Shown in pieces: positions 1 to 42,689 of a DNA stretch of 42,689 bases; position 1 is the first letter of the stretch; the number at the start of each line of letters is the position of its first letter. Origin of the DNA: Actinomycetes bacterium (GTDB lineage: Bacteria > Actinomycetota > Thermoleophilia > BMS3ABIN01); contig JAJYIM010000015.1 in NCBI GenBank assembly GCA_021790115.1, positions 1 through 42,689 of the forward strand, given 5' to 3'. The position numbers and the translations under genes were made by a program. The notes under the pieces are model-generated. The model had not been told where the DNA came from and did no database searches. It saw only the letters and a list, made by a program, of their open reading frames with translations.

Positions 1-123
1 GTCCTCGGAGCAAAAAGTCCAGGGCGTACCGCAGCGGGTACGACTGCGGGCTTTTTACTCCTGCGTCCTTGCCCATCGCCTTTTCGCTCGGCCTCGCTAC
101 GAACTGCCTTTTGAGATAGATTC
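1..123. repeat. Dispersed palindromic repeat, copy 1 (cut by window edge)
   Basis: This is the right-hand two thirds of a repeat also found at 9903-10082, 25280-25458 and 32706-32883. It begins inside the element (GTCCTCGGAGCAAAAAGTCC) and ends with the terminal inverted repeat GCCTTTTGAGATAGATTC followed by TAAG. The left terminus lies outside the window. No reading frame is conserved between copies. Confidence 0.9.
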
Positions 124-209
124 TAAGCGCGAACAACCCGGGGGCTCCCGGGGAAGTCAATTTTATTACGCGGGGCGGACGGATAAAAGAGGAGAGAGCG
201 GACGTAAGA

Positions 210-608
210 TCAAGGAAGGCGGGTGAAGCCCTGCTCCCGGAAATGGCGATCGAAGGTGAAGACTTTTTGCAAACCCAGCCGTCTCATGACCACAAAGCTG
301 ACGCAGTCGACCAGGCTGAGTTTCTTGCTGCTGGCAGCTACAGCAGCAGCCATGCCGGCATTATGGGCGACAGCATCCACCCATTGGACGGACATCAGTG
401 GGCATAAATCCTGATAGAAATCTCTCGCGGAATCGGTGCCGAGCCGTTTTTGAAATAAGGAGAACGATTCCACGATTACGTAATTGGTTGTGATAAGCCG
501 TTTGCGTTCCGAGATGAATTGTTCCCAGACCCGCTTGGCCCGCTTGTTATTAGCGTCATCACCATCAACCAGAGCAAATATCGCCGACGTATCAACAAAG
601 ATGCTCAT
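210..608 (-). CDS. vapC: VapC-type PIN-domain ribonuclease toxin
   Basis: A 132-residue PIN-domain protein, the usual VapC length. The acidic residues expected to bind Mg2+ are visible: D6 in VDTSAIFAL, E47 in VIVESFS, D101 in SLVDCVS and D120 in FTFDRHF. VapC toxins are endoribonucleases that cut tRNA or other RNA and are held inactive by the partner antitoxin. Its ATG directly follows the stop codon of the RHH gene at 609-866, so the two are translationally coupled as in classic vapBC operons. The active site looks intact. The RNA target cannot be read from sequence. Confidence 0.88.
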   Translation of the reverse strand: MSIFVDTSAIFALVDGDDANNKRAKRVWEQFISERKRLITTNYVIVESFSLFQKRLGTDSARDFYQDLCPLMSVQWVDAVAHNAGMAAAVAASSKKLSLVDCVSFVVMRRLGLQKVFTFDRHFREQGFTRLP

Positions 609-866
609 TTATTTCTTATAATCACCGTAGATCTCTACCAGGTAGTCGTCATGCCGTTCCGATATGTCAGTTCTTCCGGAGTGATATTTGCCCATCATTG
701 CAAGCGCGCGCCGCTTGCGTTCCTCCCACGAGATCTCACCCTGGAATCGCAAGATCTGGTCCACTCCATCCCTGATAAGGGATGAAACGGAAACATTTCT
801 CTGCCTGGCCATTCTTTTTAGTTCCCCTGCCTGCTGCTCAGTCAGCTGTATCTGTGTCCTTACCAT
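609..866 (-). CDS. vapB: VapB-type ribbon-helix-helix antitoxin
   Basis: About 85 residues. The N-terminus (VRTQIQLTEQQAGELKRMARQRNVSVSSLIRDGVDQ) has the strand-helix-helix pattern of CopG/RHH DNA-binding antitoxins, and the C-terminal half would wrap the PIN toxin. A start at 866 is preferred because GGAG sits six bases upstream. An in-frame ATG at 878 would add four residues but has only a poorly spaced AGG. The antitoxin should neutralise VapC and repress its own promoter through the paired sites at 881-920. Confidence 0.85.
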   Translation of the reverse strand: MVRTQIQLTEQQAGELKRMARQRNVSVSSLIRDGVDQILRFQGEISWEERKRRALAMMGKYHSGRTDISERHDDYLVEIYGDYKK

Positions 867-880
867 GCCCAGCTCCATCC

Positions 881-920
881 TGATGTAAGTGATTACAGAT
901 TTGATGTAATGATTACATTT
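881..920 (-). promoter_or_regulatory. Paired vapBC operator
   Basis: Two near-identical dyads, TGATGTAAGTGATTACA (from 881) and TGATGTAATGATTACAT (from 902), start 21 bp apart, about two helical turns. The second contains the symmetric core ATGTAAT-G-ATTACAT. Placed just upstream of vapB, this arrangement fits cooperative RHH dimer binding and autoregulation. Confidence 0.7.
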
Positions 921-1012
921 TTATCATAGAATGGCTGAGTCGGGAATTCAAGAAACTAAAGCATTACCAAGCCGTTTTCGCGAAAATCATAGCCGGAGCC
1001 GCCGCAAACCGT

Positions 1013-1330
1013 CTAAACCGGGATCCCGCGGCTCACGGCTTCACGTACGATTGATATCTGCGCAGATTTGTCGTTGAATTCATCCGGCGTGTAACAAAGC
1101 GCCTCAAGAGTCTCCGGATAATCCCAGTATTTATACATTTCCGCCGGCCGCCTGGTGAAGAACATCCCTTCAAAATCGGGAGATACAATCACAAAATCAT
1201 AATCGCTGTCTTTCAGGGCCTGCCCGGTCGCCCTCGAGCCAAACAGCAACATCCGGTCAACGTTAAAGTGTTTTCTGACCTGCTGCGCAAATGATGTGAC
1301 TTTTATGTCTTTAACTGACTTTTGATCCAT
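1013..1330 (-). CDS. MNT-type minimal nucleotidyltransferase (antitoxin of a HEPN/MNT pair)
   Basis: A 105-residue DNA polymerase-beta-type nucleotidyltransferase. The signature LLFGSRATG (GS at 31-32) is followed by SDYDFVIV with the metal-binding pair D43 and D45. Such MNT proteins pair with HEPN ribonuclease toxins and in known cases silence them by adding AMP to a HEPN tyrosine. Its start overlaps the 3' end of the HEPN reading frame just upstream, the usual arrangement. The MNT gene looks intact although the HEPN gene is disrupted. Confidence 0.8.
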   Translation of the reverse strand: MDQKSVKDIKVTSFAQQVRKHFNVDRMLLFGSRATGQALKDSDYDFVIVSPDFEGMFFTRRPAEMYKYWDYPETLEALCYTPDEFNDKSAQISIVREAVSRGIPV

Positions 1331-1690
1331 GCCAATACCTTTTTTGCCATTTGAACATGTTCTGTAGCTATTTCCACGTCATAAACTTCAGCCGGCAAAC
1401 CATACGCCGCGTCGGGGTATCTTGCCGTAATATACTCAGTGCTCAGATTTCTTATGCCATCCAGATTTCATCAGGGACGCTCAGGTCATTCGCAAGCTTA
1501 TTGATGTTGTGCGTCCGCGCGGCAGCTCCCGCTTGCTCTCAAGATAAAAGGATTTAAGCCCTTTTTCAACGGCCTGCTGCGCGAGAAAAGCGGAAACATA
1601 GAACTTCCCTACGTCAAGAATTGCCACGGCGCTGTCAAGGTCGGCCTGCGCCTGTTCCCACCATAATTTTGCTTCGGGTCTCATGGGCAA
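1303..1690 (-). pseudogene. HEPN-domain toxin gene with two frameshifts
   Basis: The open frame 1690-1481 encodes a HEPN N-terminus (WWEQAQADLDSAVAIL, then FLAQQAVEKGLKSFYLESK) and then runs into unrelated residues. The family's continuation appears in a second frame (HNINKLANDLSVPDEIWMA, ending near 1455) and then a third (IRNLSTEYITARYPDAA, then EHVQMAKKVLAWIKSQLKT), stopping at 1303. Two separate single-base losses, near 1523 and 1457, would explain this. Restored, the protein would be about 128 residues and overlap the MNT start. Either the toxin is inactivated or the assembly carries errors. The R-x4-6-H catalytic motif is not obvious. Confidence 0.75.
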
Positions 1691-1760
1691 ATTATTCCGT
1701 CATGCTTGTGACTTTTCCTGCAATATCACGTTTTAAAGGATTGTACCAGGTGAGGTGCTT

Positions 1761-3239
1761 TTACTTCTCCGGCCTAAGCAGCGGGAAGAGGATGGCGTCG
1801 CGGATCGACGGACTGTCGGTGAGGATCATGCAGAGGCGGTCGATGCCCAGCCCGGAGCCACCGCTGGGCGGCATGCCGTATTCCAGCGCGGTGAGGAAAT
1901 CTTCGTCGACGAAACCTGCCTCCTCGTCGCCGGCCCGGCGCTGGGCCGCCTGGGCCTCAAAGCGGCGGCGCTGGTCGAGCGGGTCGGTCAGCTCGCTGAA
2001 GCAGTTGGCGATCTCGATGCCGCCGATAAAGCCCTCGAAGCGCTCCACCAGCGTGGGGTCGCCGTCCTTGGGCCGGGCCAGCGGCGACAGCTCCAGCGGG
2101 TAATCAACGACAAAAGCTGGCTGGACCAGCTTGGGTTCGACGAAGTTGGAGAGCAGCTCATCGACCAGTTTGCCCCAGGACCAGGCGGGATCGGCCTCAA
2201 TGCCGGCCTGCCTGACCCGCGCCCGGAGCGCCTCCAGCACCGGATATTCCACAAAGTCAATACCGCTGTGCTCCCTGATGACATCGCGCAGCGTCAGGCG
2301 CGGCCAGGGCGGCGTCAGGTCAAGCTCCTCCCCCTTCCAGGGAACCTTGAGCGTTCCCAGCACTTCCCCGGCCACGTGAGCCACCAGCTGCTCGATCATC
2401 TCCATAACGTCGTTGTAGTCGGCGTAGGCCTGCTGGGACTCCATCATCGTGAACTCAGGGTTGTGCTTCGTGGAGATGCCCTCGTTGCGGAAAATTCTGC
2501 CAATTTCATACACTTTGTCAAAACCGCCGACAATCAGCCGCTTCAGATGCAGCTCCAGGGCGATACGCATGTAGAGGTCAAGATCCAGCGCGTTGTGATG
2601 CGTCTCGAACGAGCGGGCGGTGGCGCCGCCGGGGATCGTCTGCAGAATCGGCGTTTCAACTTCCAGGAAGCCGCGCTCATCCATAAAGCGCCGGATGCTG
2701 GAAAGGATGCGCCCGCGGATGTAAAAGGCGCGGTGGACCTCGTCGTTGACAATCAGGTCCAGGTAGCGCTGGCGGTAGCGGATCTCCACGTCGGTGAGGC
2801 CGTGCCACTTCTCGGGCAGCGGGTGCAGCGACTTGGCCAGCGGCGTAAACGACTCCACCTCGATGGTAAGCTCGCCGCGGCGGGTGCGGAAGACCGGCCC
2901 GGCGGCGCCAATGACGTCGCCGGCGTCCAGCCGGCGGAAATCAGCGTAGCCCTCATCACCAAGAACATTGACATTGCCGTAGAGCTGGATGCGGCCACTG
3001 GCGTCCTTGAGCACCAAAAAACTGGCCTTGCCCATCTCCCGCTTGATCATGATGCGGCCGGCTACGCGGAAGCTCTCATCGCTCCTGTCGCCCGGCTCAA
3101 AGGCGGCAAAGCGCTTAAGCAGCGGCGCAACAGGCTGGGGAGGGAGGAACCGGTTAAAGTACGGAGAGGCGCCGGCCTCGATTAGCGCATCCAGCTTGCG
3201 GCGGCGCTCATTGGCCTCGGACGTCGGCCCCTCTGCCAT
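1761..3239 (-). CDS. lysS: Lysyl-tRNA synthetase, class II
   Basis: A 492-residue protein matching bacterial LysRS length. An N-terminal OB-fold anticodon-binding domain covers roughly residues 50-150 (RVAGRIMIKREMGKASFLVL), followed by the class II catalytic core. Motif 2 is seen as FRNEGISTKHNPEFTMME and motif 3 as GSGLGIDRL near the C-terminus. The enzyme charges tRNA-Lys in the cytoplasm. It starts two bases after greA ends, so the two genes form one transcript. A long open frame on the opposite strand is a GC-rich shadow. Confidence 0.97.
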   Translation of the reverse strand: MAEGPTSEANERRRKLDALIEAGASPYFNRFLPPQPVAPLLKRFAAFEPGDRSDESFRVAGRIMIKREMGKASFLVLKDASGRIQLYGNVNVLGDEGYADFRRLDAGDVIGAAGPVFRTRRGELTIEVESFTPLAKSLHPLPEKWHGLTDVEIRYRQRYLDLIVNDEVHRAFYIRGRILSSIRRFMDERGFLEVETPILQTIPGGATARSFETHHNALDLDLYMRIALELHLKRLIVGGFDKVYEIGRIFRNEGISTKHNPEFTMMESQQAYADYNDVMEMIEQLVAHVAGEVLGTLKVPWKGEELDLTPPWPRLTLRDVIREHSGIDFVEYPVLEALRARVRQAGIEADPAWSWGKLVDELLSNFVEPKLVQPAFVVDYPLELSPLARPKDGDPTLVERFEGFIGGIEIANCFSELTDPLDQRRRFEAQAAQRRAGDEEAGFVDEDFLTALEYGMPPSGGSGLGIDRLCMILTDSPSIRDAILFPLLRPEK

Positions 3240-3241
3240 GC

Positions 3242-3721
3242 CTAGGCCTTCTTGATGGAAACGATCTTATACCTGTAGCTGCCGCGCGGAGTCACAACTT
3301 TCACGATCTCACCCGCCTTGTGGTCCATGATCGCCTTCCCCACCGGGGACTCGTTGGACAGCCGGCTGTTGCCGGGGTCTGCTTCTGCCGACCCCACCAA
3401 AATGTATTGAAATGTTTCGCCGCGCTTGATCTCCTTCAGCTTGACCTTACTGCCGATGCCTACGGTATCGGAACGGATCTCCGATCCTTCCAGGACGCGG
3501 GCGTTGCGCAACTTGTGCTCCAGGTTGCTGATCCTCATCTCCAGCTTGGCCTGCTCGTTCTTGGCTTCGTTATACTCGCTGTTCTCACTGATGTCGCCGA
3601 ACTCACGCGCGTCCTTGATCCGCTCCGATATTTCCTCCCGCTTTACCGAAGACAGATATTCGATTTCTTCCGAAAGGCGCTTGAAGCCATCGGGTGTCAA
3701 GATTACTTCCTTGTCTGGCAC
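3242..3721 (-). CDS. greA: Transcription elongation factor GreA
   Basis: 159 residues, the standard Gre length. The N-terminal coiled coil carries the motif DISENSEYNEAKNEQA, whose acidic tip enters the RNA polymerase secondary channel and stimulates cleavage of backtracked RNA. The C-terminal FKBP-like domain ends with NESPVGKAIMDHKAGEIVKV. It is the first gene of a greA-lysS pair, and the 160 bp upstream of it is AT-rich and likely holds the promoter. Confidence 0.96.
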   Translation of the reverse strand: MPDKEVILTPDGFKRLSEEIEYLSSVKREEISERIKDAREFGDISENSEYNEAKNEQAKLEMRISNLEHKLRNARVLEGSEIRSDTVGIGSKVKLKEIKRGETFQYILVGSAEADPGNSRLSNESPVGKAIMDHKAGEIVKVVTPRGSYRYKIVSIKKA

Positions 3722-3881
3722 TTCTTTCCAACCTGCCTTTCCGTGTAAAAGTGACGGTAAATTATAAGTTTTGTCCTACCCAGTTGCAAGTGAATTAACG
3801 AGACTGGATTTGGGGGAAATGATACAGCCGGGCCTTTGCCCGCCTGCCAAACGAATACATCTTTGAGACGGGCCCTTGGCG

Positions 3882-5279
3882 CTACCCGGGCAAGGTCACG
3901 ACAAAACGCGACCCTTTGCCGGGAGTTGAGCTTACCGTGATATCCCCGCCCATGGCGCGGGCAAGCTGCCTTGAGATAGATAGTCCAAGGCCAAGACCGG
4001 CTGGTTTCTTCCCGTTGGCCGACTTGTAAAACCGGTCAAAGACATGCGGCAGATCATCAGCATCAATGCCGGCGCCCGTGTCTGCTACCTCAATTTCAAC
4101 CTTGGCGGCGGCGCGCCGGTATGACATTGTTACTTTTCCGCCAGCTGGCGTATACACTAAAGCATTGTGGACCAGGTTGGAGACGATCTGGCGGAGGCGG
4201 TCCGGGTCTGTGTTTATCTTAAACTCACCGCTGGATCCGGCGATGGCAAGCTCAACCTGTGATTGGGCTGCTTCGCGGGAGAACCGGTCCGCCACATCTG
4301 AAAGCACGCCGCCAACCAGGACGGCATCATTCCTGAGCCCGAACTGGCGGGCGTCAAGCTTGGCCACACTGAGCAGATCCTCGATCAGGCGGCTCAAGCG
4401 CCGCGTTTCTGCCTCGATTACTTTAAGGGAGGCAGCCACCGCCTGAGGATCATCCGCCACGCCTTCCTTTAATGCCTGGGTATGGCCGGCAATGGCCGTC
4501 AGCGGAGTCCTCAGCTCATGACTGACGTTAATGACAAACTCGCGTTGCTGCTCCTGGGATTTTTGCACTTCCTCCGACATATAGCGGAAGGCGTCGGCCA
4601 GCCGGCCGATCTCGTCCCGGGAATGAACGCCAAGCTCGCTGGAAAAATCGCCGGCCGCCACGGCCGTGGCCGCCTGGGTGATTTCATGCAGCGGCCGTGA
4701 CAGGCGCCGGGCCAGCAGAAACGCCAATAACAACGACACCACCAGCGACACTGCCGCCGAGATTATGAACCAGCCGGCCAACGGCCGAAATGGTTGCAGC
4801 TGGCTGATCGGCTTGGCCAGCACCACTGCCCCGGCTGGTCCGCCACCGGCATTAAAGACATGGGCAACCATCACCACCTCGCGGTCGCCAAAACCGGGTA
4901 ACCGGACTTGTTGCACGGTAGTCTGACCCTTGATCAGGCTATCCCATTTCAACGGTGTCAGCCTGTCGAGCGGCACATGGTTACCGCTGCCGGCCCCCGG
5001 CAATTTGGAGATGGCCTGATCCTGATAAGGCACGATGATCGCCCTGATGCCATACATGCGCTCCAGGTCAACATTATAGCGTTGCTGCGGCAGCCCTTCA
5101 GACTGAATCTGGCCGGCGAGCGTCTCTGCCTGCGATTCCAGATCGGAGATGTTCCGTTGCCGCAGATAATGCTGAACCAGGCCGGCCGAAAGAAACCCCG
5201 ATATTAACAAGGAAAACACGATTGCCAACGAGAAATAAATGGCCAGGCGGCCCTTGAGGCTTTTAGTGAGATTTAACAC
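3882..5279 (-). CDS. Membrane sensor histidine kinase with HAMP domain
   Basis: 465 residues. Transmembrane segment 1 is at about 12-35, an extracytoplasmic sensor region at about 36-168, and transmembrane segment 2 at about 169-190. HAMP follows at about 191-243, then HisKA with H254 in NVSHELRTPLT and an ATPase domain with DTGAGID and GLGLGLS boxes. It autophosphorylates and passes phosphate to the OmpR-type regulator encoded just upstream, 115 bp away on the same strand. The signal is unknown. The secreted DUF5666-like gene beyond the regulator may be a target. Confidence 0.93.
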   Translation of the reverse strand: MLNLTKSLKGRLAIYFSLAIVFSLLISGFLSAGLVQHYLRQRNISDLESQAETLAGQIQSEGLPQQRYNVDLERMYGIRAIIVPYQDQAISKLPGAGSGNHVPLDRLTPLKWDSLIKGQTTVQQVRLPGFGDREVVMVAHVFNAGGGPAGAVVLAKPISQLQPFRPLAGWFIISAAVSLVVSLLLAFLLARRLSRPLHEITQAATAVAAGDFSSELGVHSRDEIGRLADAFRYMSEEVQKSQEQQREFVINVSHELRTPLTAIAGHTQALKEGVADDPQAVAASLKVIEAETRRLSRLIEDLLSVAKLDARQFGLRNDAVLVGGVLSDVADRFSREAAQSQVELAIAGSSGEFKINTDPDRLRQIVSNLVHNALVYTPAGGKVTMSYRRAAAKVEIEVADTGAGIDADDLPHVFDRFYKSANGKKPAGLGLGLSISRQLARAMGGDITVSSTPGKGSRFVVTLPG

Positions 5280-5394
5280 TTAAGAAAGTTCCAAGTTCCA
5301 AGAAATTATGGCTATTTTTTACTATTTGTCAAGTTGATTGCCGGTTTTTGGCTGTTAGCCAGTATCCAGAGTCCAGCATTCAGCATCCGGGTTA

Positions 5395-6075
5395 TCATTT
5401 CATTTTGTAGCCGACGCCCCAGACTGTCTCGATCTCGGCTGCCCCGCCAAGTTTTTTGCGCACCTGATTGATGTGAACGTCCACAGTCCGCGTATCTCCC
5501 AAAAAGTCATAGCCCCAAACCTGCTCCAGCAGCTGCTGCCGCGACAGGGCCAGCCCCTCATTCATCAACAGATAGTGAAGCAGGTCAAACTCTTTTGCCG
5601 TCATTTGCACCGGCTTGCCCGCCACCGATACCTCGTGCCGCTCGGGATCCAGGCTTACTTCACCCAGGGAAAGCGGGCCGGTTCCGGCCGGCTGCACGCG
5701 GGCCTGGGCGCGCCTGAGCACGGATTTTACCCGCGCCACGAGCTCCCGCGGATCAAAGGGCTTGGTGACATAATCGTCCGCGCCCAACTCCAGGCCCACC
5801 ACCTTGTCCGTGGCCGCATCCCTGGCGGTGAGCATAATGATGGGCACATCGGATTCCCGCCGCAGGCGGCGGCAAACCTCAAAGCCATCCATATCAGGCA
5901 GCATCAAATCGAGGATCACGACCTGGGGCGGCCGGCGGGCAGCCAGCTTAATGCCGCCGGCGCCGTCCGCGGCCATATCGACCTCGAATCCTTCCTTGCG
6001 AAGATACATTGCCATAAACGAGGCAATGCTTTCTTCATCCTCGATCAGGAGTATGCGTGTTTTCCCCATTGGCAA
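5395..6075 (-). CDS. OmpR/PhoB-family response regulator
   Basis: 226 residues. The receiver domain has the acidic pair ED near residue 12, phosphoacceptor D56 (VVILDLMLPDMDG), the switch threonine in IIMLTA, and K in VTKPFDP. The C-terminal winged helix ends DTRTVDVHINQVRKKL, then the typical VWGVGYKM. It precedes the HAMP kinase at 3882-5279 and should be its partner. ATG codons at 6075 and 6069 are both possible starts. Confidence 0.94.
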   Translation of the reverse strand: MPMGKTRILLIEDEESIASFMAMYLRKEGFEVDMAADGAGGIKLAARRPPQVVILDLMLPDMDGFEVCRRLRRESDVPIIMLTARDAATDKVVGLELGADDYVTKPFDPRELVARVKSVLRRAQARVQPAGTGPLSLGEVSLDPERHEVSVAGKPVQMTAKEFDLLHYLLMNEGLALSRQQLLEQVWGYDFLGDTRTVDVHINQVRKKLGGAAEIETVWGVGYKMK

Positions 6076-6128
6076 AAAATTTTTGTTTATGATGTCAAAA
6101 GAATAACAAATTATAAAAAAAGAACGAA

Positions 6129-6152
6129 GAGCGGCAGCCGTGGCCGCCGCTC
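6129..6152 (-). terminator. Intrinsic terminator after the DUF5666-like gene
   Basis: On the minus strand GAGCGGC pairs with GCCGCTC (7 bp) and is followed by a T-rich run (TTCGTTCTTTTTTT). It lies between the stop of the secreted-protein gene and the response-regulator start, so the two are probably separate transcripts. Confidence 0.75.
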
Positions 6153-6190
6153 AAGGTTAGCCCCCGGTAATTTCTGTAAAGTACGGCCGC

Positions 6191-6862
6191 CTAGGCTCCC
6201 TGGCCTCCTCCTTGACCGGCTTGACCGGGTGCCCCCTGCCGGCCGGGAGCTGGCGCCGGCGGCGTTCCCGCGGGCTTGGCCGGCGGATTAAACATAATAC
6301 CGCGAACCGACCCGTCGGGTGCGGTCATTACTCCGATCTTCATTCCTGGCGATAACGACGGCACCGTCACCTGCTGATCGCCGTTGGCGGTGTGGATAGT
6401 GACTTTGTTGCCATTTATCGCAGTGATCTGGCCAACCAACGGCGGACGCCTAACGCCTAAAGGCGCGCCAATCATCACGGCTTTGGCGGTCAAGTTTCCG
6501 GAGCCGCTGTTGCTGTCCAAAAGAATGGCTACCTTTACTCCCGGCTTGACGTCGCTGAGGCTGCCATTGCCGCCTTTTTTAACATATTTCGTCTGATCAT
6601 TAACCTTGACGTCTTTTGACTGTCCCGAGCGGGTCTTTAAACTAATCGTGTTGTTCTGAACCTTCGTCACCTGGCCGGCAATCATGCGCCCCTTAAACCG
6701 CGGGCCGTGTGCTCCGAAGCCGCCACCAGGTCCGTTCTGCGCTTGCGTCCCGGACTGCGGCTGCCCGCCGGACGACTGCGCAACGGCCAATCCAATTCCG
6801 ACTGCCAGTACCAGGACCGCTGCCAGAGACACCACCAGCGCTACTTTGTGGCTTTTTTTCAT
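6191..6862 (-). CDS. Secreted DUF5666-like protein with low-complexity tail
   Basis: 223 residues. A signal peptide or anchor at 1-29 (KKSHKVALVVSLAAVLVLAVGIGLAVAQ) leads into a Gly/Gln-rich linker. Two beta-rich repeats follow, about 60-125 (GQVTKVQNNTISLKTRSGQ) and about 138-185 (GQITAINGNKVTIHTANGD). This pattern resembles DUF5666-type small OB-like repeats. The tail is Pro/Gly/Ala/Gln-rich. A strong AGGAGGTG lies eight bases before the ATG. It sits beside a two-component system and has 11-bp-spaced regulator-like sites upstream, so it may be controlled by that system. The biochemical role is unknown. Confidence 0.8.
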   Translation of the reverse strand: MKKSHKVALVVSLAAVLVLAVGIGLAVAQSSGGQPQSGTQAQNGPGGGFGAHGPRFKGRMIAGQVTKVQNNTISLKTRSGQSKDVKVNDQTKYVKKGGNGSLSDVKPGVKVAILLDSNSGSGNLTAKAVMIGAPLGVRRPPLVGQITAINGNKVTIHTANGDQQVTVPSLSPGMKIGVMTAPDGSVRGIMFNPPAKPAGTPPAPAPGRQGAPGQAGQGGGQGA

Positions 6863-6925
6863 TGACCAAACACCTCCTGATCGTTTTTATGCCAAAGTCA
6901 TTATCAACAACGGACGTAATAATGA

Positions 6926-6953
6926 GATTAAGGAGGTGTAAGAAGACTGTAAA
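6926..6953 (-). promoter_or_regulatory. Three 11-bp-spaced direct repeats upstream of the DUF5666-like gene
   Basis: GATTAA (6926), TGTAAG (6937) and TGTAAA (6948), read on the plus strand, start exactly 11 bp apart. OmpR-family regulators bind tandem repeats with this spacing, so this is a candidate site for the neighbouring regulator. The degenerate sequence keeps confidence low. Confidence 0.4.
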
Positions 6954-7005
6954 TTAAAGAGCCATTGTAAAGCACGCTGGGGGGCAACCACGTTGCTGGT
7001 GACGC

Positions 7006-7956
7006 TCACTTTTTAACCTCGAGCATCACGTACGGGTTGAGAAAACTGCGCCACAGGCGCCTCGGCAGATGCTCGATGTAGAGCCGCGCCGGCAGCGCCA
7101 GCGGCCTTAACAATCCCGAGTCGAACATGCTCAGGGCGAAGTAGCCCTTGATGGAAAGCGGCCGGACAGAAGCGGCGCCGGCTTCCTGAAAAAGCTTCTC
7201 GATCTCCCGGTATGAGAGCAGGTGATAAGCGCCGAAGGGGCAGTGAATGTTGATTCCGGTTTTCGAAAAGATTTGCTCGCGCATCCGCATCATGGCTCCG
7301 CCGCGGCTCGCCTGGTCGCTGACGGCGTGCTGCGGATCGAGCGGAAAGTTCTTGTTGGGGCGGGCAATCAGGATGCGGCCGCCCGGCCTGGTTACCCTCA
7401 AAAGATCGCGCGCATAACGCCGGTGCGCCTGCCGGTAACCGGGAGCCAGCGTGCAGTCGCCGACAATCGTGCCGATGTGCTCAATGACGCCCAGCGAGGT
7501 GAGGACGTCAAAATAACCGTCCGGGAACGGCAGGGCGCACGCATCGCAGCAGATAAAACTGTTCTTGCCCCGCTGCTGCCGGGACCAGAAGCCGGAGGGG
7601 CCCGGCAAATCAACCCCATAAGCCTCGTAGCCGAGGCCAAGCAGCTTCGGCACGGTCCGGCCGATGCCGCAGCCCACATCAAGCATCCTTGCAAACGGCT
7701 CCCGACGCAGGTACGGGATAATGTATTCATCATCCATCCTCTCGGCGCCACTGGATGCCTGCAGCCGGGCCAGCTCCCCCGTCGTCGTCTGACCCATTTT
7801 TTCCAGGCCGCCGAGTGCGATCTCCAGATAACCTTCTTTGTTCCTGCCGAAAGTGAGGCCGCAGGCCTGGCAGGAAAAACTATCATGGCCCTCCGAAAGA
7901 AGCCCGTGGCAGCGCGGGCAGCAAAGGACACCGCTCAGCTTTGATTTGCCAGTCAC
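7006..7956 (-). CDS. SAM-dependent methyltransferase with N-terminal zinc ribbon
   Basis: 316 residues. Residues about 8-40 form a Trm112-like zinc ribbon (CCPRC, then CQACG). A class I Rossmann methyltransferase domain follows, with motif I MLDVGCGIGRTVPKLL and the acidic end of beta2 in YGVDLPG. The later VLTSLGVIEHIG and TRPGGRILIARPN are typical of Methyltransf_11/UbiE-like enzymes. The substrate is not evident. It lies downstream of the alkaline-phosphatase-superfamily gene on the same strand. The start is GTG without a clear ribosome-binding site. Confidence 0.8.
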   Translation of the reverse strand: MTGKSKLSGVLCCPRCHGLLSEGHDSFSCQACGLTFGRNKEGYLEIALGGLEKMGQTTTGELARLQASSGAERMDDEYIIPYLRREPFARMLDVGCGIGRTVPKLLGLGYEAYGVDLPGPSGFWSRQQRGKNSFICCDACALPFPDGYFDVLTSLGVIEHIGTIVGDCTLAPGYRQAHRRYARDLLRVTRPGGRILIARPNKNFPLDPQHAVSDQASRGGAMMRMREQIFSKTGINIHCPFGAYHLLSYREIEKLFQEAGAASVRPLSIKGYFALSMFDSGLLRPLALPARLYIEHLPRRLWRSFLNPYVMLEVKK

Positions 7957-8008
7957 AATTTCATGGTAAGAGATGATAAATCGGCATAAGCTAGGCTTTC
8001 AGCTTCCG

Positions 8009-9460
8009 CTATATATATCCCAAGTCCTGGAGGCGCCGGCGCACCTCTTCCTCATCCTCCTCCGAGTACCCGGCTCCCCGTGTTGACTGCCTGCTGCCGG
8101 CAGCAGCCGCTTCTTCCATTTTATCCGGCCTGCGGCCGCCTCCCTCGGTACCGCCCGGCGCTGAGCCGCTGATGAGCGCTTCTGCAAGGACTCGCCCGTC
8201 CCACTCCGGTATGGCCGGCAGTCCCATTATGTTAGCAATAGTCGGCGCGATGTCTACCATGCTGGCCGCCGGCAGCCTGGCCCTGCGCACGCTCGGTCCG
8301 CTGAGAATGAGGATACCCTCCCGCCGGTGGGTGCCGGTGAACGACAGGCGCCCAAACTGGTGCGGCGGGCCGCAAATTATCCTTGCTTGCGCCAGCTCCT
8401 CAGAAGTCTTGTAAATGCCTTGGTAAGAGTAATCACGCAGCTCCACTACAAGGTCGGGCATTTCATCAAGAAGCGGCCCATCATAAAGCTCTTCGCGGTC
8501 ATAGAACCGCGTAGCTACCGGCTTGCCGTCGTCGGGATCCACAAGTCCCGCCAACGCTCCCCTGGCCTCAGCGACAACAGCCCGTCGCTGTGACTCGCCC
8601 TCAATCACTCCCAGCGGGCGCCGTCCCTTAAGGTTCACGTAAAAACAGCCAAACTGGGCAATCGAAAAAATGCGCGTGCGCGAGAAATCGATGTCCGAGA
8701 CAAACGAGTCTACAAAAATCTGCCAGCGTCTGTCCGAGTCGTCGCGCCCCAGTACTTTTTTCAGCCGCTTCCGGGAAGTTGTGGGAAAGCGGTCCCTAAG
8801 TTTGCCGGTGATGAACTGCTGCGCGCCCCCACCGCTGCGGCGGGGTAAAAATGTGAGCAGGCCGGCCTGGGCCAGGAATCTGTTGAGGCAGATGTCACTT
8901 TTAAGCTCACCGAAACCGTGATCCGACATTATCAGCAAGTCCCGAGCCTCCAGCCACTCCTCCCAGCTTCCCCCCAATGCCTGGTCGATCCTCTCGTAGA
9001 CGCCGAAAATTGCCTCGGCGCGCCGCTCGTCGCCCGGGGCCGGAGCGCCCGCCATCATCCTTGCCGCCGAATCCCAAAAGATGTGCTGGAAGCTGTCGGT
9101 GGACCTGAAGACGGCCACCAGCAGGTCCCAATCATCCCGTTTCATCAGATAATCGATTGTATCAATCTCTACCTCGAGATGGGCCCGGAGCTGCCGGATG
9201 CACTCGCCCTCCGGATCCGGATGGCGGCTGGCCAGGTAGCGGTAGTCAATCGACGAAGAAATATCAAAATTCGGCAATGCATCAATAATGTTCCTGCGCT
9301 CGCCGATGGGGAAAATTGATTTCTCGTTAAAACGGGGAGCATCCATGCCCGATATCATGATGCCGTTCACCGGAGCGGCTGGATACGTCACCGGCACATC
9401 ATAAACGCAAACTCTTTTTCCTTCGCTGCTGGCAAGCGACCATAACGATGTTCCTCTCAC
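8009..9460 (-). CDS. Alkaline-phosphatase superfamily phosphodiesterase, main part (frameshifted from its N-terminus)
   Basis: A 483-codon open frame matching the central and C-terminal parts of type I phosphodiesterase/nucleotide pyrophosphatase-like hydrolases. Metal-ligand motifs are visible: LLIMSDHGFGE, GTHRREGILILSGP and MVDIAPTIANIMGLP. The tail SEEDEEEVRRRLQDLGYI is common in this family. The apparent GTG start overlaps the stop of 9457-9720. The residues NNANTVRGTSLW that should join the halves are readable in this frame just upstream, so this is one gene split by a one-base shift near 9470. Confidence 0.8.
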   Translation of the reverse strand: MRGTSLWSLASSEGKRVCVYDVPVTYPAAPVNGIMISGMDAPRFNEKSIFPIGERRNIIDALPNFDISSSIDYRYLASRHPDPEGECIRQLRAHLEVEIDTIDYLMKRDDWDLLVAVFRSTDSFQHIFWDSAARMMAGAPAPGDERRAEAIFGVYERIDQALGGSWEEWLEARDLLIMSDHGFGELKSDICLNRFLAQAGLLTFLPRRSGGGAQQFITGKLRDRFPTTSRKRLKKVLGRDDSDRRWQIFVDSFVSDIDFSRTRIFSIAQFGCFYVNLKGRRPLGVIEGESQRRAVVAEARGALAGLVDPDDGKPVATRFYDREELYDGPLLDEMPDLVVELRDYSYQGIYKTSEELAQARIICGPPHQFGRLSFTGTHRREGILILSGPSVRRARLPAASMVDIAPTIANIMGLPAIPEWDGRVLAEALISGSAPGGTEGGGRRPDKMEEAAAAGSRQSTRGAGYSEEDEEEVRRRLQDLGYI

Positions 9461-9720
9461 CGTGTTGGCGTTATTGGCTCAAGGCCGTAGCTTCCAGAGC
9501 GGAAGCGGAAAAATCCGACCGAGCCGTGCTTGCCCGGGTTTGTGCCCATGTAAAATGAGCTCCAGGCGGCGGGGGTTATCGGCGGCACCGTGGACATTAA
9601 TGCCGCCCGGCTGCCGGTCTCCATCAGCCGGCTGAAGTTTGGCAGCCGTCCCAGACCGGCCAGGTAATCGATGACCTTGAAGGTGCCGCCGTCAAGGCCA
9701 ATTATGCAGGTTTTTGCCAA
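9457..9720 (-). CDS. Alkaline-phosphatase superfamily phosphodiesterase, N-terminal fragment
   Basis: 87 residues beginning MAKTCIIGLDGGTFKVIDYL, in which D9 and the following G-G-T carry the first metal ligand and the likely nucleophile threonine. PPITPAAWSSFYMGTNPGKHG follows, typical of this hydrolase family. It ends abruptly at PITPTR instead of running on into the frame 8009-9460. The N-terminus alone cannot be a working enzyme, so the locus is a pseudogene, contains a sequencing error, or needs ribosomal frameshifting. No slippery heptamer is evident. Confidence 0.8.
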   Translation of the reverse strand: MAKTCIIGLDGGTFKVIDYLAGLGRLPNFSRLMETGSRAALMSTVPPITPAAWSSFYMGTNPGKHGSVGFFRFRSGSYGLEPITPTR

Positions 9721-9902
9721 GCAGTTCTCCAGTGTCGCCCTGGAATCTTGGCATCAAGTCTGAAGCATGCAAGTCAATGATCCGGGCGCAGTGAACTCTT
9801 CACGCATTACTAAAACATTGTAACAAGAAAACTATAAAGCAAAGCCTGCGGTTGGCAAAGTTGAGGCCAAGTTTAAAGGCGGAGCAAGTGAAGAAAGGCC
9901 TG

Positions 9903-10082
9903 GAATCTATCTCAAAAGGCATATTCTGCTGCGGCCGGCTGCAAAGGCGATGGGCGGCGTCCTCGGAGCAAAAAGTCCTCGACGTACCGCAGCGGGTACG
10001 ACTGCGGGCTTTTTACTCCTGCGTCCTTGCCCATCGCCTTTTCGCTCGGCCTCGCTGCGAACAGCCTTTTGAGATAAATTCT
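9903..10082. repeat. Dispersed palindromic repeat, copy 2
   Basis: A 180-bp element bounded by GAATCTATCTCAAAAGGC and its near-complement GCCTTTTGAGATAAATTC (17/18). Arms such as GCAAAGGCGATGGGC and GCCCATCGCC make most of the element an imperfect palindrome. The centre carries AAAAAG and CTTTTT flanking a GTACC/GGTAC stem, which resembles a bidirectional terminator. The rest of 9721-10186 holds no gene that I can see. Confidence 0.92.
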
Positions 10083-10100
10083 TGGTGGTTCGTTTCACGG

Positions 10101-10130
10101 CGGCGGGGCGCAGCAGGCTGCGCCCCGCCG
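10101..10130. terminator. GC-rich hairpin downstream of the NosD-like gene
   Basis: CGGCGGGGCGCAG and CTGCGCCCCGCCG form a perfect 13-bp stem with a four-base loop. There is no T-run on either side, so it is either an atypical terminator or a REP-like hairpin. A related GGGGCGCAGC hairpin occurs at 14813-14843. Confidence 0.5.
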
Positions 10131-10186
10131 ATTCTCGTATTTAAGCCGGGGCGCAGGGCCGTGCGCGCCTACGGCTTCATCTGCTT

Positions 10187-11611
10187 TTAAGGATATGTGT
10201 ATGTGGCGCCGGCGCCGTCCTGGGCGCTGCCGCTTAGGGCTGATACCCAGGAGGCCACTCCCGTGGGCACGTTATAGATCAAGGTGACCGTGCCGGAAGC
10301 GCCCGCCAGGATGTTGCCGCTGCCGACAGCCGCCGGCAAGGTTGAAGCAAGCGTGACGCCGTTGGTGTTGCTGCTGCCCGTCAGATTTACCGACCAGGCC
10401 TCAGCCGTGCCGGTGTTGTTAACCGTCCAGGTAACCGACAACCGCCCGGACAGGTAATCAGACAGGGAAGCCCAGAAGGGGCTGGGAGCGCCCAGGCCCA
10501 GGGAAGGCTTGCCGCTGGACACCATTGCCGTCAGCGGCAGATTGTCCTGGCCGCCGGTAAACACATAGGAGCTGTCAACAAAACCGTCATTGTTGCTGTC
10601 GGGCGATGTCCAGCTGCTCCAGTAGTTGCCACCCACGGGAGCCGGCTCGTTAAAGACGTTGCCGGAGCCGCCGCTGACGCTCGCCTGCGGCGTTGTCATG
10701 CTGGTGAAGTTGTTGTGATAAATAGTGTTATTGCTGGAGTTATTAAGGCTGATCTCACCCACGCCGGCCATGCCGCCCATGCTCGATGACATCCCCGACA
10801 TGTTGTTATTGCTGGTCGTGTTGCCGACAATCGTATTGCCATCCGACATGTTGAGCCAAAAACCGTTGTTGGCGTTGCCGGAAGCCTCGTTGCCGGTGAA
10901 GCTGTTGCTGTTATTGCCAGGATCAATGCAGAAGCCGTTGCCGGCATTCATGTCTGAATTATTTCCAGTAAAGCTGTTATTCCCGGAGTTTTGCAGAGAG
11001 ATGCCGTCACCCATGGAAGCGCCCATAACCATATTCATCAAAAGCATGTTGTAGCCGGAGTTGTTTAGGTTTATCCCCACCGCGTCGGCGTTGGAGCTGT
11101 TTGACATCAGCATGTTGCTGTTGGCGGCGTTAAGATTGATCCCGGTCGAGACGTTGCTGCCGGTGCTTACCTGTGAGATGGTGTTATTTTGAGAGCTGTC
11201 CAGATTAACGCCGTTATTGAATGCATCTATGGTGACGTCCTCGACAGTGACTCCGCTTCTGGCGGAAAGGTAGACGCCGTCGGCAGCGCTGTTGCCGGCG
11301 CCCGTCATGGTAAAGCCGTTGCCGTTTAAGGTGATGGAGTCGCTGTCAATTTCAATGCCTGCCCCGGACGCGAAAGTGAGGTTGCCGCCCAGCGTGCAGG
11401 TTCCGGTGCCCGCGTCCCAGGCGCCGATGTTGCTGCAATCCCCGCCGCCGGCCGCGTTGGAGATATGCTGCGTACCCGCCACGTACTGAGAGCCCGCCGC
11501 CCCGGCCGCCGCACCTGCAAAAGTTGCAAACAAGGCTGCCACCAGGCCGATAAACAGGATAGTGACAGCCGCCCCCGCCAACCCCTTCATCATCCTTCCA
11601 TTGACACCCAT
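10187..11611 (-). CDS. Secreted NosD-like right-handed beta-helix protein
   Basis: About 474 residues. A signal peptide (MMKGLAGAAVTILFIGLVAALFATFAGAAAGA) is followed by Asn-rich parallel beta-helix repeats (NNTISQ, NNSFTGNNSDMNAGNG, NSNSFTGNEASG). These end in a block like those closing NosD-family domains (NYWSSWTSPDSNNDGFVD). The C-terminal 110 residues look like a CARDB/DUF11-type beta-sandwich (LSVTWTVNNTGTAEAWSVNLTG). Beta-helix proteins of this kind bind or cleave carbohydrates, and no catalytic residues are identifiable. The ATG at 11611 is chosen because AAGGGG lies five bases upstream. A TTG at 11638 would add nine residues. Confidence 0.78.
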   Translation of the reverse strand: MGVNGRMMKGLAGAAVTILFIGLVAALFATFAGAAAGAAGSQYVAGTQHISNAAGGGDCSNIGAWDAGTGTCTLGGNLTFASGAGIEIDSDSITLNGNGFTMTGAGNSAADGVYLSARSGVTVEDVTIDAFNNGVNLDSSQNNTISQVSTGSNVSTGINLNAANSNMLMSNSSNADAVGINLNNSGYNMLLMNMVMGASMGDGISLQNSGNNSFTGNNSDMNAGNGFCIDPGNNSNSFTGNEASGNANNGFWLNMSDGNTIVGNTTSNNNMSGMSSSMGGMAGVGEISLNNSSNNTIYHNNFTSMTTPQASVSGGSGNVFNEPAPVGGNYWSSWTSPDSNNDGFVDSSYVFTGGQDNLPLTAMVSSGKPSLGLGAPSPFWASLSDYLSGRLSVTWTVNNTGTAEAWSVNLTGSSNTNGVTLASTLPAAVGSGNILAGASGTVTLIYNVPTGVASWVSALSGSAQDGAGATYTYP

Positions 11612-11784
11612 TCCAACCCCTTTCCCTAAGGCCCCCAACCCTAATGTCCGCTGCTAAGTATACGCTTCATTCCGAAAAAGTCAATAATATTAGTCAAGTA
11701 TTTGTAACATACTGAAACTATTACATTTTGTAGGATTACTTCTTGTAGGAGAGATAAAAACGCGACCCGTTACTTCCAACAAGG

Positions 11785-11826
11785 TATAATTTTTAATTTG
11801 CGTCTCAGTTATGGGACTCAGTTATG
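11785..11826 (+). promoter_or_regulatory. Candidate promoter and direct repeat before the MFS gene
   Basis: A TATAAT hexamer at 11785-11790 (no good -35) is followed by two copies of CTCAGTTATG at 11804 and 11817, 13 bp apart, just upstream of the MFS start. The repeats may be an operator. The rest of the 11639-11854 gap is AT-rich without further recognisable features. Confidence 0.35.
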
Positions 11827-11854
11827 ACTGTATGATGAAAAGAGGCTTGAACCT

Positions 11855-13168
11855 GTGCCAAACACTAATTCTGGCAAGTACGATAATAACGATAACGCCA
11901 ATGAGGAAACCTTCGTCCTGGAGGCCGAGGCCGAGACGTCGCCGCGGCGGCGCGGGAATCCGTTTGCTTCACTGAGATACCGGGACTACCGCTATTTCTG
12001 GTCCGGAGCGCTTGTCTCAAACATCGGCACCTGGATGCAGAACGTGGGCGTTGGCTGGGTTGTATATGACCTGGCGAGGACCGGCAATCCGTCGCTGGCG
12101 CTGGGTGTGATCAATTTTCTCAACCTGCTGCCGATGACGCTGTTCACCCTCTTTGCCGGCGTCATCGCCGACCGTCTCGACCGCAAGCGGTTTATCATAG
12201 CAACGCAGGCGCTGTTAATGCTGCAGGCATTGGTGCTGGCGTGGCTGACCCAGACAAATGAGGCGACGATGATGGTCATCGGGGCGCTCGTGCTCATTGG
12301 CGGCATCGTCACCGCCTTCGCCTTTCCTGCCTGGCAGGCGATCATGCCGGATATCGTGCCGCGCCGATCGCTGCTTAACGCGATTGCCCTCAACGCGGCC
12401 CAGTTTAACAGCGCCCGCCTGCTGGGACCGTTGCTGGGAGGCCTCGTCTTCGCCCGCTGGGGAGCTCCGGAGGTCTTTTACATTAATGCCATAAGTTTCC
12501 TGTTTGTCATCGGGGCGATGGCCTTCATTCATCCGCGGCAGGAGCGGCACAAGGCCGGCAGCGAAGGCGCCCTGGCGACACTGACTGCCGGCGTCCGTTA
12601 CGCCCGCCAGAACGCGCATGTCGGCTGGATGCTGATTAGCGCTTTTGCCCTCTCCCTGTTCGGCATGCCTTATGTCGCGCTGATGCCGGTGATGGCCGCC
12701 CAGGTCCTGGGCAGGGGGGCGTCAGGCTACTCGTTGCTGATGGCTGCCGGCGGCCTGGGCGCAGTGGGCGGCGCCCTCTCAGTCGCCAGCATGCCCGCCG
12801 GCGTCAGCCGCAGCCTGCTCATCCGCCTGGGGCTGATGGGCATGGGCTCATCGCTGCTTTTGTTCTCGCTATCGCGCAACTTTTATTTGTCGCTGGTCTT
12901 TGTGGCGATGGCCGGCTTCTCCTTTCTGATGGGAATGTCCGCCAGCACCACCGGGCTGCAAGCAGCCGCGCCGGCGCAGCTACGGGGCCGGGTGATGGCG
13001 CTGTTTGTGCTCTGTTTTGGTGGCGTGCAGCCGTTTTCCGCCCTCGGCTTCGGATTGCTGGGCGACGTTGCCGGCGTGCCGCTTGCGATTGGCAGCGGCG
13101 CCGTGGCGCTGATGGCTTACGCCGGCTACCAGTTCATCAGGCCGGGGTTGCTGCGGGCTCCGGGCTAG
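11855..13168 (+). CDS. MFS transporter (EntS/MFS_3-like exporter)
   Basis: 437 residues. A polar N-terminal extension of about 40 residues precedes SLRYRDYRYFWSGALVSNIGTWMQNVGVGWVVYDL, the characteristic opening of MFS_3/EntS-type transporters. About 12 hydrophobic segments follow. The conserved loop-2/3 motif GVIADRLDRKRFI is present, and LRGRVMALFVLCFGGVQPFSALGFGLLGD occurs in the C-terminal half. Relatives export siderophores or drugs, but no substrate is suggested here. The start is GTG with AGAGG upstream. It appears monocistronic. Confidence 0.88.
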   Translation: MPNTNSGKYDNNDNANEETFVLEAEAETSPRRRGNPFASLRYRDYRYFWSGALVSNIGTWMQNVGVGWVVYDLARTGNPSLALGVINFLNLLPMTLFTLFAGVIADRLDRKRFIIATQALLMLQALVLAWLTQTNEATMMVIGALVLIGGIVTAFAFPAWQAIMPDIVPRRSLLNAIALNAAQFNSARLLGPLLGGLVFARWGAPEVFYINAISFLFVIGAMAFIHPRQERHKAGSEGALATLTAGVRYARQNAHVGWMLISAFALSLFGMPYVALMPVMAAQVLGRGASGYSLLMAAGGLGAVGGALSVASMPAGVSRSLLIRLGLMGMGSSLLLFSLSRNFYLSLVFVAMAGFSFLMGMSASTTGLQAAAPAQLRGRVMALFVLCFGGVQPFSALGFGLLGDVAGVPLAIGSGAVALMAYAGYQFIRPGLLRAPG

Positions 13169-13206
13169 CAAGCGCTTTCGGCGCCGGGAACCACGCCGTC
13201 CGGTAA

Positions 13207-13300
13207 GAATCTGTCTGAAAGGGCATATTCTGCTGGGGCCGGCTGCAAAGCTGGGACTGCGCCCTCGCTGCGAACAGCCGATAGATTCTTAGATAAATTC
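13207..13300. repeat. Dispersed palindromic repeat, copy 3 (internally deleted)
   Basis: The left end GAATCTGTCTGAAAGGGC, then ATATTCTGCTGGGGCCGGC, and the right end CGAACAGCCGATAGATTC plus AGATAAATTC match the other copies. The central hairpin of about 90 bp is missing. It lies between the MFS gene and queD. Confidence 0.8.
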
Positions 13301-13345
13301 TAAGGTACAATCTTTTCAGTTCCCTTTTTGCAGTGGAGATTTAAC

Positions 13346-13720
13346 ATGGATGTTTTCAAGGCATTTTCAATCGAGGCCGCGCACTACCTGCCAGGGTTGC
13401 CGGAAGGCCACAAATGCAGGCGGCTCCACGGGCATTCCTTCCGGGTCGAAGTGCATGTTTCTGGAGAAGCGAACCCGGACAGCGGCTGGGTGATTGATTT
13501 TGCCGACATCAAGCAGGCCTTCGCGCCGCTTCATGAGCAACTGGATCACCGCTGCCTGAATGAGGTCGAGGGGCTCCAGAACCCGACCAGCGAGAACATC
13601 GCCCGCTGGATCTGGGGGCGGCTGGCGCCGAATCTGCCGGGGCTTTCCCGGATCGTGGTTCAGGAGACTGCTTCTGCCGGTTGCGCCTATGGCGGCCCGG
13701 AGCGCGATGATGGCAGCTAA
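13346..13720 (+). CDS. queD: 6-carboxy-tetrahydropterin synthase QueD
   Basis: 124 residues, normal QueD length. Zinc-binding H13 (AAHYLP), H28 and H30 (RLHGHSF) and catalytic C24 (GHKCRR) are present, with a C-terminal glutamate in VVQETASAGCAY. It converts dihydroneopterin triphosphate to 6-carboxy-tetrahydropterin, the second step towards preQ0. The ATG at 13346 fits the family start and follows GTGGAGA. Its 3' end overlaps queC by 14 bases, so the two are cotranscribed. Confidence 0.95.
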   Translation: MDVFKAFSIEAAHYLPGLPEGHKCRRLHGHSFRVEVHVSGEANPDSGWVIDFADIKQAFAPLHEQLDHRCLNEVEGLQNPTSENIARWIWGRLAPNLPGLSRIVVQETASAGCAYGGPERDDGS

Positions 13721-14408
13721 AACCGTCTGTCTCCTTTCCGGAGGAATGGATTCCACCACTCTTCTGTACCATCTCATTGACATGGGAGACGAAGTGTTAG
13801 CACTCTCTTTTGATTACGGCCAGCGGCACCAGAAGGAACTGGAGTTTGCGGCGCGCGCGTGCGCGCGCCTGAGCGTGGCCCACAAGGTTGTGGACTTGGG
13901 GGGCGTCTCCGAGCTTCTCCACGGCAGCGCTCTAACTTCACCCAATGTTAAAGTTCCCCACGGCCACTATGAGGACCAGTCCATGAAGTCAACTGTTGTG
14001 CCAAACCGCAACATGATCCTGATGTCCATAGCCGGCGGGTATGCGGTTGCTGAAGGCTGCGGCCGGCTGGCGGTGGCTGTCCACGGCGGCGACCACGCCG
14101 TCTATCCGGATTGCCGGCCGCAGTTTATCGCCGGTTTCGAAGCGGTGCTTCAGTCGGGAAATTACGGGCGCGTCAGTGTTTACGTTCCGTTCCTGAACTG
14201 GACAAAAACTGACATTGCCCGCCTGGGATTAAAGCTGGGGATTGATTACGAACGGGACACCTGGAGTTGTTACGAAGGCGGCGAGCTGCCCTGCGGCAAG
14301 TGCGGCACCTGTGTGGAGCGGGCGGAGGCGCTGGCGGCGGCGGGAGATTCCGGGAATATCCCAGGAAACAATCATGAGCGGCGACTGGAAATACAAACCA
14401 AAGATTGA
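13707..14408 (+). CDS. queC: 7-cyano-7-deazaguanine synthase QueC
   Basis: 233 residues. The PP-loop ATPase motif SGGMDSTT is at 11-18. A C-terminal zinc site is seen in CYEGGELPCGKCGTC, and VHGGDHAVYPDCRPQF is characteristic. It makes preQ0 from 7-carboxy-7-deazaguanine, ATP and ammonia. The tandem ATG at 13707 and 13710 inside queD is the natural start. The gene overlaps queD upstream and queF downstream, giving a tight queD-queC-queF operon. Confidence 0.96.
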   Translation: MMAAKTVCLLSGGMDSTTLLYHLIDMGDEVLALSFDYGQRHQKELEFAARACARLSVAHKVVDLGGVSELLHGSALTSPNVKVPHGHYEDQSMKSTVVPNRNMILMSIAGGYAVAEGCGRLAVAVHGGDHAVYPDCRPQFIAGFEAVLQSGNYGRVSVYVPFLNWTKTDIARLGLKLGIDYERDTWSCYEGGELPCGKCGTCVERAEALAAAGDSGNIPGNNHERRLEIQTKD

Positions 14409-14805
14409 GGACATGTCAGATTCAGAGCTGGCTGAACGCATCAGAGCGGCGATGGAGTTTGAAAACCCGCACCGGATTAAAACAATTCCCTATTTGGGCA
14501 AGGTTTCCGAGCAGGTCAGCTATGACTTTTCCGAGCTGGTGGCCCGCTGCCCGGTGACGGGTTACCTGGATTTCTACCGGGCCAAGATCGATTTCATCCC
14601 CGGCAACCTCCTGCCGGAGTTAAAGTCGCTGAAGCTGTATTATTTCGGCTTTGCCGACCTGCCGATCTCGCATGAACACCTGGCGGCCCGCATCTACACC
14701 GATTTTTGCCAGGTTGTCAAGCCGGTCGCCTGCCGGCTCCTGTTGACGGCAGGGATCAGGGGCGGAATTGAGACCACGATCCTGGCCGGCGAGAAAGAAC
14801 TGTAG
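14374..14805 (+). CDS. queF: NADPH-dependent preQ0 reductase QueF
   Basis: 143 residues, the short single-domain QueF type. The covalent-catalysis cysteine C59 and the aspartate D66 are in CPVTGYLDF, where most relatives have CPVTGQPDF. ELKSLKLYYF and SHEH follow, supplying the glutamate that binds preQ0. It reduces preQ0 to preQ1. The usual F(R/S)D-x-G-x-FHE segment reads FADLPISHEH and is divergent. Its ATG lies within the end of queC. Confidence 0.92.
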   Translation: MSGDWKYKPKIEDMSDSELAERIRAAMEFENPHRIKTIPYLGKVSEQVSYDFSELVARCPVTGYLDFYRAKIDFIPGNLLPELKSLKLYYFGFADLPISHEHLAARIYTDFCQVVKPVACRLLLTAGIRGGIETTILAGEKEL

Positions 14806-14812
14806 GGGCGCC

Positions 14813-14843
14813 GGGGCGCAGCGTGCGGGGCACGCTGCGCCCC
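14813..14843. terminator. Perfect GC-rich hairpin between convergent queF and queE
   Basis: GGGGCGCAGCGTGC pairs with GCACGCTGCGCCCC across a three-base loop (14 bp). It separates two convergent genes but has no T-run, so it is either a non-canonical bidirectional terminator or a REP-like repeat. It shares GGGGCGCAG/CTGCGCCCC with 10101-10130. Confidence 0.55.
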
Positions 14844-14874
14844 TGTGCTTTGCCCCCATACTGCTGCAACCACA

Positions 14875-15495
14875 TCACCTTACCCCCAGCAGCACGTGCA
14901 GCCGCGGCAGCAGCCGCCAGCCGCGCTCCTGGACCGGACCGCGCAGCGCCGCCATCTTCCTTACCGCTGCAAGCGGTTCAGTCCCAAGAGGCATGATGAA
15001 TACTTCCCGCCCGGGATGCCGCGCCGCTACTTCTGCGGCTTCTTCCAGGTCATCAACCGAATCAACTGCGAACTTCAGCGGCCCCGGCGGCAGCCCCGGC
15101 GCCAGCAGGCGTTCTTCCGGCGGCACGCCAGAATTGGAGAGCTTCGGCGAGATCACATAGTTGCCAACCAGAGAGGCCAGCCCGGCCGGCGGCGCGATGG
15201 TCCCGTTTGTCTCGATGTCAACTATCTTTCCCGCCTTGGCGAGCGCGCCGGCAAGATCCACCAGCCCGCCTCCCGCCAGCATCGGCTCGCCGCCTGTGAT
15301 CACCACCCTGCCCGGCCCGGGCGCGGCCAGGTCCAAAATTTCGTCCAATTCCAGCGGCCGGCCGCTTTCATGCCTGGTGTCGCAATACGAGCAGCGCAGA
15401 TTACAGCCCGACAGGCGCACGAATGTAGCCGGCATGCCAATCGCCGGCCCTTCTCCCTGCAGTGATGAGAAGATCTCGTTGACTTGGTAAGTCAT
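14875..15495 (-). CDS. queE: 7-carboxy-7-deazaguanine synthase QueE
   Basis: 206 residues. Radical SAM cluster cysteines C31, C35 and C38 are in CNLRCSYC, followed by the queE-typical DTRHE and VVITGGEPML. It rearranges 6-carboxy-tetrahydropterin to 7-carboxy-7-deazaguanine, supplying the step between QueD and QueC. It faces the queDCF operon tail to tail, so the four preQ1 genes are adjacent but on two transcripts. No queA, tgt or preQ1 riboswitch was seen. Confidence 0.95.
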   Translation of the reverse strand: MTYQVNEIFSSLQGEGPAIGMPATFVRLSGCNLRCSYCDTRHESGRPLELDEILDLAAPGPGRVVITGGEPMLAGGGLVDLAGALAKAGKIVDIETNGTIAPPAGLASLVGNYVISPKLSNSGVPPEERLLAPGLPPGPLKFAVDSVDDLEEAAEVAARHPGREVFIMPLGTEPLAAVRKMAALRGPVQERGWRLLPRLHVLLGVR

Positions 15496-15539
15496 GCCCC
15501 TATTTTAAGGCCCGCCCAAGGGAGATGACAGCTTTTATA

Positions 15540-15571
15540 AAAGGAGCGCCAGACGCTGATGGCGCTCCTTT
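15540..15571. terminator. Bidirectional intrinsic terminator between pstS and queE
   Basis: AAAGGAGCGCC and GGCGCTCCTTT form an 11-bp stem with a 10-base loop, with A and T bases at the base on both sides. It lies just after the pstS stop and before the queE start on the minus strand, ending pstS transcription. Confidence 0.8.
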
Positions 15572-15592
15572 ATTGCGCCGGGGCATGTTTTA

Positions 15593-16690
15593 TTACTGCG
15601 GCGCCAGGCTCTGGCCGTTGTAATTGATCTCCCTGACCTCGGCCTCAACCTTTTTTACCATCGCCGGCGGCTGGGCCACGTAGTCGAGGCTGGCCGCATA
15701 CTGCTGCCCTTGATGGATACCCCACCAGAGGAAATCAACCAGCGCCTTGCCCTTGGCCTGGTCCTGCTGGTCCTTGTACACCAGGATGTAGGTGAAACCG
15801 GAGATGGGATAGGCGCTGGCGCCGTCAGGGTTGCCGACGGAGCCAGCACGGAAGTCGGCCGGCATGTTGGCCACCGCAGTCTGTATTGCCGCCGTGGTGT
15901 TCTCCAGCGTCGGCTCAACAAAGTTGCCCGACTTGTTCTTTATTAGCGCGTACGGCAGATTGTTTTGCTTGGCGTAGGACAGCTCCACATATCCAATCGA
16001 TCCCTCGGACTGCTTCACCTGGCCGGTGACGCCTTCGCTGCCCTTGCCTCCCAGACCTACCGGCCATTTCACTTCGGTGCCGTGCCCGACCTGGCTGCTC
16101 CAGTCGGGGCTGACTGCCGAAAGGTAGCTGGTGAAGATGTTCGAGGTGCCGCTGCCGTCGGAGCGGTGCACGGTAACAATGGGCTCATCGGGGAAGTTTA
16201 CGCCCGGATTGTCCGCCTTGAGGGCGGGATCGTTCCAGTTCTTGATCTTGCCCAGATAAATGTCGGCCAGCGTCAACCCGCTCAACTTGAGCTTGTTTGG
16301 CACCCCCTGGACGTTATAGGTGATGGCGACGGCGCCGGCCACCGTGGGGACGTGCAGCACTTGTTTTGGCGCTTTGGTCAACTGGGCGTCAGTCATGGGA
16401 GCATCCGTGGCCCCCCAGTCAACCGTCTGGGCGGTGAACTGCTGGATGCCGGCGCCGCTGCCGATCGACTGGTAATTTATATTGACTCCTGGTTGAACCT
16501 TGCTGTATTCGCCAAACCACTTGGAATAAATGGGAAAGGCAAAGGTGGAGCCGGCGCCGGTAAGCGAGGCATTGTCAGAGCCGCCCGCGGTGGAGCCGCC
16601 GCCACAGCCGGCCGCCGCGGCGATCACCCCCGCCAGTGTCAGGACGGCCGCCGCCAGAGCAGCGAGTTTTACAATTCCCTTGTTTTTCAA
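15593..16690 (-). CDS. pstS: Phosphate-binding lipoprotein PstS
   Basis: About 365 residues. The signal sequence has a lipobox (AAAAGC) near residue 27, giving a lipid-anchored protein on the outer face of the membrane. Phosphate-binding features include LTGAGSTFAFPIYSKW near the mature N-terminus and VTVHRSDGSGTSNIF, the classic serine-rich site. It delivers phosphate to PstCAB. The TTG at 16690 is preferred because AGGAGG lies 10 bases upstream and it precedes a normal signal peptide. The longer open frame adds an unlikely basic extension. It is divergent from pstC. Confidence 0.93.
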   Translation of the reverse strand: MKNKGIVKLAALAAAVLTLAGVIAAAAGCGGGSTAGGSDNASLTGAGSTFAFPIYSKWFGEYSKVQPGVNINYQSIGSGAGIQQFTAQTVDWGATDAPMTDAQLTKAPKQVLHVPTVAGAVAITYNVQGVPNKLKLSGLTLADIYLGKIKNWNDPALKADNPGVNFPDEPIVTVHRSDGSGTSNIFTSYLSAVSPDWSSQVGHGTEVKWPVGLGGKGSEGVTGQVKQSEGSIGYVELSYAKQNNLPYALIKNKSGNFVEPTLENTTAAIQTAVANMPADFRAGSVGNPDGASAYPISGFTYILVYKDQQDQAKGKALVDFLWWGIHQGQQYAASLDYVAQPPAMVKKVEAEVREINYNGQSLAPQ

Positions 16691-16767
16691 GCTGATCAAT
16701 CCTCCTGTCTTTGACCTTGATTTTGATTTTGACAGCCATAAGATTAGCAGAAGGAAAAAATTCATAG

Positions 16768-16806
16768 GTTACAAAGCGGTAAACAATTTGTGAAAAAAAA
16801 GTTAAC
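16768..16806 (-). promoter_or_regulatory. Pho box for pstS: four 11-bp-spaced repeats
   Basis: Read on the plus strand, GTTACA (16768), GTAAAC (16779), GTGAAA (16790) and GTTAAC (16801) start exactly 11 bp apart, about 80 bp upstream of the pstS start. PhoB/PhoP regulators bind such arrays, for which actinobacteria use GTTCAC-like units. The neighbouring PhoB is the likely binder. Confidence 0.65.
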
Positions 16807-16969
16807 AGGCAGAGAGTTACCATTGGGAAAGATCGCTCGCCTCCGGCTCGGGATGGCTGGTTTCCGTTTGCGCTTTCGGGTCTTTGGCTTTCGAATTTTG
16901 GATTTAGAACCCGGCATCCGATTTCGGTTTTATCCAGCATCCGGGGTCCAGCATCCGGCGTCCGCTTTA

Positions 16970-17008
16970 TTCACATTTTTGTAACAACTTTTTAACTGCC
17001 CTTTAACC
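16970..17008 (+). promoter_or_regulatory. Pho box for pstCAB-phoU: four 11-bp-spaced repeats
   Basis: TTCACA (16970), GTAACA (16981), TTAACT (16992) and TTAACC (17003) start 11 bp apart, about 50 bp upstream of the pstC frame. Together with 16768-16806 this gives each divergent transcript its own array. The stretch between them contains only short CAGCATCCGG-like repeats. Confidence 0.65.
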
Positions 17009-17059
17009 TATGGCCGGCAGGAATCTGCTACCTTTGCCTCGACGGTTTTATTCCAGTTC

Positions 17060-18094
17060 TTGCCGCACTTGGCCCGCCTGTCGAAAGCGAGGCGCAGTCC
17101 CATAACCAAAACAAAATCGATAACAGCAAACCTGCGCCGCAGCCTGCACCGGGGGATCCGGCCGGGCCGGGGCCGGCTGGGGGACTCGCTGTTCGCCGCC
17201 GCCGCTTTTCTGGCGGCCGCCGGCATCATCGCGCTGATGGCGCTGATGGTCTACAAGCTGATGCAGCAGGCGATGCCGGCGGTGGAGGCATTTGGCGCCG
17301 GTTTTGTGACATCAACGGAATGGGACCCGGTCAACAACAATTTCGGCGCCCTCCCTTTTATTTACGGCACTGTCATCTCGTCGCTCTTGGCGCTGTTGAT
17401 GGCCGTGCCGCTCAGCCTGGGAATCGCCATCTACCTGAGCCAGTTTGCGCCCAGCTGGCTGCGCTCGCCGCTGGGCCTGGTGGTGGAGCTGCTGGCGGCC
17501 ATACCAAGCGTTGTCTACGGGCTCTGGGGAATTTTTGTGCTGGCGCCCTTTCTGGGCAAGACCGTGGAGCCGTTTATCTCCGGCCACCTGGGGGGAATCC
17601 CGGTTTTCCGGGGGCCCGTCTATGGGGTCGGCCTGTTTGCGGCCTCGGTTGTGCTTGCCATCATGATTATCCCCACGATTTCGGCGATCTCCCGCGAGAC
17701 GATGCGGAACGTCTCCCGGGACCAGAAAGAAGCGGCCCAGGCGCTGGGAGCCACTCCCTGGGAAACGGTGAAAATGGCGGTGCTGCCGCTGGCCCGGCCG
17801 GGCATCATCGGCGCGGTTATCCTGGGGCTGGGCCGGGCCCTGGGAGAGACAATGGCGGTAACAATGCTAATCGGCAACAGTCCCAAGATTTCCGCCTCCA
17901 TCTTCGCTCCCGCCTACTCGATCGCCAGCGTCATCGCCAGCGAGTTCGCCGAGGTGACGGAGGGCCGGCATATGGCGGCGCTCATCGAGATGGCGCTCAT
18001 CCTGCTGGTTATCACGCTGGCTCTCAACCTGTTGGCGCGCCTGCTGGTGCAGAAGACCGGCAGCCGGGCCACAAAAGCCAAAGCCCGGCCATGA
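17060..18094 (+). CDS. pstC: Phosphate ABC transporter permease PstC
   Basis: Up to 344 residues with six membrane spans. Recognisable PstC features are the opening helix (LFAAAAFLAAAGIIALMALMVYKL), FGALPFIYGTVISSLLAL, and the EAA loop EAAQALGATPWETVKMAVLP that contacts PstB. It forms the phosphate channel with PstA. The start is uncertain: the frame opens with TTG at 17060 without a ribosome-binding site. Its stop overlaps the pstA ATG (ATGA). Confidence 0.93.
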   Translation: MPHLARLSKARRSPITKTKSITANLRRSLHRGIRPGRGRLGDSLFAAAAFLAAAGIIALMALMVYKLMQQAMPAVEAFGAGFVTSTEWDPVNNNFGALPFIYGTVISSLLALLMAVPLSLGIAIYLSQFAPSWLRSPLGLVVELLAAIPSVVYGLWGIFVLAPFLGKTVEPFISGHLGGIPVFRGPVYGVGLFAASVVLAIMIIPTISAISRETMRNVSRDQKEAAQALGATPWETVKMAVLPLARPGIIGAVILGLGRALGETMAVTMLIGNSPKISASIFAPAYSIASVIASEFAEVTEGRHMAALIEMALILLVITLALNLLARLLVQKTGSRATKAKARP

Positions 18095-19092
18095 GCGAGT
18101 ATGTGCAAACGCCAGAGGAGGAAGGCGGCAACACCATGATGCCGGCGCCGCCAGCCTTACCCGGCGCAGTTCCCGCCGCCGGGGCGCATGGCGGCCATCA
18201 GCCGGAGCGCGGACCAGACACGGGCGGCGGACTCTACCGGCAAAGCAACCTGCGCCGCCGCAGCCGAAACATCAGAAGCAGGCTGGCGCATGCGCTCTGC
18301 GCCCTGTCGACGGTGATCGCAATGGTTCCCCTTGCACTAATTCTTTTTTATGTTATTTATCAAGGCGCGGGGGCTCTCAATTTCAGCTTCCTGACCAGCC
18401 TGCCCAAGCCGGTGGGAGAAAGCGGCGGCGGCATGGGCAACGCCATCGCCGGCTCGCTGATTCTGATCGGCATCGCCGCCGTGATCGGGGTGCCGTTTGG
18501 CGTGCTGGCCGGCACTCACCTGGCCGAGTACCGCAGCCCGCGGCTGAGCTGGATTGTCAGGCTGCTGTCCGATACCTTAAGTGGCGTCCCATCCATCATC
18601 GTCGGCGTGTTTGTCTACACATTGCTGGTGCTGACATTTAAACAATTTTCAGCTATCGCCGGAGGGGTGGCGCTCGGCATCCTGATGCTTCCCACCGTTG
18701 CGCGAACCACAGAGGACATGATGCGGATGGTGCCCGACACCCTCCGGGAGGCTTCCCTGGCGCTGGGCATCCCGCGCTGGCGCACAATCACAAGCGTCGT
18801 CATTAAAACAGCTGGAGGCGGCATAATGACCGGCGTGATGCTGGCGCTGGCGCGGATTGCCGGCGAGACGGCGCCGCTGCTGTTTACGGCGCTAAGCAGC
18901 CGCACCTGGCCGATGGGGCTGGACAAGCCGGTGGCGTCGCTGCCGGTGCAGATCTACACCTATGCAATCTCCCCCTTTGACGCCTGGCACAAGCAGGCAT
19001 GGGCGGGCTCCCTCGTCCTTGTCCTGATGGTGCTGCTCTTAAGCATTGGCTCAAAACTTTACTTTGGCAGAAAAATGCAGAGAGCGAGATAA
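18091..19092 (+). CDS. pstA: Phosphate ABC transporter permease PstA
   Basis: 333 residues. A long polar Pro/Gly-rich N-terminal extension of about 70 residues precedes six membrane spans. The PstA family is shown by GGGMGNAIAGSLILIG, LSDTLSGVPSIIVGVFVY, the EAA loop REASLALGIPRWRTITSVVI, and ARIAGETAPLLFTAL. The ATG at 18091 overlaps the pstC stop. A much longer open frame upstream (from 17320) is an out-of-frame shadow of pstC. It pairs with PstC as the membrane channel. Confidence 0.94.
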   Translation: MSEYVQTPEEEGGNTMMPAPPALPGAVPAAGAHGGHQPERGPDTGGGLYRQSNLRRRSRNIRSRLAHALCALSTVIAMVPLALILFYVIYQGAGALNFSFLTSLPKPVGESGGGMGNAIAGSLILIGIAAVIGVPFGVLAGTHLAEYRSPRLSWIVRLLSDTLSGVPSIIVGVFVYTLLVLTFKQFSAIAGGVALGILMLPTVARTTEDMMRMVPDTLREASLALGIPRWRTITSVVIKTAGGGIMTGVMLALARIAGETAPLLFTALSSRTWPMGLDKPVASLPVQIYTYAISPFDAWHKQAWAGSLVLVLMVLLLSIGSKLYFGRKMQRAR

Positions 19093-19095
19093 TCA

Positions 19096-19875
19096 ATGGC
19101 AGGACATGTCACTACAAGCAGCCTCAGCGCTTCGTTCGGAGACATCCAGGCAATTGATGATGTCACGGTTGAGATCCCGGCCAACAAGGTGACGGCGATC
19201 ATCGGCCCCTCCGGCTGTGGCAAGTCCACATTCCTGCGCTGCCTCAACCGCATGCACGAGCTGGTTCCCGGGGCGAAAATATCAGGCGAGGTGGTTTGGG
19301 ACGGCAAGAACATTTACGGGCCCGGGATGGACGCCACCGAGGTCCGGCGCGGCATCGGCATGGTTTTTCAGAAGCCGAATCCATTTCCGCTGATGTCGGT
19401 TGAGGAGAACGTCAGCGCCGGCATCAGGCTGACCGGCGGCAGAATGAGCAAGGCCATGGTCGCCGAGATCGTCGAACACAGCCTGCGGCTGGCGGCGCTC
19501 TGGGACGAAGTCAAGAACAAGCTGCACAAACCGGGTGGCGGCCTTTCCGGCGGCCAGCAGCAGCGGCTTTGCATCGCCAGGGCGCTGGCGGTGCAACCGG
19601 ACATCATCCTCATGGATGAACCCTGCTCGGCGCTCGACCCCGCCTCCACGCAGAAAATCGAAGACACAATTGACAAACTGAAGCAAAACTTCACAATAGT
19701 TATTGTCACACACAACATGCAGCAGGCCGCGCGCGTCTCTGATTCCACCGGTTTCATGCTCGCCCGGGAGATGGGCGATCCCGGCCGGATGATCGAGTAC
19801 GGACCCACAAATAAAATCTTCACCATGCCTGACCGCAAGGAGACAGAAAACTATATCACGGGGAGGTTTGGCTAA
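19096..19875 (+). CDS. pstB: Phosphate ABC transporter ATPase PstB
   Basis: 259 residues, standard PstB. Walker A is GPSGCGKST at 37-45, followed by [20 protein letters not shown], which is diagnostic of PstB. The Q-loop is [11 protein letters not shown], the signature [15 protein letters not shown] and Walker [14 protein letters not shown]. It powers phosphate import and is the point where PhoU couples transport to PhoR signalling. It starts four bases after pstA and slightly overlaps the phoU frame. Confidence 0.96.
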
Positions 19876-19876
19876 A

Positions 19877-20581
19877 GTGACGCGGCAATCGTTTCACGAG
19901 GGACTGAAGCAGCTCAATCAGGAGATCCTCCACCTGGGGAGCCTGGTGGTGGACGCGGTTGACCTTTCTACGCAGGCGCTGTTTACCGGGGACAGCAAGC
20001 TGGCCAACAGCGTCATTGCCGGCGACGAGGACATCAATGAGCTGACCCTGCGCATCGAAGGGCAAAGCCTGGCGCTGCAGGCGCGCCAGCAGCCGGTGGC
20101 GGGGGACCTGCGCCTGCTGCACGTCTGCCTGCTGGTCAGCCTGCACCTGGAGCGGATCGGCGACCTGGCCGTCAACATCGCCAAGATCGCCAAGCGGCTG
20201 GAGCGCACCAGCGCCGCCGAGCCCTATCTGGACCTGCTCAGAAAGATGTCGGCGCAGGCGCTGGAAGTATTAAGGCAGGGGATCAAGGCGTTTGCCGACC
20301 GCGACGTCAAGCTGGCAGACTCGCTGGAAGCTATCGATGAGCCGATCGATGAGATGTTTAAGGAGATCCTCTCGCGCCTGCTGCATCCGCAGACAAACGG
20401 AGAGGAGACATCAGCCGAGTGGGCGACGCATATTGCCCTGGCCAGCCGTTACATCGAGCGCATCGCCGACCAGGTGGTGGACATGGGCGGCCGAGTCAGC
20501 TTCCTGGTAACAGGCCAACTGGACGGAACCTATTTCGACCGGGCGGCACCGGAGGATCTTGGCAAGCAGTTTGGCGAATAA
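19877..20581 (+). CDS. phoU: Phosphate signalling regulator PhoU
   Basis: About 234 residues, all helical. Two PhoU repeats are visible, each with the E-x3-D-x3-type metal motif (VIAGDEDINELTLRIE and DEPIDEMFKEILSRLL) and the later HLERIGDLAVNIAKIAKR and YIERIADQVVDMGGR. PhoU damps PstSCAB uptake and PhoR activation when phosphate is plentiful. GTG at 19877 is preferred because GGGAGG lies 10 bases upstream. TTG at 19868 is only one base from that site. Confidence 0.94.
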   Translation: MTRQSFHEGLKQLNQEILHLGSLVVDAVDLSTQALFTGDSKLANSVIAGDEDINELTLRIEGQSLALQARQQPVAGDLRLLHVCLLVSLHLERIGDLAVNIAKIAKRLERTSAAEPYLDLLRKMSAQALEVLRQGIKAFADRDVKLADSLEAIDEPIDEMFKEILSRLLHPQTNGEETSAEWATHIALASRYIERIADQVVDMGGRVSFLVTGQLDGTYFDRAAPEDLGKQFGE

Positions 20582-20624
20582 CACCCAGGGGGGACATCAT
20601 TAACCCGCAACCATTACGTCAAAA

Positions 20625-21836
<1,212 letters not shown>

Positions 21837-21842
21837 TGCGCT

Positions 21843-22562
21843 CTAGGCCGCTTCTTTTACCTCAAACTTATACCCAAAACCGTGATGAGTGTGTAGAAAC
21901 GTGTAGCCGGGCAGCCGCTGCGCCAGCTTCTTCCTTAGCCTGCGGACGAAAACATCCACCGACCTGTCGCCGTGCAGCATTTCATATCCCCAAACCGTGC
22001 GGTATACCTCTTCCCGCGAGAGGGCGCGCGGCGCTTCCCGGGCAAGCAGGCTCAGCAGGGCAAACTCTTTCGGCGTCAGCCCCAGCGGCTCGCCTTCAGC
22101 CGAGGCCTCCTTCCGTACCGGATCGATCAAGATCGGCCCTGCCTCGATTGCCAGCTGCCGGTCATCCTTAAGCCCCCCTCTGGCGCGGCGCAGCTGCGCT
22201 TTTACCCGGGCGATGAGCTCGCTCATGCTAAACGGCTTGGTCATGTAGTCATCCGCGCCCAGTGACAGGCACTCAACCTTGTCAAAGTCGCTGGTGCGGG
22301 CGCTCAGCACAATGATCGGCAGGTCAAAACCTTCCTCCCGCGCCTGCTGGCAAAGCTTCCAGCCGTCCAGCAGCGGCAGCATCAGGTCCAGTATCAACAG
22401 GTCCGGTTTTTCGCTCCTTATGAGCCGCAGGCCTTTGAGTCCGTCGGCAGCCTGCAGGCAGGAAAATCCCTGTTTCACAAGATTGAAGCGGATGCTTTCC
22501 GAGATGCTCTCATCATCCTCCACGATGAGAATGCGGGCATGGGTTTCCTTAAGGGCAGCCAT
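21843..22562 (-). CDS. phoB: PhoB/PhoP-type phosphate response regulator
   Basis: 239 residues, OmpR family. The receiver has ED acidic residues near 15-17, phosphoacceptor D59 in LLILDLMLPLLDGW and K in MTKPFSM. The winged-helix C-terminus ends with DRSVDVFVRRLRKKL and HHGFGYKFE. It presumably binds the two 11-bp repeat arrays between pstS and pstC. It is convergent with phoR, so kinase and regulator are on opposite strands, which is unusual for the pair. Confidence 0.9.
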   Translation of the reverse strand: MAALKETHARILIVEDDESISESIRFNLVKQGFSCLQAADGLKGLRLIRSEKPDLLILDLMLPLLDGWKLCQQAREEGFDLPIIVLSARTSDFDKVECLSLGADDYMTKPFSMSELIARVKAQLRRARGGLKDDRQLAIEAGPILIDPVRKEASAEGEPLGLTPKEFALLSLLAREAPRALSREEVYRTVWGYEMLHGDRSVDVFVRRLRKKLAQRLPGYTFLHTHHGFGYKFEVKEAA

Positions 22563-22652
22563 GCCCAGATTGTAACAAAAAGGACTGCGTTTAAATGTCG
22601 CTTCAGCCCTGGTAAGATTGGGCTCCCCCGGTTCACCGCAGCGCAGATTAAA

Positions 22653-22699
22653 TAAACTAGTTTAGCTTTATTGACGTGGTTTCCTTATTTGGCTATTCT
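22653..22699 (+). promoter_or_regulatory. Promoter with upstream palindrome for the small zinc-ribbon gene
   Basis: The perfect palindrome TAAACTAGTTTA (22653-22664) is followed by TTGACG (-35, 22671), 17 bp, and TATTCT (-10, 22694). Transcription would begin at about 22706, the GTG start itself, implying a leaderless mRNA. Confidence 0.55.
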
Positions 22700-22705
22700 T
22701 TACAT

Positions 22706-22963
22706 GTGAAAAAAATTGCCTGTCCATATTGCGAAGCTATGATCGAGACCGTTTATCCGCAAAAATTTCAGCCTTGCCCGTCATGCGGCTACAGATCCGC
22801 CAGGATCAGCTCCCCATCCGGCAGCTACCTTGTCATCGACAGTCAGCTACCCAACCTGCTTGAAAGGTACGAAGAGCTGCAGGGCCGCGAAAGCGGCAAT
22901 GTGATATTAATCGACCGGCGCATTGGCCACAAATCGGTCGCCGGAACTGAACGGCGCCGCTAA
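22706..22963 (+). CDS. Small zinc-ribbon protein
   Basis: 85 residues. CPYC and CPSC, 14 residues apart, form a four-cysteine zinc ribbon near the N-terminus. A charged region (LPNLLERYEELQGRESGNVILIDRR) follows. GTG at 22706 is chosen because it lies seven bases past a good -10 element and begins VKKIACPYCE. An in-frame GTG at 22676 lies within the promoter. No specific family is recognised. It is the first of three tiny cysteine-rich proteins in a row, and zinc or redox regulation is possible but unproven. Confidence 0.65.
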   Translation: MKKIACPYCEAMIETVYPQKFQPCPSCGYRSARISSPSGSYLVIDSQLPNLLERYEELQGRESGNVILIDRRIGHKSVAGTERRR

Positions 22964-23029
22964 CTGGATAAAACCGGCCTCCGTCATCCCCGGCAAACAC
23001 TCCTTTCCGTGAACATCTGGTCAGGAAAA

Positions 23030-23173
23030 ATGAATACTTGTCAAGAATGGGAAGCAGACAATTTCTGCCTCGTCATGCTCAAGGATGAATATTTGCGCCA
23101 TTCCTGCCGGGTCTGTTCCTCCTTGGGCGACTGCTGGCCGGACCAGCTTGAATGTTCCGAGCAGGCAAAATAA
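23030..23173 (+). CDS. Small six-cysteine protein, unknown function
   Basis: 47 residues beginning MNTCQEWEADNFCLVML, with cysteines at 4, 13, 26, 29, 35 and 42. Charged residues and three tryptophans or tyrosines are spread along it. There is no signal peptide or membrane segment. The spacing C-x8-C-x12-C-x2-C-x5-C-x6-C suggests a metal-binding or redox mini-protein. AGGA lies close upstream of the ATG. It is probably cotranscribed with the zinc-ribbon gene 66 bp upstream. I do not recognise a family. Confidence 0.5.
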   Translation: MNTCQEWEADNFCLVMLKDEYLRHSCRVCSSLGDCWPDQLECSEQAK

Positions 23174-23288
23174 CGCTTAGCCATTTTTAACTTTCCGGCT
23201 GCTCAACTTTGCCTAATGTTAACTTAACACCATCTTAATCTTGCCCTGTTAATATCATAATTGGCTGTTGACCTTCAGCCTCCCCAAA

Positions 23289-23336
23289 GCGGAAGGCCTG
23301 CAATTGTGGCTCCAGCAGGTTTTGCAGGCCTTCCGC
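23289..23336 (+). terminator. Intrinsic terminator after the small cysteine-rich genes
   Basis: GCGGAAGGCCTGCAA pairs perfectly with TTGCAGGCCTTCCGC (15 bp, 18-base loop), followed by GCCCGCTTTTTAAGCCTTTTTTAT. The 23174-23288 stretch before it is AT-rich, with several TTAAC/TTAAT words that could be a promoter or weak regulator sites. Confidence 0.75.
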
Positions 23337-23452
23337 GCCCGCTTTTTAAGCCTTTTTTATTCCTCGCCCCCGATGCTTCTTTATTTTTTTCTCTTCCTGA
23401 AAAAAACTCTAAAGTCTTCCCGGGCTCCGGCCGATAACAACTTCACTTAAAT

Positions 23453-23477
23453 GGCTCTCCGGAGAAACCGGTGAGCC
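23453..23477 (+). promoter_or_regulatory. Leader hairpin directly before a small zinc-ribbon gene
   Basis: GGCTCTCCGG and CCGGTGAGCC form a 10-position stem (one mismatch) around AGAAA, ending four bases before the AGGAGG ribosome-binding site of the gene at 23493. Its position would allow control of translation. It matches no riboswitch class that I recognise. Confidence 0.4.
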
Positions 23478-23492
23478 GGGCAGGAGGCCCAA

Positions 23493-23654
23493 ATGGGATA
23501 CTGTGATGTTTGTCAGTCGGCCGGATCGGTAAACAGGTTTGGTTTCTGTGAGGTGTGTGGCAGCGAGCATGAAACCGCCGGGGCGGACCTGGTTATGGAA
23601 GCGGCGTCAGTGGCAAATCATTACAGCGCCTGTGGCGCTCTTGAGGCCGGCTAG
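23493..23654 (+). CDS. Small zinc-ribbon protein, 53 residues
   Basis: It begins MGYCDVCQSAGSVNRFGFCE, with a second CEVCG pair, so cysteines 4, 7, 20 and 23 form a CX2C-X12-CX2C zinc ribbon. An acidic and alanine-rich tail follows. An AGGAGG five bases before the ATG is the strongest evidence that this is a real gene. A structured leader hairpin precedes it and an intrinsic terminator follows at 23727-23760, so it may be a single-gene transcript. The function is unknown. Confidence 0.6.
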   Translation: MGYCDVCQSAGSVNRFGFCEVCGSEHETAGADLVMEAASVANHYSACGALEAG

Positions 23655-23726
23655 GGAGGCTGCCGGAAAGGGCGATTGGATCAGTTACATAGGGCTTGTT
23701 GCTTCGGACAAAAGTCCCAGGCAACG

Positions 23727-23760
23727 AAGAAATGCGGCCGCCAAAGTGGCCGCATTTCTT
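23727..23760. terminator. Bidirectional intrinsic terminator between the zinc-ribbon gene and glnA
   Basis: AAGAAATGCGGCC pairs perfectly with GGCCGCATTTCTT (13 bp, eight-base loop), with T-rich sequence after it on the plus strand and A/T pairs at the base. It can end both the plus-strand small gene and minus-strand glnA. Confidence 0.85.
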
Positions 23761-23782
23761 TTGTTCTCCAAGTTTAAAGCAA

Positions 23783-25105
23783 TTACAGGATCGACAGGTA
23801 CTTGTCCATCTCCCAGGGGCTCAGCTGCACCCGGTATTCATCCCACTCTTTCTTTTTCACCTCGAGGAGCCGGCCGAATATATGGTCTCCAAGAGCCTTC
23901 TTAAGCAGCTCGCTGTTCTCGGCGGCCTTGATTGCCTCCCCCAGGTTTTCCGGCAGCGTATCGACGCCGAGCGCCTCGCGCTCTTTCTCCGTGACCTCGA
24001 ACAGATTCATCTCCTTTGGCTCTTCCAGCTGGTAGCCCTTCTCAATCCCTTCCAGGCCCGCCTGCAGCATAACGGCAAAGGTCAGATACGGGTTGCAGGC
24101 CGGGTCGGGACTGCGAAACTCGCAGCGGGTGGCTTTCTCCTGACCAGGGTGATACATGGGCACGCGGATGAGCGCCGAACGGTTGCGCCGCGACCAGGCC
24201 TTGTAAACCGGCGCTTCATAACCGGGAACGAGGCGCTTGTACGAGTTGACCCACTGGGCAAAGACGACGCTGATCTCGCTGGCGTGCCCAAGCAGGCCGG
24301 CAATATACCCCTTGGCGGTGTCGCTTAAAAAGTACTGGTCGCTGCCATCAAAGAAGGCGTTGTCGGTTCCCTTAAACAGCGACTGGTGCGTGTGCATGCC
24401 GCTGCCGTTCTCGCCAAAGAGGGGTTTGGGCATAAAGGTGGCGTAGACTCCGTACTGCTCGGCGACTTCCTTGACCACCAGCCGGTAGGTCATGGCGTCG
24501 TCGGCCATTTTCAGGGCATCGGCAAAACGCATGTCAATCTCGTGCTGGGAGGGGCCCACTTCGTGGTGGCTATACTCGATCTGAATGCCCATCTCCTCGC
24601 AGGCCAGCACCGTGTCCCGCCTTAGGTCGCTGGCGATATCAAGCGGCGTCAGGTCAAAGTAGCCGCCTTTGTCCAGAATTTCCGTTCCCTCCGAATTCTT
24701 GAAATAAAAGAACTCCAGCTCCGGGCCAACGTAATAGTGGTCAAAGCCCATGCCGGCGGCGCGCTCAAGCGCCCGTTTGAGAACAAACCGGGGGTCGCCC
24801 TCGTAAGGCGTCTTGTCGGGATTGAGGACATCGCAGATCATCCGGGCGACTTTTTGCTCCTGGGGCCGCCAGGGAAGCACCTTGAAAGTGGAGGGGTCCG
24901 GCATGGCGATCATGTCGCTTTCCTCGATGTCCTGGTATCCGGTGATGGAGGAGCCGTCAAAGCCCATCCCGTTGGTGAGCGCCGTCTCGATCTCGCTGGC
25001 GGTTATAGCAAAGCTCTTCAGCTGCCCGACGACGTCGGTGAACCAGAGGCGAATGAATTTCACATCCTGGTCCTTGACAGTCTTCATTACCTGATCTTTG
25101 TCCAT
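23783..25105 (-). CDS. glnA: Glutamine synthetase type I (alpha-like)
   Basis: 440 residues, the length of GSI-alpha enzymes. Signatures are GFDGSSITGYQDIEESDM, the ATP-site NGSGMHTHQSLFKG, and KRLVPGYEAPVYKAWSRRNRSALIRVP. It makes glutamine from glutamate, ammonia and ATP. The segment that carries the adenylylated tyrosine in GSI-beta (NLYD) reads NLFE, so regulation by adenylylation is unlikely. AAGGAGG lies 12 bases before the ATG. It is downstream of amt1-glnK1 on the same strand, with repeat copy 4 between. Confidence 0.96.
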   Translation of the reverse strand: MDKDQVMKTVKDQDVKFIRLWFTDVVGQLKSFAITASEIETALTNGMGFDGSSITGYQDIEESDMIAMPDPSTFKVLPWRPQEQKVARMICDVLNPDKTPYEGDPRFVLKRALERAAGMGFDHYYVGPELEFFYFKNSEGTEILDKGGYFDLTPLDIASDLRRDTVLACEEMGIQIEYSHHEVGPSQHEIDMRFADALKMADDAMTYRLVVKEVAEQYGVYATFMPKPLFGENGSGMHTHQSLFKGTDNAFFDGSDQYFLSDTAKGYIAGLLGHASEISVVFAQWVNSYKRLVPGYEAPVYKAWSRRNRSALIRVPMYHPGQEKATRCEFRSPDPACNPYLTFAVMLQAGLEGIEKGYQLEEPKEMNLFEVTEKEREALGVDTLPENLGEAIKAAENSELLKKALGDHIFGRLLEVKKKEWDEYRVQLSPWEMDKYLSIL

Positions 25106-25279
25106 CTTGTATTATTTCCTCCTTAGGTCAACAAACTCAAATTCCGGCAAATTTATTTCAGCCGGCAAATTTTAGCCTTCTGAGCCCTCAGTAGCAATAC
25201 CAGGGTGAATGTTTTTTTGGGCAGTTTTTTATACCGGCGTCCAAAGACCGGGGGCCCGGGGCCCGCTGCAAAAGGCTAA

Positions 25280-25458
25280 GAATCTATCTCAAAAGACATA
25301 TTCTGCTGCGGCCGGCTGCAAAGGCGATGGGCGGCGTCCTCGGAGCAAAAAGTCCTCGACGTACCGCAGCGGGTACGACTGCGGGCTTTTTACTCCCGCG
25401 TCCTTGCCCATCGCCTTTTCGCTCGGCCTCGCTGCGAACAGCCTTTTGAGATAAATTC
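25280..25458. repeat. Dispersed palindromic repeat, copy 4
   Basis: A 179-bp copy bounded by GAATCTATCTCAAAAGAC and GCCTTTTGAGATAAATTC, nearly identical inside to copy 2. Its right edge (ATTCTA) supplies the TAG stop codon of glnK1. It fills most of the 352-bp glnK1-glnA gap. The remainder (25106-25279) holds the glnA leader. Confidence 0.92.
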
Positions 25459-25811
25459 TAAATCGCGGCCGCCCCCCGCTCACCGGTCCTGACGCGGACA
25501 GTGTCGCTCACCGGCAGCAGGAAAATCTTGCCGTCGCCAATCTCGCCGGTTCGCGCCGCGGCCAACAGCGCCTCCACGATGCGCTCCACATCGTCATCTG
25601 CAACCACCATCTCCAGCATCAGCTTCGGCAGAAGGTTTACCCGCGTCTCCAGGCCGCGGTAATGCTCGATGTGGCCCTTCTGGCGGCCGTGGCCCTTCAC
25701 CTCCCAGATTGTCATGCCGACTACGCCGATCTCTTCCATCGCCTGCTGGACCTCGAACAGCCGCTCTCCCTTAAAGACGCACTGGATCATGGTCATCTTC
25801 CCGTCAGTCAT
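25458..25811 (-). CDS. glnK: PII signal transduction protein 1
   Basis: 117 residues, PII fold. EVKGHGRQKGHIEHYRG is the T-loop start and RTGEIGDGKIF the B-loop that binds ATP/ADP. PII proteins sense nucleotides and 2-oxoglutarate and block their Amt partner with the T-loop. By alignment to E. coli GlnB, Tyr46 is kept but residue 51 is Thr (YRGLET), so uridylylation or adenylylation at Tyr51 is not possible. The ATG immediately follows the amt1 stop, so it should control Amt1. Its stop codon lies in repeat copy 4. Confidence 0.92.
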   Translation of the reverse strand: MTDGKMTMIQCVFKGERLFEVQQAMEEIGVVGMTIWEVKGHGRQKGHIEHYRGLETRVNLLPKLMLEMVVADDDVERIVEALLAAARTGEIGDGKIFLLPVSDTVRVRTGERGAAAI

Positions 25812-27035
25812 TTATATCAGCTCCTCAGGGTAAGCCTTGCCGGCATGGATGGTGAGATCCGAGCCCAGCAGCTCCTGCTGCGGCGTCAGCCTGATCCCCA
25901 TTATCATCTTGATGGCGCCGTAGACGATGAAAGAAGCAGCCAGCGCAATGGCGATGCAGGCGGCAGTGCCAACGAGCTGCGACAGAAAATTGACGCCGCC
26001 CAGTCCGCCCAGCGCCTTGTAGCCAAAGATGCCGCAGGCAATCCCGCCCCAAGCGCCGCACAGCCCGTGTAGCGGCCAGACGCCGAGCACGTCGTCGATC
26101 TTTAGCTTCTCGTTCGCCCACAGGAAGCCCTTGACGAAGATGATGCCGGCGATCGCGCCGGTGACCAGCGCCGCCAGCGGATGCATGACGTCCGAGCCGG
26201 CGCACACCGCCACCAGGCCTGCCAGGGCGCCGTTATAGACGAAAACGCTGTCACGCCTGGAGACAAGCACGGCGGCCAGCAATCCCCCGCCCATGGCCAG
26301 CAACGAGTTGGCCGCCACCAGGCCGGAGATCTTGGGCAGCGTCGCCGCCGAGGCGACGTTAAACCCAAACCAGCCCACCATCAGCAGCCAGCTGCCCAGC
26401 GCCACGAAGGGGACGCTGTGGATCTGCAGCGGCCGGCTCTGGCCATTTACATAGCGGCCCATGCGTGGTCCCAGCAGCAGGATGCCGGGCAGCGCCAGCC
26501 AGCCTCCCATGGCGTGCACGACAACAGAGCCGGCGTAGTCGTGAAAGCCGGCGCCGAACGCGCTGGCCAGCCAGCCGGTAGAGGAGCCAAGCACATTGAA
26601 GTGGCCCCAGACCAGTCCCTCGAAGAAAGGATAGGCAAAGCCGACGAAGATGGCGCCGGCCAGCACCTGGGGGCCAAACTTCATCCGCTCGGCGACGCCG
26701 CCGCTAATGATGGCGGGAATGACCGCGGCAAAGCAAAGCAGGAAGAAAAAATGGGCCAGGTTGTAGCCGGAGTTATCCGCCAGCAGTCCGGAGGCCTTGC
26801 CCAGAAAAGTGATGCCGTAAGAAATGGGAAAGCCAACCAGGAAATAAACAACCGTGGAAACTGCCCAGTCGGTCGGTATCTTGGTCAGCGCGTTGACGAT
26901 ATTCTTTTTTCTGACACTGCCGGCTTCCAGGAAAGCAAAGCCGGCGTGCATGGAAAACACCAGCACCGCCCCCCAGAGCAGAAAGAAAACATTGCCGGCG
27001 TTGACAATGTCGGTTAAACCGGTTGGGGCGTTCAT
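25812..27035 (-). CDS. amt: Ammonium transporter Amt1
   Basis: 407 residues with about 11 membrane spans. DYAGSVVVHAMGG holds the conserved pore aspartate and first histidine, and WPLHGLCGAWG the second. It conducts ammonium into the cell and is followed directly by its PII regulator. ATG at 27035 is chosen because AAGGAG lies six bases upstream. The open frame extends further, through the likely promoter. Unlike Amt2 and Amt3, it has no cleavable signal-like N-terminus. A TTGG-N11-CCAA motif lies about 115 bp upstream. Confidence 0.94.
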   Translation of the reverse strand: MNAPTGLTDIVNAGNVFFLLWGAVLVFSMHAGFAFLEAGSVRKKNIVNALTKIPTDWAVSTVVYFLVGFPISYGITFLGKASGLLADNSGYNLAHFFFLLCFAAVIPAIISGGVAERMKFGPQVLAGAIFVGFAYPFFEGLVWGHFNVLGSSTGWLASAFGAGFHDYAGSVVVHAMGGWLALPGILLLGPRMGRYVNGQSRPLQIHSVPFVALGSWLLMVGWFGFNVASAATLPKISGLVAANSLLAMGGGLLAAVLVSRRDSVFVYNGALAGLVAVCAGSDVMHPLAALVTGAIAGIIFVKGFLWANEKLKIDDVLGVWPLHGLCGAWGGIACGIFGYKALGGLGGVNFLSQLVGTAACIAIALAASFIVYGAIKMIMGIRLTPQQELLGSDLTIHAGKAYPEELI

Positions 27036-27147
27036 GGGCGGCTCCTTGACTGTCTTTGGCGCCGGGATGCCATGCCTTTGTGCATCGGTACAATTTCCGG
27101 CGCGGTTGCTTGCTCCAAAAGTATGTGGCCGATTGTACAAAGACCGA

Positions 27148-27169
27148 TTTGGCAAAGATTTATCCAAAA
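27148..27169 (-). promoter_or_regulatory. Candidate nitrogen-regulator site upstream of amt1
   Basis: TTTGG, 11 bases, CCAAAA (plus strand), including TTATCCAAAA. Almost the same dyad occurs upstream of amt3 at 37139-37160. The shared spacing and position before two ammonium transporter operons suggest a common regulator. The regulator itself is not identified in the window. Confidence 0.45.
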
Positions 27170-27224
27170 GTCCATACTTGTTGACATCAGTTTTGTCCAA
27201 ATGTACATGCATTCCGCGCTGGGG

Positions 27225-27259
27225 GCCGGCCGCAACAGAATCTGCCTTGAGATAGATTC
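27225..27259. repeat. Terminal fragment of the dispersed palindromic repeat
   Basis: GGCCGGCCGCAACAGAATCT then GCCTTGAGATAGATTC matches about 35 bp of the right end of copy 5 (CCGGCCGCAGCAGAATATG, GCCTTTTGAGATAGATTC). Only the end is left, between amt1 and the next two-component system. Confidence 0.7.
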
Positions 27260-27338
27260 ATTATCCGGGCAGGTCTTATCCGGGCAGGCCGCCGATAATG
27301 ATTCCGGCCGCCATTGTGGTATACATGAAGAGAAAAGC

Positions 27339-28007
27339 ATGCGAATCCTTCTGGTCGAAGACAATCGAAAACTGGCGGGCTATATCAAGAAGGCGCTGGC
27401 CAGGGAAAGCTACGCCGTTGACTGTGTCTTTGACGGCGCTAGCGGCAAGGAGCGCGCCGCCCTGGGAAACTACGACCTGGTGATTCTGGACATCATGCTT
27501 CCTGTTAAGGACGGATTTCAGGTCTGCCGCGAGCTGCGGAAAGAAAGTGTGAACGTGCCGATCATCATGTTGACAGCGATGGGCGAGTTCGAGGACAGGG
27601 TGGCGGGGCTGGACAGCGGCGCGGATGATTACCTGGTGAAGCCGTTTGACCTGAAAGAGCTCTCCGCGCGCATACGCGCCTTGTTGCGCCGCCCGCGGGA
27701 AAAAAAGCAGGAGATCCTGACGGCCGGCGAAATAACCCTCGACAGCGCCAGCCATGCTGTCATGAAGGGCAGCGAGACGCTGCAGCTGACCCTGAAAGAG
27801 TTCGCGGTCCTTGAGTACCTCGTCAGAAACAAGGGTCTGGTGCTGACCCGTGATCAGATATATGACCACTGCTGGGACTGGGCCGCCAGCGCCTACAGCA
27901 ATGTGGTGGATGCGGTCATCAAGCAGTTGCGCAAGAAATTTAACGACAGCCAGAAACAGCAAATTATCAAAACGGTGCGCGGCGTTGGCTACAAGCTTCA
28001 GGCATAA
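27339..28007 (+). CDS. OmpR-family response regulator of the ABC-exporter two-component system
   Basis: 222 residues. The receiver has phosphoacceptor D51 in LVILDIMLPVKDGF and K in LVKPFDL. The winged helix contains LTLKEFAVLEYLVRN and ends TVRGVGYKLQA. It is CusR/CiaR-like. ATG at 27339 is the family start. It overlaps the kinase gene downstream. Candidate binding sites of the type TTTCAT-N5-TTTCAT lie before the secreted-peptide gene and before the ABC operon, suggesting that it controls both. Confidence 0.92.
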   Translation: MRILLVEDNRKLAGYIKKALARESYAVDCVFDGASGKERAALGNYDLVILDIMLPVKDGFQVCRELRKESVNVPIIMLTAMGEFEDRVAGLDSGADDYLVKPFDLKELSARIRALLRRPREKKQEILTAGEITLDSASHAVMKGSETLQLTLKEFAVLEYLVRNKGLVLTRDQIYDHCWDWAASAYSNVVDAVIKQLRKKFNDSQKQQIIKTVRGVGYKLQA

Positions 28008-28971
28008 TCCCTTCCAGCGCGCCAGAATCAAGCTGGCGGCTTTTTATACCCTTGGCGTTCTGGTCCTGATGGTTATCTTCAGCGTCTCCGTATACGTCCT
28101 TTTTTCCAGAAACGCTGTGGACAACCTCGAGTATCAAGGTCCCGGCAGGGACCAGGGAGCCAGCGTCGAAACACAAGTCGTCGCCAATGCCCAACACCGG
28201 CTGCAGACGATTTTGTTAATCATGGACGGCCTGGTCGTGTTTCTGGCCGCCGGCGTCAGCTACTACGTGGCCGGCAAAGCCCTGCAGCCGGTCGAAAATG
28301 CCTACACTGCCCAGAAGAAATTCGCCGCCGACGCGGCGCATGAGTTGCGGACCCCGCTAACGATCATGAAAACCGGGGCGGAAACTGTGCTGGCCGGCGG
28401 CAGCCGTGAGGAATATGAGAAATACATCCAGGACTCGCTGGAAGAGTCAGAATTTCTCGCCGGCGTGGTAAATGACCTCCTGTTCCTGGCGCGCAGCGCT
28501 AACAACAAAACGAATTTTTCTTCTTTGGACTTGGGGGAGCTTGTCCGCAAACAGGCGCAGTTCATGATGCCTTATGCGAAAACAAAGAATGTTGCCCTGA
28601 CCTGTCTGCCGGCCGGGCGCATTATTGTCAACGGCAACCCGGACCACTTGCGACGGCTGCTTAACAACCTGATCAAAAATGCCATTGATTACAACAGGGA
28701 GAATGGCAAGGTAGAAGTATCGCTGCGTGAGTCAAAAGACAGAGTGACAATGCAGGTAGCCGATACCGGCGTGGGAATAGGCGCACCGGATCTTGACAGG
28801 GTATACGACCGGTTTTACAAGGCAGATCCGGCCAGGAGCGGAGCCGGTGGCGGCGCCGGGCTGGGGCTTTCCATCGCCAAAGAGATAGTCGAGGCGCACA
28901 AGGGGAAGCTGGACGTCAAGAGCACGCCAAGTGAAGGAACGCTGGTGACGGTACAGCTGCCCGCGGGCTGA
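27985..28971 (+). CDS. Sensor histidine kinase, two membrane spans, no clear HAMP
   Basis: About 328 residues. Membrane helices at about 17-40 and 74-96 enclose a short loop of about 30 residues. HisKA then follows almost directly, with H119 in DAAHELRTPLTIMK. The ATPase domain has N in LIKNAIDYN, DTGVGIG and GAGLGLSIAKE. No ATG exists near the start. TTG at 27985, overlapping the regulator's end by 23 bp, is the best guess. Its tiny outer loop suggests membrane or cell-envelope sensing. Confidence 0.88.
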   Translation: MATSFRHNPFQRARIKLAAFYTLGVLVLMVIFSVSVYVLFSRNAVDNLEYQGPGRDQGASVETQVVANAQHRLQTILLIMDGLVVFLAAGVSYYVAGKALQPVENAYTAQKKFAADAAHELRTPLTIMKTGAETVLAGGSREEYEKYIQDSLEESEFLAGVVNDLLFLARSANNKTNFSSLDLGELVRKQAQFMMPYAKTKNVALTCLPAGRIIVNGNPDHLRRLLNNLIKNAIDYNRENGKVEVSLRESKDRVTMQVADTGVGIGAPDLDRVYDRFYKADPARSGAGGGAGLGLSIAKEIVEAHKGKLDVKSTPSEGTLVTVQLPAG

Positions 28972-29042
28972 TGCGCCGTCATGCCGCGCCGGCGATGGCC
29001 GCAGAAAGCCGCCCTTCCGGGGCGGTTTTCTAATGCGCCAAA

Positions 29043-29059
29043 GTTCATCGTAATTTCAT
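29043..29059 (+). promoter_or_regulatory. 11-bp-spaced regulator site before the secreted-peptide gene
   Basis: GTTCAT (29043) and TTTCAT (29054), exactly 11 bp apart, match the pair at 29467-29483. This is a likely site for the OmpR-type regulator at 27339-28007. Confidence 0.5.
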
Positions 29060-29118
29060 TTTTAATGGCTAGGTTATGTGTGCGTGGCAAAACGGACCTT
29101 TGGAAGGAGGTGCAACAA

Positions 29119-29382
29119 ATGAGATTGAGAAAAAAACTTGCCGTGCTGCTGGCCCTCGGCAGCCTGCTGGCAGGCGGGAGCGTCATCGGAGCCATCGGCG
29201 TGGCCAGTGCGCAGACCAAGTCTGGCGCTGCTAATCATGCCGGGGCCGTAACGCAGCCGTCTGTCGAAAAAAGCGGCGGCGCCGAGTCCCAAAATGAGGC
29301 CGCCGACGCCGGTCTCCCCGGCGGCGGCCACGAGGACCCGCCGGGCACCAATGTAAACCATCAGGCAGAAGGCGTGGAATAG
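29119..29382 (+). CDS. Small secreted protein, unknown function
   Basis: 87 residues. A signal peptide of about 31 residues (MRLRKKLAVLLALGSLLAGG, ending VASAQ) is followed by a short hydrophilic Gly/Ala/Glu-rich chain. It closes with a distinctive His/Pro/Asn motif (GGGHEDPPGTNVNHQAEGVE). AAGGAGGT seven bases before the ATG supports the start. It sits between a two-component system and an ABC-2 exporter and has its own terminator at 29401-29432. It may be an envelope stress peptide or signal, but no family is recognised. Confidence 0.75.
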   Translation: MRLRKKLAVLLALGSLLAGGSVIGAIGVASAQTKSGAANHAGAVTQPSVEKSGGAESQNEAADAGLPGGGHEDPPGTNVNHQAEGVE

Positions 29383-29400
29383 GCAGGAAGCCGAAAGGCT

Positions 29401-29432
29401 GACAGGGGGCGGAGAATATTTCGCCCCCTGTC
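29401..29432 (+). terminator. Hairpin terminator after the secreted-peptide gene
   Basis: GACAGGGGGCG and CGCCCCCTGTC form a perfect 11-bp stem around a 10-base loop, followed by TTAACC. The T-run is short. Confidence 0.65.
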
Positions 29433-29466
29433 TTAACCTCGCCATACGGCGGCCCGCACCCCGATT

Positions 29467-29500
29467 TTTCATGAAGTTTTCATAAATCACGTTTATAAAA
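29467..29500 (+). promoter_or_regulatory. Activator site and promoter of the ABC-2 operon
   Basis: TTTCAT at 29467 and 29478 (11 bp apart) overlap the -35 region of a TATAAA -10 at 29495-29500. Transcription would then start at or next to the ATG at 29506, which has no ribosome-binding site, so the mRNA is probably leaderless and regulator-activated. Confidence 0.5.
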
Positions 29501-29505
29501 CCAAT

Positions 29506-30243
29506 ATGTCAACCAGCTCCATTATCCACACCAGCGATCTTTGCATGCGCTATGGCAGCAATCTCGCCCTCAAGAATGTCAACCTGGCGATCGCCGCCGG
29601 TGAGATATTCGGCCTGCTTGGACACAACGGCGCCGGCAAGACAACCACGGTCAGCATTATTACGACGCTGCTGGCACCCAGCTCGGGCCGCGCAGAAGTG
29701 TGTGGCCTGGACACACTGCGGGATAGCCGGAACGTGCGCCGCCGGATCGGCTACCTGCCTGAAAATGTCGAGCTGTATGACTCTCTGACACTGAAGGAAA
29801 ATTTGCTTTATTTTGCCCGCCTGTCAGGAGTGGCCGAGCCGCAGAAAAGAATCGCCGGCGTGCTGGATTTTCTCGATTTCACAACTCATGAAAATGAGAA
29901 GCTGGGCACATTCAGCAAGGGCATGCGGCAGCGGGCCGGCATCGCCCAGGCGATCCTGCACCGGCCACGGGTGCTGTTCCTGGATGAGCCCACCTCCGGC
30001 CTGGATCCCCAGGGTGTAATCACGTTGCGCCAGAACATCAAAAGCCTCAACGAGGAGCTGGGCATGACCATCTTCATGAATACACATTCGCTCGCCGAGG
30101 TTACCAAAACATGCACGAGCATCGGCATCCTGCGAAATGGCGAGCTGCTTTACCATGACTCGCTCAAGCAGACAATGGCCGCTTTTCCGGACCAGGCTTC
30201 ACTGGAGGATGTTTACCTCAGGATTGACGCCGACGGCAGATGA
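29506..30243 (+). CDS. ABC transporter ATP-binding protein
   Basis: 245 residues. Walker A is GHNGAGKTTT, the Q-loop region IGYLPENVELYDSLT, the signature TFSKGMRQR and Walker B VLFLDEPTSGLDPQG. This is the CcmA/NatA-like class that powers ABC-2 permeases. It overlaps the first permease gene by four bases. With two permeases and a lipoprotein it forms a Nos(D)FY-like or peptide/antibiotic exporter, probably switched on by the adjacent two-component system. The substrate is unknown. Confidence 0.93.
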   Translation: MSTSSIIHTSDLCMRYGSNLALKNVNLAIAAGEIFGLLGHNGAGKTTTVSIITTLLAPSSGRAEVCGLDTLRDSRNVRRRIGYLPENVELYDSLTLKENLLYFARLSGVAEPQKRIAGVLDFLDFTTHENEKLGTFSKGMRQRAGIAQAILHRPRVLFLDEPTSGLDPQGVITLRQNIKSLNEELGMTIFMNTHSLAEVTKTCTSIGILRNGELLYHDSLKQTMAAFPDQASLEDVYLRIDADGR

Positions 30244-31151
30244 GAGGTCCTGTCCTGACAATTGCCAGGCAGGAACTGCGCATCGCCGGAACAAACCGCC
30301 TGGCAATGCTTCTGAGCGGCATTTTCCTTGGCATGGTGCTCATATCAGGGTTTATCGGCTGGGCCTCACACCATACTGTTACAAGTGTGTATGGGGAGGC
30401 TCTGCGGGAAGGAGCGGCTTCAGGACCAAATCCCTTCTCTACACAGCAGCCGCTTGACCTGATCAGGAACACCGTGATCTATACCATCCTCATCGGAGCG
30501 CTGTCAGCCATCCTGGTAGGAGTCCAGTCCGCCATGCACGACCGCAAGGCCGGGGTTGTGGACCTGCTCTTTTCGCGGCCTGTCACTACCAGGCAATACG
30601 TGGCCGGAAAGTTCCTCGGCATGCAATACCTGCTGGCGCTCATCCTGGCGGCGGCCGGCCTGCTTAGCTGGGGCACGGCTTTGTTTATCCGCGGCGCCAT
30701 GCTGTCCCCGGCCGACACCGGCGCCCTGGCGGCCTTTTTTTTGCTTGCCTGGCTTTTCCTGGTGCCTTTTAACATGCTGGGCTTCATTTTCGGGGCCGGC
30801 AGCAGGCGCGAGACCAGCGCCTTGCTGGCGCCGATTCTCGTCTGGGTGCTGCTGGTCTTTGTCCTGCCTCAACTGGGCACGGCGGCGCATCCGGTTTCCC
30901 TGCTTAATCCGGTTCCCGCGCAGCCGGCTTCGCAGGGGTCCTTCTTTGCTTTCAACCACCGTATTTTACAGCCGGTTTCGCCGGCTGACCGCTTTAAGGG
31001 GGCCAGCGCGGGGCTGCTGGGCTTCAGTCCCGGCGGCAAACATTTTGAAACGTTTGACTGGACGACGCTGGCCATCATCGCCGCCGCCGGTTTCATCGCG
31101 GCCCTGCTGCTGATCAGGAGCGGCCGCATGAGAAAGCCTGTCCGTGAGTAA
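30240..31151 (+). CDS. ABC-2 type permease subunit 1
   Basis: 303 residues with about six hydrophobic segments. A first membrane helix lies near residue 20 (LAMLLSGIFLGMVLISGFIGW). An extracytoplasmic loop follows, then the NosY-like stretch KAGVVDLLFSRPVTTRQYVAGKFLG, which marks ABC-2 permeases beside the ATPase. A loop with FFAFNHRILQPVSPADRFKG precedes the last helix. It overlaps the ATPase gene upstream and the second permease downstream, giving a heterodimeric transporter. Confidence 0.88.
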   Translation: MRGPVLTIARQELRIAGTNRLAMLLSGIFLGMVLISGFIGWASHHTVTSVYGEALREGAASGPNPFSTQQPLDLIRNTVIYTILIGALSAILVGVQSAMHDRKAGVVDLLFSRPVTTRQYVAGKFLGMQYLLALILAAAGLLSWGTALFIRGAMLSPADTGALAAFFLLAWLFLVPFNMLGFIFGAGSRRETSALLAPILVWVLLVFVLPQLGTAAHPVSLLNPVPAQPASQGSFFAFNHRILQPVSPADRFKGASAGLLGFSPGGKHFETFDWTTLAIIAAAGFIAALLLIRSGRMRKPVRE

Positions 31152-32121
31152 GGCCGTCAGGACAATATTCTTCAAGGAGCTCGGCGACCTGTTGCGCCGG
31201 CGCAGCTTCCTGCTGCTTTGCGCCGCGCTGGCCTCGATTGTGGCCCTCTCCTTGATAATCGCTTCGCTAAACTATCACAAGCAACTGTCAGATTATCAAC
31301 AATATGCGCAGACGCTCGCGCAGAGCGGCGGCGCTGCGGCGGCGCTGCCGCCGCAATTATCGCCGCTGCAGCAACTGCGCGGCAGCATTGAATATATCGA
31401 GATCATCGGACCGGTCCTGGCGATAGTTGCCGGTTACGGCATCGTGGCAAAAGAAAAGTACCGTGGCACCCTGCGCCTGTTCTTTAGCCGCCCGATCGGC
31501 GCTCTGGACCTGGCCGCCGGGAAGCTGGCCGCGTTGGCCCTGCTCTGGCTGATAATCATCCTGGTGCTGTTGCTGGTGATGGCCACAACACTGCATTTTG
31601 TCGGCGGCGCCTTATTTTCCGCATCCACCATCGCCAAACTGGTCCTGAGCCTGGCCGCAGCCTGGGCCTATCTGATGTTCTGGAGCGCACTGGCGCTGGG
31701 ATTGACATGCTCCAGCAAGCATTTGGGCTCAGCCTTGCTGATCAGCTTTATCGCCTGGCTCGCCGTTGTGCTGCTATTGCCACAGATTGGCGACACGATG
31801 GATCCCGACAACCAGGTGCCGGGAGGACTGTTTCAAAGCATGCATGTTGATAAATCGCATGAGCATGCCATCATGGCGCATTTTGGCGGGTACGAAAGTG
31901 CGCGCAATGCCCTGGAGGAAACGTCGATCAGCAAGCATTTTGAACGGGCCAGCTTTGCTTTCCTGGGCGTAAAGCAGATTTACAACCAGCAGCCGGTCGG
32001 CTATATCTGGGGCGATACCTGGAAAGACACGGCATTGCTGCTGACCGGACTGCTCGCGAGCGCAGCGTTTGCGTTGACGTGGTGCAATAAACGCAACCTG
32101 ATCGGAAGGAGCTGGAAATGA
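31144..32121 (+). CDS. ABC-2 type permease subunit 2
   Basis: 325 residues, about six membrane spans, paralogous to the preceding permease. Both share YRGTLRLFFSRPIGALDLAAGKLA-like sequence after the first loop. A large loop between the fifth and last helix contains a histidine-rich patch (MHVDKSHEHAIMAHFGGY) that might bind metal. It starts inside the end of permease 1 with GTG and its stop overlaps the lipoprotein ATG, so the four genes are tightly coupled. Confidence 0.88.
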   Translation: MSKAVRTIFFKELGDLLRRRSFLLLCAALASIVALSLIIASLNYHKQLSDYQQYAQTLAQSGGAAAALPPQLSPLQQLRGSIEYIEIIGPVLAIVAGYGIVAKEKYRGTLRLFFSRPIGALDLAAGKLAALALLWLIIILVLLLVMATTLHFVGGALFSASTIAKLVLSLAAAWAYLMFWSALALGLTCSSKHLGSALLISFIAWLAVVLLLPQIGDTMDPDNQVPGGLFQSMHVDKSHEHAIMAHFGGYESARNALEETSISKHFERASFAFLGVKQIYNQQPVGYIWGDTWKDTALLLTGLLASAAFALTWCNKRNLIGRSWK

Positions 32122-32681
32122 AAACAGTCATCAAGGCAACCGCAGTCATACTCAGCGCCACGGGCATCTGCCTGTTCTTGGCGGCATGCGGCGGCAGCTC
32201 GCCGGGAGGCGCCGCGAGCCAGGCGGCGAAAACCGGCGGTCAGGTGCTGCCGGTGGCAAACAACCCCATCCGCAACAACTCCAGCACACCGGGTCTGACG
32301 ATTGTTTCGGCGGCAGTGGAAAACAATGTCGACCCGGCAACGGGCATGGCCATCGCCGATTGCCTGCAGCTCGGGGTAAAAAACGCCAGCAATCAGGCAA
32401 TGAGCAATTTTGAAATCTATTATCAGATGCAGGATGCGAAGACTGGCGCCAGCGAGGGCTACTACCAGAAGCTGGCCGGGCTGAGCCTGAACCCCGGTGA
32501 GACCCGCACCATCTTCTTTGACAATAAGGCCGGCGCGGGCCACTATCCGGAAAACAAATACAGCATCTACAGGACTTCACAGAACGAAGTCCATTTTACG
32601 ATTGAGCTAAGCGCGCCCGGCTTCAAGCCGGCCAAAAGCGAGGCAACCAAGGGAGCCGGCACCGGCGAGCAGCAGGACTGA
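32118..32681 (+). CDS. Lipoprotein of the ABC-2 operon
   Basis: 187 residues. A signal sequence with lipobox LAAC (cysteine near 20) is followed by a Gly/Ser/Ala linker. A beta-sandwich-like domain then follows (GMAIADCLQLGVKNASNQAMSNFEIYYQM, ending NEVHFTIELSAPGFKP), which resembles domains that bind substrates outside the membrane. The last gene of the operon, it probably captures or hands over the transported compound. No named family is certain. Confidence 0.78.
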   Translation: MKTVIKATAVILSATGICLFLAACGGSSPGGAASQAAKTGGQVLPVANNPIRNNSSTPGLTIVSAAVENNVDPATGMAIADCLQLGVKNASNQAMSNFEIYYQMQDAKTGASEGYYQKLAGLSLNPGETRTIFFDNKAGAGHYPENKYSIYRTSQNEVHFTIELSAPGFKPAKSEATKGAGTGEQQD

Positions 32682-32705
32682 CGCGGATGCCACCTTCCTG
32701 GCTTA

Positions 32706-32883
32706 GAATCTATCTCAAAAGGCTGTTCGTGGCGAGGCCGAGCGAAAAGGCGATGGGCAAGGACGCAGGAGCAAAAAGCCCGCAGTCGTACCTGTACGAT
32801 ACGTCGAGGACTTTTTGCCCCGAGGACGCCGCCCATCGCCTTTGCAGCCGGCCGCAGCAGAATATGCCTTTTGAGATAGATTC
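32706..32883. repeat. Dispersed palindromic repeat, copy 5 (inverted)
   Basis: A 178-bp copy in the opposite orientation to copies 2 and 4. It is bounded by GAATCTATCTCAAAAGGC and GCCTTTTGAGATAGATTC, a perfect 18-bp inverted repeat. The TTA just beyond its right end (32884-32886) is the amt2 stop codon. It lies between convergent genes and its AAAAAG/CTTTTT core could act as their shared terminator. Confidence 0.93.
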
Positions 32884-34365
32884 TTAGGCCCGCATCGGTT
32901 CGCCGGGATGCTCCAGCACCGGCGCATTGCGCAACCGGTCGGCCAGCGCTGTGCCGTCGGTGCCGTCATCCGGACCGACAAAGTGCTCCGGATAACCCCA
33001 CATGCCATGCTCGGCAAAGTCGGAGCCGGCCAGCTCCTGTTCCGGGCTGAGGCGAATGCCCACCAGCGCCTTCATGCCATAAAACACCGCCCCTGAACAA
33101 ATCAGCACAAATGTAAACACGGCCGCCACGCCCAGCGCCTGCACGCCCAGCTGATGAAAACCGCCGCCGTAGACCAGGCCGGGGGTGCCTATCTTCAGGC
33201 GCGACACCATGGCCGGGGCCGCGAAGATGCCGGTCGCCAGTGTCCCCCAGATGCCGGAGATGCCGTGGCAGGATAGGGCGCCGATGGGGTCGTCAATCCG
33301 GATGCGGTCAATAGCAAGGACCATTACCACCATCAGCGCGCCGGCGACGCCGCCAATGATTACGGCGGCCCATGGCTCGACGTAGCCGGAGGGGGCGGTG
33401 ATGGCAACGAGGGCGGCGATGGCGCCGTTGGCCGTCATGCCGATATCGGGCTTGCCCATTAGCAGCCAGGCCATCAGCATTGCGCTCAGGACTCCGGCTG
33501 CCGCCGCCATGTTGGTGACAACGGCGATATCGGCAAAGCTCAAATCCATCGCGTTCAGCGTGCTGCCGGGGTTGAAGCCGAACCAGCCCAGCCAGAGGAT
33601 GATGACGCCCAGGAGCGCCAGCGGCATGCTGTGCCCGGGGATTGGCTTGGGCTTGCCGTCCCGGGAGTATTTGCCAATCCTGGGGCCGAGGGCCAGCGTT
33701 CCCACAAAAGCAGATGTGGCGCCCAGCAGATGAACCACAGTGGAGCCGGCAAAGTCCTGCATGCCCAGCTGGCTCAGCCAGCCGCCGCCCCAGATCCAGT
33801 GGCCGACTACCGGATAGATAAAAGCAGTAAAAACAACGGCAAAGACAAAGTAGACTATCATCTTCGTGCGCTCAAGCAGGGCGCCCCAGACGATCGCCAG
33901 CGAGACCGCGGCAAATGCAAATTCGAACAGGAACTTTGCCGAGACAGGGGCGTTACTGTAAGCAAGAGAAGCAAAAACACTGTTTGCCTGTCCCGGGGCG
34001 ACATTTAAAAACCAGCCGCTGGAGCCGGCAAAACTTGAGCCGGCGCCAAAAGCGATCGCAAAGCCGACTGCCCAGAAGACAATTGCCGAAATTGACATGT
34101 TGACCAGGATCTTCCAGGCGATGTGGCCGGCGTTCTTGGCCCGCGTGAAGCCTATCTCAAGCGTAAAGAAACCGGCCTGCATGAAGAAGACCAGAAACGC
34201 CGCCAGCATCACCCACACGGTGTCGACGGCGATTGACTCCGGCGAAGGCGTGCTGCTTTGGGCAAAAGCCAGCGACGGGACAAACAGCAGGCCCAGGCCA
34301 GCCGCCAGCACAGCCATCACCATAAACGCTATTCGTTTTTTAATAACCTGCGCGAAATCTGTCAT
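32884..34365 (-). CDS. amt: Ammonium transporter Amt2
   Basis: 493 residues. A signal-peptide-like N-terminus (FMVMAVLAAGLGLLFVPSLAFAQ) is followed by about 11 spans. The pore motifs are DFAGSTVVHLLGA and SCHGISGIWGTLATGIFA. The C-terminus is long and hydrophilic (EHFVGPDDGTDGTALADRL). ATG at 34365 follows AGGAAAG. It comes after glnK2, the reverse of the usual amt-glnK order. The stop codon lies at the edge of repeat copy 5. Confidence 0.94.
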   Translation of the reverse strand: MTDFAQVIKKRIAFMVMAVLAAGLGLLFVPSLAFAQSSTPSPESIAVDTVWVMLAAFLVFFMQAGFFTLEIGFTRAKNAGHIAWKILVNMSISAIVFWAVGFAIAFGAGSSFAGSSGWFLNVAPGQANSVFASLAYSNAPVSAKFLFEFAFAAVSLAIVWGALLERTKMIVYFVFAVVFTAFIYPVVGHWIWGGGWLSQLGMQDFAGSTVVHLLGATSAFVGTLALGPRIGKYSRDGKPKPIPGHSMPLALLGVIILWLGWFGFNPGSTLNAMDLSFADIAVVTNMAAAAGVLSAMLMAWLLMGKPDIGMTANGAIAALVAITAPSGYVEPWAAVIIGGVAGALMVVMVLAIDRIRIDDPIGALSCHGISGIWGTLATGIFAAPAMVSRLKIGTPGLVYGGGFHQLGVQALGVAAVFTFVLICSGAVFYGMKALVGIRLSPEQELAGSDFAEHGMWGYPEHFVGPDDGTDGTALADRLRNAPVLEHPGEPMRA

Positions 34366-34399
34366 TAACTTTCCTTTCCCGCCATCCCGTGGCCCGGTC

Positions 34400-34738
34400 T
34401 TACAGGACACCGGATCCGGTCTCGCCGGTCCTGATCCTCATGGCAAACTCAACCGGGACCACAAATATTTTGCCGTCGCCAATGTCGCCGGTGCGGGCCG
34501 CCTCACCCAGGGTGGCGACAACCTTGTCCACGGCGCCGTCACCGACAACCGCCTCCACTTTGACTTTGGGCCGTAAATGAATGGTGAGCTTGGCGCCACG
34601 GTAGGTCTCGGTGTAACCCTTCTGGCGGCCAAAACCCTTGATCTCGGTGAAGCTCATGCCCTCGATGCCGATCTGCGACAGCGCGTCGCGCACTTCCTCC
34701 ACTTTTTCATGGCGGATAAAAGCCTCTACTTTCTTCAT
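34400..34738 (-). CDS. glnB: PII signal transduction protein 2
   Basis: 112 residues. PII motifs are EIKGFGRQKGYTETYRG and RTGDIGDGKIFVVPVE, with C-terminal RIRTGETG. By alignment, Tyr46 is present but residue 51 is Leu (YRGAKL), so the usual uridylylation or adenylylation tyrosine is missing. ATG at 34738 is chosen because GGAGGTG lies six bases upstream. It precedes amt2 by 34 bp and should regulate it. Confidence 0.92.
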   Translation of the reverse strand: MKKVEAFIRHEKVEEVRDALSQIGIEGMSFTEIKGFGRQKGYTETYRGAKLTIHLRPKVKVEAVVGDGAVDKVVATLGEAARTGDIGDGKIFVVPVEFAMRIRTGETGSGVL

Positions 34739-34922
34739 CTGGTTCACCTCCGTCGCCTCATCACATGGACAAACCGCGGGAACGCCGCTTGTGCTTCCGT
34801 CCTTATACTCTGGGAGTGTACGCGCCGTTTAGGCCCCGTGCCTTGGCCAGATGGAGGAAAAAGTTAATCAGCTGTTATACAGATGGAGCAGAAAGCTGAG
34901 GGTAAAGGTAAGAAAAGGGCGG

Positions 34923-34951
34923 GGGGCCCGCCGGCAAAGCCGGCGGGCCCC
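34923..34951 (-). terminator. GC-rich hairpin terminator after glnK3
   Basis: GGGGCCCGCCGGC pairs with GCCGGCGGGCCCC (13 bp, AAA loop), followed on the minus strand by CGCCCTTTTCTTACC. It separates amt3-glnK3 from glnK2-amt2, so the second pair may need its own promoter in 34739-34920. Confidence 0.7.
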
Positions 34952-34973
34952 TCAAGAGCGCCTGTAGGAACAC

Positions 34974-35312
34974 CTAGAGGGCTTCGTCTCCCCTGGCGCC
35001 CGTGCGGATTGCTACAGCCTCTTCGACTTCAGTGACAAATATCTTGCCGTCGCCGATCTCCCCCGTTCTGGCGGTTTTCATGATAGTCTCGATGACGCGC
35101 GGGGCAACGTCGTCAGGGACGACTATTTTCAGCTCCAGCTTGGGGTTGAGGAAGATGCTCAGCTTGCTTCCCCGCCATTGCTCGGTATATCCCTTCTGCT
35201 TGCCAGCGCCCTTGACGTCGGTGACTGTCATGCCCCTGATGCCGATGTCATCCAGGGCGGCCTTGATATCGTCCAGCTTGATATGCCTGATTATCGCTTC
35301 TATCTTTTTCAT
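34974..35312 (-). CDS. glnB: PII signal transduction protein 3
   Basis: 112 residues beginning MKKIEAIIRHIKLDDIKAAL, the closest of the three to GlnB. The T-loop reads VKGAGKQKGYTEQWRGSKL: Tyr46 is Trp and position 51 is Leu, so there is no modifiable tyrosine in the loop. RTGEIGDGKIFV and AIRTGARG supply the nucleotide-binding parts. Its ATG overlaps the amt3 stop (ATGA), so it is translationally coupled to and presumably blocks Amt3. Confidence 0.93.
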   Translation of the reverse strand: MKKIEAIIRHIKLDDIKAALDDIGIRGMTVTDVKGAGKQKGYTEQWRGSKLSIFLNPKLELKIVVPDDVAPRVIETIMKTARTGEIGDGKIFVTEVEEAVAIRTGARGDEAL

Positions 35313-36961
35313 GCGCCTGCTCCTTCATCCAGAGATAGCGCAGTCATTGCCGGCGCTGCCTTCCCCGGGGGAGAGCCCAGCCCGGAGGGATGCGGCGTCA
35401 CCCAGCCTGGCGCCGATCCGGAGAAGTCAGGGTATGCCAGCGTGCCCATCTGGGGCAGGTCGAGGCCCTGGATTTCTTCCTCGGCAGTGACACGCAGACC
35501 CATGATCTTGTCTAGAATCTTAAAGAAAACATAGCCGCCGCCGAGCGCCACGATAACAACTGTGACCGCCCCAATGGCCTGGGCAGCAAACTGGCCGGCG
35601 CCGCCATAGAGGAGGCCTTTGATTGCGGTGGTGACTCCATTATCGCCGGCGCCATATGTGCCGTCGGCAAAAATGCCCAAGGAAATGACGCCCCAGAGGC
35701 CGGCGAAGCCGTGCACGGCAACCGCTCCGACGGGGTCATCGACTTTGAGCACCCGCTCAACGAAGAAGACTCCCGCGATCACCAGCGCGCCGGCGGCTAC
35801 GCCGATTGTCAGCGCCGCCCAGGGAGCTACAAAGGCGCAGGGCGCGGTGATCGCCACCAGGCCCGCCAAAGCGCCGTTGGCAGTCATCGAGATGTCAGGC
35901 TTCCTGTAGAGCTTCCACATGATGAACATCGAGGTGAGGCCACCGGCGGCCGCCGCCAGGAAGGTATTGGCGATAATCACGGCAAGCCGGAAATCGCCGC
36001 CGGCAAGCGTGCTGGCGCCGTTAAAGCCGATCCAGCCAAACGCCAGAAACAGTGTGCCCAGCACCGCCATGGGAATATGATGCCCAGGGATGGCGTTGGG
36101 GCTACCGTCCTTGTTGAACTTGCCGATCCGCGGGCCGAGCACCATGGCGCCTGCCAGCGCCACGAAGCCGCCCATGGCGTGAACGACCGTGGAGCCGGCA
36201 AAGTCAAGATACCCATTCCCGAGGCCAAGGTTGGCGCCCAGTTGCGACAGCCAGCCGCCGCCCCATACCCAGTTGCCGAAAAGCGGATAAAGGAACATGG
36301 AGATGAAAAACCCATAGATAACAAAGGCCGAGAACTTGAAGCGCTCGGCCATAGCGCCGGTGGGAATCGTGGCCGCCGTATCCATAAACACAAGCTGGAA
36401 AAGAAAAAATGCCAGGATGCCAACGTCGTACATGCCGGCGCCGCCGAACCCCTTGGTGCCGATGATGCCCCAGCCCTTGGCAACCTGCAGCATGCCGTCA
36501 AGATTGGCGACGCTGCCTAAAGTGGAGAGGCGGCCCATCCCACCAAACATAAGGGGAAAGCCAACAAGGAACCAGCCGATTACGCCAATGAAAAAAATGA
36601 CGATGTTCATCGACATGGTGTGAACAGCGTTTTTAGCCCGGGTGAACCCGGTTTCCAGCAACGCAAAGCCGGTCTGCATAAAAAACACGAGGGCAAAGCC
36701 GGTCATCAGCCAGATAAAGGCGGTGGCGACCTTATTGTGGCCGACCTCGTTGGCCAGGCTCTGCAGCGTCAGACTGCTGCCCTGGGCCGAGGGTGAGAGA
36801 TCCGAGGCGCTGCCGGTGGCGCCGCCGTTGGGATCCGTGACGGGAGCCTGCGCGGCCGGCGCGCTTGTCTGGGCGTGCGCCACGGCGCTTCCGCCCAGCG
36901 CTGCCAGCACCAGCGCCGTCATTGCGATAATGATAATGGATATTCTTGCGATAGTGCTCAT
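35309..36961 (-). CDS. amt: Ammonium transporter Amt3
   Basis: 550 residues, long for Amt. The signal-peptide-like start (IIIIAMTALVLAALGGSAVAHAQ) is followed by a polar segment of about 45 residues before the first pore helix. Pore motifs are DFAGSTVVHAMGGFVALAGAMVLGPR and VAVHGFAGLWGVISLGIFADG. The C-terminus is hydrophilic (YPDFSGSAPGWVTPHPSGLG). It is followed by its PII partner with a four-base overlap. A TTGG-N11-CCAA dyad like that before amt1 lies about 180 bp upstream. Confidence 0.94.
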   Translation of the reverse strand: MSTIARISIIIIAMTALVLAALGGSAVAHAQTSAPAAQAPVTDPNGGATGSASDLSPSAQGSSLTLQSLANEVGHNKVATAFIWLMTGFALVFFMQTGFALLETGFTRAKNAVHTMSMNIVIFFIGVIGWFLVGFPLMFGGMGRLSTLGSVANLDGMLQVAKGWGIIGTKGFGGAGMYDVGILAFFLFQLVFMDTAATIPTGAMAERFKFSAFVIYGFFISMFLYPLFGNWVWGGGWLSQLGANLGLGNGYLDFAGSTVVHAMGGFVALAGAMVLGPRIGKFNKDGSPNAIPGHHIPMAVLGTLFLAFGWIGFNGASTLAGGDFRLAVIIANTFLAAAAGGLTSMFIMWKLYRKPDISMTANGALAGLVAITAPCAFVAPWAALTIGVAAGALVIAGVFFVERVLKVDDPVGAVAVHGFAGLWGVISLGIFADGTYGAGDNGVTTAIKGLLYGGAGQFAAQAIGAVTVVIVALGGGYVFFKILDKIMGLRVTAEEEIQGLDLPQMGTLAYPDFSGSAPGWVTPHPSGLGSPPGKAAPAMTALSLDEGAGA

Positions 36962-37138
36962 TGGGCCTCCTCGCTTCTCTTTTTTCAGGTCGGCTCACCA
37001 GCGTTTCTGTTTCACGGACCGGCTCGTGGCGCCAGTGGCCATGATGTGATAATAGCCAGGAGGCCATCGGCAATCGCTGTGCCAAAGTACAAAATCGCGC
37101 CGAGGCTGTTATACGCTTGACAAATAAATTTGGATTTG

Positions 37139-37160
37139 TTGGAACTTCGTTATCCAAAAA
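37139..37160 (-). promoter_or_regulatory. Candidate nitrogen-regulator site upstream of amt3
   Basis: TTGG, 11 bases, CCAAAAA (plus strand) with the same TTATCCAAAA core as at 27148-27169. It lies in the 360-bp gap shared with the divergent blaI operon. The rest of that gap (36962-37255) is AT-rich and should hold the amt3 promoter. Confidence 0.45.
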
Positions 37161-37255
37161 GCAATGCTCTCCGACCGAGGGCTTATACAACAGGAGAAAA
37201 GATGGCGGCAGGCCATCATCAGGCTTTTCGCGAAGCCCCCATTGCCGGTTTAATT

Positions 37256-37294
37256 TTGCAGAATGCGGATAAAAGGGCTACTATTTAGATAGTA
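37256..37294 (+). promoter_or_regulatory. BlaI-operon promoter with overlapping operator
   Basis: TTGCAG (-35, 37256), 17 bp, TACTAT (-10, 37279). The -10 is the left half of the perfect dyad TACTAT-TTAG-ATAGTA (37279-37294). A repressor bound here would block RNA polymerase. BlaI/MecI proteins bind TAC...GTA-type dyads, so self-regulation is likely. The same dyad recurs at 40482-40497. Confidence 0.7.
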
Positions 37295-37321
37295 AAAAAG
37301 TGCAATTACGGGCTTTGCCTT

Positions 37322-37732
37322 ATGACCAAAAGGAAAAACTACTGGTTTTCAGACCCGCGCCCCGTCAATCTGACTCCAGCAGAAGCTGAAATCATGCGGG
37401 TTGTCTGGGACAAGAGGCGGGCAGTCACTGTCAGGGAGGTCTATGAGATCCTCCGGCAGCGGAAGCAGCTGGCATACACCACTGTAATGAGCGTGATGGC
37501 CAAGCTCGCCAGAAAGGGAATCCTGACACAGGACAGAAGCGCAACCGCTTATTTGTATTCGGCGGCCGTGACAGATGAAGAAGTGGCGGGCAGCATCCTG
37601 GACGGGGTCGTGGACAATGTGCTTGCCGGCGCCGCCTCACCACTTATCTCCCGGCTGCTGGGATCAAAGAAAAAACTGACGGAAGAACAATTGAAAGCTC
37701 TGGAGAAGCTGCTGGAAAAGAAAGGCAAGTAA
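37322..37732 (+). CDS. BlaI/MecI-family transcriptional repressor
   Basis: 136 residues. The winged helix shows the family pattern LTPAEAEIMRVVWDKRRAVTVREVYEIL, TTVMSVMAKLARKGILTQDR and AYLYSAAVTDEEV. A C-terminal dimerisation helix follows (LTEEQLKALEKLLEKK). BlaI proteins repress their own operon and are released when a partner M56 protease triggers their cleavage. An M56 gene follows 21 bp downstream. There is no beta-lactamase or PBP2a here, so the operon's peptide and maturase are the likely regulated output. Confidence 0.92.
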   Translation: MTKRKNYWFSDPRPVNLTPAEAEIMRVVWDKRRAVTVREVYEILRQRKQLAYTTVMSVMAKLARKGILTQDRSATAYLYSAAVTDEEVAGSILDGVVDNVLAGAASPLISRLLGSKKKLTEEQLKALEKLLEKKGK

Positions 37733-37753
37733 CCTGTCGGAATCACTTTCCGG

Positions 37754-38842
37754 GTGGTGATTTCCTTGTTCCCCTCCTGGGAACGCATCGTCTATTTTCA
37801 TTTTGAACCAGCCATGCTTGACGGTCTGCTGGCGCTTGCCGGAGTCCTTTGTATGTTTCATATCTTCCGGGTCCGCGACCCGTCCGTGCGCTCGCTTTTT
37901 CTCTTTATTCCGCTGGTCCGCCCCCTGCTGATCCTGTTGGAAGGCGCTGCCGACCTGGAAAGGCAGCACCTTTCTACCGGAATGCTGCTCGGCCTGAGGA
38001 TTCCAGATCCTTTTCACATGCTCCCAGTTGACGTTGTTGGCCAGGAGCGGATGTCAACGACCGGCGCAACGGTGGCCGTGCTGATCGGGGCTGCCTTGAT
38101 TCTGGCCGTCTTTTTCCTGGCCATGCGCTGGGCCGGTTTCGTCATTTTCTTTCACCGTCTTAAACAAAGCAGGGGCGGCTTTGACAAACAGGAAAAGGAG
38201 CGCGTTTCAAGCCAGGTGGGCGCTCTCTCGAAAAAAATGAAGCTGAGCCAAGCTCCCGCTCTTCTTTTTTTAGCCGGCGCTGGCTGGTTTACGCCCTGCG
38301 CTATCGGCTGGCGCCGTCCCGCGCTCGTTATTGATACAGAAATGACCAGGATGCTGGACGATCAGGAGCTGGAGGCGGTACTAGCTCACGAACTCGCCCA
38401 CTTTGCCCGCAAAGACGGCCTCTGGCACTGGGCGGCGGTGCTGCTGGGCGACATCCAGTCTTTCAGCCCTATTTCCCATTTGAGCAGATCCCGCATAGAA
38501 CTGGAGCGGGAAAAAGCGTGCGACCGGATCGCGGTTTCAAGCGGCCAAGTGGCCCCGCGGTTGCTGGCATCCTGCCTCGTGAAGCAGTCACGCCTGGATT
38601 CCGGGAATTTGAAACCGCTGCCCAGCTTCGGCATGGGGCTTCTTAAAAAAAGAAATTACAGACTTTTGCAAGACCGGGTCAAGTTTCTGCTGACGATAGG
38701 AGAAAAGGAGGCGGATAAAAAAACGATGCGGCTGCTGGCAAGGGCAAGGTTTGCCTGGTTGCTGCTTCTGTGGCTGCCGCTATCGGTGGTTCAGCTTTAC
38801 GCCTGCGCATGGATCGGAAATTTTGCCCTTGTCGTCAAATAA
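37754..38842 (+). CDS. M56-family (BlaR1-like) membrane metalloprotease
   Basis: 362 residues. Membrane segments lie at about 22-38, 47-63, 103-132 and 338-358. The zinc protease motif HELAH is at 212-216, with the downstream acidic region ELEREKACD (249-257) typical of M56. The extracellular penicillin-sensor domain of BlaR1 is missing, and the protein ends shortly after the last helix. It may release BlaI repression, or it could cut the leader of the peptide encoded next. The start is GTG at 37754 or 37757 with a weak ribosome-binding site. It shares an operon with blaI, the peptide and the radical SAM gene. Confidence 0.85.
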   Translation: MVISLFPSWERIVYFHFEPAMLDGLLALAGVLCMFHIFRVRDPSVRSLFLFIPLVRPLLILLEGAADLERQHLSTGMLLGLRIPDPFHMLPVDVVGQERMSTTGATVAVLIGAALILAVFFLAMRWAGFVIFFHRLKQSRGGFDKQEKERVSSQVGALSKKMKLSQAPALLFLAGAGWFTPCAIGWRRPALVIDTEMTRMLDDQELEAVLAHELAHFARKDGLWHWAAVLLGDIQSFSPISHLSRSRIELEREKACDRIAVSSGQVAPRLLASCLVKQSRLDSGNLKPLPSFGMGLLKKRNYRLLQDRVKFLLTIGEKEADKKTMRLLARARFAWLLLLWLPLSVVQLYACAWIGNFALVVK

Positions 38843-38872
38843 CTGCAAGCCGGGCAAAACAAGGAGGCAATG

Positions 38873-39037
38873 ATGAAATCGCTGAATGCAGATCAAGCCT
38901 TGTGGCAAACAAAGGAAAACGGCAGCCGGTCAGCTTCTGCAAACGGGGTTGAGCCGGCCTGCTGCTGGTTCTGGGGCTGTTGCTGGTACTGGGGCATGTC
39001 GGCCAACCCTGATGAGCCCCTGCCGCAGGTCAGCTAA
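38873..39037 (+). CDS. Putative RiPP precursor peptide with tandem CCW(F/Y)WG core
   Basis: 54 residues, missed by normal length cut-offs. Residues 1-28 are a polar leader-like stretch (MKSLNADQALWQTKENGSRS and on to GVEP). Residues 30-41 are two direct repeats, CCWFWG and CCWYWG, and a 13-residue acidic/proline tail follows. It has four cysteines, five tryptophans (W11, W32, W34, W38, W40), and F33 and Y39. AAGGAGG ends five bases before this ATG; another ATG at 38870 is too close. It lies 30 bp after the M56 gene and 10 bp before a SPASM radical SAM enzyme, the classic position of its substrate. No family is recognised. Confidence 0.82.
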   Translation: MKSLNADQALWQTKENGSRSASANGVEPACCWFWGCCWYWGMSANPDEPLPQVS

Positions 39038-39047
39038 ATGGTGCGTC

Positions 39048-40433
39048 ATGTACTTGACAAAACGGCTGATTCGTGAGCACATTGCCACCGGCGAGGAAAT
39101 CTGGCTCAACGCGCTCTCCGGCGCAATTGACAAGCTCTCCGAAGTAGAGGTTGCCCTGGTTGAGCGTTCCCTGGGCGGGCAGCGCGGCGGCGGCTCCCTG
39201 ATTGCAAGGCTGAGGTCGCGCGGCTACCTTTTTGACAATGCCGCGGATGAGCAGTCCCGCTTTCGCCGGCTGGTTGCGGAATTTGGCAGGGAACAGCACG
39301 GCGCCGTCACCCATCTGGTGATATGCCCAACATACGCCTGCAACCTCCGCTGTGTCTACTGCTTCGAGCACCGGTCCCATCCCAACCTCCCGCGCGAGAT
39401 GATGGACATCGACGCCGTCAACCACGTGTTTGATGCCTTCTCCCGGATCCGCCGACTCTATCCTTCGCGCAATTACGCCCTGGGCCTCTTTGGCGGCGAG
39501 CCGCTGATGACCTCCACCAGGTTCGTTGTGTCAAGGATTCTCTCCAGGGCCAGGAAGAACAGGCTGCCGGTGATGATCGTCACAAACGGGGTGAGTGTCG
39601 CCAGCTACCTGCCCATTCTGGAAGAGCATCAGTCTGACATTCAGGCACTCCAGTTGACGCTTGACGGGCCGGAAGAAGTGCACAACCAGCGGCGGCCGGA
39701 CGCAGCCGGCAGGGGCACATTTGACGCCGTCGCCGCCGCTGTTGACATCCTGCTCGAGAAAAACATGCACGTGGTGCTGCGAGTCAATGTCGACCTTGGC
39801 AATGTTGACGAGCTGCCCCGCCTGGCGAAAGTTATTTCAAACCGGGGCTGGTCAGAAGCTTCCTCTTTTTCCTGCAGCCTGGCCCCGGTCAAGGATCATC
39901 TCGGAAGCGGCGCCATTCCAAACGTGCCCGCTGAGGCGGACCTCCTCTCCGCCCTGTTCGACGTTTATGACCGCAGTCCCGAAAGCGAAAAGATATTCGG
40001 GCTAAAAGGCCTGCAGGTGCTTGGCCAGCTGTCTGCCCTGCTTGGGTCCGGCGGCAGCAGCAGGCCAAAAATATATCATTGCGAAGCAAATCATGGCGGT
40101 TTTTGGGTTGCCGGTCCTGAAGGCCTTCTTTACGCGTGTCCGGAAGCAGTTGGACAGCCTGACCTTGCAATCGGGCGCTACACGCCGGCATTCGAAGTTT
40201 GGCCCCAGAGGATGGAGCCATGGATGGGAAGAAATATAAACACGCTCAACGCCTGCCGCAGCTGCGAAGTAGGCCCACTCTGTGGAGGCGGCTGCGCCTA
40301 TGCCTCCCTGGCCGGGAAGAATACGACTCCGGGCCCTTCCTGTGCCGCAGGGCTTGCCCGCGCACTCTCTGTTTATCTGAGCCGCCGCGCCGTCCAAAGT
40401 TGCCAGGGCAAAAAGGTCCGCGTCCGCAGTTAA
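39048..40433 (+). CDS. Radical SAM/SPASM peptide maturase
   Basis: 461 residues. The N-terminal 80 residues (LNALSGAIDKLSEVEVALVE, then LRSRGYLF) resemble the leader-binding region of peptide-modifying SPASM enzymes. The SAM cluster is C98, C102 and C105 (CNLRCVYC), with GGEP at 149-152. The C-terminal SPASM domain has C345, C364, C403, C406, C412, C416 and C432 in the expected G-x4-C, CX2CX5CX3C and final-C order, enough for two auxiliary 4Fe-4S clusters. It should install Cys- or Trp/Tyr-centred cross-links in the adjacent CCW(F/Y)WG peptide. ATG at 39048 starts just after the peptide stop, and the longer open frame is a shadow of the peptide gene. Confidence 0.92.
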   Translation: MYLTKRLIREHIATGEEIWLNALSGAIDKLSEVEVALVERSLGGQRGGGSLIARLRSRGYLFDNAADEQSRFRRLVAEFGREQHGAVTHLVICPTYACNLRCVYCFEHRSHPNLPREMMDIDAVNHVFDAFSRIRRLYPSRNYALGLFGGEPLMTSTRFVVSRILSRARKNRLPVMIVTNGVSVASYLPILEEHQSDIQALQLTLDGPEEVHNQRRPDAAGRGTFDAVAAAVDILLEKNMHVVLRVNVDLGNVDELPRLAKVISNRGWSEASSFSCSLAPVKDHLGSGAIPNVPAEADLLSALFDVYDRSPESEKIFGLKGLQVLGQLSALLGSGGSSRPKIYHCEANHGGFWVAGPEGLLYACPEAVGQPDLAIGRYTPAFEVWPQRMEPWMGRNINTLNACRSCEVGPLCGGGCAYASLAGKNTTPGPSCAAGLARALSVYLSRRAVQSCQGKKVRVRS

Positions 40434-40443
40434 ATTCGTTAAA

Positions 40444-40497
40444 TTGACATGACAAAAGCTCAAAAATATAATATAATTTTATACTATTCTTGTAGTA
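40444..40497 (+). promoter_or_regulatory. Consensus promoter with a second BlaI-type operator
   Basis: TTGACA (40444), exactly 17 bp, TATAAT (40467): a perfect sigma-70-type promoter 10 bp after the maturase stop. The dyad TACTAT-TCTT-GTAGTA (40482-40497) sits at the predicted transcript start and differs from the blaI-promoter dyad by one half-site base and by the spacer. The likely reading is a strong promoter held off by BlaI. Confidence 0.8.
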
Positions 40498-40777
40498 CTA
40501 TTTTCTAAGCAGAGAGGGCCTGACAAGGGGGCGGGAAAGAATCCCCTTTCCAGAAGGGATTCTAAGCAGGGTCTTTGGGCCGCGGCTCTTCTCGACCACT
40601 CGAGCCGCCAGGACGTGGGAGCCCGGGGGATCCTCTGGCTTCTGGTGCGCATGGTGGCCGCTGGTATAGAGCCTTTTGATAGGGCGATGCACTGGTCAGA
40701 TGCGCCGACGACGCCATGCAGCTTGCCAAGTGCCTGTCAGGAACAGGATTCAGCTTTGCTCAACAGCAAGGCTTTTT
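40479..40777 (+). ncRNA. Candidate structured non-coding RNA of the RiPP locus
   Basis: About 300 nt run from the promoter above to an intrinsic terminator at 40754-40777, with no ATG-started open frame having a ribosome-binding site. Nested complementary segments suggest a folded RNA: CCTGACA (40519) with TGTCAGG (40735), GCATGGTG (40649) with CGCCATGC (40712), local stems AGAATCCC/GGGATTCT (40538/40556), and GCGGCTC/GAGCCGC (40582/40602). It matches no RNA class that I recognise (not 6S, tmRNA, SRP or RNase P by their motifs). A frame open from GTG at 40615 is judged spurious. Confidence 0.5.
40754..40777 (+). terminator. Intrinsic terminator of the candidate ncRNA
   Basis: CTTTGCT and AGCAAGG form a 7-bp stem (one G-T pair) around CAAC, followed immediately by CTTTTTGC. 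Confidence 0.65.
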
Positions 40778-40823
40778 GCTCAACAAGCAGCTTAATTTTG
40801 CATAACATTGGCTTCACCTGAAA

Positions 40824-40849
40824 TTCATATCCTTGAGGCATAATATGAA
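40824..40849. promoter_or_regulatory. Inverted repeat in the ncRNA-LOG gap
   Basis: TTCATAT and ATATGAA (7 bp each, 12 bp apart) enclose a TAATAT hexamer. It may be an operator or promoter for a short transcript ending at the terminator 40882-40930. No gene was found between them. Confidence 0.3.
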
Positions 40850-40881
40850 CAGGTAATTGCTTAACCTTCACTTCATCCTTC

Positions 40882-40930
40882 GCAATGGAAATGGCGCCCG
40901 CGGGCGCCGTTTCCATTTGCCGGCTTTTTT
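40882..40930 (+). terminator. Long-stem intrinsic terminator
   Basis: A nearly perfect 19-bp palindrome (GCAATGGAAATGGCGCCCG with its complement, one bulged T) is followed by CCGGC and a run of seven or more T. It terminates plus-strand transcripts ahead of the convergent LOG-family gene. Confidence 0.85.
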
Positions 40931-40944
40931 TGAGTCGGATTCTA
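40927..40944. repeat. Possible diverged terminus of the dispersed repeat
   Basis: TTTTGAGTCGGATTCTAA matches the repeat end TTTTGAGATAGATTCTAA at 15 of 18 positions. As at glnK1, the TTCTA supplies the TAG stop of the adjacent minus-strand gene. The body of the repeat is not present. Confidence 0.4.
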
Positions 40945-41757
40945 AAGCAGCGGGCCTTTCTCGGCTATTGCCACATCCTTAAGCTGCTGGGTGATGTAAT
41001 CGTACGCCTCGTCCACTGAATCAGTGCTGATGAACAGATCCAGATCCTCAGGGTCGATCGTCCCGTGGCGGACGAGCGCATCAAAGTTTATGATGTCACG
41101 CCAGTACTTCTCGCCAAAGAGGACTACAGGCAGGTGCTTGGTGATTTTTCTTGTCTTCAGCAGCGTCAGCAGCTCGAACAGCTCATCAAGAGTGCCATAG
41201 CCGCCGGGGAAAAAAATTACGGCTTTGGCCAGGTAGGCAAACCAGAACTTGCGCATGAAAAAGTAATGGAAATGGAAAGACAGCTCTCTGGTGATATACG
41301 AATTGAAAGCCTGTTCGTTAGGGATGGAAATGGCCATGCCAATGTTCATTCCCCGGGCCCGGGATGCGCCCCGGTTGGCGCTCTCCATGATGCCCGGGCC
41401 GCCGCCGGTGCAGACGACGTAGCGGTGCTCCTCGTCGTTTAACTCTTTCGACCAGGTGGTCAGCCTGGCCGCGAGCTCGTCGGCCGCCTCGTAGTAAAAA
41501 GACATTTCCAGGCGCTGCCTGGCAACGCCGGCTGCCGCCTCGTCGGGCGCCGCCGCCAGCTCGGCTTCGGCCTGCTCGCGCGGGATGAAGCGGGCCGAGC
41601 CCATGAACACGATCGTGTCAACAATGTGGTGGCAGGCAAAGCGGTTTTCCGGCTCCAGGTACTCGGACAGGATGCGCAACGGCCGCCCCGCCCTCTGGTT
41701 CAGGAACCGCTTATTCTCGTATGCTACGAGAGGGCGGCGTTTACGTTTTTGTGGCAT
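40942..41757 (-). CDS. LOG-family protein (lysine decarboxylase-like fold)
   Basis: 271 residues. The Rossmann-like LOG fold is shown by VFMGSARF, CTGGGPGIMESANRGA and the phosphoribohydrolase motif PGGYGTLDELFELLTLLKTRK. LOG enzymes split nucleoside 5'-monophosphates to base plus ribose 5-phosphate and make active cytokinins in some organisms. An extra N-terminal region of about 60 residues, rich in Arg and Glu, and an Ala/Glu-rich insert at about 60-80 make it one of the longer bacterial LOG relatives, whose substrates are uncertain. It is transcribed towards the RiPP locus. Confidence 0.88.
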   Translation of the reverse strand: MPQKRKRRPLVAYENKRFLNQRAGRPLRILSEYLEPENRFACHHIVDTIVFMGSARFIPREQAEAELAAAPDEAAAGVARQRLEMSFYYEAADELAARLTTWSKELNDEEHRYVVCTGGGPGIMESANRGASRARGMNIGMAISIPNEQAFNSYITRELSFHFHYFFMRKFWFAYLAKAVIFFPGGYGTLDELFELLTLLKTRKITKHLPVVLFGEKYWRDIINFDALVRHGTIDPEDLDLFISTDSVDEAYDYITQQLKDVAIAEKGPLL

Positions 41758-41813
41758 GGCTGCTCGCTTTAATTAGGTTAAACTGATCACTCAGCTCGCT
41801 CAGGATTTTCGCT

Positions 41814-42191
41814 TTATGCTTTGCCGTCGGCTCCGCCGACAGCCTTCCGGATGGACGCCTTCAGCTCTTTTATCCTGATCGGCTTGGGGAAGAAATCAAA
41901 CACGTCGCCTTTGATCGCCTCAATGGCGACATCCAGATTGGCAAAAGCTGTGATCATGATCACTTTTGTGTCCGAGTTAAGCTGCTTGACTGCTTTTAAG
42001 ATCTCGAACCCGTCGATGCCCCTCATTTTCAGGTCCGTGACCACGACATCGAACGGGGCCTCCTGCAGGCGCTTGAGCGCGGCTGCTCCCTCCACAAAAG
42101 TTTCCACTTGGTAGCCGTCATCCTCAAGCGAGATCTTGGTCATATCACCAACAATCTTCTCGTCATCAACGATCATTATCCTTTTGCTCAT
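41814..42191 (-). CDS. Single-domain response regulator (receiver only)
   Basis: 125 residues, a CheY-like receiver with acidic pair D9-D10 (MIVDDEK), phosphoacceptor D53 (VVVTDLKMRGIDG), T in MITAFA and K in FFPKPIRIKELK. The sequence resembles receivers of NtrC-type proteins but there is no output domain. Such proteins relay phosphate or act by protein contacts. No kinase is adjacent. It ends 56 bp before the LOG-family start on the same strand. Confidence 0.92.
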   Translation of the reverse strand: MSKRIMIVDDEKIVGDMTKISLEDDGYQVETFVEGAAALKRLQEAPFDVVVTDLKMRGIDGFEILKAVKQLNSDTKVIMITAFANLDVAIEAIKGDVFDFFPKPIRIKELKASIRKAVGGADGKA

Positions 42192-42344
42192 ATCCCTTCC
42201 TCGTCTGCCTGAAAAAGCCTCCCCGGGCGGCCAAAATTCGTCCGGATTTACGACCGGTCAGAAAGATTATAGGCTTCACATTAATAATATTGAAGCCGGT
42301 CAAATGATATATCCCTTTTGCCAGAAAAATAATAGAACAACCTG

Positions 42345-42689
42345 ATGATGCGTCGCCTGTCTGAGTCCTTTCGTCAAGCGGGATTAATTTTTCTGATCAC
42401 CCGGGGAGGGCTTATGGTCTTGGCACCCCTCGCTTACCTGGCGCTGACCAGGCTTATCCCCGAGCTGTTGCATGTCTCGCCCCCTGTTTACCACCCTTTG
42501 CTTGGCAATGTCAGCGGCGTTGCAAGCTATCTGATAAGTCCGTGGGCACGCTGGGACGCGGGCTGGTACCTCCAGATCGCCCACTACGGCTATTCCGCCT
42601 CTGACAGCAGCACGGCCTTCTTCCCCCTCTATCCAATGCTGGTGGCCCTGCTGGGGCCGGTCTTTGGCGGAAACGACGTGGTCGCGGGG
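42345..42689 (+). CDS. PIG-V-like mannosyltransferase family membrane protein (partial)
   Basis: 115 codons, running off the window. A first membrane helix (LITRGGLMVLAPLAYLALTRL) is followed by SPWARWDAGWYLQIAHYGYS and TAFFPLYPMLVALLGPVFGG. The W-D-x-x-W-Y and FFPLYP motifs are typical of GPI-mannosyltransferase-2/PIG-V-like lipid-dependent glycosyltransferases found in actinobacteria. The conserved D in RWDAGWY is the likely catalytic residue. The start is ATG at 42345 or 42348, with no clear ribosome-binding site. The C-terminal membrane helices are outside the window. Confidence 0.8.
   Translation, partial: MMRRLSESFRQAGLIFLITRGGLMVLAPLAYLALTRLIPELLHVSPPVYHPLLGNVSGVASYLISPWARWDAGWYLQIAHYGYSASDSSTAFFPLYPMLVALLGPVFGGNDVVAG

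Follow-up and report, generated by a model that had tools for sequence, protein, structure and literature searches.

The window, a 42,689-nucleotide stretch of actinomycete DNA, carries a gene cluster that probably encodes the precursor and the maturase of an undescribed radical SAM RiPP family, called CCW peptides here, within an operon controlled by a BlaI repressor and an M56 metalloprotease. We hold this reading probable together with the mechanism proposed below. The genes are ordered blaI, M56 protease gene, 54-aa peptide gene and SPASM radical SAM gene, and 10 bp separate the peptide stop from the start of the radical SAM gene (Table 1). The initial annotation had proposed this order of repressor, membrane protease, peptide and maturase, with a strong ribosome-binding site (AAGGAGG) before the 54-residue peptide and a complete set of seven SPASM cysteines in the enzyme 10 bp beyond it, and the profile matches of the first two genes (PF03965 and PF05569) and the alignment of the enzyme agree with that description. 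Where the window has the first of two ATGs, the congener (G002) reads ATA, which makes position 38873 the better choice of peptide start. An Rfam search of the window gave no match, so the gap 3' of the maturase gene is not a known RNA.

Table 1. Features of the CCW locus, in window coordinates.
Feature	Position	Strand	Basis
Putative BlaI-type operator TACTATTTAGATAGTA	37279..37294	.	begins 43 bp 5' of blaI start
BlaI/MecI-family repressor, 136 aa	37322..37732	+	PF03965 E 1.8e-27; in most related loci
M56 membrane metalloprotease (BlaR1-like), 362 aa, no C-terminal sensor domain	37754..38842	+	PF05569 E 2.8e-20
Ribosome-binding site AAGGAGG	38861..38867	+	read from sequence
CCW precursor peptide gene, 54 aa, MKSLNADQALWQTKENGSRSASANGVEPACCWFWGCCWYWGMSANPDEPLPQVS	38873..39037	+	27-member family alignment A5
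Leader peptide MKSLNADQALW...EPA, 29 aa	38873..38959	+	Trp invariant, Asn 24/27
Core CCWFWGCCWYWG	38960..38995	+	0 nonsynonymous changes vs G002; CC[WF] 27/27
Variable C-terminal tail MSANPDEPLPQVS, family f1 only	38996..39034	+	not conserved
Radical SAM/SPASM peptide maturase, 461 aa	39048..40433	+	profile, alignment and fold matches
Putative N-terminal RRE-like domain, ~residues 1-85	39048..39302	+	AlphaFold model
CX3CX2C radical SAM cluster motif CNLRCVYC, residues 98-105	39339..39362	+	alignment with homologues
SPASM region, seven cysteines, CX13GX4C...CX2CX5CX3C...C	40065..40343	+	alignment with homologues
Second putative BlaI-type operator TACTATTCTTGTAGTA	40482..40497	.	48 bp 3' of maturase stop
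Probable GGDEF-domain gene remnant DALVRCADDAMQLAK	40683..40730	+	tblastn and blastn matches

A recurring precursor family with a conserved core

Homologous small ORFs beside SPASM genes were sought across genomes, as the initial annotation had proposed, and 27 distinct precursors were found, nearly every one with both an M56 gene and the gene of a homologous maturase as neighbours. The same gene kit is seen again in deep-branching Actinomycetota, where nearly all examples come from draft or metagenome assemblies. The precursors span 30-54 aa, nearly all of the homologous ones have a Shine-Dalgarno sequence 5' of the gene, and they have one plan, a leader M[K]S[LI]N...LW followed by a C-terminal core CC[W/F]-(3-5 residues)-Cys. 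The leader Trp and the three core Cys are invariant in the 27, the leader Asn is kept in 24 (alignment A5), core position 3 is aromatic (W or F) in all of them, and core position 5, four after the first Cys, is Ile, Leu or Trp in 23. The cores are small, hydrophobic and almost free of charged residues, with Asp or Glu present in only 2/27; a shorter type of precursor, with CCWAICWG, occurs at locus L033. Judged by sequence, the locus is beyond chance, given 27 distinct precursors of common leader and CC[WF] core beside homologous maturases.

At an E threshold of 1, none of the 27 precursors matched an NCBIfam family, and Pfam gave nothing meaningful, the sole weak match being KH_PARP14 (E 0.11, two members). 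A literature search for CCW-type cores and for M56/BlaI with radical SAM enzymes found no description; the most relevant atlas (10.1021/jacs.2c06497) lay outside its scope. Together with an enzyme far below every NCBIfam cut-off, these results bear out the earlier statement that a RiPP-type locus with this gene set was unrecognised, and by such comparisons the CCW peptides are an undescribed family of RiPP type. A distant locus (G723) has a CCWNCCFQI peptide, an ABC transporter and two maturases.

The window peptide has two units of TGYTGYTGGTWYTGGGG, with none other in the 1.81 Mb genome and zero matches in the reversed sequence used as a control. This tandem CCWxWG appearance is evidently a variant of family f1, as 24/27 precursors, outside f1, have no repeated unit. 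Paired macrocycles, suggested initially from the duplication, do not hold as a general feature.

Comparison of the window with the congener G002 revealed no nonsynonymous change in the 12-residue core and 21 in the flanks (0/32 versus 21/98 nonsynonymous sites changed, p 0.002); the CCW core is under purifying selection. Such selection argues against the short ORF being a regulatory upstream ORF or membrane microprotein, with the maturase targeting something else, which we regard as highly improbable. The peptide gene does precede the maturase gene at most loci, as that explanation would have it, but at four loci (L015, L016, L018 and L055) it follows the M56 gene, at a distance from the maturase start, with leader and core still kept, and CX3D peptides that neighbour enzymes of this family have the same style of leader. 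These four loci had been candidates for peptide-less loci whose maturase acts elsewhere, which was ruled out when the peptide was located behind the M56 gene. Conservation of the small ORF at like loci, selection on its core and the finding of no other substrate adjoining these maturases are the reverse of what had been set down beforehand as grounds for abandoning the assignment.

The maturase and the bond it may form

The maturase, found in 30 of the 397 Actinomycetota genomes sampled, has a CX3CX2C motif and seven SPASM cysteines (C345, C364, C403, C406, C412, C416 and C432) that show little or no variation across 28 homologues. The G002 enzyme lacks the C-terminal SPASM cysteines, so its locus may be decaying. 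Both the best solved relative by profile (E 7.7e-30) and the best fold match of the maturase model (5why/5wgg) are CteB, a thioether-forming enzyme (PMC11002830). The N-terminus of the AlphaFold model (about residues 1-85, mean pLDDT 87) has three strands followed by helices, like that of CteB, and may be a leader-binding RRE-like domain. Asn has been proposed as needed for leader-RRE binding in PapA (PMC9413430), and the Asn of the CCW leader fits that proposal. Against NCBIfam the enzyme scored far below every cut-off: 130 bits against 600 for CefB (NF038107), the best model, 107 against 600 for Clo7bot (TIGR04334), 82 against 340 for PapB (NF047865) and 72 against 425 for the SCIFF maturase (TIGR03974).

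Similarly to the ranthipeptides (PapA/PapB freyrasin; CteA/CteB thermocellin, SCIFF), CCW peptides have a Cys core after an N-terminal leader and a SPASM maturase whose N-terminus may be RRE-like, and they share the leader Asn with PapA. Unlike ranthipeptides, however, the CCW core is short, Trp-rich and C-terminal, without a CX3D/E or SCIFF pattern, and the operon has BlaI/M56. The CefA/CefB system ('Cys-every-fifth') is related through CefB, the maturase's best model, but CCW cores are not Cys-every-fifth and lack Asp. A related Herbivorax enzyme (30% identity) has as neighbours peptides with a leader of CCW-like style, MNSLNNTNDLW, and CCDQD repeats; CCDQD follows CX3D, the PapB rule, and CCW cores have I, L or W at the aligned position. 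The deep branches of the maturase tree do not resolve CCW-type enzymes and the Herbivorax CCD type as separate groups.

The Asp/Glu/Thr acceptors found in known ranthipeptides are missing from CCW cores, so the acceptor would be an unusual one and an aryl link could be formed instead. The maturase would then make carbon-carbon cross-links of the cyclophane type, for example from the Trp3 ring to the residue 5 beta carbon, leaving the Cys free for a disulfide or metal. An aromatic at position 3 in 27/27 and, at position 5, a residue that is bulky or beta-branched would suit this chemistry; SPASM enzymes joining aromatics to neighbours are known (triceptides), and an isoleucine-tryptophan crosslink was reportedly described by Clark and Seyedsayamdost in 2022. 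The invariant letters, however, are the cysteines and not the aromatic type (position 3 is W or F), the closest enzyme of solved structure in both sequence and fold, CteB, forms thioethers, and the cyclophane model YhhB scored 64 bits against 130 for CefB. We therefore judge the aryl link rather unlikely and favour a thioether.

Regulatory genes and candidate operators

The repressor matched Penicillinase_R (PF03965) at 96.4 bits, with a gathering cut-off of 22.6. An M56 gene is next door at essentially every locus with enough flank, and its HExxH motif (H212, E213, H216) and E253/D257 are invariant in 20 homologues. The closest fold to the M56 model, which is of moderate confidence, is BlaR1. 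No penicillin-binding sensor domain was found in the M56 protein, in which only M56/M48-type domains were above the Pfam cut-off and NCBIfam BlaR1 scored 36.6 bits against 400. As in BlaI/BlaR1 and MecI/MecR1, then, a BlaI-family repressor adjoins an M56 protease of BlaR1-like fold and TAC..GTA palindromes are present, but the CCW locus lacks the sensor domain and a beta-lactamase, and its targets, unlike those of BlaI/BlaR1, appear to be the RiPP cassette, joined in some lineages by a c-di-GMP enzyme.

The repressor's best NCBIfam match, CopY/TcrY, scored 66 bits against a cut-off of 122. With the three invariant Cys, this match could be taken to mean that the peptide is the precursor of a metal-binding or redox cofactor under a metal-responsive, CopY-like BlaI/M56 pair. 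BlaI and CopY have one fold, so the score says little; moreover, the loci have no metal transporter or metal-using enzyme as a regular neighbour, and small hydrophobic, nearly uncharged cores would be unusual for metallophores. A metal or redox cofactor, also raised in the initial annotation, gained no specific support and seems improbable.

The palindrome TACTA-N6-TAGTA occurs twice in the 1.81 Mb genome, both times at the CCW locus (5' of blaI and just 3' of the maturase gene), against about 0.1 expected per genome and 0.04 per window at up to 1 mismatch. Among the loci compared, TACTA-N6(7)-TAGTA is confined to f1, L015/L016 and L058, and in L015/L016 it stands directly 5' of the peptide gene. 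One operator common to all lineages was rejected, since the palindrome was not found at the f25 loci. The placement of these sites suggests that BlaI binds them.

Genome G010 has the operator palindrome before a GGDEF-HD-GYP gene (L008 11037-11052). The remnant beyond the window's second operator matched the G010 GGDEF-HD-GYP protein by tblastn (80% over 15 aa, E 0.022) and the G002 GGDEF tail by blastn (83% over 36 bp, E 2e-4); apparently this operator ancestrally preceded a GGDEF-HD-GYP (c-di-GMP) gene. Only some of the loci have GGDEF/HD-GYP genes in their vicinity. The c-di-GMP genes and common palindromes suit signalling better than a bacteriocin-like toxin whose dose is set by BlaI and for which M56 is the immunity protein or leader peptidase. 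Hydrophobic, Trp-rich, membrane-seeking cores would fit such a toxin, as would the transporter and paired maturases of G723, but the Actinomycetota cassettes have no conserved ABC exporter or immunity gene next to them, and we consider a toxin unlikely.

Proposed mechanism and implications

In the mechanism that we favour, BlaI would hold the operon off through the TACTA-N6-TAGTA operators, and the short precursor would be produced once repression is relieved. The leader MKSLN...LW would dock on the putative RRE-like domain at the N-terminus of this enzyme, a SPASM protein, which would put at least one intramolecular link into the CC[W/F]...C core by radical chemistry; the likeliest bond would be a Cys-sulfur to carbon thioether, perhaps from the first Cys to the residue four on. 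M56 would either cut off the leader or sense the small hydrophobic product, freeing BlaI, and its role may be confined to regulation or to cleavage. BlaI may also govern the c-di-GMP enzyme in some lineages, in which case the peptide is possibly a signal. No exporter gene is consistently near CCW loci, which weighs against a signal that would have to leave the cell. Streptococcal quorum-sensing RaS-RiPPs (Rgg/SHP) have a radical SAM RiPP and a regulator in one small gene cluster, as the CCW locus does, but the CCW regulator is BlaI/M56, the core is unrelated and a separate short pheromone gene was not found. More tentatively, and with rather low confidence, we suggest that a cross-linked, membrane-embedded CCW RiPP is the ligand of the sensor-less M56, which would cleave BlaI and so turn on its own operon and the GGDEF-HD-GYP enzyme.

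The CCW peptides add a recurring RiPP-type family to those known. Current precursor models overlook it, since the precursors measure 30-54 aa and score in no library. With the customary acceptor residues absent from the cores, the link that the maturase forms may be one that has yet to be described. The M56 protease and the peptide are almost never apart, and the protease would be either a novel leader peptidase or a receptor of a new type in BlaR1-like signalling. The palindromes open a direct route to asking whether a RiPP feeds c-di-GMP control in uncultured Actinomycetota. If M56 does respond to the peptide as its ligand, this would be a RiPP pheromone circuit that steers c-di-GMP by the logic of beta-lactam resistance signalling.

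Gene organization and conservation of the precursor family

The four genes proposed in the initial annotation, encoding a BlaI repressor, an M56 protease, a small peptide and a radical SAM/SPASM enzyme, were all found at the place it had given (individual positions in the table), on contig 11 of a 1.81 Mb genome that is 97.6% complete. The CCWFWG/CCWYWG coding pattern has no second place in this genome. The claim that neither the core nor the gene set belongs to a described family was supported: public family models matched none of the precursors, and no description of the gene set was found in openly readable literature, although subscription papers, such as the main RaS-RiPP atlas, may mention a cluster earlier. 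We file the locus as a SPASM RiPP family in which the core and the BlaI/M56 setting are new. A dense nitrogen cluster, read from translations only, lies upstream of the cassette.

Positions of features in the window and at homologous loci
Feature	Location	Position	Remark
Glutamine-synthetase-like gene	window	23783-25105	translations only
Three ammonium-transporter-like genes	window	25812-27212, 32884-34747, 34974-36961	two paired with PII-like genes; translations only
TACTA-N6-TAGTA, copy one	window	begins 43 bp before blaI	
blaI	window	37322-37732	
M56 protease gene	window	37754-38842	
Precursor peptide	window	38873-39037	54 aa
Radical SAM/SPASM enzyme	window	39048-40433	461 aa
TACTA-N6-TAGTA, copy two	window	48 bp after maturase stop	
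Region past second putative operator	window	40498-40940	
Candidate GGDEF remnant	window	40683-40730	15 residues
Maturase fused to GGDEF/HD-GYP tail	L009 (congener G002)	911-2812	
Second BlaI genes	L010, L011, L012 (family f25)	9551-9955, 9578-9970, 9472-9924	
Second M56 gene	L012	11125-12162	
CC-D repeat peptides and enzymes	L017 (Herbivorax sp. ANBcel31)	1541-8399	
ORF with CC-type core	L099 (G774)	1218-1440	
Cassette without M56/BlaI	L101 (G723)	9064-16696	6.8 Mb contig

Close relatives of the maturase are few (3 of 19 genomes of the same family, the window's own counted), and the nearest relative carrying the locus is recorded as a Thermoleophilia MAG. Scanning named genomes yielded 11 related loci, to which alignment-based searches added others. 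Conservation of the small ORF at homologous loci, proposed earlier as a check, was seen on translation of the surroundings: a short ORF of this type is present at nearly every related locus with sufficient flank, in a survey that leaves out L051 and a few contig-edge loci. Four loci considered as peptide-less (L015, L016, L018 and L055) were rejected as such, with the peptide gene lying behind the M56 gene and the maturase divergent.

Neither the leader Trp nor any of three core cysteines varies among the 27 distinct precursors, of which 24 also have a leader Asn. The residue after CC is W in 23 and F in four, the next Cys follows CC after three to five residues (W/F counted), and Trp directly follows the last core Cys in 20. 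Cores range in length from CCFYLCL to CCWFWGCCWYWG; that of a related genome, G010, is CCWVIGCCWYWY, and that of L015/L016, CCWNIAWCWFWG, aligns with the window core, Trp replacing the third of its four cysteines. Because cores vary in this way, the tandem CCWFWG/CCWYWG units, which are indeed present in the window peptide, are a variant of its own bacterial family (f1) and not a general feature. Another CC-type core, SCCLQACDCCLQIS, ends an ORF that precedes a related maturase in genome G774.

Purifying selection on the core residues was evident when the window was compared with G002: among the 12 core codons there is one synonymous and no nonsynonymous change, against 21 nonsynonymous changes in leader and tail (core versus flanks, Fisher p 0.002).

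Maturase and predicted chemistry

The top NCBIfam models for the maturase were CefB, TIGR04463, Clo7bot and geopeptide maturases, every score being far under cut-off. By profile, CteB is its best match in the PDB, and its AlphaFold model (pLDDT 87) matches CteB, ChlB and SuiB. In this model the N-terminal 85 residues form strands and then helices, an arrangement as expected of an RRE, which this region may therefore be. The links made by CteB are of the S-C(gamma) type; those made by PapB, in CX3D motifs, are S-C(beta) (PMC11002830, PMC9413430). A Herbivorax enzyme 30% identical to the maturase has neighbouring peptides whose leader, MNSLNNTNDLW, is similar and whose CCDQD repeats obey CX3D. 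If CCDQD is superposed on CCWxI, the acceptor would fall at residue 5 of the core, and 23 of the 27 precursors have I, L or W there; on this basis the maturase is predicted to form a thioether to an unactivated residue. The Herbivorax locus encodes two CC-D repeat peptides with the leader style of the CCW peptides (NCBIfam models did not recognize the single one scanned), together with two SPASM enzymes and an AMP-binding protein.

M56 protease, BlaI and a candidate operator

The M56 gene adjoins the peptide gene at essentially every locus with sufficient flank, and HExxH is conserved in its homologues, as are the E and D downstream of it. BlaR1 was the best match to the M56 model (pLDDT 74), with weak TM scores; the protein in the window is too short to hold the BlaR1 sensor domain. 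BlaI is encoded at most loci; none lies near L056 or L062, and that of L059 is distant. The palindrome TACTA-N6-TAGTA has exactly two copies in the genome versus about 0.1 expected. It also stands directly ahead of the peptide gene in L015/L016, and in G010 it separates the maturase from a GGDEF-HD-GYP gene. We infer that it is the site bound by BlaI. In many f25 loci the maturase is closely followed by a second BlaI gene, and L012 also has a second M56 gene: a doubled regulator set.

c-di-GMP genes near the cassette

A GGDEF-HD-GYP gene lies directly 3' of the maturase in G010 and L013. In G002 the maturase frame passes into the tail of such a gene after about residue 383, so that part of the SPASM domain is lost in that copy. 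This fusion may be a natural deletion or an assembly join, the former being possible because synteny holds for the LOG and response-regulator genes that lie downstream. In the window, the ~440 bp past the second putative operator hold no intact gene and include a stretch with 85% identity to the intergenic region of G002; a GGDEF remnant seems to survive there. Loci L047, L049, L050 and L054 have HD-GYP genes no more than a few genes away, and at L062 and L104 such genes are divergent from the cassette; none was seen at f51, f64, f72 and f74 loci. Genomes with the locus have 3 to 17 HD-GYP genes (typically about 9), at which density some one locus in twenty should have such a neighbour within 10 kb by chance. 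The excess over this appears genuine, though not universal, and since synteny is shared, only about four lineages are independent cases.

Proposed working of the cassette

The established part of the scheme comprises the anatomy, the conservation, the selection and the placement of the palindromes; the remainder is proposed as the likeliest course. Derepression of the operon would allow the precursor to be bound by way of its leader and its core to be cross-linked by the SPASM enzyme; the M56 protein would act in leader removal and/or sensing, with BlaI released. No conserved transporter was found at the Actinomycetota loci. The distant genome G723 has a peptide with a DLW leader and the core CCWNCCFQI; next to it come a tandem pair of SPASM enzymes and an ABC transporter, in place of M56 and BlaI; the peptide type is therefore not bound to M56 everywhere, and this locus is likely a tractable relative.
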